Assembly: GCA_951640195.1 (NCBI GenBank)
Contig: OX621175.1
Coordinates: 248,001-312,000, forward strand
Length of the DNA: 64,000 nucleotides
Direction of reading: 5' to 3'
Source: Porpolomopsis calyptriformis
Taxonomy: Eukaryota > Basidiomycota > Agaricomycetes > Agaricales > Hygrophoraceae
Numbering within the stretch: position 1 is the first letter of the stretch; every line of letters starts with the position of its first letter. Below, in pieces: positions 1 to 64,000 of this stretch. The position numbers and the translations under genes were made by a program. Under the pieces are notes generated by a model, which made no database searches, was not told the DNA's origin, and worked only from the letters and a program-made list of their open reading frames with translations.

Positions 1-640
1 GTGATAGGTGGTGACTAGGTGATCTGAAATCACCCCTAAAACTGAGTGATATTCAACAGGGTGAGGTTATGCCCAACGTCTGGATAAAAATACCTAGGAT
101 AGCAGTGTTTTGCTTTAAGATTTGAGTCAAGTTTCATAGAATTTAAAACAACGAACTGTCCGCTAAATACAATGCGACATGAAATGCACAAAATCACTAG
201 GATTTCGCAGAATTGAAACTACACAGCTGGTTGACCTTTCTCCAGTCAACCAGCTCACTCCTCAGCTGAATCGGGAGGGCGAGTGGACAAGCGCTAAAGA
301 ATAATTAGTCTAAATTGAGTAAAAAGAAAGAGAAATAAAAGCTTACCATGATAGACGTCAACACCTCAGGTTGATTGTCACAGGGGGGAGGGCTGTTCTA
401 AGAGTGGTTTAAGAAAAAGAATTTTTTAGAAAAGAATAAGATTGACATACCTTTAAGATATGGAATAGGGTGGGTGATGTCCTTCCATAAGGATGGAAGT
501 GGAGTATGTAAGACGAACGGTATAGGGGGAGACGAAGCGAGTAGTGAAAATGAGGGGTGTAAGGGGGGGGCAGAGGCATTTGCGTGTTCTTGTTCATGGA
601 GAAAGGAGACGAGGTGGGAAAAAAATCCTGCTGCCTCAGA
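1..640. other. No recognisable gene
   Basis: I see no convincing coding region, RNA gene or element end here. The last part (about 409-640) continues in frame from the ankyrin relic on the minus strand but no longer looks like ankyrin sequence. Confidence 0.4.
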
Positions 641-1165
641 GTCAGCCTGAGTGAGGGGGGTATTACTGCCACATCACAGCCTTTAATGGCTGCATACAAG
701 GGCGACGGGAAACCACCCAAGCCCTTCAAGTCCACTTGAACGTCATCTCGAGCTAGCAGCAGCTCTACAATGACATCATGTCAATTCCCAGCTGCGTATG
801 AATGGGGCGTCTGACCATCTGAGTCCTTCAAGTCCACTTGAACATCATCCTGAGCTAGCCGCTTTGGGATGGCACCACGCCTATTCCCAGCTGCATATGA
901 ATGGGGCATCTGACCATCCAAGTCCTTCAAGTCCACTTGAATGTTATCCCAAGCCAGCAGCAGCTTTACAATAACATCGTGCCCATTCCCAGCTGCATAC
1001 AAAAGGGGTATTCAACCATCCAAGTCCTTCAAGTCCACTTGAATGTCATCCCAAGCTAGCAGCAGCTTTGGATTGGCATCATGCCCATTCCCAGCTGCAT
1101 ATGAATGGGCGTTCGACCATATGAGTCCTTCAAGTCTGCTTCAACATGATCCCAGGCAAGCGATA
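640..1165 (-). pseudogene. Ankyrin-repeat array relic
   Basis: On the minus strand about five units of roughly 33 codons repeat the theme QVDLKDLDGQTPHSYAAGN followed by an HDVIVKLLL-like helix, the ankyrin consensus. At DNA level this is an approximately 100-bp tandem repeat, visible as recurring 'tccttcaagtccacttgaa' near 719, 826, 928, 1024 and 1125. The frame is broken by stops and there is no start or flanking domain, so it is a fragment. In basidiomycetes such near-identical ankyrin repeats often form the C-terminus of NACHT/NLR-like proteins; that origin is inference, as no NACHT sequence is visible. Confidence 0.7.
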
Positions 1166-4100
1166 TCATACCTGCTCCAAGCCCCCCACCAAACTAGCAT
1201 TCGACCATACCAATCCTTCATCGGTTGGAGAAACATGAGTGCTTCTATCAATGATAGCCCACAACCGACCAGCCCGTAATCTTCCAACCACATATTGTAT
1301 GCAAGATACATCTACGACTGTGGATGGTTCAAGGATCAAAAAATATTGCGTGCCGAGTGAGTCGAAAGCTACAATGTTACAGGTGTCAATAGCAGCTAGG
1401 AAAATGGTCTGGGGTTCAAAGACTTTGAGTGGGATGATGACTGGCAATTGAATGACAAATATATGTTTCAGTTGTCCAAAATATACCTTTCTCTCATATT
1501 TAGGCTCCCGTCGCTGGTGAGCATATTTGTCAATGAAAGCTTCATACTTTGGGAAGTAATAAGCGAGCAGACGAGTGAGCGAAATGACATTAAAGACCTA
1601 CACAAACAAATGTTGTATCATGCTTGTCATTCTGTGGTCAGACAAGTCCTGACGCCTCCATGGTATTGCCTCCAAGATGCTGCAGCTTGCCGAATTGCTC
1701 AATATGATCCACTGAAATGTGTTGTCAAATGATGGACACCGTAGTGTTGAAACGAGTTGCTAAAGCTGCTAGAATCTTGTTAACTAATGATGTTCCAACA
1801 AGGTCTTTGCGACGGGGCAGCAGGAGTATACAGTGCTCATCTGAAGGGAAGTGATCAGCTGCAATAATTGCTAATAAAAAGAGACCGACAAGACTTGTGT
1901 TTGAACTGTCCTGCGATATCTGCATTAGAAGGATTGTGCAGTAAAAGTTCCTCTGCCATGTTATACAAGAGTTGGACTTGGTTCAGGCGTGCATCATCAA
2001 CCACATAGTGAGCGATAAAAGTGTAGGGGAATTGTCGGCTCTTGACAGCCAGTTGTAACCACCCACAAAAATGCTCCATAGGGAATGTCCAAGATGTCCA
2101 AACCAGCCCCGTAGCCTCTATTAAGTTGGCGATATGGAGTAGAGCATGAATAGTAATAAGACATGTACTCAAACGATTGGGGTTGTACTGATAATAATAC
2201 CTATTGCAAGAAACAGTGAGCATCAACATCTTAGCATGAAGTAGATTATACATACTTTTCGAATGTCTCAACCCATACCTTGAACCCCACTCTGAGTGCA
2301 GTTATATCGTCCTTGGAGAGTTCAAACTGGAGACAAATGTGAAGAAGTTTCACCAGCTGAATAAAGTGGTCGTAGTATTTTCGCTTCGCAAATTTCTGGT
2401 GAAGCAGAACGGGGGCAAGGTAGAGGGTCCAGAATGACCACGAATCGGTAGTGCAACTGGAATGATCACCTGTGATATTAGGTGGACGTGCGCTAAAGGC
2501 AGAAGGTACAGTTGTGCCTGATGTGGTACCTGCTTTTCCAATTGCTTCCCAGACAGTCTTCTCAAGTTGGTATGACTCATGACCTTGATCTAATCCTTTG
2601 AAGTCTCCTGTCCAAAGTGACACTAGGTTTGGGATGAGGTTCTCCCAAATCAAATGCATGAAGTCATAGGGAAAGGAGGAAGGAAATGAAAGTGATGAGA
2701 GATAGCTGAGAATGGATACACCTTTTATTCCATACAGTTTGGAAAGACGTTCCGAAACGGCTTGCGATGGTGCAAGCTGCACCTCTCGTCCCTGGGCAAG
2801 CATCACCAGGTGAGTTCGTAAGGGGAGACTGTTGGCATCATACTTTTCGATGGCCGACATGGAATTCTGAACTTCAGGATGCTTGCTACAGTCAAGCAGT
2901 ACATAGTAAGTCTTTGCTCTCAAACCTGGTATGACGACGCCCATGATTTCACATGCCCGGCAAGGTGAGAACCCATTGTGTCCCTTGATTTTTAGAATCA
3001 TAGACATGGCCAGAATGTTACCAGATCCGATGATCAGATAAGCATGCAGGGTGAAAAGGGAGGAAAGTAGAATATTGTAAGCATGAACTCCTACTGCTAA
3101 CTTGAGAAACTCTTCCACAGCTGGCCAGAGAAATGAATCTATGTCTTTCGGTTTTTTCGGGCCAGGGACGACACCTAGACAGAGTATATATTCTTTCAGG
3201 AACTGAAGTTCAGGAGGGAGGTTGTAGATAAAGATGATAAATGGCCATGCCATTGATTTGCGGTAGCAAAAAGGCGCAAAGCCATCTGTTGAGAGTCCAA
3301 GGGCCAGATCCCAAGGGTTGGAGAAATACTTGTGTGGTAACTGCTTTCCATTGATAACAACTTGTTTTCCCAGTAAATCCCAATAGACTGAACTATCAAG
3401 TATATCCCCACTGAGTTTTGGGTCATGTTGGTACTCACTACAGTACTTCATTTTTGAAACAAGTAGAGAGTTTCTGAAAAGAGCAACAAGATGGGGGATC
3501 AACGGAATGTAAACAAAAACCTTCCATGGATGACTATCAGAATGGTATTGTGGCATATTGCAATATGGGCACTTGTCCAGTTCAGCATGCAGGCCCACAT
3601 AACAACAGCAAGAATTCTGACAGCAATGATACAGAACAGGGTTGAGTCCAGAGAGGAAAGCGATGTGAGATTTTGTCTCCTTCCAACTTGGCAAATGAGA
3701 CTTGAAGATGAAAGGAAGTTGTCCAAAGGTATCATCTGACAGATGATTTCTAATTTTGAAAGCAAACACCTGAAGTATAGGTTTGTCCCTTTCACTCAAA
3801 TCATTGGCTACATAGCACCGATCAGTAGGATAAAGCTACTTGTAATGCAATCAGTCTCACTGATAGTTGCAAGGTCACGTTCAAGGCCTTCACCTAGCGC
3901 ATCCAGGATATCCAATCCAGATGGCTCTGACAGCTCATCAATCTCCTGGATGTCTCCACCAGTATCCATAGCATCTCCACAATCATCTGATTCTTCCTCA
4001 CCTAGCTTGGAATTGTCAACACCTCCAGCAGGAGTCCAATAATCAGCAGCATTCAACATGGCAGTAGCTACAACATTCGAAGCTTGTTCCTCTCAATCAT

Positions 4101-4419
4101 CATCCATATTATTGACATCACCATAGGGCTCGTTACTCTCTGTTGAATGGGCATGTGTTCCCAGCAGATGAAAACTTCCAGCTCCCTCCTGCTCTGGGGC
4201 ATTGCAATGACCTCTCTGCTGCTGTTTTGAAAGAGCAAGGGGTAGGTATGGAGAAGAAGCCTTGATCCTTGGTGGAGCCAGCAACATGCGGTGCCGGTAC
4301 TCTGTGTGGATGCTAACTAGCCATTGACAATAGATGCAAATTTTTTTTGCTATTGGTTTAATACCTTTCCCAGGCATCTCTATATAGGAACAATGTCTGT
4401 AAGTACCTTGTACAATCAT
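1166..4419 (-). pseudogene. Tnp2-type (CACTA-like) transposase, broken
   Basis: A minus-strand Tnp2-family transposase. The N-terminal part (4419-3870) has a Cys/His finger (C-x2-C...H near 4330) and an acidic stretch. A GT-AG intron near 3860-3817 joins it to the main exon (about 3816-2246), which has the Tnp2 hallmarks LSTDGFAPF, PPELQFLKEY, GPKKPKD, PCRACEIMGV and FMHLIWEN. An intron ending near 2192 leads to a second conserved block (YYQYNPNRLSTC, WTFPMEHFCGWL), with a decaying C-terminus down to 1166. In the family this enzyme moves CACTA elements by cut-and-paste. An in-frame TGA at 4093-4095 and a ragged 3' part mark it as inactive. I could not find the element ends. Confidence 0.85.
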
Positions 4420-4631
4420 CAGGGTTCACATACCAACAACAAGCTACAGCTGATGATGACTAGTCGGTAATTGCAGGTTCGTACACTTGAGGTATGTTTA
4501 AAGTCCACATCAGGCATCAACTCTGATGAAGAAATTACTAAGTTCCAAAGTAGAGAGACACTTCATAAACAGAAGGCAGCTGAAGCAATTGAAAGTATTC
4601 TTACATTTTACACAAGCCACGTAGCAAAAAT

Positions 4632-5556
4632 TTGCCCATGGGTAATGATAACCAAGGAAGAGGGAAAAAAAAGAGCACCATGGCTGAACCAATGAAAACT
4701 CCAGCCCAAGCATGGCCGAAGCCAAGGCCAGTAACAAAGCAGGTTCTGGCAGAGAACAATCATGAACTAGAGGATGAGATTAATCGATTGAAAGGTGTGT
4801 TTGAAAATCACCCACATCTATTCTTGAGTGAACTAGTAATTCCCTGGATAATCTATTAGCACAGCTTACAGAGGTGACTAACGCAAGAAAAAAGGCTGAG
4901 GTGGCCAAAGACGAAGCTGAGAGGGCCAGAAAACAAGCTGAAGCCAAGAAGGCAAAACACAAAGCTGAGGCCACTAAAAAGGAAGCTGAGCAGAAGGCCA
5001 GGGCGAAGGGAAAGGATATGCCCATAGTTCCGAAGCCCAAGGCTGCTGAGATGTCCAAAGGAACTGATAGGCTGCATACAGCCATAGGATTGATGGATGA
5101 TAAAGTAACATATCTGGAAATCCAGGTGAGGGGGATTTTTTGATGTATATTCCTTGGCTCTCACTTGTTGGAGGACAGTCCACTGTTCGGGACCTTGTTC
5201 ATCAGGTCCGTCTTGACCTGCGTTTGGAGTATTGTTGCCAGCCAATGAAAGACCTTGGGGACCTATTCAAAATGGTGAGCAAAAACTACTTTCTAGTTTG
5301 AAGTGAGGTAGGCATACTACATCAACCATAGGCATGTCATCTTCAACCTCACCTTGCAAGGTTTCAAAATAACTAGGCTACCGCTGAGCTTGTCAAGCAG
5401 TATCTCAGTAATCACCACAAAAGCGAATCACACAAGAGAAAAGCAGCACAGGCGACTAGTGGGCCTGCTAAGAAACAGCATATTGATGAGTTGAACCAGG
5501 AAGGAGAATATGGGGATGAAGAGGGACAAGCCAGTGGCAGGGATATGCATGCTTAG
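4632..5556 (+). pseudogene. Lys/Glu-rich coiled-coil protein of basidiomycete repeats
   Basis: Plus-strand gene starting with MPMGNDNQGRGKKK. I read exons 4632-4794, 4872-5125, 5179-5274 and a last exon from about 5361 to the TAG at 5554-5556, with clean GT-AG introns of 77 and 53 bases at the first two junctions. Exon 2 is a Lys/Ala/Glu-rich heptad region (ARKKAEVAKDEAERARKQAE), probably coiled coil. Exons 3-4 carry VRDLVHQVRLDLRLEY and ATAELVKQYL, motifs I associate with hypothetical proteins common in Agaricomycete repeat regions. An in-frame TAG at 5374-5376 (probably from TGG) and a doubtful frame at the last junction suggest a pseudogene. Function unknown; it lies next to and divergent from the Tnp2 relic. 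Confidence 0.55.
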
Positions 5557-7435
5557 AATGTTTATCTCTGTTTCATGTCAACAGGTTGCGCACAAGGACA
5601 GAAATCTTATCAATGGGTTGAGTGGAGACTTAGATACAGGAATGTTGTCTGGGTCACGTGAAGCTACTCAAATGCGAATTCTGCTGCTCTTTCCACACTG
5701 TCAAACATCTGAACCATAGCTTTGAGCCCTGCTTGATGCTTAGCCAAGAATGCTGTGATGGCTTCAATGCTGAGAGATAACATTTTAGATGTAAGTGAAT
5801 AAAAACAAAACATGTCTTGCCTGGTGGAATAAATCGCTGCCATAGCTGCAGACTTTACAGCAAAATATTGTCAGCGAGTGACTTTGGTAGTTGTGTGGGT
5901 GACACTGGATTCTGGCTCATCGTAGGAAAGGATAGCAGTGGAAGCAATGCTTTCTGACCCAATAGAAGACAGCAGTATGGAGGACACTCCTTGCACACTG
6001 TAGGAGATGATTGCAGTGTCTATTTCAGCTGTGTTGGCATTCAAATACATCTCTGTGGAATCTTCATCAGATGTGCAGGGTTCGTTAGGGTTTCTGGTGT
6101 GAACACCATTATCAAGGCTCATTTCAGTGATGAGCACACTGAGGTCATTCTTCTCCAAGATTGAGGTGCATCTACCTTGATGATTTAGGAGGCAGAATTT
6201 CTCCCAGTCTCATTTGGCATCCGCATATGTGTTGTGGGATTGTAGTGAGGTATCCCTGTCCCTGGTGAGAGAATATACTTCAACCCTTGCATCAAAATAA
6301 GTCAGCCAGTTAGTGGGAGTAGAGGTGGTTCATAAGGACACACCAATCAGTGAATATGCCTTGGACCTTTCTGACGAGCACTGCGTAGTACTTTTTGACA
6401 GGTTTTTTAGGGTCACTGGGAAAGAAAGGTGGGACACAAGGGGTCCGCATTTGAGGAGACAGTTGGGAAGCAGCTGGCTAGTGAAAAGTTGCTGTTTTCT
6501 GAGTGGGATTTGTCGATATGAGGGATCGCATTGTGTCGAGCTGCAAGGAGGCCTGATTAGTCTGCCAATTTCAATTTATAAGCATTGAACTTGGTACTTT
6601 GTGCTTGGAGCTTTGGATTCACCCCTTTCTGCGTCATCATCATTTGTGAATGAAGGAGAAGTAACAGTCACTCATGACAGTTACTGTTATTTGGGTGGGG
6701 GAACTATGTCTGTGCCTTCACAACACCTCGATTATAATACATCAAATAGAAAAAAAGTTTGAAAGCTACCAAGAATGATAATGATTTCCATCCACCCCAT
6801 AGGCAAATTACTCGATAAAACAGCAAACGCTAGAATGAATAGCGCCTGAAGTGACGCCATTCATGGCGCTCGACACCTGAAGGAAATCTGGCTAAGCTGG
6901 CTAATCCCTCACTCAAAACTGGCAATCCCTGGTTGATGCTGTGAGTTAAGAACTCGAACTTGTGGGAGGGTCTCGAACTAGTGACATTTGAAGATGGGTA
7001 CCTGAATGCAAAGAACATAGTGCCAGATTTACGCTTAAGTCATTATAATGAACATACGCAGAGAAATTTTGAAACAATTCAGAGTGTCGCATCTCTAGCT
7101 CTGGGTTTGTTTCACATTCCATCTGCACAATGCTAAAAGTGGTCCAATAACATTCACCATAGTTTTCTGCGCTAAGTTGGGGTTGGGTGCCCTTGATGCC
7201 AGTTTTGCACAGGTCAAAAGTGTTACACAGCTGTGCGAGAGTTAAGATGATATGGAAAATGCAATGGAATAGTAGCTTACCAAAACCAAGACATAAGCAT
7301 AGATTTGCAGCAGTATGCGGTTGGCCTCAACCCACTCAGGAAGTGTGGTAACTTGTTCACCTCCACAGAAGAGGATAACTCAGATAGACTCTTCAAAAGT
7401 GGGATGTTGGAACAGCTTGATAATGTTTCCCTTCA
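5557..7435. other. Gene-poor stretch with one possible minus-strand exon
   Basis: Mostly no recognisable coding signal. Minus strand 6158-5871 is an open 95-codon segment rich in Ser, Thr and acidic residues (SDEDSTEMYLNANTAEID) that could be a disordered exon of the minus-strand gene upstream, but nothing confirms it. No tRNA or element end recognised. Confidence 0.3.
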
Positions 7436-7439
7436 TTAC

Positions 7440-8566
7440 AAATGCCATTGAGTATTGGGATAAACAAGAAGGAGAGGGAACTCCACAAGCTTGTCAACCT
7501 GGTGGGCAAAACAAAAATCTTTTTGAAGCTCGCGGACCCTTTTGCAAATTTCTTGCTGGCTCTTTATGGCCCCATCTTCATACATGATATTGTAAAATGG
7601 ACAGTTTTTGTTGTTTTTTTTCTTCTTGCTTGAACCATCGACTATGTGGGTAATCCTAGATTTGTTGTCCGAGTGCAGAGATTGAAGCTTGCTGTGGAAG
7701 ATGTCTAACATGTGGTCATGGGTTGCCGAAAAATTTAGTTTGTAATGCGCTGTCAAAAATTGCGCCAAAGTCAATAAGAAGTGTTGAATGGGTCAAGGTT
7801 ACTTTACAGAAGCCAACAGAGGTTGGGTGTAAACGCTGCCATTTCTCAAGAGCAATGACCAAGCAGATATGGACGTCCTCAATATCCAATACATGACAGA
7901 TCATGTGGGTATTGAGAAGTTCATCACTCTGGGCAATCAGGAGCCAGCTTGAGTATTACATAGTCGTCTCCAATCTGTTTCCTATAGTAGCCGAGACCGT
8001 GAATGTCTCTGTCTGGAAAAGGACCCTTGTTGTTTGCAGGCATGTTTGTGTTGATTGGAGCAGATAGCCCAAGGGCCACAGGTTCCACTGACAGGACAGT
8101 GGATCAATGATTGGTGCCTTCAAGCATGGGATTGGAAATTTGAGGCATCTCAGAATACGATGTGAATGCTGAAGAATCTGGGTCCAGGGCCATGAACTGG
8201 GAAGGGGTCAACAAAAACGGTGAGAATCCAGGTTCAAATTCAGGCATGAGTTTAGGGGGTGTAGTCTGAGGGAACATGACCTGAGGCTCTATCAATTGAG
8301 GTTGATCCCCCAACATGGTCAACACCTGAGTGTGTCAGATCAATACTACAAAGGATAATTGTCACATACAGTGGGCCAGTCCTGGAGAGCAGACAAATCC
8401 TCTGAAGTTGAATTGGTAATGTCCAGATCAACCCAAGGAGGTTCTTGAACATCGATCCAAAAGTTGGGCTTGGTAGAAAGTAAATCCTCGATATGCATCG
8501 AAATCTCGCAATTAGGATGTGATATTCCAGACAAAAACGCCAGCGTTCCTGATATATCTTGTCCAT
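7440..8566 (-). pseudogene. Unrecognised minus-strand repeat-associated gene, interrupted
   Basis: Start near 8566 (MDKIYQERWRF). After an apparent one-base frame slip the exon continues as SGISHPNCEISMHIEDLL to WPT at about 8370. A 44-base GT-AG intron then leads in phase to LTMLGDQPQLIEPQ and SEMPQISNPMLEGTNH. An in-frame TGA at 8104-8106 interrupts it; the same frame continues to about 7950 (GLGYYRKQIGDDYVILKLAP). Further minus-strand pieces (7904-7716, and 7774-7440 with NKNCPFYNIMYEDGAIKSQ) read as later exons in other frames. I recognise no domain. Splicing plus stops suggest a decayed gene of a repeat family. It is divergent from the gene at 8915. Confidence 0.45.
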
Positions 8567-8914
8567 TAGGGCAAACTACAAAGTCACAAAGTAGGAAGTG
8601 ATCGAAAAATAGGGAAATTATACAAGACTTAGCAGCCTAGAGGTTGCATGATAAGACGGCAAACATGTTGGTACTTTGTCTGATGTAATACACATCAGAC
8701 TCCTTAACATGACACCACCAATGTGACTGGGAATGAGGCTGTGGAAGTGAGTGCCAAGCTCCAGGCCTTATGCTAATAGGTCCATCTTCTTATATCGCAA
8801 GTGACTTCTAAGCAGCCAAGCACAAAGTACAAAGCACAAAGTGACTGAGTTTAATTAACATGACAATATAAAGCCATGTTTGCGACCTTAGAAAGTTTTG
8901 TCTCTCCATCTATT
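8567..8914. promoter_or_regulatory. Short divergent intergenic region with TATA-like box
   Basis: Space between the minus-strand gene ending its 5' side at 8566 and the plus-strand gene at 8915. A TATAAAG at 8867-8873 lies about 40 bases before the plus-strand ATG. A short 'cacaaagt' motif recurs near 8821-8842. Promoter use is inference. Confidence 0.35.
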
Positions 8915-9415
8915 ATGGCCACAACTGAATCCTCATGTTTTAACATTCAGAACCTCCCTTGAGCTCCTAGTCCATCCATCCCCCCTTCCAGTCCTGCAAC
9001 TGGATCCCAACCCATCGGTTACCTGTATGCAGACTTCTGCATGGGTTCTGATGCTGAAATAGAAATCATACCTCCAGTAAGAACTTGACTTGACTGTGTA
9101 TTCTCATCTTATTTGTTGCAGGGATCTTCACTATGCCCTGATGTAGCAGAGCAGACTTTGGCTGAAGCATATGCATTGTGCAAATTCCTTCATTCAGTTG
9201 CAATTTCTGCTGAACAAAACTACCATCATTCGCTCCTCATTGCCAACATGTACATGCACTATTTGGCACAAATCAAACATGACCTTTGCCAAGCATACCT
9301 GGATGTGGGCAAGCTTCGCGGTGCCATTCACCGGAGACTCCTTACCACAAATTTTCAAGTTGAGCTGGCGTCTTGTCAAACGTCACAATCAGCATGTGGT
9401 CTTGTGGACATCTAG
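8915..9415 (+). pseudogene. Small unrecognised spliced gene with early TGA
   Basis: ATG at 8915 (MATTESSCFNIQ). Exon 1 is 8915-9076, the intron 9077-9121 is GTAAGA...TTGCAG, and exon 2 is 9122-9415, giving 151 codons before the stop. The fit is phase 0 at both sides. Exon 2 is rich in Leu/His/Tyr (AEAYALCKFLHSVAISAEQ, IHRRLL) and probably helical. Codon 16 is TGA (8960-8962, LP*APSPS), one C-to-T step from CGA, so as sequenced only a 15-residue peptide would be made. No domain recognised; context suggests a repeat-associated gene. Confidence 0.5.
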
Positions 9416-9599
9416 GCCTCACTCTGATAATCAGATGTGGGGTGCAAAATTTGGATTGTTCTATCTTGGATATGTTTTATTCCCTGGTTTCTCAGTGTAA
9501 TTCTGATTTCAAATGAAAAACATGCGAAAGCATCATTTCTCAGCTCACTTGTTGTACCGCTACTGCTATATCTACTATTCTCACTTCATTTCTTTCAAC

Positions 9600-10690
9600 T
9601 CATGTAAAAGACATTACCAATGGGTAATATTGTGCACAAGCGCACATGCCATAGAATGCATCACAAACTAAGAACATAAACAGGGAGGTACATCACAATT
9701 CTACTGGTCATCTTTAGTAAGGTTGATGACGACTGTCCTAATTGCTCTCACACATTGGTGATTACCAAACACCTGTTTCGTCATAACTAACCCACAAGCA
9801 CACCTTATGATAAGTGCCTTGAAATCATCCTCCAGTAACCCATCATTATCCAAGGAGACAATCTGGGTGAACACGGCTACAGGCTGCTTGCGCTGATGTT
9901 CATAGATTGGGACAGACCCAAGAAGAGTATTGAGACCTGTATATTTTCAAGCTGTCACTGCAGGTCTGGATTTTGAGAAGATGTAATAACCTTTGGAATC
10001 TGCGATGACCCTGGACACATGTACGATGGGGGAAGGCAAGGAAATGTCCCAGTCTGTGTGACAAATACAGTGTTTTAGTTTGTAGACATTCAACAGATAA
10101 AACGAGGACACAGGCTTCAGAGTGGGTATCTGTATAAGAAAAGACCATCCATTATATACATTCGCTCCAGAGGAACTGGGCTATGGGATGAGTAAACATG
10201 TTAGGATGATAGAAACAAATGACTGACTCAAATATCCACAGCGATCGCTTGCACAGGCAGCGATGTATTCGCCAGCAAATGTGCCAGTGGGACAATAAAT
10301 ACAGCTGATTCTATATACACTTCTGGATGATTTCCATCCATGGCACAGAGGCACAAAGGTCCTCGAAAGTTGTGAGTGAGACAGTGTTGAGCAAAACCTG
10401 AAGGTGAAACTCATCTTCCTTCGGCATTGACAGGCCTTTCAACAGGAGATATGGTCAAGGGATCGTAATTGAAGTGAAAGTCCACTTACCAAAGCCAACA
10501 GCAGAGATTGCCCAAATCAGAATCGTAATAAAGGAGCAACCCATTTCCAGAAGCAGTCTAGTGGGCAATGCGGGTGAGATGTACCCGGAACCTTGAAATG
10601 GGATTATTAGTGTCAAGACCATCATTGGGGCCTGAAGGACTTACTATTCTTCGATGTCAGGCATCATATGAGGAAAAGTGAAATCACTCA
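9600..10690 (-). pseudogene. Cys-rich unrecognised minus-strand exons
   Basis: Minus-strand segments with likely GT-AG introns and a possible start MSDFTFPHMMPDIEE at about 10690. The clearest exon (10414-10181) contains CIYCPTGTFAGEY followed by ACASDRCGY, a C-x2-C ... C-x4-C arrangement that could bind zinc. A Cys/Trp-rich piece near 10580-10500 and a piece at 10148-9900 may belong to the same gene, in changing frames. I cannot name the family. Frame changes and missing clean exon joins suggest decay. Confidence 0.3.
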
Positions 10691-11089
10691 TGAAAGACAA
10701 CCAAGATTGTAATTTTGAATGAGAGGATTGGAGACGAATTTATAGTATTCGAAATCTGGGTCAGGAATATGGTTACTGAATGCAAAGGACTTAGGATTGT
10801 AAACAAAGCACAGACCATTAGCTTAGAGCTTGGCTGCTTTGTGGTAGCTGCGTTTGTCATTTGTAGTTTGCAGTTTGTTGCGATCAAACATATATATATG
10901 TTCCGCACCTGAGCCTGCTGTCATACTTTTCCAACTCAACAACCCTTACCCTATGTTAAATGATGAGAACTCACCTCCGCCTGTACTGGGCATCTGCAGA
11001 TGTGACAGTGCGCTCCAATTAGGTCCCAGGAAGAAGCTGTCAGTCCTGACTTCTCCATCTATCTGGTAACCTAACCTAACCTGATCTAA

Positions 11090-12397
11090 TCAATAGCTGT
11101 GTTCGCAACCCTCTTGTTCACTATGGAAGGCATTTTGGACAGACTGTTCATGCCCTATGCAGTGTCAAATGCCTGTTGGCAAATGGTGTGCTACATATCT
11201 GTAATCGTGAGGACGTGGATAATCATATGCCCATCTCAGCTAAGTCAGTCAGTTTTTTCCCCTTCCATACTTCACCACATCAGATTGGGCCAGGGAAGAA
11301 CAGGAACACTGCATGTTCAATGCACTCCTTCAGATGATTCTGGGCCTCAAGCAATGCCTATTAAAGGGCTCTGATAAGGAGATTGTATCGATAGCCGACT
11401 TGGTATTTGCCGAACCATTCTCTAGATGACCCTCCAATTCACTTCTTACCAAGCTTCAGAAGGGTGCATCTAGCACCAAATCGGATGACACGAAGATGAT
11501 GAAATCCTCAGTTTTAATGTGGATCATGCCCCAAGGTCAGCAGCTAAACCTGCTACTTGCTGGAAATGTTAAGTCAAATTGTGGGTTTCACAATGACCTT
11601 ACTAGCACTTTATTATGTCCTGCTGGTCTTGATTGGTCTAATCAAGGGTGAGTTGTGTAAACAGACACTTATGAGGATTTCTTATGGTATCAACTCAGGA
11701 TCTGGGAAAAGTTGAGAAAAGGGGAACTTGTGGTCACCAGTGACTAGTGGCCAATTTTCATTTATCGAGACTATCTGTATGACATTGAGGATCCGTGGAA
11801 GGGTGCCTTCCAAAGCTCCCTCCTCATATTGGTGAGACTCATATATTCTTAATCCACGCTCACTGGACATATGTAATTACAGGCATATAAGCATATCTTT
11901 ACCTTGCCGAGTTCTGTCAACAAGGAGTCGAAGGTGACTCATTCTGGTAATGCTCATATTTATGGGATGACACAAGTTACTGTGGCTTCTATTGCTTATG
12001 TCGCTACACAGGTATGTTAAACAGTATTACTATCCCCTTCCTACATATGCTGAATCCCATTCCATAGGTCAGATTTGTGCTGACATCGGCAGCCATTTTT
12101 TCCAAAGGCAACAAGGCGACAGACTCTGAGAGGTTCTATAATTCTATCCTCAAGTTATTAAATGATCCGGATGAGGCAGAAGAAGTGGATGCATTGTTGA
12201 CCTGGTGGGACTGGTAAGATCATACTTGCACTGCAATACCCAAACTGGCTAACAGGCCTACTGCGAACAGACAAATATTTCCTGGGTATTGCTCTGTGCA
12301 ATCTATTCCCACCAAGAATAGTGCATTCGCTTGGATCAAGGAGAGATGCGCAGCCATGAAAGCCATGCTGAATAATTTGGACAGTGACACCTTGTAA
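11090..12397 (+). pseudogene. DUF6698-like basidiomycete protein, interrupted by TAG
   Basis: Spliced plus-strand gene. Readable blocks in order: NPLVHYGRHFGQTVHALCS (from about 11113), REEQEHCMFNALLQM, an intron before KGASSTKSDDTK, LLCPAGLDWSN, an intron, WEKLRKGELVVTSD, WPIFIYRDYLYD, an intron, AYKHIFTLPSSVNKES, GMTQVTVASIAYVATQ, an intron, RFVLTSAAIFS, DSERFYNSILKLL, ALLTWWDW, an intron (12214-12255), and QIFPGYCSVQ to the TAA at 12395-12397. The order and motifs match the DUF6698 family as I remember it, a common Agaricomycete protein of unknown function. A TAG at 11745-11747 sits in frame between SD and WPIF, one transition from CAG. The first exon is not resolved. Confidence 0.7.
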
Positions 12398-13423
12398 TCA
12401 TTTTGTATCCATTTCCATTCAATGAAATCCTTTGTGTAGTTGGCAAATTCCCCAAGATTTGCCGCATACTCTTGCACATCAATGGGTACCATGTGTTTGT
12501 ATTGGACTGATACTGATGGTAACCTGTACCGCTATTGTCCTCTTGAGTATCAATCTAATTGTCTTTGCTCTTGTCTCCCATTTAAATGCTGCCAGGTAAG
12601 AGACGGCATTGTGTGAAGCCAGCTATATTCTCTATCGTACTGGCAAATATTGATAATTACAGCTTACGCTGCTCTGGATGGCATATCCTGGGCTACTGTC
12701 CCCATGTTTATCAGATGGAACGAATTCGTAATCATTGTCACAAGTCCTGTAGATTGCTGAGATTATAATCGCTATATTATCTTCGCATCTTCTCAATCCT
12801 TAAAATCCTTATAAATAACCTGTCAAAATGACCCAATTATTTGGCTAAAATGAGCTCCAACACCTTATAAATAACTTGTCAAAATGACCCAACTATTTAG
12901 TTAAAATGAGCTGAAAAGCAGTGCATTATTCACTCAATATACCAGTGTCCAATAAGCCGGCAAACAGGTGATATCCATCCTCACACCATTCTCAAGAACC
13001 AGGTGAATTTGGACATAAAAGTAGTCATAATCATCTTCATTAAGCACTGCATAAACCAGTGATTATTACTGTATATGGGGGATTTTTACCAACTTACCAG
13101 CTGTCGTTCACCATCTTTCTGGGTGTTTCATTTGGTGATTTCTACCTGGTCAAGACCCTACAGTGTATATTATCAAATCAAGCCTGGTGCTACGTTTACA
13201 TGAAGTGGAATTAGGCATCGTGTAGATCAACATCGAACACTACCTTTCAATGAAACTCACTTTAATGGGAGAGTGAATGAATGGCCTTGTGTGGAAGATA
13301 TGACATGGATGTCCTCTCATCTTTGCATCAACTTCAGTCAGGTTCATTGAAGATTGTGACCTGAAAGGTCAACTTGGGTGTCTTCTGTGAAGACTCATTA
13401 TAACCCAACAGTTGAGTGTTCTA
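12398..13423. other. Non-coding stretch before the 784-bp element
   Basis: Apart from the 56-bp tandem duplication listed separately I see no coding potential, RNA gene or element here. Confidence 0.4.
12808..12912 (+). repeat. 56-bp tandem duplication
   Basis: Two direct copies, 12808-12863 and 12864-12912, both starting cttataaataac and both containing tgtcaaaatgaccca and aaaatgagct. They differ mainly by transitions. Non-coding. Confidence 0.8.
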
Positions 13424-14207
13424 CATTAGCAAAAGCGCAGAAACATTGACTGACAATGTAATGTCAGGTAAGGTTCACCTTGTTGACCTTGTCAACCAGG
13501 TTAGAGACCTACCTTACCTTGTGATAACCTCGCTTAATATCCAGACATTGTATGGTAAGGTAATAATAAATTGACCAGATTTCCAGAACCTTACCTAGCA
13601 ATACCTTACAATATATGACTTTTACGCTAAGGAGGTAAAAATAGTGCAAGCCCAGGCCATTTTACCACCCAAGTTGGCTTTGACGATTTCTGAGGTGGTG
13701 TATTTAAATTCTATTATAATCAGTTCTTAACAGATTCGAACCCTCGCCCTCACAGTTGAAGTGTCACAGTATCCGAACATGAAAACTTTACCATTAGACT
13801 AAGAGACTATAAATTTATTTCACTATCAATAATACAAGTGTCTAAAAGGAGAAGCTCATATATTTTTCGTGCATGCAGACAGCTCTGCCGCCGCCCCCTT
13901 CACTTTACCAATGTGTTTGATACTGGGATGGCTAGATAAACTTACTTGAACCTTACCAAACAAGGTAAGGTGTCCCTAAGATTGTGAGGACCTTATATCG
14001 TCATTACCATTCTGGTGATGACCTTACAAGATCTTACATCTCTATCCCTAGTTGCTGCTTTGTGCTAAGGTACCACTAAGTTTTCGGTACAATACCTAGT
14101 ATGAGCTAGAAGCAAGAAACCTTACCAAACTATGCAAGATAGGGTAAAGAGCCCTAAACCTTACCGTGACCACCTTGCAAGGCAGGGTTTCTGCACTTTT
14201 GCTGATG
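13424..14207. mobile_element. 784-bp non-autonomous element with TIRs
   Basis: The ends are inverted repeats: the left end CATTAGCAAAAGCGCAG (13424 on) matches the reverse complement of the right end CTGCACTTTTGCTGATG (to 14207) at all but two positions, and the match continues through GAAAC. The element is flanked by TA on both sides, as expected for a TA-targeting cut-and-paste transposon (Tc1/mariner-like, inference). There is no transposase ORF. The interior is full of the heptamer CCTTACC/GGTAAGG in both orientations, a likely set of subterminal repeats. It lies about 250 bases upstream of the conserved gene at 14455. Confidence 0.7.
13730..13808 (-). other. tRNA-like relic inside the TIR element
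   Basis: The minus strand reads TTAGTCTAATGG (A-box like) and, 50 bases on, AGGGTTCGAATCT (B-box like), the two internal Pol III promoter motifs of tRNA genes. The implied T-stem and acceptor stem pair poorly, so this is a degenerate tRNA or tRNA-derived (SINE-like) sequence and not a working tRNA. Confidence 0.35.
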
Positions 14208-14454
14208 TACTGGCCATTGTGATAATGGATTGGATGAGTCATGGATATGGATCGCGACCATACTGTGAGACACACTCAGTGGTGTACATCTGAACCCATG
14301 TTATTCTCTATCTCGTATTCCTTCAACGTATTCTCTCACAACCCGCTGAAGTTGGCTGCTAACCGAGCTCGTGCATGCCGAGCGGTGTTTACTAATCGTG
14401 GCATTGATAAGATACCGTCAAACAATCATCAACAACTTGCATCCCATCCATCCA

Positions 14455-17400
14455 ATGGATTCATTAACTCATTCTCTTTCAGATCTCGAACCAGACGATG
14501 AATGGAAAACAACAGCTAGGAAACAAATCGAAGATGCTCTCAGGTCAATGCTTGATGACACTAAAAGGACTTTCAACCTTGAACTACAGCAAGCCGTCTT
14601 GGACGAGGACAAGCGCAACTCACTTACCAACCAGCATCTCGAAACCATTAAATCCATCAGAGCAATGGCACCTACCCAATTCGAAGAAGCTCTCAAAAAG
14701 GAACGCCAGCTTCGTCGTTGGTCCCATGGTCTCGCACTCGAGTCTGACGACGAGTTCCACGAGGCTTTGGTCAAAGAACAGCAGTCCATCTTGGATAATA
14801 TCAAGAAGGAAGAAACCCACTCTGACAGACCTCCTCGTCTCAATAGACCCACTCGTGACCATTCAGACGAGCCACCACCACCACCACCACTACCGGACTT
14901 CGAACGTTCGGCTCAACGCCCCATTCAACGTCCGCCACCATCATCGCCATCAACGGCCCACTTTCCCGACAGCCCCAGCAGTCGACGACCCTCTGCTAGC
15001 TCTCCTCCAAAGATGGTCCATGAATTTTGGAAACCGACCATTTCACCAGAAGAAGATGCCGCCGCCTCTACTCCCTATGCCATCGCTAGACGCGGTAGTA
15101 CGGCCAGCACCGGCTCAACGACTTCTGCCACCTTCAGATCCTCTATCTCCAACCCCGTCATCCAACAACGACCCGACAGCGACCTCCTCCCTCCAGCCGA
15201 CAACTCCGATAGAGAACGGTCCACACGGCCACAACCCGTCTTTGATCATGATCGGAATCAGCCCCCAAAGAGTCGAGAGTGGGAAAAGAGACCATCCCAA
15301 TCCTCTAGAGTTGACCCTCGGCAGAGTATCCCGAGTGAATTCCAGAGTTATCATCATCCCAAGGACGATTTCGGTCCTCCCTCTTCACGCCCTGTAGATA
15401 GTCGTGTCTATCAATCCTCCCTTTCTGCGACTAAACCACCTATTTCCACCAAGCGGTCCTTTACCGCCGATGACCCCTCCCGAACTTATCACACCCCTTC
15501 TTCCCCCACCCGACCCATCGTCAACCAGCGTTCCTTCACCGCAGATGAACCCAATCGACCTCATCCTCATTCAATTACCAATAAGCGGTCTTTCATTGTT
15601 GACGATCCCTTGAACCGTACCAACAGCAACAACAACTATCATCATCTACCCCCCCGATCCGTCACCACCAAACGATCCTTCACCGTGGACGACGGTCGAT
15701 ACTACCACCACCCACCGCCATCACCGCAACAATTACCCCCCCCTTCTCCCTCAGCTAACAGGCCGATCGTCAACAAGCGATCTTTCCCGGCCCATGAGGA
15801 ATCCGCTCCCGGACGTTACCCACCCCCTAGTCCCACCAAATCCTCTCGGTGGCCGGGGCCATCCCGATCGCCCAACGATGGCCGTTTTGATTATTCTTTC
15901 CCTCGCTCACCCCATTCTCCGGATGATAATAGCGGGTGGAAGTGGGCGCCGACAGCTTCGTCGTCATCATCATCGTCTATCGCCGTCAAGCTACCGTTGG
16001 CGCCCCAAGGTTATGATCCCTTGGGTGATTATGGGAGACCTGACGTGGTGGAGGAAGAGGTGGAATACGATTCGGATTCGGAGGATGATGAGGATGATGA
16101 GGATGAGCCAGAGTATCCGCGGGTTGAAGATATCGAGGCTCAAACGAGACGAAGGGAAGAGGAGGCTAAACGGAAAGAGGACGAGGCCAGGATGAAAGAG
16201 GAAGGTGCGAGGAAGACGGTGGAGGAGGCCCAGCGTAAGGAGGAGGAAGCCAAGCGTAAGGAGGAGGAAGCTAAGCGTAAGGAGGAAGACGCGCGGAGAA
16301 AGGAGGAGGAGGCGAGACGTAAAGAGGAGGAGGCAGAGAAGAAGGAGGAGGAGGCGAGACGCAAAGAGCAAGAAGCTAAACGTATTGAGGAAGCAGCTCG
16401 GTTGAAGGAGGAGCAAGTTAGGCTGAGGGAGGAGGAAGTGAAGCGGCGAGAGGAGGAGCTGAATCGGAGGGAGGCAGAAGCGAAAAGGATGGAGGAGGAA
16501 AGGAAGCGAAGAGAGGAGGGGGAGAGGAAACGGAGGGAGGAGGAGGAGAGGAGACGCAAAGAGGAGGAGAGGAGGAGGAGAGAGGAGGAGGAGAGGAAAC
16601 GGAGAGAGGAGGAGAGGAAGAGAGAGGGGGAGCGGCAAAGGAGAGAGGAGGAAGAGAGGAAGAAGAAAGAAAAGGAGGAAGAGTTTCGTCAACGGGCGGA
16701 GGAAATCCAGCGACGTTCAGAGGAGCGTAAACAACAACAGGAGATGGGTGGTGGTATTCGCTCAGGGTCGACACCGACCAGTGGGACATTTTCATCGTCG
16801 AACGGTCCTTGGTCTGGTGGCACAAGCCCTCCGACGTCCTCCGACAGAAGCAGCACGCATTCGTCGAATCGAAGTAGCGCAAGCTCGACTTGGTCTTCGG
16901 CTAGTACACAAGCGTCTAGCACGAGCCGGTCCTCGACGACGCCTACGCCGAGTAATAATAACCCTGCTTCTTCGACGGGGTCTGGATCTGGATCTGGATC
17001 TGGGGCTTCGGGTAAAGGGGATAATAGCACTGGGACATTCGGTGGTGGAAGATCATCGTCACCGTCGTCAACTTCTTCTACTACCGAGCGCGAGCGGGAA
17101 TGGGCGCGGCGGCAGGCGGAACTGGCGAAGGAGCAACAAGAGAAGTTCCGGCGGGAACAGGAGCGGTTGGAGAGGGAACGACAGGCGAAGGCTGCGACGG
17201 CGGGGCGAATTCCGACGAAGGAGGAGGTGGTGCGGCTGTTTGCGACGCATGAAAGGCAGTGGGCGATGTTGCCGAATTTGGAGGAGCTGAGGTGGGATCA
17301 TTTCCCGTGGCCGATGTTGAGACGGGCGAGTGGACCGGAGGAGTTGACGGAGGGAGCGATTGGGGCGTATGTGATGTCCTTGTTCCATCCTGGCGGAGGA

Positions 17401-17622
17401 AGTGGAAGCGGGAGTGGTGGAGGGGAAAAGGCGAAGTCGGTGAAGGAACGGATTAAGGATCATATTAGGAAGTGGCATCCTGATCGGTTTGATACGAGGT
17501 TATTGCCGAAAGTGGTGGAAGAGGAACGGGGGATGGTGAAGGAAGGTGCGGGTGCAGTTGTGAGGAGTTTGACGAATTTGCTGATGAACAACTCGGGGAG
17601 TCGAGGGGATGTATTTTCGTGA
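14455..17622 (+). CDS. Long coiled-coil protein with NFKBIL1-like C-terminal domain
   Basis: 1055 residues, no intron. I chose the ATG at 14455 (MDSLTHSLSDLEPDDEW) because the 28 in-frame codons before it look unlike the protein. Residues 1-120 are helical and charged. 150-540 are disordered and Pro/Ser-rich, with five copies of a K/Q-RSFTADD-like motif (about 330-445). 562-760 are a long E/K/R coiled coil built on the repeat RRKEEEA. 760-880 are Ser/Gly-rich. The C-terminus (about 917-1040) has LFATHERQWAML, DHFPWPML and IRKWHPDRFDTRL, resembling the J-like C-terminal domain of NFKBIL1 proteins. In that family the WHPDKF motif ends a helical domain of unclear biochemical role. The role in this fungus is unknown; the gene looks intact. 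Confidence 0.75.
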   Translation: MDSLTHSLSDLEPDDEWKTTARKQIEDALRSMLDDTKRTFNLELQQAVLDEDKRNSLTNQHLETIKSIRAMAPTQFEEALKKERQLRRWSHGLALESDDEFHEALVKEQQSILDNIKKEETHSDRPPRLNRPTRDHSDEPPPPPPLPDFERSAQRPIQRPPPSSPSTAHFPDSPSSRRPSASSPPKMVHEFWKPTISPEEDAAASTPYAIARRGSTASTGSTTSATFRSSISNPVIQQRPDSDLLPPADNSDRERSTRPQPVFDHDRNQPPKSREWEKRPSQSSRVDPRQSIPSEFQSYHHPKDDFGPPSSRPVDSRVYQSSLSATKPPISTKRSFTADDPSRTYHTPSSPTRPIVNQRSFTADEPNRPHPHSITNKRSFIVDDPLNRTNSNNNYHHLPPRSVTTKRSFTVDDGRYYHHPPPSPQQLPPPSPSANRPIVNKRSFPAHEESAPGRYPPPSPTKSSRWPGPSRSPNDGRFDYSFPRSPHSPDDNSGWKWAPTASSSSSSSIAVKLPLAPQGYDPLGDYGRPDVVEEEVEYDSDSEDDEDDEDEPEYPRVEDIEAQTRRREEEAKRKEDEARMKEEGARKTVEEAQRKEEEAKRKEEEAKRKEEDARRKEEEARRKEEEAEKKEEEARRKEQEAKRIEEAARLKEEQVRLREEEVKRREEELNRREAEAKRMEEERKRREEGERKRREEEERRRKEEERRRREEEERKRREEERKREGERQRREEEERKKKEKEEEFRQRAEEIQRRSEERKQQQEMGGGIRSGSTPTSGTFSSSNGPWSGGTSPPTSSDRSSTHSSNRSSASSTWSSASTQASSTSRSSTTPTPSNNNPASSTGSGSGSGSGASGKGDNSTGTFGGGRSSSPSSTSSTTEREREWARRQAELAKEQQEKFRREQERLERERQAKAATAGRIPTKEEVVRLFATHERQWAMLPNLEELRWDHFPWPMLRRASGPEELTEGAIGAYVMSLFHPGGGSGSGSGGGEKAKSVKERIKDHIRKWHPDRFDTRLLPKVVEEERGMVKEGAGAVVRSLTNLLMNNSGSRGDVFS

Positions 17623-17887
17623 TGGAGATTTCATTTTTTTTGGTTGACTGTTGTATGTGTAGCTCACTCTCATCATGTACTCTTATACCCTTCACTGATA
17701 TGTATAACTACTTCTTGGAATATTGGTGATATCAAAATCACGAGGTCGACGACGACCCATTACTAGACCGAATTACCCGATTACTCTTTTTGGCAAGTTG
17801 ACTACCTGATCGATCAAGTGTCCATGCACGTGTTCATGCTTCTTCTAATGGAAATATCCGGACCTCCGTCATTTTTTTTTTTTTCTT

Positions 17888-17900
17888 TCATATAAATACC
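17888..17900 (+). promoter_or_regulatory. TATA-like box with upstream T-tract
   Basis: A poly-T tract (about 17872-17884) and then CATATAAATACC lie about 45-50 bases before the ATG at 17942, a plausible core promoter for that gene. Confidence 0.5.
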
Positions 17901-17941
17901 TCGAATTTCGTCCGTCCCTTCTTCTCTCTTTGCCCCCATCC

Positions 17942-19696
17942 ATGCCACGTCCGGATTCCCCTCTCCTTGGTTTCATTGACGAGTTAGATTCACCCGATCC
18001 TCTCTCCCAGCCCTCCCCCACCTTCACCCGTCATCTCCCCTTCTCTCTCAATTTTGGCGATCCACTCGACTCTTGCCCCGAGCTCGTAGACGACTCAGAA
18101 CACGCTATTCTACAGCAGGTACACGCTTGCTTTTTCCCCATTTTATCCCAGAAACCTCTCCCCCTCCTTCCCTCTCTTTCCCGAAAACCTCAACCTCTCC
18201 CTCCACATTCCCTCCGCACCTCCCCTCTCCATTCACCCAACAGCTCTCGTCACGCTATCTACATCCCAGACTCCCTTCTCCCTAGCCCCCCTTCCACTCC
18301 CGCCCTCTCTCCCGCTTCTTTCACCTCATCTTTGCAGTCCCCTTCATGCGAGGCCCAATGTGATGTCGATAACGGCACACTCCTGGAAGATGTCTTCCAT
18401 ACTCGTTTCCACCACGCAAGCGCTCCCCTTCCCTTCAAACTAGACACATCCTCTCCAAATCCACCGCACGTCGAATCCTCCTATTCCGACGCCGAAAGGG
18501 CCCTCTTCACTCTTCCCCCCTTGTCCTTCAAATCCCTTTCCGCTCCCGCTTCAACCACGACTTCCCGTTCCACTTCCCGCACAGGACACCAGTCTCCACC
18601 GATCACTTCCGATCTGGACACCCCAACCGCATCCACCGCCTCCCTATTCACCCTATCCACCCCCGATTCCTCTCCCTCTCACCCGCAAAAGTACACTCAG
18701 CCTGGCCTCGATGACAACCCAGAGTACCCCTGTGTCTCTCGTTGGTCTCTTTCTTCCTCCAGCCGTGAGGCACTCGCATCCCCTTCCCGCAGTGACTTGG
18801 CAGACCAGCTCCGTAGTGAGTCTCGTCGCTCGAAACAGAAGGAGAGGGAAGAACGCGGGAGGATGAAAGAGAGGGGTGATAAGCGATCATCCAAGCAAGG
18901 CAAACGCCACAGGCTCATATCGTTCATATCCCGTTTGAGTGGCGCACCCATCGGCTTTGGTGGTGTCCCCCCAGCTCACCCCGGTATCGAGGCCGCTCTG
19001 TTCTCCGGGGCTGGTGCAGGGTTTGGAAATCATGGGGCTATCGCGATCGAGAAGGAGGAGGAGGAGGATCTAATGCCAATGGATGATACAGTCCCACCCA
19101 GAGTTGCGCTCGACCTTCCCACCGAGAATCGTCCAACCAGTCTCGGGTCATCATCTACCTTGTGGGTGGGGAGGACCGTGAAAAAAGAAGCTCGCAGCGT
19201 GTGCAGTTTTAATGGTATCGGCGTTTTAGCCGAGGGGCGAAGGAGTCGTGCTAGCACATTGACCACCACTGGCCTCAAGTCCAGCAGCAGAAGTCGGTCG
19301 GCTAGTGCCTTGGGTTTGATTAGCTTGGCAGGTACTATCGGGATGGGAAAGTCAAGGAAAACATTGATTGTCAGTGGGATAGGGAAAAACGATCAAGAAG
19401 GGTACGACGCTGTGAAGGCCTGGTGCGAGGTGAGTTTCAGTTCGTTCGTTTCGTTTTCGTCCCGTTTAGACGAAATGGCAGGACTTTGGACAAATACGGC
19501 ACTTTTCACGGCAACCGAACGGGAACCTCCATGTCGATTTCCGTAAATCGAGTGTAGCTGACTCAGTGAGTGCATACGTGACTGATGCTTCTCGGTCTTC
19601 TCACCGTTTAATTAGGTGTGCCGTATACAGGCTCAAGTCCACATCCGCGGCGCAGGCAGCGTGTCGTTATCTTGGTGTACGAGAAAGGGCCTTTGA
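17942..19696 (+). CDS. Ser/Pro-rich protein with degenerate RRM-like C-terminus
   Basis: I read three exons: 17942-19429, 19482-19565 and 19616-19696 (GT-AG introns of 52 and 50 bases, both phase 0), giving 550 residues. The ATG at 17942 (MPRPDSPLLGF) is the first in frame. Most of the protein is low-complexity Ser/Pro/Thr with an Arg/Lys/Glu segment around residues 285-325 (RRSKQKEREERGR). The last 70 residues (DAVKAWCEDFGQIRHF, PNGNLHVDFR, ADSVCRIQAQV, SVSLSWCTRK) follow a beta-alpha-beta-beta-alpha-beta order like a degenerate RRM. Without splicing the frame would run into a stop at 19546 and lose this domain. A role in RNA binding is inference; the RNP aromatic residues are not clearly present. 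Confidence 0.75.
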
Positions 19697-19948
19697 CTTT
19701 TTCTTGTGTTCCCATCTTGCCATCTTGCCATCTCTTGTCGATCTCTTTCCCCGGCGTTCCCATTACCACCAGGATCGGACACATACCGCATTGTATATCC
19801 CCCGCTGGCAACCCGCACTACTAATTCCCTCGATGCGAGTGACGAAAGCTTTGTCTTGTCTTTTGAACTGTTGTAATTTGCGAAGTGAAATAAAATTTGT
19901 ACAATACGGATGGAATATATAATATTTCAATTCAACGTAGCCAAACTG

Positions 19949-21112
19949 TTACTCGACTTTCTTTCCCTCTTTCCTTTCCAACACCTCAACCCACTTCTTC
20001 GGGAACCATCCCTCTCGTCCCTCCCTAGTCCGCCCCTTCCACCACTCACTCTCCACCTCCATCCGCGGGTCCACCTCTGCCCCCGTCGTCGGGTCCAGCT
20101 TACCGACGATAGCCACAATCTCGTTTTCGTTTAGTCCGAGCTCGGCCGGGCTCGACGGCGTGAACGGGTACAGCGCACGAGCAAACGCCAGAGTGGACGG
20201 GTCCAACGGGCCTCGCTCACCCAACAGATGCGCTCCTTGTGAGGCTGCGGCGTGTTCGGACAGAATACGGATCAGTTTTGAGACGGCATAGGGAATGCCG
20301 AAGATGGCCAGGAGAAAGATGACGAGTGGCTTTTTGCTCAGTTTGGGGTGCGAGGAGGGTCCCTGGACGACGGGTCGTCCGTTGATAAATTCTCTGAATT
20401 CGGTGTGCATTTCGGTCGTTCCCCCCGGGTGGACGGCGCCGCTGCCACTAGCGCGGCCGGTGAGAAGGTCTCGAAGCCACCGCACGAGTCCAAACAGGCC
20501 GAGGACACTCCCGAGTGCGTTCCGCAGTCGGCCAAACTGGTCGATGACGCCGACCATGGCGAAGAACGATGAGTGGGTGGCCATGAACGTCGACTCGAGC
20601 ATCTGCGCTACGCCCCCGAACGTCTGCACGATCGAGTGAAGGAGGGCGAACGTCTGCTGCGTCGTCGACTCGAGAGTTTGCGTGAGGGATGGGCCGCCGC
20701 CACCGACGCCGCTGCCGGGTAATGACGGGTCAAGAGGGAGACCGTTCATGCCCCCACCCATGTAGTTCATACCGCCGTACCCACCATAGGACCCTATCCC
20801 ACCGTACGTTCCCATCCCGCCGTATCCTACGCCACCATACGATCCCAGCCCACCGTATGGGCTGAGACCGCCGTATGAGCCAATTCCGCCATATGAGGAA
20901 CCAAAACGAGAGTAAGGAGAAACACCATAGTTGGATTGTAAAGAGTTGTAAGGCGAGGTTATCACAGATGATGAAAACGGAGCAGGACGAGCGGGGACTG
21001 AGGGTTGGGATGTGGATGAAGTTGTTGGCTGAGTGGACGATGATGATGATGGTGTCGAAGTTGAGGTCGCTGCTGGGCCATTACGCTCCCAGGGCTTTGG
21101 TGGTGAAACCAT
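19949..21112 (-). CDS. PEX13: Peroxin-13, peroxisomal docking factor
   Basis: 387 residues, single exon, start MVSPPKPWERNG. PEX13 is the peroxisomal membrane docking partner of the import receptor PEX5 and of PEX14. Seen in order: a PKPWE motif at the N-terminus, a Ser/Thr/Pro linker, a Tyr/Gly-rich block (SYGGIGSYGG repeats, about 60-125), an amphipathic region with MLESTFMATHSSFFAMVGV typical of PEX13, a hydrophobic segment at about 262-281 (PLVIFLLAIFGIPYAVSKL), and a C-terminal SH3 domain at about 310-378 (ARALYPFTP, EWWKGRT, GWFPKKWVEVL). Length fits the family. I preferred 21112 over an in-frame codon 29 codons upstream because MVSPPKPWE begins the family's conserved N-terminus. The CWF19L2 stop lies 53 bases upstream on the same strand. 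Confidence 0.95.
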   Translation of the reverse strand: MVSPPKPWERNGPAATSTSTPSSSSSTQPTTSSTSQPSVPARPAPFSSSVITSPYNSLQSNYGVSPYSRFGSSYGGIGSYGGLSPYGGLGSYGGVGYGGMGTYGGIGSYGGYGGMNYMGGGMNGLPLDPSLPGSGVGGGGPSLTQTLESTTQQTFALLHSIVQTFGGVAQMLESTFMATHSSFFAMVGVIDQFGRLRNALGSVLGLFGLVRWLRDLLTGRASGSGAVHPGGTTEMHTEFREFINGRPVVQGPSSHPKLSKKPLVIFLLAIFGIPYAVSKLIRILSEHAAASQGAHLLGERGPLDPSTLAFARALYPFTPSSPAELGLNENEIVAIVGKLDPTTGAEVDPRMEVESEWWKGRTREGREGWFPKKWVEVLERKEGKKVE

Positions 21113-21165
21113 CGAAAAAAGGTATTGAATTACATAATACACCCGGCTGAGGGGATGTAGCCCGA

Positions 21166-22828
21166 TCACATGATACTCTGCTCCAATAAGCCAGTCCAAT
21201 CAAACTTGTCATACTTTGATCTGAACTTGGCAATACGGCCTTTACTGTTCCGGAGATCAAGTCGACTTGGCCGACGCCAGCGACGGGGCTCCAGTTCAAG
21301 GACATTCCCCACGATTTCTCCCGCAAAGTACCTGGAATGAAGTTAAAGCAAAAGAAACTTCACAGGCTAGAATCGTACCTTGGAAACTCGCTACCTTTCT
21401 CACTCTGATCTACATCTCCATCGTCGTGTCCAGTAGCAGCAGTACCTTCTACGACATGACCATACCCTTTCTCTCCCTTGTGGTCAAATTGAACCATAAA
21501 GTAAGGTAAATTCGGGACCATGGCGCGCCGGAACCCTCCAGGTCTAGCCGAAAAGTCGATCAACTTCTTGTGTTGTGACCATTCAGACTCCGAGTGCAGA
21601 ATTGATTCCTATCCCGCGATCGTGGTTATTTCTGGGAAATACGGCAGAAACAATGGGGAGGAGGCAATACTTGCCTTAAAATAGGCCGGAATATCATCGT
21701 ATACAGTCCACGGTAGCGGGACACATTCAATAAATGTATGTTTTTGCCATCCAAGGTTGAGCACCGTCTCGTAAAAAATCACGCCTTTGTCTTCCTCGGC
21801 AAACATACGAATAAGACATTTCATGAAATTCTGTATAGGACATCAACATCAATCACTCAAACAACGGAAAAAGACATACCTTCGTTTCGTCCCACACATC
21901 ATCATCTCCCTCCAGCATATTCAAGTGATGTTGAATGGGGACGATGAGACAATGTCCTTCCACAAGCTCTTCGTAAAGAGTGCAAGAAAGGTAAACTCGA
22001 GTTCCCAACGCGATCATCGGAGACTTGGGAGCCGAACCGTCCTCCTGAAAACAGAATGGACATTCAGCCATCACTTTTTGTGTCCGTTTGTAGTCTGAAA
22101 CACTCTCAGAATATAGCGCTCACGGAGAAAGAAAGTGAGCAGTGCTTACCGTGGAGAGCGAATTGTCGCTTGATGGCATCCGATCTCATCTTTTGTCGCC
22201 CGAGTTTGTCTGCGTTCTCGTCAATGTATTCCAAGTCATCCTTGAGACCGAGTTATCAACGACGCCGGATCAGCGCTGGAATAAAACAAAAATTCACTCG
22301 AAATTTGCCGTCTTTCATGATAGCTTGTGCAAATTGTGAATCGAGGTCATTCTCGCCAGCCGTTCGCGCATTAAGCCTTTCCTGTCGAAGCATTTGCTTT
22401 GGGGTAAGTGTGTCATCTTCTGTATCGCGAGTGTTGCGGTCTCGACTGTCCACCTGAAAAGGTCTCCGTTCAGATCGTTCATTGAACTTGGAGGAAAGTG
22501 GGACCACCTTTTGCCGCTTTCTCCGACTCCTTGAAGGGTAACTCTCATCCTTTCCTTTGCCGACGTCATAAAGCCGTCCTCGGACGTCCACCGTAGGCAA
22601 CACCTCGACGATCGTCTTTGTACCAGATGATCCTTCACCCCGTGTCCCAGACGCTTTCTCATACTCTCGTTCTAGCTGTTCTGCGTTGGGTGCATGCATC
22701 AGTTTTGCGCGGAGAACTCTGGCTTGCAGTTTATTCAAGGATGAGGGAGATAAGCTTCGCGAACGGGACCTCTTGGTCTGGGGTGTCATTCTGCGAGCGG
22801 AGGATGTGTGACCGAGTGTGACAGACAT
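21166..22828 (-). CDS. CWF19L2: CWF19-like splicing factor
   Basis: Six exons on the minus strand: 22828-22298, 22240-22150, 22094-21880, 21830-21675, 21587-21379 and 21331-21166, giving 455 residues with all phases matching. The family (yeast Cwf19/Drn1, human CWF19L2) acts in late spliceosome and intron-lariat turnover. Residues 1-177 are basic and disordered. 180-207 carry KLGRQKMRSDAIKRQFALH. 208-335 form the CwfJ C-terminal domain 1 with CPFCFQEDG, ALGTRVYLSCT and GHCLIVPIQHHLNMLEGDD (HIT-like). 335-450 form domain 2 with GFRRAMVPNLPYFMVQFDH, GYGHVVEG and ELEPRRWRRP. The fourth intron (21674-21588) has a GC donor (AAG|GCAAGT). The start codon faces that of ORC2 with two bases between. 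Confidence 0.93.
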
Positions 22829-22830
22829 AG

Positions 22831-23994
22831 ATGAATCCCGTCCGAACCTTTGACGCCTACTTCACTCAAGCATCTGCCCCCGCTCGGACGTCATCAAACG
22901 TCTTCTCCACTCTTGTACCACCGCTGAGTGAGGAGGAGCATGCTGATGCCGTGAAATCGGTTCTGTCGTCCTCGAAGCCCTTACAATCCGTCTTATGCAC
23001 CGAGTTTGTTCGCCGATCGCTCTTTCCTCGATTTTTTCGCGAATTAAACGAGGGATTCAACTTACTGTTTTATGGCTTCGGGTCCAAGAGAGCCTTGGTC
23101 AATCAGTTTGCTACAGAATGCTCCAAGAGAGGACATGTCGTTATCGTCAATGGTTTTCACCCAGATTTCGCATTCAAGCACTTGTTCCATTCGATTGACA
23201 AAATTCCCGAAATATCCTCTTTGCCGCCCGCCCCGGCTGGTCTCGAGAATCAGGCCCGACGGGTTTACGACTATTTCGGATCAGTCCCATTAAAGCCTCA
23301 CCTCTACATTGTACTTCACAACGTCGACGCCCCTCCGTTCCGCACCCCCAAAGCTAAATCTTGTTTATCCCTCCTAGCGCTCAATCCTGGGATCCATCTC
23401 ATCGCATCTGTGGATCATCTTTCTGCATCACTCATGTGGTCATCCACAGAGCTTTCGAAACGTAAATGTGGCTATGCGACCCAAGAACAAGTACCATCGC
23501 ACGGGTTTGCATGGCTAATGCACGATCTCACCACCCTCCTTCCTTATGACATTGAATTATCATACTCTGATCATGCATCTATATCGGGGGCGGCACACGG
23601 CCGGACCCGCAGGCAACGGGAGGGTGGCGGAGCTGTGTTCCAGGATGGGGCTCACATGACCGAGACTGCCGCGGCGCATATATTGGCATCTGTGACGCAA
23701 AAGGCGAAGAAACTGTTTATATTGATGGGCACGAGGCAGCTTGAGAGCGTGGAGGAAGCGGGTGATCTTGCTCTCGGCGATTTATCCAAATTTTCCATCG
23801 GGTATGACATGCTGTTCAACATCGCCCGGGATGACTTCATCGTGACGAATGATACCGCGCTGCGATCGCTCCTGGGTGAGTTCAGGGATCACGGACTGGT
23901 GATGGCCGCACAAAATAGTTCTGGAAGTGGAGAGGGCTTGTGGATACCGTTGCGGAAGGAGAGATTGTCGAACATCCTCCAGTCTTTACAGTAA
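22831..23994 (+). CDS. ORC2: Origin recognition complex subunit 2
   Basis: 387 residues, no intron. ORC2 is part of the six-subunit complex that marks replication origins and loads MCM. Seen: FDAYFTQASAPARTSSNVF at the N-terminus, the ORC2 P-loop-like motif FYGFGSKRALVNQF (80-94, with GSKR in place of GKT, normal for this non-ATPase subunit), HLYIVLHNVDAPPFR, a sensor-like NPGIHLIASVDH, and a C-terminal winged-helix region (RSLLGEFRDHGLV). The disordered N-terminal region usual in ORC2 is almost absent. Either the protein is short here or an upstream exon lies within CWF19L2 on the other strand. It is head-to-head with CWF19L2; DCP1 begins 57 bases after its stop. Confidence 0.92.
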   Translation: MNPVRTFDAYFTQASAPARTSSNVFSTLVPPLSEEEHADAVKSVLSSSKPLQSVLCTEFVRRSLFPRFFRELNEGFNLLFYGFGSKRALVNQFATECSKRGHVVIVNGFHPDFAFKHLFHSIDKIPEISSLPPAPAGLENQARRVYDYFGSVPLKPHLYIVLHNVDAPPFRTPKAKSCLSLLALNPGIHLIASVDHLSASLMWSSTELSKRKCGYATQEQVPSHGFAWLMHDLTTLLPYDIELSYSDHASISGAAHGRTRRQREGGGAVFQDGAHMTETAAAHILASVTQKAKKLFILMGTRQLESVEEAGDLALGDLSKFSIGYDMLFNIARDDFIVTNDTALRSLLGEFRDHGLVMAAQNSSGSGEGLWIPLRKERLSNILQSLQ

Positions 23995-24051
23995 AAAATA
24001 ATAAATAAATAATCAAAACCCAAATAAGGAAATCCATTTCTTTCCTCCAAC

Positions 24052-25569
24052 ATGGTCACCTCCCGCCCCCGTTCCAACTCGAATACCACCAATTCCACCG
24101 CCTCCACAATGTCACACTGTCAAATGCCACATGAACACAAATCCACGCCATCCATCGATCTCCCGACCAAGTCAGAACGCTCCCTCGGCATGTCGCCTGC
24201 ATCCCGGTACAATTTCAACCTCAAAGTCCTCCGTCGGCGTGACCCATCTATCGTCTCTATTTTTGATCAGTTCAGCCATGTATGTGTATATCATCATAAC
24301 GGGAACAAGTGGGAAAAGCAAGGTTATGAAGGGAGCATGTTTCTGTACGAACGGTCAGTCCCTCCTCGAGCTCGGGTTGAGCCATATATACCTCATGCTC
24401 TTCATAGTGGCTTGATCGATGGTTCTATCTGACGCTTATGCCACAGGGATTCATACCCACCTTATGGCTTTTATATTCTTAACCGCATGGGCAAGGACGA
24501 CTATGTTCAGTACCTTTACCCCGAAGACGACATTAGTGTACACGGCAGCTATCTGATGATGCGTTACTATCCCGATTTTACTGCCTTCCGTCTGGCCACC
24601 GTTCGCTCTTCTTCACAAATTTCTGGCGAAATCCCCCACAAATTTTCACACATTTACGCAACACCGCCACTACCAGAGGAGAATAAAGGCCGCTCCCAGA
24701 CTGTGGGACTGTGGATGTTTGCGACTGATGCGCGAGAACCCATGGTTGATGTTATGCTCAGGTGTCATAATTTTAGTCTCCCCCACATCTTTCACCCTGA
24801 ACTTATCGCAAATTTGCCCAGACTCCATTCATTTATCAAGGGAAACGTTCCATACCCTGAAGAGTTCCGGTATGGTCCCGATCGCCCTCCCCCACCAAAT
24901 CCTCACCTCCGCGTCGGCACACCGCCGACATCCCAATCCCAGGTCGATTTGCTCTTCGCAAAGTTGACCCCAGCCGCTGCAGACACTCCCACCCCTCGTA
25001 TATACAGCCAGAGCATCACGGATTTCACACCCACAATCGAGCTTGCGGGTCCTCCATCTGCCATAATTTCGAGCTCTCGTCCGGGTCCCATCGACCCCTC
25101 ACCGTCAAGAGCACATCCACCTATTCTCGCCGAAAAACAATGTGATCTCTGGTCCTCTCAGCGTCCTTCCCTTGATAGCCATTCGCTGGATAATGACACG
25201 GATATCGTCGAGCTTGACTTTACTGATACCAGCGCATTGAGTGATCCCGAGATGTTTATGAATAAAGAGAAGGAGACGAAACGAGAAAGGATGGTGAATG
25301 GGTTTCTAGGGGAAGTCGACAACAGGAACGAGGCATCTCGGGATGCCGTGCGGGAATCCATCCTGGCTGCGGTGTGCTCGCCGGAGCGACCGCAAAAATC
25401 GATAGAAAGGAATGAGTTTGTGAGGGAGGTGTTGACATTGATTCATGTAAGCTGTGACTGGTCAGAAAGAGATGTTCATGATGCTGATCAATGGTTGATC
25501 CTTGTGTGACAGACAGACAAAGCTTTTGTGGATAACTTGTGGCAGGGTTACATTAAGCGAATGTGCTAG
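24052..25569 (+). CDS. DCP1: mRNA-decapping enzyme subunit Dcp1
   Basis: Three exons: 24052-24353, 24447-25446 and 25513-25569, giving 452 residues with introns of 93 and 66 bases in matching phases. Dcp1 binds and activates the decapping nuclease Dcp2 in cytoplasmic mRNA turnover. The EVH1-like domain spans about residues 50-160: SRYNFNLKVLRRRDPSIV, CVYHHNGNKWEKQGYEGSM, then after the intron YPPYGFYILNRMGKDDYVQ. The rest is Pro/Ser-rich and disordered, ending in a short conserved helix split by the last intron (FVREVLTLIH + TDKAFVDNLWQGYIKR). If that last intron is retained the protein ends in a different 21-residue tail. It lies 57 bases downstream of ORC2, so the DCP1 promoter must be very short or inside ORC2. 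Confidence 0.92.
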
Positions 25570-25631
25570 AATTATCTCATTCTCAATGTCTAAACTGTTG
25601 AAATGTGTGCTAATCTCACTCTCTGTATGGG

Positions 25632-25803
25632 GAACTGTGTTGGTTATAAACTGGTTGTTTAGAATGCATTTTACTTTGGATGTTCTGTCCCTGAGGAAGA
25701 GAGATTGTTCTAAGTCCTTGTTATTGGGGATAGCTAATGAGGAATCAGACTTAAGGTCTGTTATGACAAAAGATATCCTTTATATACTGACTACTTATTG
25801 GTA
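25632..25803 (+). repeat. Copy of an LTR-like repeat, cut by Helitron H2
   Basis: The sequence from tgttggttataaactgg to ctgactacttattgg matches 54584-54742 (same order, mostly transitions apart). Homology stops at the Helitron CTAG end at 25804. It begins only about 60 bases after the DCP1 stop, so repeats reach almost to the host gene. Confidence 0.6.
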
Positions 25804-25829
25804 CTAGGTGATGGCTATAGGACCCACTT

Positions 25830-26147
25830 TGTTACGATCGCATTCCATGCCTTACTTGTCAAGGACTGGTTACCCAGTCCACAGATGTTTCCTATTTGGT
25901 CACAGTTGGTCATCCTTTTCTTATCTCGAACCTTTGCCTAGATTTATCAGATTATGTAAACTCGATTTGACAATAGCTTAGCCAGCTCCATTTAGCCATG
26001 TAGTCAGCACTACTTAGTGTCCCTGTTAGTAATCAGGGTATAGGGTACACCATCATGTATATAAGAGTAGTCGGATGGGCAAGGTCAGCCCATCCTTAGT
26101 TATCCACTTGGTGCTAGGGGTATAACTCATCCATTGCGAACCTAACA
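25830..26147. mobile_element. Solo LTR with CACTT target-site duplication
   Basis: 318 bp beginning TGTTACGATCG and ending GCGAACCTAACA, flanked on both sides by CACTT (25825-25829 and 26148-26152). It contains a TATA-like atgtatataagag. The H1 tail shows the unoccupied site (ggacccgcttgcatttt at about 31705), proving insertion into the H2 tail. A second copy lies at 53205-53520. Confidence 0.9.
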
Positions 26148-26854
26148 CACTTGCATTTTCAACTTATTGTATTTTTACTTGTCTCATATAATTCATACAG
26201 TGGTTTTTTGAAACCAATAATTGATTTTACATTAACATTTGTAATTCTAATACAGAGTAATGCAATAGGAAGAGAGAAATTGTAATTTAAGAGACTATTG
26301 CAAGAAAAATAGGAAATAGATTGGAAAATCTGGAAGCAATTTAAATAAGTGCTTTGTGTTATATAATAACTACACACTTGTTGATTATTGATTACTATTA
26401 ACATTTTTACTCTTAACCTCTAAGAACCTTTCTGTTAGTGTTGTGATTCTTAGGACTGGTAACTGGGGCACAGTTATTAGCCCTTAGGAGTCAAGCTGAT
26501 CATGTGCAAATTGGTATATAGTGAGAACAATAGTACTAAGTAGACTCAGTACTTTAGCATTTTGGCCTAACAGTTAGATTACCACATGGTTCAGTCAAAG
26601 ATAGTGGTGAACTACAGTGAAATAAACTTGCTATATAGCGGTGTTTCTTGGTCCACCGATCTTCAGCCGAAAATACATATATAGCTGATGTACACTGAAG
26701 CGCCGAAATTTATATATAGTAGTGAAATACATCTCCACTAAAAGGCAGGTATGCCAGTACACTACAGGGTAGCCAAGAGTGATAAGGGAGATACACTAAT
26801 GGGCTGAAGATAGTACTCACCAAAGACTATGGAGGGGCCGAGAAATGGATGTAT

Positions 26855-27215
26855 ATGTATATGGCTTGGCCGAGATATACATTGCCGATAACTACCGATG
26901 GGCCGAAGGTGGTTTCTACTATATATACAGGTTGGCCGAGATATAGATTGCCAATGCCTACTGATGGGCCGAAGGTGGTTTCTACTATATACACAGGTTG
27001 GCCGAGATATAGATTGCCGATAACTACCGATGGGCCGAAGGTAGTTTCTACTATATATACAGGTTGGCCGAGATATAGATTGCCAATGCCTACCGATGGG
27101 CCAAAGGTGGTTTCTACTATATATACAGGTTGGCCGAGATATACATTGCTAATAACTACCGATGTACCGAAGGTGGTTTCTACTATATATACAGGTTGGC
27201 CGAGATCGGTATGCT
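26855..27215 (+). repeat. 66-bp tandem repeats of the foldback left arm
   Basis: About five units containing ttggccgagatata, gatgggccgaaggtgg and tttctactatatatacagg. The array stays open in one frame as a 22-residue repeat (WPRY.LP..TDGPKVVSTIYTG), but this only reflects the unit length being a multiple of three. The mirrored array at 29115-29340 has about three units. Confidence 0.85.
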
Positions 27216-27219
27216 ATAC

Positions 27220-27905
27220 TACACCTTCAGAGATGTCCACCGATGCCGAGAATGGCTCGGCTGAGGGGTAGCAGTTGCATCGGTACCCTATAAATATGTG
27301 TATAGTAGATATAAATATATATTGCGAATAATTAATTGCTTCAGCTATAAACAACTTTGCTGATAATTGTATACTTTAATCCACCTTCGGAGAGGTCCGC
27401 CGATGCCGAGAATAGCTCGGCCGAGGGGTAGCAGTTGCCTCAGTACCCTATACATATGCATATAGTAGATAGAAATACATATTGTCAATAATTAATTGCT
27501 TTGGCTTTAGATAACTTCACTGATAATTGCATGCATTAATCCACCTTCGGAGAGGTCCACCGATGCCAAGAATGGCTCGGCCAAGGGGTAGCAGTTGCCT
27601 CAGTACCCTATACATATGCATATAGTAGATAGAAATACATATTGTCAATAATTGATTGCTTTGGCCTTGGGTAACTTTGCTGATAATTGCATGCATTAAT
27701 CCACCTTTGGAGAGGTCCACCGACACCAAGAATGGCTCGGCCGAGGGGTAGCAGTTGCCTCGGTACCCTATATATATGCATAGTAGATAGAAATACATAT
27801 TGTGAATGATTAATTGCTTTGGCCTTGGGCAACTTTGCTGATAATTGCATGCATTAATCCACCTTCAGGGGGGTCCACCGACACTGAGGATGGTTTCGCC
27901 GAGGT
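27220..27905 (+). repeat. 160-bp tandem repeats of the foldback left arm
   Basis: Units marked by ccaccttcggagaggtcc recur near 27380, 27541, 27701 and 27858 with a partial unit near 27222, so the spacing is about 157-160. Each also has gcatgcattaatcc, a gtagcagttgcctc block and tagatagaaatac. The right arm holds mirrored units near 28620, 28782, 28943 and 29103. Confidence 0.85.
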
Positions 27906-29727
27906 TTCACAGCTGCCTCGGTAACCTACACTCCATGGATAATTTATTAATATAACTTCTATAGAGATGTAAGACTATCTATCTTAGAGTAGTGCAACAT
28001 ATTTCCTATTTTATTTCTATCTCAATAGTGAGGTATTCAATGTTTAGTTGTTACTCTCTGCTAAAATGCAACGTCAAATTTCGGACTTGATAAATATGCT
28101 TGTAAAAAATCTAGAAATATTTGTACCACTTGTTTATATACTCTATATTACATTTATTTGATGTGCCTGACAGGGTGCGCTAGTATAAGTAAACTGTGTA
28201 GAAAATGTTGTGTTAGATTAACCTATGTTTGATGTTACTCTACACTGTCACAGTATAGGTTACTATATAAATCTATAGAGTTTTTTCATTACATTCAAAC
28301 ATAGTAGACTACTCAGTATTAGGCACATAGTATTAATAGAATATGAAGTACATATACAAGTGGTACAAATATTTCTGGATTTTTTACAAGCATATTTATC
28401 AAGTCTGAAATTTGACGTTGCATTTTAGTAGAGAGTAACAACTAAACATTGAATACCTCACTATTGAGATAGAAATAAAATAGGAAGTATATTGCACTAC
28501 TCTAAGATAGATAGTCTTACATCTCTATAGAAGTTATATTAATAAATTATCCATGGAGTGTAGGTTACCAAGGCAGCTGTGAAACCTCGGCGAAGCCATC
28601 CTCAGTGTCGGCAGACCCCCCTGAAGGTGGATTAATACATGTAATTATCAGTAAAGTTATCTAAAGCCAAAGCAATTAATTATTCACAATATGTATTTCT
28701 ATCTACTATATGCATATGTATAGGGTACTGAAGCAACTGCTACCCCTCAGCCAAGCCAGTCTTGGCATCGGCGGACCTCTCCGAAGGTGGATTAATGCAT
28801 GCCATTATCAGCAAAGTTATCTAAAGCTAAAGCAATCAATTATTGACAATATGTATTTCTATCTACTATATGCATATGTATAGGGTACTGAGGCAACTGC
28901 TACCCCTCGGCTGAGCTATTCTCGGCATCGGCAGACCTCTCCGAAGGTGGATTAAAGTATACAATTATCAGCAAAGTTGTTTATAGCTGAAGCAATTAAT
29001 TATTTGCAATATATATTTATATCTACTATACACATATTTATAGGGTACCGATGCAACTGCTACCCCTCAGCCAAGCCATTCTCGGCATCGGTGGACATCT
29101 CTGAAGGTGTAGTATAGCATACCGATCTCGGCCAACCTGTATATATAGTAGAAACCACCTTCGGCCCATCGGTAGTTATTAGCAATGTATATCTCGGCCA
29201 ACCTGTATATATAGTAGAAACCACCTTTGGCCCATTGGTAGGCATTGGCAATCTATATCTCAGCCAACCTGTATATATAGTAGAAACCACCTTCGGCCCA
29301 TCGGTAGTTATCGGCAATGTATATCTCAGCCGAGCCATATACATATACATCCATTTCTCGGCCCCTCCATAGTCTTTGGTGAGTACTATCTTTGGCCCAT
29401 TAGTGTATCTCCCTTATCACTCTTGGCTACCCTGTAGTGTACTGGCATACCTGCCTTTTAGTGGAGATGTATTTCACTACTATATATAAATTTCGGCGCT
29501 TCAGTGTACATCAGCTATATATGTATTTTTGGCCGAAGATCGGTGGACCGAGAAACACCGCTATATAGCAAGTTCATTTCACTGTAGTTCACTGCTATCT
29601 TGGCTGAATGGGCTCAGATTACATGTTGTGGTCAGTTGGACTTGCTGTATTCCCAGCACAGGTTCTAATAATCAGGGAGATATTTTTCTTTTCTTTGGCT
29701 GATCTATTGTTCACATTAGACAGTTTA

Positions 29728-30290
29728 TGTTATAGTCAATATCTATACCTTATCTGTTGTGGACTAGTCACCCTGTCTATAGACATATTCTATTTAGGCA
29801 TGTCTTCACCATTTTCCTTTATCTTCAGACCTTCATCTACACTTATCATTTTGTTAGATGTACTTGTACATTATCTATATTTGGTGATAGCTTAGCCAGC
29901 TCTATTTATATAACAGTTCTTGATCTTGCAGTGCTCACAACCAGCTAGATACAACCAATATCTATTGGATATGTGTAAACCTGGTATAAGCAGTGGCAAG
30001 ATATAAAAAGAACTACCTAAATAATAGTAAATACTGCCTATATACTGCTCTCTGGTACAAACACCAATATATAAGGACTACATTCCTAATGTACACACTG
30101 TAATAGTAATATCTATTACAGTTTATCAATATAGCTAGTACTACTTTGTGTTCTTGATTAGGGCATAGTCAGGGTATAGGGTATATGATCATGTATATAA
30201 GAGTAGTGACTGGTGACATATCACCCTAGCCTTGTTATCTGCTTAGTATCTAAGGTATCAGTCTGTTGGAAATATTTGAGGCCTATTTAG
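29728..30290. mobile_element. Diverged copy of the TGTTA-family LTR with a nested solo LTR
   Basis: From tgttatagtc (29728) onward it parallels the solo LTR at 25830: tagcttagccagctctattta, gtactactttgtg, cagggtatagggtatatgatcatgtatataagagtag. It is interrupted after ctattta by the 212-bp solo LTR listed next. The 3' end is unclear. Confidence 0.6.
29909..30120 (-). mobile_element. 212-bp solo LTR, minus orientation
   Basis: Reverse complement of the repeat at 53610-53819, with TGTAATAGATATTAC at one end and AACTGTTATA at the other. Flanking pentamers are ATTTA and GTTTA. Removing it joins the two parts of the surrounding LTR in register. Confidence 0.75.
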
Positions 30291-30639
30291 GTAACCTTAG
30301 ATTATGCCATATCACATCTTAATCACATATGATTACTTGTACTAGTAGTGTAATAAGCTTATAGTAGTTACATGCTAAGTAGCACTACCACTGTCTGTAT
30401 GTATATATAGTATATAGTGATGGAGTCAGAACTCTATCAGATTATACACAGGTAACCAAGTTATATCTATATTTAGCTTATTATTACTTTCCTTAACATT
30501 CCAAATCATTCTATATAACTTATTCATAGTTACTACTTATCTGTAGTTAGTATATAAAGCAGACAGTAGATAGACTTATAATAAGTCCATTGTAAGAATT
30601 CAGAGAATCTTATAATAGTTGGTGTTTCAGGGTACCACA

Positions 30640-31215
30640 TAATAGTTATTGATAGGGAAGTGAGTGTGGTAAGCTTTCCTATTGATAAGTGAGTGTAGTA
30701 AGCTTGCCTATTGATAAGTGAGTTAGACTGGTAAACTGTCTACAATTCTGATAGAGAACTATTCTACAGAATGCCAGACTATTTATACAATAGCTCATAG
30801 TCCATGTAAGCTATGAGCTGTTAGATTTTTAGAAGCCTATAGTGGAAATGCCTCATCAATTGTCCAATATATATGTATATGATTCATAAGCATAGTCTGT
30901 ACCATTGGTATAAATAGCTCATAGTATGCATAGACTATGAGCTATTGTATAAATACTCTGTATTCCATAGAGTAGTTCTCTATTAGAATTGCAGACCGTT
31001 TTACCAGATCAACTACCTTATCAATGAGAAGCCTCACCAGCTCAACTTCTTATCTCTATTATGGTACCCTATAATGCTAACAGAGAACTTCCCTCTCAAA
31101 TTCTCACATGAGCTATTTATGCTAATAGTACAGACTATACTTATGAATTATATACATACATATGGCACAATTGATGAGGCATTATCACTATGGGTTCCTA
31201 AATTCCAACATCTGT
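30640..31215. repeat. Two overlapping palindromes (foldback/MITE-like)
   Basis: The sequence 30640-30812 (gggtaccacataatag ... caatagctcatagtc) is mirrored at 30937-31075, and 30826-30925 (gcctcatcaattgtcc ... aaatagctcatag) is mirrored at 31103-31215. So 30826-31215 is a small inverted-repeat element whose interior is itself the mirror of its left flank. Non-coding and AT-rich; ends and target duplications are not clear. Confidence 0.6.
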
Positions 31216-31449
31216 TTCTTTTGTTAATACCCCTAATCAGTAGTCTGCTAACTCTTTAAACCCTATGCCTAGAGCCTGAAGTAAAACCCTTTGACCAATC
31301 CAAGACTGCTGTCTAACACTGTCACTTAGCAGGATTACTCAGTCAGAAAATTGAATACAACTGTAATTTAAGTAACTGCTTTTGATCTCTATATAGTTAA
31401 GATAATCTCTAGCTTGAATGAACAAAAACCATCTGGTTTTGAGTAAGAT

Positions 31450-31687
31450 ATTGAGTGATCTTTATTTTAAGGTGCTGAATGAGTAGCATGTGACATCATG
31501 TGACCTCCATTACTGATGTGACAGTGATCCCACTAAGTGGTCAATTGCATTATTACAGAAATCCAGCAAAAAGGCTAGAAAATGCTATAACAGCATCTAG
31601 AAAAGGAATTTATTATTATAAATATAGTCTTTCACATGGCAAAACATAGCCTCCCATGTGGGCTAAGTGGGTCACTCTCATATTATA
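31450..31687 (-). repeat. Helitron 5'-end-like sequence (part of H2)
   Basis: Reading the minus strand from 31687: TATAATATGAGAGTGACCC, CTTAGCCCAC, TTTTGCCATG and AGATGCTGTTATAGC run parallel to the proposed H1 5' end at 53165-52950 (TATAATATAACGTGACAG, CTTAGCCCAC, TTTTGCCATG, GGATGCTGTCATAGC). It abuts the CTAG 3' end of H1 directly. Confidence 0.55.
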
Positions 31688-32046
31688 CTAGGTGATGGCT
31701 ATAGGACCCGCTTGCATTTTCGACTTATAATAATTGTGCTTTTATTTACTTGTCTCATGTAATTCACACAGTAGTTTTTTGAAGCCAATAATTGATTTTA
31801 CATCACCATTTCTAATTCTAATACAGAGTGATGCAGTAGGAAGAGAGAAATTGTAATTTAAGAGACCATTTCAAGAAAAATAAGAAATAGATTGGAAAAT
31901 CTAGAAGCAATTTAAATAAGTACTTTGTGTGGTATAATAAGTGCACACTTGCCAATTGTTGATTACTATTAACATTTTTACTCTCAACCTCTATGAACCT
32001 TTCATTAATATCTGGAGAATAAGGTGAGTACTAAGCATTGAGATGT

Positions 32047-35000
32047 CTAAGTAGAAACATACCAATTATTGATATTCACCAAATTTCTCAAAATCTCAGG
32101 ATATACAACATTGAGAGCTTTAGCTGCTTGTGAATTTGGAGAGAACAATACTTTGATCCTCTGACTGGATGTGCATCGGGAGAGAGCAACATAAAGTTGA
32201 CCATGAGAAAAGACAGGGATGCGTAAATCCAACCCAACATGTTGAACTGATTGACCTTGAGATTTATTGATAGTCATGGCAAATGCAAGATGAACAGGGA
32301 ATTGGCGATGGGAAAGGGGGATAGACAGGTCTTCAGAATTTGGTTCAAGGGTCATTCTAGGGATAAAAACCATTTTCCCAGCATGAGTTCCACCAAGAAT
32401 ACGACATTGGAGGACACGTGATCTAATGTTCATCAAAACCATTCGAGTTCCATTGCACAGTCCATTTGTAACATCAAGGTTGCAAAGAAGCATAAGTGGG
32501 CATCCTTGTTTTAATGCAAGATGAGCAAGGGGAAGGCCAGATCCATTTTGGGAATTAAGAAATTCAATAGTATAGCCAGGGTCTACACCTATAACCTTGT
32601 CCACACTATAATGAATAGATGTTGCACCTGGTAACATATCAAGTGTGAAGCTATTGATTTCATCAACAGTATCATTCTTGCAACAGAGAATAGTGCGATT
32701 AAGGAAGTAGTTATTTGATTTATTTCCTTCTGCTAAAGCAGGGTATATTACATTGACTAACCCAGTAACTGTATTGTTTTCAAGCTGCATAGAAGCAGGA
32801 AGGGTGATTGGGGATAGAAGTTGACCAGAACCAACTTTTAGAAGCTATACAGCAAAGGCATCACTTTCAAGGGTTTGGTCAAGACATCTATTTTCTGTTA
32901 GATGAAGGATATGAATAGATCTCCACAACCTGGATCGCTGAAGGCTAGCTCTAACAATCTGCTCCCTTGAACCTTTAAAGATAACAGGTAGGATTTGGCA
33001 GAAATCACCACCAAAAAGAACAGTTATACCACCAAATGGCTGAGGTATATCTGTTAAATCCTGTAAAGTTCTATCTAAGGCCTCAAAAGCATAACGATGC
33101 TGCATTGGAGCCTCATCCCAGATAATAATCCCTATTTGTAAAATAACAGTATGAAGATCACTACCTTTAAGGATGTTGCAAACAGAGTTGTCAAGAATAG
33201 GAATAGGGATTTTAAACTGGGAGTGAGCTATACGACCTCCAGGTAAAAGAAGGGATGCAATTCCTGATGAAGCAACACAAAGAGCCACCTTCTTTTCTGC
33301 ACAAACAGCAGAAGCAATAGCAATACAGATATAGGTTTTACCACAACCACCAGCACTATGAAGAAAGAAGGTGTCTCCCTTGTTATCATAAACAGACTTC
33401 ATAATAGCATCAAAGGCAGCTCTCTGTTGCATATTAAAAGTTGATTTGTAGTGGTTGACATCAATCAAAAGTTGAAACTCATCATAGGCAAGATGTTGAT
33501 GAAGAAGGGAATTAGTAGGAATAATATCATCCCATTGGATTTGGGGAAGAGGCATATCAGGGAAGTTAGAAAGGGATTTTCCAAATTTTGATAGATCAAT
33601 ATTAATAAGATGTAGTCCATAGTCATAAATTTGATCATTAGTGGGATTAATATAATCAGGATTTCCAAGAGCAATAATTTTATGTTTGAGATCATCACAA
33701 ATATTATGCTTATGGGTGTTCCACAATTCTTCTGGCTCTGTAGGGTTACAGTGGAAAAGAAGGGTAGCAAAAAGAAAGCAAAGTTGATACCCAAGTTGAA
33801 TCCCACCAGCTTCTTCAAGACACTGATGCCACTCTCTATTATCCTCCAACATCCCTCTAGTATTACAGGCAGCCTTATAAGTTGGAAACTCAATTCCATT
33901 GAAAGTACAAAGGTCCTTCCAATCTATAGCACCTTTAACTGCAGATAGTAGTGTCCTGAGATAGAAATGTTCCCCTTCTGTAGGCTTGACAAACATCATT
34001 CTGCCAATAGCATAGTCCTGTTTCCTGGTCTTCCATTTTAAAGCCTTTTTATCCCAAACAAAGTGTTGGGGAAAGTCCAAGTAGAGATAATTCTTAGCTT
34101 CAGGAATAGTTCTATTAGCTGTGAACCACTCTGAAAGCTGTGTCTTCTTAGCACTTTCATGTTCTAAAACATCCTCAGCAAGATCATTAGGATTATAATA
34201 AACTTGTTGTTGATCCTGAAGATGAACAGGAAGACGGTAAACAGAGGGATGCATCTCATGCATTGGAAACTCAGCCAAATGCCAATATCCTTTACAGGGC
34301 CCTATATATCTTGCATTGATAAAGTCCTTGACTTCATCCTGTTCACCAACCTCTATAGTTGCCTGATCTAGGCCCTTGTAAATATACTTGTGAATATACT
34401 TGATAGCTTTAACTGAAGAGCAAATTTCAACATTAATATGACAGTCATATTTAGCAGAGAGGTAGGGGTTATAAAGGACAACACTGCGATTATCAAAGAT
34501 ATTGCCTTGAGGATTTGTAAAGGTTTGGCCATTATTAGGTCTTGCATACTGAGGGTAGCCATCATCACCATATAAAGTTTCATTACAAAAGCTCTTTGGG
34601 TATTTTTTACTACATACTCCATCAACCATACAGGGTGCATTTGGATGATCTGGACCACAGGGACTATGAAGCATGCATTTAGTAATAGTGGCATAAAGCT
34701 TTGGATAAGCAATAGAGTTAGGGAGTTGAGCTGAGACAATATAATTAACTTGGGTAGCATCATGTATCTTGTAAGGTTCTCGAAGCCAAATAAGAATATG
34801 GTTGTGAGGCAAGTTCCTCTTTTGAAATTCAGTAGAGCAGACTATGCCTGCTACTGAACCAAATAAACCCTTTCGAATCTCTTTTATTAACTGGGCTCTC
34901 TTTAAAGTAAAAACTCTTGCAACAATATCTGGGCAATCTGAAGCATGCTGTTGTGACTGTGAATGATCTGGATGATCCCCATCACCATAATATTTAAGAA

Positions 35001-36619
35001 GTTGTTCCTGAATTTCAGGCCAATTAGGATTTGCAGTGATAGTAAGGAAAATATCTGCCTTTCCACAGTGTCGAGCAATAGCTATAGAGTCTTGGAAGTG
35101 CTGATACATACTGTGAGGGCTACTAGTATGAGAGCCAGGAAGAATGATTTTTTTCCCATGCTGACCAAGGTTTACATTTTCATTTGCATCAGCATTGTGG
35201 AGAGCATCATAGAGACCTTGATACAAATCAGCTCTGATAGTAGCCTGATTTCTCTGGATCCAGAAGAGTTCACTTTCCTCTACTGATGCCCATGCATCAA
35301 CAACATACTGTTGTAAAAGTTGACCACCACGAAAGAGATCCTGGGGCTCTCATTCTTCCTTCCTAGGATGTAAGTGATAAATAGTATAGCGCCGTTGAGT
35401 AACATTTTTACTTCTCATCTTCCCATGTGGTCCAGGGATAGAAGGGATAAGTGGGTGAAAGCTAGGGTCTCCTTGTGGAAAAAGCAAGACATAATGGAGA
35501 GCAGAATAAGATGGGTGAAGATGAGATACTCTTCTAAGACCTCCTCCTTTAAGTCTAACAATAATATCACGATCTGGTCTTCCATCTGGTCCTTCACTAT
35601 TGGGAATAATAGCTACCACTTCATCAGCAGTTGGTAGATTAAAGACTCGATGATCAGCAGTAGGCATCAAAGCTATTCTAGCTTGTAAGTTATCACATTC
35701 CTCTGGTGGTTTCTCCATAAGGATTTGATAGGCCTGCTTATATAGAGGCACATATGGATGGACCTTCAATAGCATGTCCTGAAGATTAGACATGATTGAA
35801 GGATCAAGATTTGGATTCCTTTGGCTCCTAGTAGCAAGAGCTGTTTGTGGGTCATAAATGTAAAGCTAGGCATATGATGCTTCATGATCATGGAGAGGTA
35901 AAAGGCTACCCATCTGATGATATAATCCACCATGAAGTCGGAAGGAATATGGGCCAGACCCATCTAAAACAGATACATCTAACTTTGCTCTAAAGGATGT
36001 GAAAGCAAAGGCAGCATTATATTGGCATAGGCTATCACGAAACTTTCTAGCTTGAGGTAATGATTCCCTAAGTAGCTTCTTTAAAACAGGAGGGTGACCC
36101 AAGGGGGGATCTAATATAACCTGTCCTTGAAGACAACAGGATCCAAACTTAGGGTTTAACTTTCTAGAGTTAGAAAGTCGTTCATCTTGGAAGTGAAGGG
36201 CACCACAGTGAGAACATTCCACATCCATATGTCCAAGATAATCTCAAATCAAAGGTTCAGTATAAGGTTGATAGCTAATAGGGATTTGGTTATGAATAAT
36301 AGCTAGTTGGTAATTAGCATTATACTGTTCAACTTCAGCTTGCTGCTGTTGCTCCACTTGCTCTTGACGTTCTCTAGCAAACTCTCTTTGATCCACCTGA
36401 TGCTGAAAAGCTTCATTAACATATCTCCTATCACATTCCAGGTGTAGCCTTTGTCGCTCTGCAAGCAAAGCTTCATATCGGCTACTTTGTCTAGTATGAG
36501 ACATTTGAAGGTGTTGAATAGGAGGAGGTGGTTGTGGTTGAGCCTGCCTCTGATTCTGCTGTTGGCAGACACATTCATTATGCCTAGCACTAAACCCTTG
36601 GTATAATTGTTTACTCCGG
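32047..36619 (-). pseudogene. Helitron Rep/PIF1-type helicase, five nonsense mutations
   Basis: From 36619 to 32047 the minus strand is a single reading frame interrupted only by stops at 36244-36246 (TGA), 35866-35868 (TAG), 35350-35352 (TGA) and 32845-32847 (TAG). A fifth (TGA, 52311-52313) lies in the N-terminal part beyond Gypsy A. Seen in order: a Cys/His segment (CSHCGALHF), the Helitron Rep domain with FLTITANPNWPEI and the two-His motif LPHNHI (about 34800), then a PIF1-like SF1 helicase with Walker A GGCGKT (about 33345), IIWDEAPM, GGDFCQILPV and the C-terminal TINKSQGQ and YVALSRC motifs. It would nick and unwind DNA for rolling-circle transposition. Each stop is one transition from a sense codon (CGA, CAG or TGG). 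Confidence 0.92.
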
Positions 36620-37228
36620 TGATATGACCCCTCCGTCCCCTGAGCACTGTATATTCAACTATACGAATACTAGACGCCTACCAAGTCCTTCGAACATGAA
36701 CTTGAACCCTCCAAATGCTCCTGATAGCTCCCGAACGTCCCGAACGAGTTCGAGATTCATCGAACTCTCCGAACGCGATCGAAGCTTTCCAAACGCAAAT
36801 GAAAGTTTGTATATCAAAGGGAAGACACTATTCAAAGGCATCTGTTCTCTTCTATTTCTCCCTTTTCATTTGATTCCTTCATTCCCATTCACTACTTTCC
36901 CCTTAGATCATTAGAGAGGCTCCCCTTTTATCATATACACTCAAAGGGATCCTTGTACTAGAAGATATATATACTGTATGTTGTAGCTAGTAATAAAACA
37001 AGTTAGATATTCACTTCTCTCTCGCCCTTGAGTCTAGATCTTCTAAAGACTTCCTCTTGATTTCCTCTTTCGACTTTCTGATCCTTCCGATTCCCCGATT
37101 GATCACATTTGCGAATGATCGAAGACTCCCTTTCCATGATTATTGATCATAGGCTGTGTCGAGACTCTTTATAGTCGTCCTCGCACCTTGTTCTGTGTTC
37201 GGTTTTCATACACAAAGCAGACGTATCA
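36620..37228 (+). repeat. 5' LTR of Gypsy A
   Basis: 609 bp, TGATATGACC...ACGTATCA, whose 3' partner begins TGATACGACC, so the termini are the 6-bp inverted repeat TGATAC/GTATCA. It contains agatatatatactg and repeated CGAA-rich motifs (tcccgaacg, ttcgag). Confidence 0.95.
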
Positions 37229-37230
37229 TT

Positions 37231-37248
37231 TTGGAGCCCACCGCGAGG
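37231..37248 (+). other. Putative primer-binding site of Gypsy A
   Basis: Two bases after the 5' LTR comes TGGAGCCCACCGCGAGGG. TGG at the start matches the CCA tail of a tRNA, so this is probably a tRNA-primed element; I cannot say which tRNA. Confidence 0.5.
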
Positions 37249-37307
37249 GCCCACTATTAAAATCTTAAAAGATTCCTTCGACTCAGTCCTTCGAACTGCC
37301 GTTCCCG

Positions 37308-39614
37308 ATGCACAATCGAGTCACTCGAAGTACTACCCTACAAGATAGATTCACTCGGAACACCAATCCGACCCAACTAACAGTTCCCAGCTCTCAAATA
37401 AATCGAAATTCAACTTCGATCAACCAACCCAATTCGCCCGACAAACCAACCTCTACTATATCACTTTCATCTTTATCCTCAATTTCTACGACAACAATGA
37501 TGACCCCACCAAACCTAGTAATGCCCGCTCGCGGTCACTCGACCGCCCCGAAGTTCAATCCCGAACAACCTCGTGAACTTCGAAGGTACTTCCAAGACCT
37601 CAGAGGTCTCTTTGCTAACTGCAGCATTACCGACGACGATGCTAAGAAGACTTGCGCTTGCAAATACATCGACATCGATACCTCCGAACTCTGGGAATAC
37701 CAAACGGAGTTCCAAGCTGGACACACCTTCAAAGAATTCGTTGCTGCCATCTATAAACTATACCCAGGATCGGAAGACGACCGAAAGTGGTCCATCGCCA
37801 ACATGGACAAGATAGTCAGAGAACAGCTTCGACTAGGTATTATGAATACAAATGAACTCGGAGCGTATTTCTGATCATTCCTAGCGATTACCAAATTCTT
37901 GCGATCAAAGAACAGAATCTCCGAAGCGGAACAAAGTCATGCTTTCATCCGAGGATTCCAACCTGAACTCTGGTCTAGGATCATCCGACGATTAGAAATC
38001 AAGTTCCCTGACCACTTCCCTAACAATCCTTACAGGGTAAATGATATCAATGAGGCAGCCCATTTCGTTCTGTATGGAACATCTCAGAACACCTTTCTAC
38101 CGCACGAAACGACGACTTTGACGATGACTACTACCCCTGCCACTAAACAAGAAAACCTCAGCGTCTTCATGGAAAAACTAATGACTACACTGGTCAAAAC
38201 CCTGGACAATAGAGGTCCCCCGAAACGAAACCCGCCCCCTCGATCACCACAATCATCCAAACAATGACCCAACGCTCCCGACCCATTCGAGCTGAAGACT
38301 TGCGTCTTCTGTGGAAGTCCCAATCACTTCATCGGAAGCTGCCCAACCTGCCGTGAATATATTCAAAATGGTCGATGCAAGAAAAACTTCAAAGGAAGGA
38401 TTGTACTCCCGAACGACAGGTTTGTTCCCCAGAAAATGCTGGGAAAAACCTTGAAAGAATGAATGGATGAATGGTACAAGCAAAACCCAACTCCGACTGC
38501 TGGAATGATGTATGGAATTTCAGCTGGTATCCAATGCGATCCAGCAACCGAGACTTACCAACTATCTGCCGATGAATGGATCGCTGCTCTTGAAAAAGAG
38601 ATCTTCACGTTAAGGAGCAAGAAGACATTTGATGGAGTAGAGATAGTTTGGCCTCAACGACAAGAACTCGACAAAGAGAAAGCGACTAATAAACCATCGA
38701 GTGCTCCGATCGCGACCACCCCAACTCAACTGACTACGACGGAATATCCATTCGCAAAAGTGAAAGAGTCCAACTACGTACTGCCCCACATCTGAAACTT
38801 TGGCTCTCCGATGGCGAAAAGAGACAAAGACCCCTCGTACCATACTCAAGCGCCGATCCAAGACTCAAAGATCACCTCCGACGTCTATACTTGTTCGATG
38901 AAAACCCCTTGTGTCATGCTTTCCCCCGAAGAATTGCTATCCCTCTCACCCGAAGTCCAATCAAAGGTTCGAGAGGCAGTAATGCCTAAATGAACTCAGC
39001 CTCCTAGTCAACCGATCGCGGTCAAAACCATCGAAGTGGAAGCGATTCTGAATGACGCTCTTCCCTATTGCGATGACGATGATTGTTCCATCACCATTCC
39101 TGACCCCTATGAATCGTATCTAAACACTCTCTTGTCCGATGAAACCCCTCACACCATTACTGTTGCAAAGGAATCGCACGCTCTCTGATCGATCGTCATG
39201 TTGATCAATCATAAAGAAATGATTGAATGTATCATCAATCCCGGATCTCAAATAATCGCTATGTCCGAAGCCGTTTGCCACGACCTAGGACTAATCTACA
39301 ACCCAACTATCCAACTCAACATGCAATCGGCCAATGGCAAAATAGACCAATTGTTAGGTCTCGTGAGGAATGTCCCCTGTCAGATCGGCGACATAACCCT
39401 CTACCTTCAGATCCACATCATTCGCACTCCCGCCTACAATATCTTGCTCAGAAGACCGTTCGATGTGTTAGCTCAAAGCCTCGTCAAGAATTTCGCCGAC
39501 GAAAACCAGACGATCACTATCTGCGATCCGAATAGCGGAAGGACTGTCACGATTCCGACGGTTCCACAAGGTCTACCGAAGCATCGTTCGGATTTTCACT
39601 CATCGAGGATTTGA
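37308..39614 (+). pseudogene. Gypsy A gag and protease region
   Basis: One reading frame from MHNRVTRSTTLQ to about 39600 interrupted only by TGA codons (ending at 37874, 38267, 38462, 38795, 38993 and 39188). The capsid-like part has FNPEQPRELRRYFQDL and a zinc knuckle CVFCGSPNHFIGSC (about 38298-38343). The protease-like part is CIINPGSQIIAMSEAVC at about 39228; its catalytic Asp (family form D-P-G-S as I recall it) is Asn here (AAT 39237-39239). Gag packages the RNA and protease matures the proteins. Near 39580-39610 the coding sense moves to another frame (SLIEDLIPDQGEIVI), a frameshift or lost base. Confidence 0.85.
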
Positions 39615-40045
39615 TTCCTGATCAAGGAGAGATCGTGATAATTCTAGATTATGACCATGCTACGTCTATGCTATCTATCAATTCCTGTGTGCCTCTATGC
39701 GCAACAAATAAAGTTTCAACAGTTTCCCATGCTTATTTATCCACTTGTGACCTCCCCGACCTTATCTCTAAATCTCGATCAACTAGCGATCGACCTTCCG
39801 ATTCCGACCGTCTCGATTGATCGATGGAAATTGCAACCTTCCTTGCGTCGAAAAAGAAATACAAACCCATCTCAAAGAAAGTTCGCTCCATAGTAGCTGA
39901 ACTCCCCGACAAGTTCCAAATCATTCGCAAAATCCTTGGTGATCCACTCGCAGACATACCAAAACTCGACCTGAACCCCCTGATGTTTACTCTGACCGAA
40001 TGATATATGACCGAATGAATGGAGCTTTTCGATAAAGCTCATCCC
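39581..40045 (+). pseudogene. Gypsy A pol, part 1 (before insertion of B)
   Basis: Frame continuing from SLIEDLIPDQGE through KKKYKPISKKVRSIVAELP and ILGDPLADIP to ELFDKAHP, where chromovirus B begins. In-frame TGA at 39818-39820, 40001-40003 and 40016-40018. The sentence resumes at 46728 with GDFLWPQERALL, in frame once B and one ATCCC copy are skipped. Confidence 0.85.
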
Positions 40046-40412
40046 TGTCACGAACACTTTTTTCTTTTTCTTTTTAGTCATACTTGATTAGTCTCCATCC
40101 CATTCATCCTTCCACTTTACCGCTTTATATATAGAGACTAACCACATGTACCTTCCTTCCGACTCTTCACAAGTCACATTCCGTTTCCGTTATTCTTTTT
40201 GTGACTCTTCACTAGTCACATTCCAGATTCCGCTTTGTAATCGTACATACGACTGACTCATGGCGACTCAGGTAGTTAGTATATAAAGCCTGACCTCTAG
40301 TCAGTAGGTTAAGTTCGATTCCTAGTTAGCTCCCCCACTCTTTAGTTGAATTCATATTCCTTATCAGCCCCTCCAATGCAAGAAGTAAAACTTCGACTAC
40401 CAAATCATAACA
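40046..40412 (+). repeat. 5' LTR of chromovirus B
   Basis: 367 bp, TGTCACGAACAC...AAATCATAACA. It carries the TATA box and presumed transcription start described in the next entry. Confidence 0.95.
40280..40321 (+). promoter_or_regulatory. LTR promoter and self-primer of B
   Basis: TATATAAAG at 40280-40288 is followed 31 bases after its start by AAGTTCGATTC (40311-40321). That is where transcription should begin, so this 11-mer would be the 5' end of the RNA. It is the exact reverse complement of the PBS at 40414-40424. Confidence 0.75.
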
Positions 40413-40413
40413 A

Positions 40414-40424
40414 GAATCGAACTT
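40414..40424 (+). other. Self-priming PBS of chromovirus B
   Basis: GAATCGAACTT starts two bases after the 5' LTR and is perfectly complementary to AAGTTCGATTC within the LTR. There is no TGG tRNA-type PBS. This is the arrangement known from Tf1/sushi-type retrotransposons, where the RNA 5' end primes reverse transcription. Confidence 0.75.
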
Positions 40425-40587
40425 CCTTCTTGCGCACCAAACCACTTCCACTCTGGATCCTGCCAAAGACTTAACAAGGTCAATCTTCTCATCTGCAGAT
40501 TCAGATACTCCCTTTCAACCCATAGTATTCCAAACCCCTGCACAATCCATCATCCCCCTTTCCCCCTCATCATCATCGCTAACATCA

Positions 40588-42015
40588 ATGTCTCAAACAT
40601 CTCAACAAGAGTACGAAGCCGATCAAACCGTTCCCACACCTGGACCCAGCAACATCCCCCCTACCATCCAAGAAGAAGAAGAAGATGTCGTCCCATTCAA
40701 CATGGAACAAGAGCTCAGAGACCTAAGAGCACAAATCGACCAGTTCCATGGCTGGTACTACAACGAAGTTGACGTCAACGACGAACTCTGAAAGGAACTG
40801 AAAACTCTCAGAGAAAGTCGACAAGAAGAATCTGAACCAGCCACCCCTCCCCCACGACGACGATCTGTACTTCAGGGACCTGGACTTTCCCCCTCGAATC
40901 CTTTCATTTATCCTCCAAGAAGAACCCAATCCGTCCAACCTCCTTTCCAACCAACCTTTCCCACTCAACTACCCACCCAGACAACTGCTCCCCCCACACT
41001 TCCAGCCCCCACCAAAATCAAAATTGCCAATCCAACCGAATACGATGGAACTTCTGAGAAGCTTGAAGACTTCATTCACCAATGTCAACTCAATTTTGTG
41101 GTCAAGGACTACAACGACAAACAGAAGATCATCTACATGCTCTCTTATCTCAGTGACGGCAATCCACGGGCTTGGGGACGACTGTTCACAGAAGGAGTTG
41201 ATAGAACGAGAAATTACATATGGGACTACGCAACGTTTTTGGACAATTTTCAGGAAGCTTTCAGAAGGATTAACCCAGCGGCGAAGGCGCGGATCGAGCT
41301 AGAGAAAGTGAAGATGACAGGAACGATTGAAGACTACAACCTTCGGTTCATGCAACACGCAGCAAGAACTGAGTACAACAAGGCCGCCTTACTTCGGTTT
41401 TACAAAGCTGGACTCCCCCAGCCAATCCGAACGCGGATTTATTCGATGGACAATATGCCGTCGACCTTGCTGGACTGGACGATGAAAGCGGCCCAGTTTG
41501 AGGAACAGTACCAGGAGCAACGAGCCGAACAAGCCTTGTGGTCAAGTCGAGATCAGAAAGGAAAGAAGTCCGAAGCCAAATTGAATCCCCGAGGAAACCC
41601 TTCCCGCTCCACCACCACCACTTCATCCCCGATCAAACAAGAATCGAGAGAAGCCTCTCTTAAGACAGTGAAACAAGACAACTCCTCCATCACCTGCTAC
41701 AACTGTGGCAAAAAAGGACACTATGCCAACAAATGTCGAAGCCTGCGTGCTGAAGACGTTCCAGCATGTCAAGAGACCTCAACTTCTACTCGAGGAAAAG
41801 GAGGAAATCGCGGTCGAGGCAAAGGACGAAATGTCCGAATGATCAATCAGGTCGATACAGAAGAATCGGAAGCGCAGATAGAGGAAGTACCAGAGGACGA
41901 CGAAAAAGAGAAAAGGACGGCAAAGGACGACTTGAAGGATATGGGGATCGCGAACTGGGACAAGGAGAGACAGGCTGCGCTAGCTCAAGCATTAAAAGAG
42001 CAAAAGGATTTTTAG
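40588..42015 (+). pseudogene. Gag of chromovirus B (one TGA)
   Basis: 475 codons from MSQTSQQEYEADQ, with a single in-frame TGA at 40789-40791 (NDEL*KELK, from CGA). Acidic N-terminus with a short coiled coil (MEQELRDLRAQIDQFH), a Pro-rich linker, the Gypsy capsid domain (KIANPTEYDGTSEKLEDFI, LSYLSDGNPRAWG, FRRINPAAKARIELEKV), and the zinc knuckle CYNCGKKGHYANKC (about codons 369-382). The C-terminal tail is Arg/Gly- then Glu/Lys-rich. The pol frame (-1) is open from 41766, so gag and pol overlap by up to 250 bases; expression by -1 frameshift is possible but no slippery site was checked. Confidence 0.9.
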
Positions 42016-45000
42016 TCCAGCCAAGTGCTAAAAGCCCGAGCACTTTGGCTGTGTCCCATGTATGTGTACCACCATCTATGAAAAGTTTTCATTTTCTTGG
42101 CACACTTGAACAGGGCAAAGGTGCTCTCGAATTCTATCTTTGGATCACGAGTGCCGACAATCTTCGACGAGTGGCTATCATAGCACTCATTGACTCTGGC
42201 GCCTCAGGGAATTTTATTGACGAAGCATTCATTCGTCAAATGGAGATATCGACCTATCCGTTGGATGAGGTTGTACCGGTACGAAACGCTGATGGTTCCG
42301 AGAACCGAGGAGGTCCCATCACACACGACACAGACCTGTTTATTGAGGCACCAGATCTATCTTTTCAAGAACGAATACGGTTGGAGGTCACCAACTTAGG
42401 AAGAAAACAACAGGTCATCCTCGGCTTCCCATGGCTCTTGCGACACAACCCCACCATCAATTGGACAAAAGGCACCTTAACCTTCGCGTCTGGTAACACG
42501 CTGTTCAGTAGTATGCGAGTTGGAGTGTTGCCCCCACAGGAAGAACTCTGCGTCTTTGATTTGAGTCTGAAACATGACTCCTTTATCCGCTTGGTTGGAG
42601 TTGACCACTCCCGACCAGTTTCCATTGAGGAGGACATCAAATCCTTTATTCCCAGTCGTTACCACAATTTCTGGCGTGTTTTCCATACCGCAGAATTCGA
42701 CAAACTTCCTCCTCGATGTCCCTTTGATCATGCGATCAACCTCTACCTGAACACCAAATTTCAAGTCGGAAAACTCTATCCCCTTTCCCCCTACGAACAG
42801 GTGGAACTTAATAAGTTTATTGACGAAAATCTCAGAACAGGTTGGATACGTCCATCGAAATCGCCACAAGCTGCTCCTTTCTTCTTTGCGAAAAAGGCTG
42901 AAGAGATCAACACCAAAGGTCTCAGTGCTGGCCTACGTCCCATCCAGGACTATCGCTATATCAACTCAAAGACCATTCCTGATCGTTACCCCCTTCCCCT
43001 CTTGTCAGAAATCCTCCAAGTACCGAAGCTTGCCACTGCTTCACTCTTCACCGTTATCGATATTCGATGGGGATTTAACAACATACGACTCAAGGAAGGC
43101 GACGAATGGAAAGCAGCTTTTATCACCAATCGAGGACTCTTTGAGCCGACCATTATGTTCTTTGGACTACGAAATTCCCCAGCATCTTTTCAACGAATGA
43201 TAGACGTTCTCTTCAAACCCATCTTGGACTCTGGCTGTGTCCACATTTACATTGACGACATTCTCATCATGAGCGACACCCCTGAAGAAATTCGCCACTG
43301 GACCGACGAAACACTCAAGCTCATGGAGAAAAACCAATTATCCGCCAAACCCGTCAAATGTCAAATGGAGAAGACCTCTGTTACCTATCTTGGTACAATC
43401 ATCAGCAAGGGTCAACTCGCTATCAATCCAAAAAAGGTAGATGCCATCATTAATTGGCCGACACCCCAAAAATTGCGAGATCTCCAATCCTTCCTTGGCA
43501 CTACCAACTTTTGGCGCCGTTATATCAAAAGCTTCTCCTCAGTCGTTCGTCCCCTCTGTGGCCTTTTACGAAAAGACCAACCTTGGGATTGGTCTCCTCT
43601 GTGTCAGAAAGCCTTTGAACAACTCGAACATCTTGTCACTACAGCCCCTGTCCTTCTTACCCCGCGACCAGACCTTCCTTACCTCTTGGAGACCGATGCC
43701 TCTGATTTCGGTATTGGCGCGGTCTTATCTCAAAAACACGACAATGGTTGGCACCCTGTTGGCTTTTGCTCAAAATCCTTACTCCCTGCCGAGTACAACT
43801 ATCCTACCCATGATCTGGAAATGCTTGCAATCATCACTTCCCTCAAGTATTGGCGCTATCTTTTAGAGGGCGCAAGGGATACTGTATTGATAAAAACGGA
43901 CAATTTAGCACTCAAATATTTCATGCAGAACAGATCCCTCTCCAGATGACAAGCACGTTGGATGGAATTCTTAGGCAGATTCGACTTCAAAATCGAGTAT
44001 TCCCCTGGAGTCAAGAACAAAGCAGATAGACTCTCTCGCCGACCCGATCACCGTCATATAGAGAAAGAAGAATTAGAAGGCCAAGCCCTCCTCCCTCCCG
44101 AACGTTTTATCAATGCTATCATTTCCATGTCCGAACCCTCTTTCATATCAAGACTTCGCTTCCCCGACTTCAATCAAATCCCAGAGGACATTCGCATCAA
44201 ACTATCCGATCCCTCTTCTGGCTACTCCTTCACTGACAGAATTGTGAGAGATGCAGGAGATCGTATTGTCATGCCAGCGGACGTATCGCTACGCACAGAG
44301 ATAATTCGATTGACCCACTCCCTACCCCATGGAGGCCATCCCGGAATTGAGAAGACACGTGAGCTTGTGTTGCAGAACTACACCTGGAGTAGTGCTGCCC
44401 CTGACATCCGTGTATTTGTATCATCCTGTCCGACCTGCCAACAAGTCAAGCTTTATCCTTCAAAGCCTGCAGGTCTCCTGGAACCCATTCCCCCTTCGTC
44501 TCGACCTTGGGAAGAAATCACCGCTGATCTAATTGTGGAACTCCCCCAATCATCTGGCTACAATGCTGTCTTAGTCGTTGTCGATCGCTTTACCAAACGC
44601 GCTCACTTCATCCCGACGACTTCAAATATTTCTGCAGAAGGAGTTGCAAAACTCTTCAGGGACAATGTATGGAAACACCACGGCTGGCCAAAGAAGATCA
44701 TAACCGATCGAGGAACTCAATTCGCTTCCAAATTCGCGAAAGCTCTCAACGCTCATTTGGGAATCATCTCTGGTCTATCCACCACTTATCATCCCCAAAC
44801 TGATGGTCAAACGGAACGCACCAATCAAGAACTTGAACAATACCTTCGTTTATATACAAACTTTATGCAAGATGATTGGTCCAACTGGCTATCCCCAGCT
44901 GAATTCGCGTATAACAACCGACAACACTCCTCAACGAAACACACTCCCTTTTACCTTGATACTGGCCAACATCCCTTCGTGCCATCTATTCCCGCGACCC

Positions 45001-45572
45001 CTACTCCCAACCCCGCAGCAGATGCCTTTCACGATCATCTCACAGAAGCCCGTGAAGAAGCCACAAAAGCTCTGGAAACAACGGCCGAAACCATGAAACA
45101 CTTCGCAGATCGCAAACGGAAAGATACCGAACTCCAAATAGGTCAATTTGTTTATCTTGATACCCGTAACTTAAAAACAGGTCGTCCAACCCTCAAACTT
45201 GATGTCCGACGCACTGGACTATTCAAAGTTCTAGAAAGAATCGGAAAAGTCTCTTATCGCCTGGCCCTTCCGTTATCATGGAAAATACACGACATCTTTC
45301 ACGTTTCACTCCTGAGACCCGCTAACATTAACTCCGATCTCCATCCAGAAGAAGTAGACGATAATCTCCGCCCACCTCCAGATGTTATTCAAGAGAAAGA
45401 AGAATATGAGGTCGAACAAATTCTCCAACACCATGGGTCTACCCGGCGTCGTACGTATTTGGTCAAATGGGTTGGCTATCCCATTGAAGAAGCAACTTGG
45501 GAGCCGAAGAAGAACCTCCATGTGAAAGAACGAATTCTAGAATACGAACAATCAATTCAAATGGCAACCTAA
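42016..45572 (+). pseudogene. Pol of chromovirus B: PR-RT-RH-IN-chromodomain (one TGA)
   Basis: One frame with a single TGA at 43947-43949 (CGA to TGA at SLSR*QARW, between RNase H and integrase). Protease ALIDSGASGNFID (about 42186). RT with LRPIQDYRYINS, FTVIDIRWGFNNIRL, FFGLRNSPASFQ and an intact YIDD (43248-43259). RNase H LLETDASDFGIG. Integrase HHCC (HSLPHGGHPG ... CPTCQQVK) and DD35E (TADLIVELP, IITDRGTQF, YHPQTDGQTERTNQELEQYL), then a GPY/F-like region and a chromodomain (EYEVEQILQHHG, YLVKWVGYPIEEATWEP, 45409-45510). The chromodomain should read methylated histone H3, steering integration to heterochromatin. Apart from the TGA it looks functional. Confidence 0.93.
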
Positions 45573-45696
45573 TCATTCTTTCACGGTATCAACTCCCCTC
45601 GTTTATATTTTTCACCTTTGTCACCTTTTCCAAACTCTGACTCATCCTTATAATCTCTTTCATCTCCATCTTTTACTCTCAAAAATTGACATCGCT

Positions 45697-46275
45697 ATGC
45701 CCGCAGAATGCTCACACCAAACTGCTCGCAAGTCTACTGGTGGTCGTCCACCCTGTGCTCCTCATATGTCCACTGGAGGACAACCCCCTCATCGCGCTCT
45801 CCCTCCGCTCACTTCCACCTCCTCCGCCTATGGTGAAGCTGAGCTCGCCGGACAACTCTGGCAGCATAACCGACGCGCACATAATCGGGACCTTCCCATA
45901 TGGCCAGAGGAAATCGTCGCACCACCCATCCCACCTGAGCAAATCATCGAGTCGTTGCAGAAGGACATCGAATACTACAAGAATGAAATCGCAAGATTAA
46001 ATGAAGAGTTGTATAATCAAGGAATGAGCTTGGACAGAAAGAGAAGAGCGAGTGAATATTGGCGAGAACAGGCCAAGCACTGGGAGGCAAAATACGAGGA
46101 AGTCGCAAAGGTACTTCCCCATCTCAATTCCCCCGCTCCCCCTGTTTTCCCAGGTCCGCTCATCGTTCCCCCCAGTTTGTCGTCAAACCCCATCACCATC
46201 CCCGACGACGATGATACTTCCCTGGCCGACATTATTTCCCTGTCAACTGCCGTCTCCAACAAGGACTTATCCTAG
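45697..46275 (+). CDS. ORF3 of chromovirus B: histone H3-tail-like peptide plus coiled coil
   Basis: 192 residues, sense strand, 124 bases after the pol stop and 80 bases before the 3' LTR; intact. The N-terminus MPAECSH-QTARKSTGG-RPP contains nine residues identical to histone H3 Q5-G13 around K9 (ARKS). A weaker second copy follows (M-STGG-QPPHRAL, residues 24-35), aligned to the same H3 segment with Met at the Lys position. Then a Pro-rich spacer, a charged coiled coil (about 78-145; QIIESLQKDIEYYKNEIARL, EYWREQAKHWEAKYEEVAKV), and a Pro/Ser tail with DDDDTS. No transmembrane segment or zinc finger. It is not a standard Gypsy protein. A role as H3K9 mimic is inference; chance resemblance is unlikely for a nine-residue match in register. 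Confidence 0.75.
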   Translation: MPAECSHQTARKSTGGRPPCAPHMSTGGQPPHRALPPLTSTSSAYGEAELAGQLWQHNRRAHNRDLPIWPEEIVAPPIPPEQIIESLQKDIEYYKNEIARLNEELYNQGMSLDRKRRASEYWREQAKHWEAKYEEVAKVLPHLNSPAPPVFPGPLIVPPSLSSNPITIPDDDDTSLADIISLSTAVSNKDLS

Positions 46276-46355
46276 TCCTTCCCCTCCTCCACACCCATCA
46301 ACACTCTCGAAGCCGCCTCGAATTTCGGGATGAAATTCCTTTTAGTGTGGGTGTA

Positions 46356-46722
46356 TGTCACGAACACTTTTTTCTTTTTCTTTTTAGTCATACTTGATTA
46401 GTCTCCATCCCGTTCATCCTTCCGCTTTACCGCTTTATATATAGAGACTGACCACATGTACCTTCCTTCCGACTCTTCACAAGTCACATTCCGTTTCTGT
46501 TATTCTTTTTGTGACTCTTCACTAGTCACATTCTGGATTCCGCTTTGTAATCGTACATACGACTGACTCATGGCGACTCAGGTAGTTAGTATATAAAGCC
46601 TGACCTCTAGTCAGTAGGTTAAGTTCGATTCCTAGTTAGCTCCCCCACTCTTTAGTTGAATTCATATTCCTTATCAGCCCCTCCAACGCGAGAAGTAAAA
46701 CTTCGACTACCAAATCATAACA
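46356..46722 (+). repeat. 3' LTR of chromovirus B
   Basis: 367 bp; differs from the 5' LTR by about eight transitions and no indels. Followed by the ATCCC duplication and then Gypsy A pol. Confidence 0.95.
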
Positions 46723-46727
46723 ATCCC

Positions 46728-49700
46728 GGAGATTTTCTTTGGCCTCAGGAAAGGGCTCTCCTTCACGATTTCATGAGAAAGCAAGATCTCGCCTTCACCT
46801 GGAACGACTCTGAACGAGGACGCTTCAGATCTGACTTTTTCCCTCCCGTCAACCATCCGGTCGTACCACATACGCCTTGGGTGCAGAAGAATATTCCAAT
46901 TCCCCCAGGGATCTACCACAAAGTATGCAAAGTTATCCAGCAAAAAATTGACGCTGGTGTCTACGAACCCTCGAACTCCTCCTACCGATCGCGATGGTTC
47001 ACCATTCTAAAGAAAGGAGGGAAAGAACTTAGAATCGTTCACAGTCTCAAACCACTCAATCAAGTCACGATTCAACATTCGGGAGTCATGCCAATCCCTG
47101 AACACTTGGCCGAACAGTTCGGCAGTCAATCCTGTGGCGCTATGTTCGATCTTTACGTTGGATATGACGAACGAGTGATCGCACCTTCATCTCGCGATCT
47201 AACCATGTTCCAAACACCCTATGGGGCTCATCGACTAGTTACCCTACCCATGGGATGGACGAATTCCGTGCCCGTTTTTCATGATGACGTCACCTATATC
47301 CTCCAACCGGAGATCCCTGAGTTCACAATCCCCTATATCGACAATATCCCTGTGAAGGGTCCCGCGACTCAATATCTATTACCTGATGGATCCTATGAAA
47401 CAATTCCTGAGAACGATGGAATTCGACGATTCATATGGGAACACTTTGGGAATCTCAATCGAATAGTCCAGTGAATGAAATATTGTGGTGGAACGATGTC
47501 AGGCTATAAATCGTTCTTGTGCACAGAAGAAACCACCATTCTCAGACACCGATGTACTCACTTAGGATGACTACCGGACAAATCGTGTGTCTCAGCAATC
47601 CGAAACTGGGGTCCTTGTAAAGACCTCTCCGAAGTTCGAGCCTTCCTTGGCATGATCAGCGTCATTTGAATATTCATTCGCAACTTCGCGCATCAAGCAC
47701 ACCACCTAGTCAAGCTCACTAGGAAGGATATGCCTTTCGAATTCGGTCCTGATCAACTGGCCGCTCAAGAGGACCTAAAACAAGCTCTTCTAGAATCGCC
47801 CGCTCTACGAGTCCTCAATTATACTTCTGATGCTCCAGTCATACTCACCATTGACACCTCATATATCGCTGTTGGCTTTCATCTCTGCCAATGCGATCCC
47901 GACGACCCCAAGAAACAGTACTATAATCGATTCAGTTTGATCACATTGAACGATCAAGAAAGAAGGTTCTCTCAGCCGAAACTCGAAATCTACAGTCTCT
48001 ATCAAGCCTTGCAATTGCTCCAACTCTACCTCATTGGTGTTCGGAACCTCATTATAGAAGTCGATGCCCACTATATCAAGGGAATGCTAGCGAACCCAGA
48101 CATTGCACCTCAAGCCAGTATTAACAGATGGATCATAGCGATCCTCACATTCCATTTTACTTTAGTACACGTTGCTGGTTCGAACCATGGTCCCGACGGT
48201 CTCTCTTGATGTCCCCGACAGTCTGATGACCAAGACGATGAAGAACCGATTGATAAAGACTTTGACGATTGGATTGATCGCGTCCACGGACTAATGCACC
48301 ATATCAACAATTCACCCATGCCCTGAACAAAACCCCTCCGAATGCCCACCTCAGTTTACTCGCAGAGTAAACATTTCAGTGAGGAGGAGGAGGATCCTAT
48401 CCACCAACGTACCGATTCATACAACATTGTTCCACGATCGGAAGCAGCTCAGCAAGACAATCGACAACTTATCCTCATTTGCAAATGGCTCTCAGATCTT
48501 GAACGACCGCGCAACATGTCCGACAGTGACTACGTGAGTTTTATATGATACTGCGAAGAGTTCTTTATTGACAACCACCGACTATGGCGAAAGGATAGAC
48601 AAGGAGCTCATAAATTAGTCATCAATCCGGATCGCCGATTAGCGATCATGATGGAACTTCACGATCGAACAGGTCACAAGGCTATCTTCGCTACCTGATC
48701 AATTGTTTCTAAATACTTCTGGTGGCCTCATATGGCCCCTGACATAGTCTGGTTCGTTCGGACGTGTCATACCTGTCAGGTTCGCCAAACCACGCAAGCC
48801 CTCATTCCTCCGACCGTCTCCACGCCAGCTCCCCTATTTGCCAAAATCTACGTCGACACTATGCATATGCCCCGATCCAGCCCATTTCGATATATAGTCC
48901 AAGGGCGATACTCCCTCACCCACTATCCCAAATTTCGAATGCTTCATTTGGAAACAGCAAAATCAATTGGCGAGTGGATCTTTGAAGATATAATCTGTCG
49001 ATGGGGCTCTCTTTGAGAAATCGTCATGGACAATGGAATAGCTTTCTTAGGAGCCATTGATCACCTCGCCAAACACTATCGGATCAACCACATTCGCATT
49101 AGCAGATACAACTCTCGCGCGAATGGAATAGTCGAATGATCTCACTTCGACATACAACAATCGCTATTCAAAGCCGTCGATGGCGATCAGAAGCAATGGT
49201 CGATTGGAGCCTACTCTGTATTCTGGGCTGAGCGTGTCACTACCCGAAAGCAATTGGGATGCTCACCCTACTTCACCATCACTGGATCTCAGCCATTGCT
49301 TCCTCTAGATATTTCTGAAGTGACATATCTCCTTCCTGCTCCAGATTCGGTTCTGTCGACGACTGACCTAATTTCGCAATGCGCGATCGCCCTACAAAAA
49401 TGAGATGCCGACTTAGAACAACTTCGATTGAAGGTTCTCACTGCTTGCCTACGATCCGCCATTTGATTCAAGAAGAAACATGAGAAGACCATTCGCGACT
49501 ACGACTTCAAGACTGGGGATCTCATACTCATTCGGAACACGAAAATCGAGAAGTCTCTCAATTGGAAGATGTGTCCTCGATACCTAGGACCCCTGGTCGT
49601 GATATCTCGAAACCTAGGGAAAGCTTATATCGTCGCAGAGCTCAACGGATCTGTCTTACATCGCCCAATCGCTGCATTTAGAGTCATCCTATACTTCGCT

Positions 49701-49817
49701 TGAAGATCGATTGCAATTCCTGAACAATTCCTTGATATATCGACTTCACGACTTAGAGAGATGGAACATTTGCTAGCTAGCGAACCACTCGATAGCATTG
49801 CGATCGAGGACTTGTAA
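46728..49817 (+). pseudogene. Gypsy A pol, part 2: RT-RH-IN with twelve TGA stops
   Basis: Single frame from GDFLWPQERALLHDF to TAA at 49815-49817. RT: IPIPPGIYHKVCK, EPSNSSYRSRWFTILKK, LRIVHSLKPLN, LPMGWTNSVPVFHDD, and YIDN where YIDD is expected (AAT 47343-47345). RNase H-like ILTIDTSYIAVGFHLCQ (first acidic residue kept). Integrase: HDRTGHKA with CHTCQVRQ, IYVDTMHMP, VMDNGIAF. Interrupted by twelve TGA codons, the first at 47472-47474 and the last at 49701-49703, and by no TAA or TAG. The chromodomain typical of B is not visible. Non-functional; belongs to a lineage distinct from B. Confidence 0.88.
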
Positions 49818-49952
49818 CCTGCCGTAACACACCTCTATGCAATATTTTCTTTTTTTTCATTTCAAGTCCTTTCATTTTTTTTCAAGAGACAGAAATACAA
49901 TTCTTAAAAGAGGAGAAGACTAAAGGCTACAAATTATACAAGACAAACAAGC

Positions 49953-51525
49953 CTACAAATTCTCACAGACCATTTCCTCCTCTTTCTCTTCTAAACCCCT
50001 TAGAATCTCTTCTAGAACAATGATTCGTGCTTTTACGCATGATTTCTCCTCCGCGATCGCTGCCAAAACCTCCCGCGATTTCTCTTCATCAGCTGCCTTT
50101 GCCTTCACCTTCCCTTTCCAACCTGCAATCGGCCACACCGTTTCCTTCAAACTCTCGCCCATCGTCTCCTCCTCGAGAGGTGGGGTCTCGTCGATGTAGA
50201 CTACTGGACCTATGGAAAAGAATTAGTTAGAAAGAATAAAGAAAACAATAGAAAAAGAAAAAACTCACGAGAGATAGCCCTCACCGATTTCCGAACCCCC
50301 TTTTTTGACTCTTCCGCCATCGCCGACTTGGTCACACCCTTCGATTCCGCCTTGGGCCGCGGTTTATACTTCTTCCCCAGCTGATTCTCCCCCTTCCAAT
50401 AACACCTGCGCTTATCCATTATGCACTTGACGCACAACGGATTGGCAGGGCCGATTTTGCATTCTGCGCTGACCTTTTCACAGAAATCACACTACGAAAT
50501 AAAAGGGTCCATTAGTAAAAACAAAAATAAGAGAAAAGAAGGAGACTCACTTTGCCCTCGACTGGGCGCAGAGTCTCCTCCATCGCCTTTCGCTTGCGGT
50601 ACTCCCGCATTGTGATCGCAGGGAGCAACCGTCCCTTCGCCACCATCCTCTCCCGATAGGCCGCCTTCGACCTCTCCACCTTGTCTTCTGCAGTCAGCGA
50701 TTGCGCTGCTGCCGCCAACTCTTCTTCGCTGTCCTGGGGCTCATGCCTGTCCTCCGTCGTCTCCGTCGTCGCCCCCGTCGTGTCTGGCGTATCTGCTGAC
50801 ACCTCCGCCACCTTCGTTCCACTCTCGCCCACCACCTTTTCCGTCTCTCGATGGAACTCCTCCTCGTCGATCTTCCCGTCTATAAGCGACTGGAGGAGCC
50901 TCTCGTAGGCTTCCTCCACCCACTTCTGGCCCTCCGCATCTCATTCCTCCCATTCCCATTCCTCCCGTAACTCTCGCTCCCGCTTCTCGTGCACCTCCCG
51001 TCCTACCCTCTCAACCCGCTCATGCTCCTCTTGCTTCTCTCATTCTTCGTGCTCCACTCACTCTCGTTCCTCTCGCTCCACCTGCTCAACCCTCTCTCGT
51101 TCCTCCCATACAGACACCTCCGCCCTCTCCGTTGCCTCATGTTCTTCTTCCTCCCTTCGCTCTCACTCGACCTTCTCTGCCTCTGCCTTCTCCTTGACCT
51201 CCCGATGCACCACCTCTGCCAGTCTTGGCATCAGCATCTCCCCCACCGAATCTAACCACTCTTGCTCTTCGAAAGTGTTGAAAGTCTCGCGGGCCTCCTT
51301 TTGCCACATGACGACTTCGTCATCTGTCAAGGTTTCTTTAAGGGCCTTCACAACCTGATTATATGCGATCTAAAAAGATGGATTAGTGAAGAAAAACAAT
51401 TAAAAACATGAGACTTACTAGCAGCTTGCAGAATTGCTGCCCCCAGATCTTGTAATCTTTGGGTTCGGCAACCCCATCTGGTCGCTTATCTTCTCTTTCG
51501 CAATGTTAATGATGTTCTTCGACAT
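49953..51525 (-). pseudogene. Antisense spliced Zn2Cys6-like gene in Gypsy A
   Basis: Runs opposite to pol, starting 168 bases inside the 3' LTR and ending 135 bases from the pol stop. Exons read: 51525-51419, 51370-50551, 50491-50269 and 50209-49953, with GT-AG introns of 48-59 bases. Exon 1 (MSKNIINIAKEKISDQMG) needs a one-base shift to join. Exon 2 is long and Glu/Arg-rich coiled coil with stop codons in its middle (51165-50940). Exon 3 begins CDFCEKVSAECKIG and continues CVKCIMDKRRCYW, i.e. C-x2-C-x6-C-x8-C-x2-C-x6-C, the spacing of fungal Zn(II)2Cys6 clusters. Exon 4 is coiled coil. A nucleic-acid-binding regulator is plausible, not shown. Compare the gene at 59140. Confidence 0.65.
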
Positions 51526-51676
51526 TTTTGAATGATTTGATGCGGTTTTCTTGACAATGTGGTGCGCGATTTAAAGACGGTCATGTCTGAAGAGGAATGT
51601 GACACACTGGTCACACTTATAAATGCGCCTCGGCAACTAATGGCAAATCACGTGATTGACTGAGGACAGTCAACAT

Positions 51677-51692
51677 TTCAGTGAGGAGGAGA
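51677..51692 (+). other. Polypurine tract of Gypsy A
   Basis: The purine-rich run GTGAGGAGGAGA lies directly before the 3' LTR, where plus-strand DNA synthesis is primed. Confidence 0.6.
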
Positions 51693-52301
51693 TGATACGA
51701 CCCCTCCGTCCCCTGAGCACCGTATATTCAACTATACGAATACTAGACACCTACCAAGTCCTTCAAACACGAACTTGAACCCTCCGAATGCTCCCGATAG
51801 CTCCCAAACATCCCGAACGAGTTCGAGATTCATCGAACTCTCTGAACGCGATTGAAGCTTTCCGAACGCAAATGAAAGTTTGTATATCAAAGGGAAGACA
51901 CTATTCAAAGGCATCTGTTCTCTTCTATTTCTCCCTTTTCATTCGATTCCTTCATTCCCATTCACTACTTTCCCCTTAGATCATTAGAGAGGCTCCCCTT
52001 TTATCATATACACTCAAAGGGATCCTTGTACTAGAAGATATATATACTGTATGTTGTAGCTAGTAATAAAACAAGTTAGATATTCACTTCTCTCTCGCCC
52101 TCGAGTCTAGATCTTCTAAAGACTTCCTCTCGATTTCCTCTTTCGACTTTCTGATCCTTCCGATTCCCTGATCGATCACATTCATGAATGATCGAAGACT
52201 CCCTTTCCACGATTATCAATCATAGGCTGTGTCGAGACTCTTTATAGTCATCCTCGCACCTTGTTCTGTGTTTGGTTCTCATACACAAAGCAGACGTATC
52301 A
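51693..52301 (+). repeat. 3' LTR of Gypsy A
   Basis: 609 bp, same length as the 5' LTR. The differences I counted are about 26 transitions, mostly CG versus TG or CA, with no indels. Confidence 0.95.
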
Positions 52302-52850
52302 CTGGTCAACTCAAGAAAGTAAACCTCCAGGGCCTCTATATTGTAACTGATCTAATGTAGCTTGTGGACTATCAGAAGTCTGACTTGGGCCTGCTACAGG
52401 AGGCTGGAATGGATCATTATAAGAAGGTGTTTGCCCTTGGAAGGGGGATAAATGGACAGCACACTGTCCAAAGTGTGGCTGATCCAAAGGGGCATTTAAC
52501 TGCTGATGATGATCAAAGACACATTGTCGACGTATTGATGGAGATGTCATTTGTAGCTGTTGAATCCTCTGTTGCTCTCTTTCACTCTGACGATCTCGTT
52601 CAGGTATCTGCAGTGGTTCTGCTCTAGTATTATGTGAGAGCCTACAAAGATGGTATTGTTAATAACACAGTTAAAACTGCATTGCAAAAACAGTAGAACT
52701 CATGGAAAGTTCCAATTCATATATTCAATACCATGTTCATCCACCTCATATAGAGGTTGTGGGTTAGTTTCAGGATTCCTAAAAGCCCAGTTAATATAAC
52801 AGCATCCATTGTCAACAAAAAGCTGCTCACATTTTATAGCAGTTTCTAAC
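52302..52850 (-). pseudogene. N-terminal exons of the Helitron H1 helicase, cut off by Gypsy A
   Basis: Minus strand 52640-52302 reads RAEPLQIPERDRQSEREQQ, MTSPSIRRQCVFDHHQQL and PGGLLS*VD, and runs in frame into RSKQLYQGFSARHNECVC at 36619 when Gypsy A and one flank copy are skipped. The TGA at 52311-52313 is a nonsense mutation. A likely 3' splice site (ttgtag) lies at about 52640, and an upstream exon reads KCEQLFVDNGCCYINWAFR (about 52835-52700). The split at the same codon on both sides of A confirms the nesting. Confidence 0.8.
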
Positions 52851-53165
52851 ACTCAAAAGTGTGGGGGTGATATATTTTAACCAATCAAGTGTTGCTCAAT
52901 GTGTGTAACCAGCTAGTATCACCCTCTCCCCACATAGAAGGAATTTGGCTCTGTTTGGTGGCTATGTGACCATTTGTGTAAAAGGCATGAAGATCACTGT
53001 CCACTATATCACATCATTACAGAACTGAATCAAGATCAATCAAAAAGACTGGCAAAAGCTATGACAGCATCCATAAATGGAATTTAGTGTAAATATAGTA
53101 CATCGCATGGCAAAATGTGGCCTCCCACGTGGGCTAAGCGGCTCACTGTCACGTTATATTATAGA
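52851..53165 (-). repeat. 5' leader of Helitron H1
   Basis: No coding potential. It parallels 31450-31687 (see that entry) and ends in TCTATAATATAACG at 53165, the proposed 5' terminus. Confidence 0.5.
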
Positions 53166-53204
53166 TTATAGATTCAAGATAGTAGTTGGGAGGTAGGGAT
53201 GATG

Positions 53205-53520
53205 TGTTACGATTGCGTTTCATGGCCTGCTTGTCATAGACTGGTTACCTGGTCCACAGATAGACTCTATTTGGTCATGTTGTTGTCACCTTTCTTATCT
53301 CATTCCTTTGCCTGAGTTTATCATTTCATGTAACCTAGATTTGATGATAGCTTAGACAGCTCCACTTAGCCACTTAGTTGTTACTATTTAGTGTCCCTCT
53401 TAGTCATTAGGGTACAGGGTACACCATCATGTTATAAGAGTAGTCGGATGGGTAAGGTCAGCCCATCCTCAGTTATCTACTTGATATTTGGGGTATCAGT
53501 CATCCATTGCGAGTCTAACA
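53205..53520. mobile_element. Solo LTR with TGATG target-site duplication
   Basis: 316 bp, TGTTACGATTG...GAGTCTAACA, flanked by perfect TGATG (53200-53204 and 53521-53525). Same family as 25830-26147. It is inserted in the E1 integrase remnant; the E2 copy near 56495 shows the uninterrupted sequence. Confidence 0.9.
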
Positions 53521-54583
53521 TGATGTCTATATTCTATATAGAATGGTGATTGTAAAGTAGCACAGTATTGTTAATTGTTGTAAGTGAATTCAGCAGAAGC
53601 AAGCCATTCTGTAACAGATATTACTGTACAGTGTGTACATTAGGGATGTAGTCCTTATGTATTGGTGTTTGTACTAGAGAGCAGTATATAGGCAGTATTT
53701 ACCCTTATTTAGGTAGTTCTTTTTATATCTTGCCCCACTCATACTAGGTTTACACATATCCAATAGATATTGGTTGTATCCAGCTGGCTGTGAGCACTGT
53801 AAGATTAAGAACTCTTACATATTCTGACCAATTGTCCTGCATAAAGTTGGTATAGAAACACAAGTAGACTTTGAATTCTTGATTGGTGCATTCTGTTTGA
53901 CTATCTGTCTAGGGATAATAGGTAGTAGAGAGGCTGGAGATGATTCCTAATAATTCATATAGGGCTTCTATGATTTTCAATGCAAATTAGACTCCATAAT
54001 TGGAGATGACTTTTTAGGGCTATCTATGATATTTCCAGATGTGACTTCAAAAGAGTTTTGCAGTACCTTCTGATAAGAGATTGCAAGTTGTTGGGATGAA
54101 ATAAGCTTGTTTAGTGAAGTAATCAACAATAACTATCACAGTATTATATCCTTGTGATTTGGGTAATTTAATAATGAGATTAATAGTTATCTCCTTCCAT
54201 GGTTCAGTAGAGGGAGGTATTGGTTGGAGCAGTCCTAATGCCTTGGAAGGGAAGTTTTTATTTTGTTTACAAGCTGGGCAGGATTGAACATAGTTGGTAA
54301 TGTCTTGTGGGGCACTATCCTAAGTAAAGTTATGAAGAATGAGTTCCTTCATCTTCTCAATACTAGGATAACCAGTGTAGGGGTAGGCATGGGACAGTTA
54401 TATAATGTCTGTGCACAAAAATACTTCCTCTGGCACTACTATTTGACCTTCAACATCATGTGCAAGCCTATCTGCCTGGGTCCAAGCAAGAGAGGCATTC
54501 TCAAATTTATCTTGGATCTTCTGTGGAAGTGGGATTTTGAAGTGTAATCTAGAAAGAAAATTAGGGTTTAACAATTTGATAAT
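53521..54583 (-). pseudogene. E1: chromovirus integrase remnant
   Basis: Minus strand, interrupted frames. Readable: HHCC region IQLSHAYPYTGYPSIEKMKE with CPACKQNK, then EITINLIIKLPKSQGYNTV, VDYFTKQAYFIPT, and [16 protein letters not shown] leading to FTYNN near 53600. Several stops. Related to the integrases of B and E2. Two solo LTRs interrupt it. Confidence 0.8.
53610..53819 (+). mobile_element. 210-bp solo LTR in E1
   Basis: TGTAACAGATATTAC...AACTCTTACA, flanked by CATTC and TATTC. The E2 copy shows the empty site (aagccattctgaccag at about 56578). Same family as 29909-30120, opposite orientation. Confidence 0.88.
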
Positions 54584-54760
54584 TGTTATAAACTGGTTAT
54601 TCAGAACGCGTTTTACTTTGGGTGTTCTGTCCCAAGGGATAAAGGTATGGTTCCAAGTCCTTGTTATTGGGTAGCTAATGAGGAATCAGATTTAAAGTCT
54701 GATACATACAAAAGGTCCCCTTTATATACTGACTACTTATTGATGTGAGTCAGTGTAACA
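54584..54760. repeat. LTR-like repeat, second copy of 25632-25803
   Basis: TGTTATAAACTGG...AGTCAGTGTAACA has TG/CA ends and inverted TGTTA/TAACA termini, so is possibly a small solo LTR. No matching flanking pentamers found. Confidence 0.45.
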
Positions 54761-55008
54761 TAACATAAGGTAGAGATAAGGGTGAGTCATCACGATCAAT
54801 GATAAATCCTAGGGAGGTGAAACATAGACAGAAATGAAGTGAGTCTATATATGGGTAAAGTCTTGGGATAAGGTAATGGGGAATCCTGAGGAAAGGTTAT
54901 AGGGAATCCCAAGATAAGATAAGGGTTTACATGAGATAAGGAGAGAGAAAGATGAAAAATTATGACTGTGACATACACCTCAGCTTCAAAGGAAATCTAT
55001 CCCAAATT
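54761..55008. other. AT-rich non-coding stretch
   Basis: Contains imperfect repeats of gggataaggt/gggaatcc-like motifs (54870-54930). No gene seen. Confidence 0.35.
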
Positions 55009-55811
55009 TCAAACCTGGGTGATGTTAGTCATTTCAATCTCTGAGGCCTGAGTCTGGATCTCCTCAGTAGCGGGGGCCTTGATGGCCACTGAGAGGGAAG
55101 CAATGGGATTGGCTTCCGAAGTTGCTTTGGCTAGGGAGGGGGCTCTGACTGTTACAATGTCATCATTGTTGTCGTCTGGGTACTCTAAATCAAGGTCAAT
55201 GGGGTACTTGACCGATTTTCTGTATTCAATCAACATCTCCCTTGTTGCGAGATCTTGATGAGTCAGGCCTTTGGTGGATGACCTGGCCAAGGCTTCGGAC
55301 TCTCAGAAGTCCTCTCTTGTGAGCTGTTCAGCTTGACAGCAATCTTCCAAAAACTTGATGATGTGGGCGTGGGTGGTGACATTGTAGCAATCTACCCACA
55401 TTCGCTTCTTTTGTCATTGGAGCTCCCAAAGTTTGAGCTCACTATTGTCCCAATGATCCTTCCAAAATTGAATACTGTTCTATAACAACTTGTTCTCAGC
55501 CTGCAAGGCATCACATTCTTGATGAAGCTCTCAGTTCTACTGGCTGACGCTGTCGCTGTAGACTGTGAGATGGGAGATGGTAACAGTGGGGTCTTCAGGG
55601 GGAGGGGTTCGAACATCTTTAAAGAAATCTTCTGTATGGGCATGGGCATGTCAATGTAGTTGTTAAACAGAGGAAACAGTGGTAGAGGGACCAGGGGTAG
55701 GAGATTGGAGGTGGGATGGGGAGATTCATCTGGCATGTCAGATGGCAATTTAAGGGGAAGGAGATCGAGTGGCGGGCATAATAAAATTGTTGTGAAGGAA
55801 AGTGGAGACAT
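55009..55811 (-). pseudogene. E2 ORF3-like coiled-coil remnant downstream of pol
   Basis: On the minus strand after the E2 chromodomain comes a region that reads, with several stops, as a basic start (MPATRSPSP near 55780), a Pro/Ser/Thr-rich part, a helical region (ELHQECDALQAENKLL, LKLWELQ), then an open 94-codon end (HQDLATREMLIEYRKSVKYP) to the stop at 55009. Position and layout (sense ORF after integrase with a coiled coil) match ORF3 of B, but I see no H3-like motif. Confidence 0.45.
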
Positions 55812-55919
55812 TCCATAGTTTATAAAGAATGTTTCTAAAAATAGAGGTCAATTCTTGGCAGATGGTATGATGACAAATGAATGAATAGAATCAAGTCACT
55901 GTTTGAATTAAGTCTTCAT

Positions 55920-56699
55920 ATATCTTCACAATTTCCTTGGCGTGTTGTAAAATGTTTGATCAATCTTCCCAAGTGGCTTCTTTGATCAGATAGCCTTTCC
56001 ATTTGACCAAGTATTTTTGTCATCATTTAGCTCCGGAATATTGCAATATGGATTCAACCTCATATTCTTCTTCATTTTTGATCAGATCAGGAGGAGTCCA
56101 TGATGTGTCGATGACATCAGGGTGGAGTGATTTATTTTTGATGTTGGGTCTTAGGAGTGATACATGAAAGACTGGATGGAGTCTCCATATTCCAGGGATG
56201 TCAATCAGATAAGCAAGGTCCGATATCTTCTTCAGAACCTTGAATAGTCTAGTCTGTCTATTGTCAAGCTTCTTCAAGGGTCGTGTTGTCTTGATGTTTT
56301 TGGTATCCAACCAGATTAAGTCTTCTTCTTTGTAAGAGGGTGAGAGTTTCCATTTGTGATTGGTGTATTTCTTCATCAATTCTGTTGTCTTCAGTAAAGA
56401 TTGTTTGGCATTTTGCTGTGCACGTGTGAGGCATTCATGAAAGGTGTTGGCTGCTGGCACATTACTCTGATCCGAAATGGTTGTTGGGAGGTGGGGATGG
56501 CATCTGTATTCTATATAGAAAGGTGATTGTGAAGTTGCAGAGTGTTGTCAGTTGTTGTAGGCAAATTCAGCAGAAGCAAGCCATTCTGACCAGTCATCCT
56601 GCATGAAGTTAGTATAGAAATGCAGATAGACTTCAAGTTCCTGATTGGTACATTCTGTTTGACTATCTGTTTGGGGATGGTATACAGTGGAGAGTATCA
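55920..56699 (-). pseudogene. E2: chromovirus integrase C-terminus and chromodomain
   Basis: Minus strand. From about 56690 the integrase end with the uninterrupted AEFAYNN-type region, then an open segment 56460-56023 (FHECLTRAQQNAKQSLLKT, EEDLIWLDTKNIKTTRPLKK, HPVFHVSLLRPN, EEEYEVESILQYSG). After a stop it continues as QKYLVKWKGYLIKEATWE, the chromodomain. Homologous to 45050-45500 of B at protein level. Interrupted on its upstream side by element C. Confidence 0.85.
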
Positions 56700-58715
56700 T
56701 GGATGTACTTTTTCTTTTTTTCTTTAGTTATACTTGATTAGTCTCTTAGCCATTTATCCTTCTGCTTTACTGATTTATATATAGAGACTAGTCACATGTA
56801 CTTCCATTCCAACTCTTCACAAGTCACGTTCCATTTCCCTTATTCTTTTTGTAACCCTTCACCAGTCACATTCTGGATTCCACTTTGTAATCATCCTTAT
56901 AACTAACTCATGGCAACTCAGGTAGTTAGTATATAAAGCCTGACCTCTAGTCAGTAGATTAAGTTCGATTCCTAGTTAGCTCCCACTCTTTAGTCGAATT
57001 CATATTCCTTATCAGCCCCTCCAATGTGAGAAGTAAAACCTTTGACTACTGAATCATAACAAGAATCAAACTTCCTTCTTGCACATAAAATCATTTCCAC
57101 TCTGGATCCCACTGAAGACTTATCACAGTCAATCTTTTCATCTCCAGATTTAGATACTCCTTTTCAACCCATAGTATTCCAAACCCCTGCACAATCCATC
57201 ATCCCCCTTTCCCCTTCATCGTCATCTCTGACATCAATGTCTCAACAAGAATATGAAGCTGATCAAACCATTCCCACACCTGGACCTAGTAACATTCCCC
57301 CCACCATCCAAGAAGAAGAAGAAGATGTCGTCAAGTTCAACATGGCTCAAGAGCTTAAGAACTTGAGAGCACAGATCGAGCAATTCCAAAGCTGGTATTA
57401 CAGCAAAGTCAACACCAACAAAAGGCTCCGAGAAGAACTGAAAGCCCTCAAGGATAACTAACAACAAGAAGAATCCAAGCCAGCCACCCCTCCCCCCCCA
57501 CAACAACAATCTGTACTTCAAGGACCTGGACTTTCCCCTAGGAATCCTTTCGTTTATGCCCCAAGAAGAACCCAATCTGTCCAACCCCCCTTCCAACCAA
57601 CTTTTCCCACTCAACCTCAACCTCAACCCCAACCACCTATTTAGACAACTGCTCCCCCCATAATTCCAGCCCCTGCTAAAATCAAAATCACCAACCCAAC
57701 TGAGTATGATGGAACCCCTGAGAAGCTTGAGGACTTTATCTATCAATGTTATCTCAACTTTGCAATCAGGAATTACGATGACAAGCAGAAAGTCATCTAT
57801 CTGCTCTCTTATCTTGGTGACGGTAACCCACAGGCTTGGGGATGATTGTTCACTGAAATGACCAATGGAATGAGGAACTATGTGTGGAACTATGCAACAT
57901 TTTTAGATGAATTTCAAGAAGTATTCAGAAGGATCAACCCAGCAGCGAAGGCATGGATCGAGCTAGAAAAAGTGAAGATGATAGGAATGATCGAAGACTA
58001 CAACCTTCAGTTCATGCAACACACAATGAGAACTGAGTACAATGAGGCTGCCCTACTTCGCTTTTACAAATCCAGACTCCCCCAGCCAATCCAAATGCAG
58101 ATTTACTCAATGGATAACATGCTGACAACTTTGCTAGACTGGATGGTGAAAGCAGCCCAATTTGAAGAATAGTACCAGGAGCAATGAGCCGAACAAGCCT
58201 TATGGTCAAGTTGAGATCAGAAAGGAAGTCCAAAGCCAGATCGAATCCCTGAGGAAACCCTTCCCGCTCCACCACCACCACATTATCCCTGATCAAACAA
58301 GAATTGAGAGAAGCCTCTCTCAAGACTGCGAAATGAGACAATTCCTCCATCACCTGTTACAACTGTGGCAAGAAAGGATATTACACCAATAAATGTCGAA
58401 GCCCACATGCTGATGACGTTCCAGCACGTCAAGAAGCCTCAGCTTCAACTCGAGGAAAAGGAGGAAATCGCAGTTGGGGCAAAGGATGGAATGTCTGAAT
58501 AATCAATTGGGTCGACACAGAAGAATCGGAAGTGAGAATTGAGGAAGTACTAGAGGATAATGAGAAAGAGAAAAGAATGGCGAAGGATGACTTGAAAGAT
58601 ATGGGAATCGTGAATTAGAACAAGGAGAGATGGGCTGCACTAGCTTGAGCATTAACAGAGCAAAAGGATTTTTAGTCTGGCCAAGTGCTGAGAGCCTAAG
58701 CACTTTGGCTATGTC
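56700..58715 (+). mobile_element. Element C: decayed B-family copy, 5' part
   Basis: A diverged 5' LTR (56700-57061, about 362 bp, same TATATAAAG and AAGTTCGATTC), a PBS with one CpG change (GAATCAAACTT) and gag, up to gactttggctatgtc at 58715, where Gypsy D begins. It is inserted into E2. The rest of C must lie beyond D, outside the window. Confidence 0.88.
57237..58674 (+). pseudogene. Gag of element C, many stops
   Basis: Same order as B gag: MSQQEYEADQTIPTPGPSN, MAQELKNLRAQIEQFQ, ITNPTEYDGTPEKLEDFI, FRRINPAAKAWIELEKVKM, and a knuckle remnant CYNCGKKGYYTNKC-like (about 58358-58400, with the His lost). TAA, TAG and TGA stops are all present, plus frame slips after 58190. Older than B. Confidence 0.85.
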
Positions 58716-58970
58716 TGTTAGGTCCGAAGTTTCGGAGTTGAATTTGGAGATCAGAGATGGATAAACGATGGGACTTAGTCGATATTCTGTCTACAGATAC
58801 AGGGGAAAAAATGCAGTACTTATATATCTGCTAGATAATTATATCTGAGACAGTGACAACAGAGGACATTATAAGAAGGAAACATGTGAAAAGTACGGAG
58901 TGTTCGGAGTTGTCAGAGTAATCGGAGTTCATCGGAATTCATTGGAGTTCATCAGAACTGGGATGTAACA
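58716..58970 (-). repeat. 3' LTR of Gypsy D
   Basis: 255 bp bounded by TGTTAGGTCC and GGGATGTAACA (inverted TGTTA/TAACA). In element orientation (minus) it follows the purine run AAGAGGGAGATAC. Rich in cggagtt motifs. The 5' LTR lies outside the window. Confidence 0.75.
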
Positions 58971-59139
58971 GTATCTCCCTCTTAAGGGCAAGCCCTCGAG
59001 ACCGCATATCAGACTTGACCATATTTGGTAATGACCAAGAAATTGGAGTTTTGGAATGTGGCGGATTTCGGAGAATCATCGGAGTTTGAAATCGGAACAT
59101 ATATAATAAGGTCCAATGGATCACTCTTCTTTATTAACA

Positions 59140-59907
59140 ATGTCCACTCGCAATGAAATCCAAGCTCAACTTGCACAGCTCCAAGTCCTGCTCGAAAATG
59201 AAGAACAATGAGAGCGCGAGGAAGCGGAGGAGGCCTGGAGGGCGGAGGAAGAGCGTTGGTTGGCAGAGGAATGACGGGCGGCCAGAAAGGTGGCCAAGGC
59301 TGCAAAAAGGGAGGCAGCAAGGAGGGCGAAGGAGGCGGCTCAAATAGTGGAGCCAGCAGAGCAGGTGGAGATGGCGGCGGAGGAAAGATCAGGGCAAGAG
59401 GCCTTGATCAGATGGCCGTAAGTATTTCCTTTTTATCCGCTTTATTCCGGAGTTGACTGGAGTTCGTTTAGGAGAGCTCTGTGCGAGCCTTGCATCAAGA
59501 AAGGGAGTGTGGAGGGGTGTGTGTGGCCAACCAGACAGGGGAAGGCCCAGAGTTGTACCACCTGCCAACAGGTAAAAGCCAAATGCTGGGTTGGGGAAGA
59601 ACCAGCAAAAAGGAAACGCGTCTGGAGTACCCCGGAGGAGCTGGAGCATGGAGGAAAAAAGCGACGAGGAAATGCGGAGTCGTCAGAGATGGCAAATTTG
59701 AGGGAGGAGTTGCAGGGAGTTTGGGGGGAGATGAGGAAGATGAGAATGGAGATGAAGAGAATGAGGGAGTCCATGGAGAGGACTGAGGAGTTATTAGATG
59801 GAGATTACAAGAATAGTGGAGAAAGCGGAGAAAGTTCGGAGGAGTCGGAGATATTGGAGGAGGAGGAAATGCCTATAAGGGATGTAGACATAGTCCCTTT
59901 GGAATAG
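59140..59907 (+). pseudogene. Antisense spliced six-Cys gene in Gypsy D (two TGA)
   Basis: Opposite strand to pol, between the 3' LTR and the pol end. Exon 1 is 59140-59417 (MSTRNEIQAQLAQLQVLLEN...), the intron 59418-59471 is GTAAGT...TTTAG, and exon 2 is 59472-59907; phases match and there are 237 sense codons. Exon 1 is Glu/Arg/Ala-rich coiled coil and has TGA at 59209-59211 and 59272-59274. Exon 2 starts CEPCIKKGSVEGCVW and continues SCTTCQQVKAKCW, i.e. C-x2-C-x8-C-x11-C-x2-C-x6-C, then a heptad region (MANLREELQGVWGEMRKM) and an acidic tail. Same plan as the antisense gene in A (49953-51525). Function unknown; Zn2Cys6-like DNA or RNA binding is inference. Confidence 0.75.
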
Positions 59908-59956
59908 ATAATGATTTTTTTGAATCGAAGAAAAGAATAAATAAGAGCGAAAGAAA

Positions 59957-62900
59957 TCAATAGTCAGGTCTGGGTTTCTCTGGATAAGCGGAGTGGAACT
60001 CCGAGATGAGTTCCAAAGCATGTCCTAGCTCAGTAGTGAGGATCCATGAGGTTTCTTCGTCGGTACCTTCATAGCCTTCCCGATGAACCAAGTACAATAA
60101 TTTGCATAAGCGATGCCTATTATCAATCTTCGAGTCTAGGATTTCGGAGATCTCGAACTCCAGTTCTCCGTCTATGATTACCGGAGGAGGCGGAGGTTGT
60201 ACTCAGTTCAGAATCGTATTTGGTGAGGCTGGTTCCAACTGTGATACATGAAAGACAGGATGGATAGCTTTCATGGAACTAGGCAAACGGAGAGTATAGG
60301 AATGGGTTCCAACTTGGGCAATAACCTTGAAAGGACCTAAGTTCTTCTCCGAGAGTTTCTTGGAGGGTCTGGTAGTTCAGAAAAACTTGGCCTTTACGAA
60401 GGCTTGAGTTCCTATTTCGAAATCAGGGGCTGGAATGCGCTTTAAGTCAGTGTAGTGCTGATAACGCTTTTGAGCTTTGGAGATGGTATTTCGGAGTTCG
60501 GAGTGGAGTTCATCCAAATCAACAGCTAGTTCTCTGGCTCGAATGGAAGTAAGATCACACTCAGGGTGTACTGAAATATTTGGATAATAACCCTTGTTGG
60601 CAAAAAAAGGGGATATCCCAGTAGTAGCATTCGGAGCATTGTTATATGCGAATTCCGCAATAGCCAGGAGATGGGACCAGTTATCCTGTTGATAGTTACA
60701 ATACATCCGTAGGTATTGCTCCAAGGTTTGATTGACTCGTTCAGTTTGTCTGTCACCTTCTGGATGATACCCGGAGGTAAAATGGAGACGCATGTCAAGG
60801 ACTTTACCCAATGACTGGAAAAAGCGGGAGACGAACTCTGAGCCTCAGTCACAGGTGACATGTGAGGGAACTCCATGTTTGGAGAATACATGGACAAGGA
60901 AAAGTTGAGCGAGTTGAGGAGCAGTGATGGTGTCGAAGGTTGGTATGAAAATAGCTTGTTTGGAGAATTGATCAACAATGACAAGAATAGCAGAGAATTC
61001 ATCGGAGTTAGGGAGTTGCTCGATGAAATCCATGGAGATGGAATTCCAAGGTTTCTCTGGAATTGGGAGTTGCTTGAGCAAACCATAAGGTCAATGGTGA
61101 GGGACTTTGGACCTAGCGCACATAGTACAGGAGTTACAGTAGTCCTTTACAAAGGTCCGGAGTTCCGGCCATGTGTATTCTCATTGGATCAATTCAAGCA
61201 TTTTGTTTTGACCGAAATGACCAGCAATTGGATGATCATGTTTCATACGCAAAATTTGAAGTTGTAAGTCATGATGAAGGAAACCAAAAGTGTCGATAGT
61301 CCATCGGAGATCAGAGTTGGCATTGGAGTTGGCCTCGGAGTTGGACTCCACAACCTTCAGATGCTCCATAGCCACTGGATCATCATGAAGTGAATTCTGA
61401 ATTTTCGAGTGGAGGGAGTCTACATTCATAATGAATGCAGCCTTTAACACTGGATCCAATAAGGATAAAGCTCGTAGGGATGAAGCCAGTTGCTCTGAGG
61501 TAAAAACTGGTTGGAGGTTCTGGGGGTTGATACTGGCGTAGTCGCTATCCCCCTCTTTAAGGTTTATATCATACCGGCGTGTTAAGAAGTCTGGTTTTGC
61601 TCCGAGTTTTCCAGGGTGAAAATGAATGACGAGATTAAAGCCCAACAAAAATTCAGGCCAATGAGCCTGATGCCATGACAGGAGTTTGGTTGTAGAAAAG
61701 TATACCAAATTCTTGTGATCAGTGACAATGTCAACTGGGTCAGAAGAGCCTTCAAGGTAATAATGCCAATTGCGAAAACTATCATGAATGGCTAATAGCT
61801 CCTTGTCATGAATATCGTAATTCAACTCCAGTGGAGTTAAAGTCCGAGAGTAGAACGCAATGGGATGTAATGATTCATCATCAGCGTAAGTTGATAAGAT
61901 GCCTGCTATGGCGTAATCGGAGGCATCTGTTTCTACCACCAGACAGGATCCCAGAGTGAAGTTGACAAGAACAGGAGTGGAAGTGAAGGCCCGTTTCAGA
62001 GATTCAAATGCGAATTTGCACTGAGTATCGAAATTCCATGGAACATTCTTCCAGGTCAGTCGCGTAAGCAGAGATACCAATCCCAAGTAGTTATTGATAA
62101 AATGCCTATAGAAATTTCCAAAACCTAAGAATAATTGGACATCCTTGATTTTCCATGGTTCTGGCCAATCCAGGATAATTTGAACTTTGGCAGGGTCCAT
62201 GGTAATTCCACCAGGGGAAAGGATAAATCCAAGGTATTCAATCATATCTTGATGAAAGAAACATTTTTCCAGTTTTCCGAAAAGGCTGTTGAGTTGGAGT
62301 CTTTGGAGTACCTTGCAGACATGTCTCCGGTGATCCGCAACGTTATCCGAGTAGATAAGGATATTGTCCAGATATACTACAACGGAGATATCAGAGAGGT
62401 CAGAGAAAATCTCATTCATGAAACATTGAAATGTTGATGGGGCATTGCATAGACCTAGGGGCATAACCAAGAATTCGAAAGCACCATACCTGGTATGGAA
62501 AGTGGTTTTCCATTCATCCCCTCCCGTGATTCATACATTGAAGTATCCAATTCATAGATCGATTTTGGTGTAAATATGACCTTTGCTGGCACGGTCCAGG
62601 AGATCGGAGATGAGTGGAAGTGGGTAACAATCTTTCTTGGTGATTTTATTGATGCCTCGATAGTCCATGCATAATCGTAATGAGCCATCTTTCTTGCGGA
62701 TGAAAACAATCGGAGCACTGCCCGGAGATCCGGAGGAATGTATCCAACCTTTTCTAAGGTGCTCATCCAAGAATATATGAAGGGCTTCTTGTTCCGCAAC
62801 AGAAAGAGAATAGATGCATCCTAGTGGAGGTGTCATACCTTCCTCTAGATCAATATGGTGATTGCTATAATGATGAGGAGGAAGACGCTTAGATTTTCCT

Positions 62901-63706
62901 TCACTCAAAACATCAGCATAGTCATGATATTCTGGAGGAACTTTCGCATAAAACGTAGGGTCCAGAGGAACATTGGAGATGTTGACAGAACATGCTTTCG
63001 CAATATCAGCAGTTTGAAGAATGAATGACTGAGATCCTTCTTGCTTGCTAGCATGTACAAATGCGGCTGCCGAAATAATGGACACAGGAGGAAGTGAAGT
63101 CAGAGCTGGAGTCAGAGCTGGAGGGTCAAGCGGAGTTGCCTCGGAGGGCTTAAGTGTTGACGACGAAGACGAATACATCGGTTTTGGTGTCCCAAATGAA
63201 ATACTGCTTGTAACCCAGTCAATCAATGGATTGTAGCGGGTAAGCCAGTTGAATCCAAGAACAGCAGAACAAGATGCATCCAATGGAGTGACCAAAAACT
63301 CAATATCTAGAGTTTCTCCAGATGGAAATTGGACAGGGAGGATAACTCCCAAATCAATGGTTCTCCCTTGAGATCCATCAAATAATTGGAGTTGCTTTGG
63401 AGGAAGCGGAGATGTTTTGAGCTTGTTTCGATGGACAAAGTCAAAGTCCAAGAAACAATGCGTGGATCCTGAATCGATAAGAGTCAGAATAGATAACGAA
63501 TCGATAAATAAAGTGATTAAAAAGGAATCAGAGCAAGGAACGGAAGCATTGAGCTTTACAATAGAAGACGCAGGAATGGTTTCAATGCAGTCCACATTCT
63601 GCGTCTCATGCAGACTGCCTCCTATTTTTCCGGAGTGGCCGGAGGGGCGCTCGGAATAGCAGTAGGGGATTCCTGAGTGGGTGGTTCGGCGACAGTAGTA
63701 GCACAT
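59957..63706 (-). pseudogene. Pol of Gypsy D: PR-RT-RH-IN, six TGA stops
   Basis: One continuous minus-strand frame with TGA at 62552-62554, 62531-62533, 61181-61183, 60845-60847, 60377-60379 and 60203-60205, each at an expected Arg codon. Protease TLIDSGSTHCFLD (about 63480). RT: FIRKKDGSLRLCMDYRGIN, YTKIDL, VMPLGLCNAPSTFQ, and YLDN where YLDD is expected (AAT 62365-62363). RNase H VVETDASDYAIAGIL. Integrase: CTMCARSK, ISMDFIEQLP, HVTCD-GSEF, YHPEGDRQTERVNQTLEQYL. C-terminus with HPVFHVSQLEPA and a chromodomain-like GTDEETSW, ending in TGA at 59957. Non-functional as sequenced. Confidence 0.92.
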
Positions 63707-63999
63707 CCAGAAGCCTTCTTTGAAGCAGAGGAACTAGACTTTGGACATTCCTTTACCATATGACCTGGGGATCCACAAAACATATACAAGTTGTTATCCA
63801 AACAATGTTTTCATTCAGCTGGAGTAAGCTTCCCATCTTTTCCAAGCTTATCGGAGAGGTCAGGATGCTTCGGAGTTGAGGTAGTCGGAGTGGATTTCAT
63901 AGGAGTTTTCTTGAAAGTAGAAGGTGTCGCTGGAGTTGAAGGTGGTTTAGGAGCATTCGTCGGAGGTGCCGGAGCATGTCCGGAGTCCTGCTTAAGCTC
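63650..63999 (-). pseudogene. Gag C-terminus of Gypsy D (partial)
   Basis: Minus strand, frame different from pol: Pro/Thr-rich (APAPPTNAPKPPSTPATP), DLSDKLGKDGKLTPAE, then LYMFCGSPGHMVKEC, a zinc knuckle whose first Cys is replaced by Tyr, and SSSSASKKASGCATT. Contains stops. It continues beyond the window edge. Confidence 0.75.
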
Positions 64000-64000
64000 T

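Follow-up and report, generated by a model that had tools for sequence, protein, structure and literature searches.

A chromovirus of the fungus Porpolomopsis calyptriformis, here called family B, encodes an accessory protein, ORF3, that repeats nine residues of histone H3 around lysine 9 without a mismatch, downstream of an integrase ending in a chromodomain. The near-unchanged state of this motif in dozens of copies suggests that the element plugs into host silencing. From the sequence comparisons presented below, we consider it somewhat probable that ORF3 is a true H3K9-type mimic, which would engage the host H3K9 methyltransferase and chromodomain readers, with a net blunting or redirecting of silencing.

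The element and the histone H3 match in ORF3

The window, that is, the whole stretch of DNA analysed, comprises 64,000 nucleotides (OX621175.1, positions 248,001-312,000), and coordinates given without a contig name refer to it. The order of protease, reverse transcriptase, RNase H and integrase, together with the flanking LTRs, identifies a Ty3/gypsy chromovirus with the following features.

40046..40345, + strand: 5' LTR, direct repeat with 98% identity to the 3' LTR (differing at 6 of 300 positions)
41098..42015, + strand: gag region with a zinc knuckle (Pfam zf-CCHC, 8.5e-6; Retrotrans_gag, 6.1e-4, below the curated cut-off)
41766..43949, + strand: protease, reverse transcriptase and RNase H ORF (Pfam RVP_2, RVT_1, RT_RNaseH)
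43962..45572, + strand: integrase ORF with zinc-binding domain, core, SH3-like domain and chromodomain (Pfam)
45405..45551, + strand: chromodomain with a Y/W/Y aromatic cage (Pfam Chromo, integrase residues 482-530, E 5.7e-12)
45573..45696, + strand: spacer of 124 nt between integrase and ORF3, 73% pyrimidine, with no AG and no ATG
45697..46275, + strand: ORF3, accessory protein of 192 aa, between integrase and 3' LTR
45718..45744, + strand: motif 1, QTARKSTGG, ORF3 residues 8-16, matching H3 residues 5-13 in sequence
45763..45801, + strand: motif 2, second repeat unit, ORF3 residues 23-35, HMSTGGQPPHRAL in the window copy, found by self-alignment, with lysine replaced by methionine
45934..46122, + strand: long helix, likely a coiled coil, ORF3 residues 80-142 (AlphaFold2 model)
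46356..46655, + strand: 3' LTR, direct repeat partner of the 5' LTR

The gag frame of the window copy has a stop codon further upstream, and ORF3 starts at the first ATG downstream of the integrase stop. Just 3' of the 3' LTR, positions 46656-46730 are identical at 68 of 75 nucleotides to the sequence just inside the 5' LTR. By eye, pol-like sequence seemingly occupies 46656-48209, and a second internal region seems to share the 3' LTR at 46356-46655. The window also holds, at 32845-35226 (-), 2246-3799 (-), 61181-63706 (-), 22831-23994 (+) and 19949-21199 (-), a Helitron helicase, a tnp2 transposase and another Ty3 pol, as well as the host ORC2 and peroxin 13 genes.

The identity of QTARKSTGG at ORF3 residues 8-16 to H3 residues 5-13, claimed in a sequence-only reading of the window, was confirmed at nine of nine positions against three H3 genes of the host. 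Two of these genes carry MARTKQTARKSTGG within one exon, and in the third QTARKSTGG follows an intron. The composition of ORF3 leads one to expect about 7e-8 exact 9-mers in common with the H3 N-terminus for each ORF3, and local alignment of the N-terminus of the window ORF3 with H3 scores 53, against 21 +/- 4 for shuffled sequences. A degenerate DNA pattern for the 9-mer matches 70 places in the 33.5-Mb genome, 67 of them in ORF3 matches and the remaining three in the host H3 genes, and the reversed pattern, searched as a control over the whole genome, has no match. The genome pattern with its reversed control, the shuffles and the composition expectation together reject a chance match, and the 67 ORF3 places reject a feature of a single copy. 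The shorter ARKSTGG pattern finds the identical 70 places (reversed control, 2), so that no other frame of the genome was found with the motif, intron-split motifs escaping such a search.

ORF3 gave no histone hit at E up to 1 and does not classify as a histone-fold H3 protein. An AlphaFold2 model built from an 11-row alignment predicts a confident helix at residues 80-142, with pLDDT of 94-98 for residues 81-130, which supports the coiled coil proposed by the sequence-only reading; this helix probably oligomerises. In the same model, residues 1-17 and 20-42 have pLDDT below 50. Near the C-terminus, ITIPDDDD (residues 166-173, 46192-46215) resembles a SUMO-interacting motif.

Conservation of motif 1 and its methionine-bearing duplicate

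A genome search listed 128 ORF3 matches, fragments and family D relatives counted in. Among the fetched copies, 85 were aligned to the window ORF3, and all nine motif columns are present in 83; of the other two, L035b has no N-terminus, and L080 has four stops and does not cover the Q column. Copies were taken as intact (n=58) if residues 1-188 contain no stop and no more than two residues are absent. The sequence-only reading depended on the motif being present in other copies, and it is: the exact QTARKSTGG is found in 63 of the 83 copies (49 of 58 intact), in 14 DNA versions, and ARKS in 66 of 83 (51 of 58 intact). Of the 84 copies covering the place equivalent to H3K9, 83 have the lysine, all intact ones included; the sole exception is the decayed L080, which reads N. 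Likewise, Q, T and A are kept in 58 of 58 intact copies. The equivalent of R8 is lost in seven of the 58, and R has become H or C in 16 of the 20 inexact motif copies, as expected from CpG decay in a CGC codon. Outside the motif, residues 17, 20, 21 and 23 are variable, and the equivalents of K4 and K14 differ from H3.

Changes were also counted on the ORF3 tree, with CpG sites left out and site classes judged by transitions from the window copy. Motif 1 has 0.5 nonsynonymous versus 4.57 synonymous changes per non-CpG site, and ORF3 outside both motifs 1.06 versus 4.45; the comparison of the two regions at nonsynonymous non-CpG sites gives P 0.097. When CpG sites are counted as well, motif 1 is undercut in the number of first- and second-position changes by 16 of 184 nine-codon windows, and in the ratio of these to third-position changes by 47 of 184. 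Not being extreme among ORF3 windows, motif 1 is thus shown to be constrained mainly as part of a constrained protein. Judged by its sequence, ORF3 as a whole is a maintained protein. The test of motif against remainder that the sequence-only reading had proposed therefore finds constraint on the whole and none clearly greater on motif 1, for which the indication of a stronger constraint is suggestive only.

These patterns also bear on a neutral or structural explanation, by which a piece of H3 captured by chance serves only as a basic disordered tail that helps nuclear import or binds RNA or DNA, the coiled coil being the reason why ORF3 is kept. Such an explanation agrees with a constraint that covers all of ORF3 rather than the motif alone, and with the low model confidence of the tail, as is usual for disordered tails. 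However, exact T, S, T, G and G are unnecessary for a basic tail, and the lysine and the residues beside it persist in spite of variation at residues 17, 20, 21 and 23. Of the 182 nine-residue windows in ORF3, only 8 exceed motif 1 in mean identity. Moreover, in the L078 subfamily, whose ORF3 is 74-75% identical to that of the window, QTARKSTGGRPP survives intact though the neighbouring repeat has eroded. We therefore hold the neutral explanation to be very improbable.

What is kept can be compared with the needs of enzymes that act on H3K9. The Neurospora methyltransferase DIM-5 needs H3 R8-G12 in vitro and not K4 or K14, and A7M is marked as reduced in the summary table (PMC3248561). ORF3 keeps the R8-G12 stretch needed by DIM-5, and has the K4 and K14 equivalents changed. 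As known from HP1 structures, chromodomain readers need Q5-T6-A7 of H3, all of which are kept in ORF3. The simplest reading of motif 1 is that of a peptide that would be under constraint to be both written and read.

A weaker copy of the type STGG..P..AL had been noted at residues 25-35. The copy is present, as STGGQPPHRAL, but calling it weaker understates the relation, because residues 23-35 align to motif 1 and repeat residues 11-22 in tandem; the two units of L026 read RKSTGGRPPRAP and RMSTGGQPPRRAP. Self-alignment of the two motifs exceeds shuffles in five of six copies tested (P 0.002-0.009), for which an unrelated echo is rejected; in the sixth, the diverged L078, the repeat is undetectable (P 0.28). 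Methionine stands at the lysine place of motif 2 in all 58 intact copies and in 81 of the 84 copies covering it. It is preceded by R in 30 of the 58 intact copies and by H in 28, RMSTGG being read in 35 and HMSTGG in 37 of 83 copies. Nine of 84 copies depart from the glycine pair. Three of these carry STER, among them L078 and L079, which read HMSTER, so that the K-to-M motif is not kept in all subfamilies. The constraint on motif 2 is indistinguishable from that on the rest of ORF3 (P 0.43). Motif 2 resembles an H3K9M-like unit eroded in some copies. An alignment of motif 2 to H3 residues 29-40 was also considered by eye.

The methionine raises the alternative that the RMSTGG unit jams the host H3K9 methyltransferase in the manner of H3K9M, motif 1 offering it a further place to dock. 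H3K9M is a dominant block to H3K9 methylation, and its binding to Clr4 and G9a depends on SAM (PMC5030085); K9L, K14R and K14Q are semi-dominant in Neurospora (PMC3248561), and the K14 place of motif 1 reads R, C or H in ORF3. The tandem K-to-M copy and the methionine of every intact copy would fit such a writer trap. On the other hand, DIM-5 needs R8 while R precedes the methionine in barely half of the intact copies, the glycine pair is not always kept, L078 has no detectable repeat, and motif 2 shows no constraint of its own. In addition, the ATG of motif 2 may be a former start codon, as the family D ORF3 begins MST. Altogether we find a writer trap quite improbable as the main role of ORF3.

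As for the origin of the H3 stretch, the codon at which the ORF3 match stops, that of G13, is interrupted by an intron in all three host H3 genes (GT-AG borders, by eye). One of them, L092, has a further intron between K4 and Q5, which leaves a 25-nt exon from Q5 to the first base of G13, covering nearly exactly the stretch matched by ORF3. Motif 1 is probably an old acquisition from a host H3 exon: the exon borders suit capture, and function alone could set the same limits. Two subgroups of ORF3 were compared at third positions, those differing strongly being defined by a threshold of 0.6 of our own choice. Four of the eight strongly differing positions fall within the nine motif codons, a clustering with P 0.0016 when the group-defining codon is left out. 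The cluster of synonymous differences lies in codons 9-14 of 19 copies with the serine codon TCA. The motif DNA of one subgroup is identical to the host H3 gene L091 at 25 of 26 positions, for which P is 0.011 under element codon usage, a value that is not strong after the choice of haplotype. These comparisons give a hint of exchange of motif DNA with host H3 or between lineages.

The neighbouring chromodomain and the proposed mechanism

The chromodomain that the sequence-only reading had placed at the integrase end is recognised by Pfam Chromo (E 5.7e-12), and its best-scoring solved relative is HP1 (PDB 1kna, E 2.7e-9). Among 70 loci fetched with flanks, it is visible in 69, and the cage residues are Y in 68 (one uncovered), W in 68 (one stop) and Y in 69. 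By sequence, this corresponds to a group I chromodomain with a complete aromatic cage at the integrase end.

The genome-wide chromodomain search scored 150 of 647 candidates, so that the following counts are lower bounds. Chromodomains at least 72% identical to that of the window were assigned to family B, and those at 65-69% to a sister family, the cut being drawn after the list had been viewed. An ORF3 match lies at most 1 kb downstream on the same strand of 93 of the 95 B-type chromodomains scored; the two exceptions each have one about 7 kb downstream, perhaps owing to a later insertion. That ORF3 be maintained in related elements, on which the sequence-only reading also depended, thus holds in family B, including the L078 subfamily. 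In the sister family, no ORF3 match was found within 1 kb downstream on the same strand of any of the 55 chromodomains scored, many of which lie in long open frames (examples at G000 C2:508315 and C5:417935). A constant pairing of chromodomain and mimic is therefore rejected, and chromoviruses in general do not depend on the mimic.

A third family, D, has an ORF3 relative that is 29% identical to the window ORF3 and lacks the H3 motif. It was found at 19 places with 82-100% identity to the D query, plus fragments. The one family D integrase end scanned, which belongs to the composite element L078, gave no hit with Chromo. In L078 (G000:C1:520658-523218), the integrase end and ORF3 of family D lie about 130 nt downstream of a B-type ORF3, and the B/D pairing also occurs at matching coordinate pairs on C2, C4, C5, C9, C11 and C12. 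From these coordinates and DNA read in part (L035, L078, L079), the recurrence suggests that a recombinant B/D element has moved as a unit. The claim that one element makes both an H3K9-like peptide and a chromodomain consequently stands as a fixed layout of family B, since the motif is present in other copies and ORF3 is maintained beside the chromodomain. It does not extend to the sister family or to family D.

This layout invites the alternative that methylated K12 is a ligand for the chromodomain of the same element's integrase, which would tie ORF3 into the integration complex or hold the chromodomain closed until chromatin is met, the host supplying only the methyl mark. Of the three families seen in this genome, B alone combines chromodomain and ORF3, and the H3 motif is likewise confined to B; furthermore, Q, T and A, which precede the DIM-5 footprint, are kept in all intact copies, as a chromodomain peptide would need. 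Against this, three families are too few for a correlation, and the family D integrase was read only in the composite element. Motif 1 also includes T11-G13, a stretch that matters less to chromodomains than to methyltransferases. From the sequences compared, such a self-ligand is a possibility to which we give the second place, at fairly low confidence.

The preferred reading is that of a mimic acting on host silencing. The flexible N-terminus of ORF3 would mimic H3 around lysine 9 and be joined to the long, probably oligomerising helix. K12 would be methylated by the host Pre-SET enzyme, for which one locus of the H3K9 methyltransferase type was found in the genome. The tail, methylated or unmethylated, would then occupy the H3K9 writer, chromodomain readers or both, the readers being either the element's own integrase or host proteins of the HP1 type; a chromo-shadow search for HP1 in the host genome gave no match, and its control was equally silent. 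On the preferred reading, the net effect would be to blunt or redirect the silencing that H3K9 methylation brings about near the element. A transposon protein may not be abundant enough for competition with histone H3. A more elaborate version, in which a captured H3 exon provides an H3K9 substrate, a reader and a duplicated K9M-type decoy as one system of interference with H3K9-methylation silencing, the capture perhaps being refreshed by exchange with host H3 genes, seems to us unlikely.

How fungal retrotransposons cope with H3K9-based silencing is, in our view, largely open. An exact and conserved H3K9 peptide beside the element's own chromodomain offers a cheap and direct test, with one peptide, one lysine and one reader. 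Should methylation and binding of the peptide be demonstrated, we would know of no earlier case of a transposable element encoding both a mark-bearing peptide and its reader; should the methionine copy inhibit the enzyme, nature would have supplied an equivalent of the H3K9M effect.

Relatives of ORF3 and known systems

Outside this genome, a word-based protein search, which is weak for a short and fast-changing ORF, found no ORF3 relative at E<=1e-3 among 138 candidates, and a search with the 11-row alignment none at E<=0.01 among 2977. Related elements are represented in the protein database, where the integrase has 3974 relatives at E<=1e-10 among 7992 scored, the best at 64% identity among the 120 matches listed. 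No ORF3 was found in a collection of viral contigs, a result that says little since the integrase had no relative there either.

Several known systems resemble parts of the one described here. First, G9a, GLP, ATF7IP and SETDB1 are host silencing proteins with shorter H3 matches. Such non-histone proteins carry, like ORF3, a short H3K9-like lysine motif, and peptides of this kind can be methylated and bound by chromodomains (PMC7618375, PMC10611923). ORF3 differs from them in being a retrotransposon protein, in its nine identical residues and in the chromodomain encoded by the same element. Second, the VANC proteins of VANDAL elements are also transposon-encoded and reportedly counter silencing, but are sequence-specific proteins of Arabidopsis elements; we know of no histone mimicry in VANC. 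To our knowledge, no H3-mimic ORF lies between integrase and 3' LTR in MAGGY-type chromoviruses either. MAGGY and other fungal chromoviruses are otherwise like family B, being gypsy LTR elements with a group I chromodomain (Y24/W45/Y48), and the MAGGY chromodomain binds H3K9me2/3 (PMC3350952). Finally, EZHIP, also a non-histone protein, contains an H3 tail motif in which methionine replaces lysine (PMC12713659); motif 2 resembles this for K9. However, EZHIP comes from mammals and acts on PRC2 and K27, whereas motif 2 concerns K9, lies beside an intact K9 motif and is altered in some subfamilies.

A search of the open-access literature, judged by titles and the starts of abstracts, turned up no retrotransposon described as encoding an H3-tail mimic. 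Host proteins with H3K9-type mimicry are already known, as is mimicry of the K-to-M kind for EZHIP, and a putative H3-tail mimic of retrotransposon origin would be new. Also new here are the observations that the second STGG is a tandem duplicate with K changed to M, and that the match ends at an exon border of host H3.
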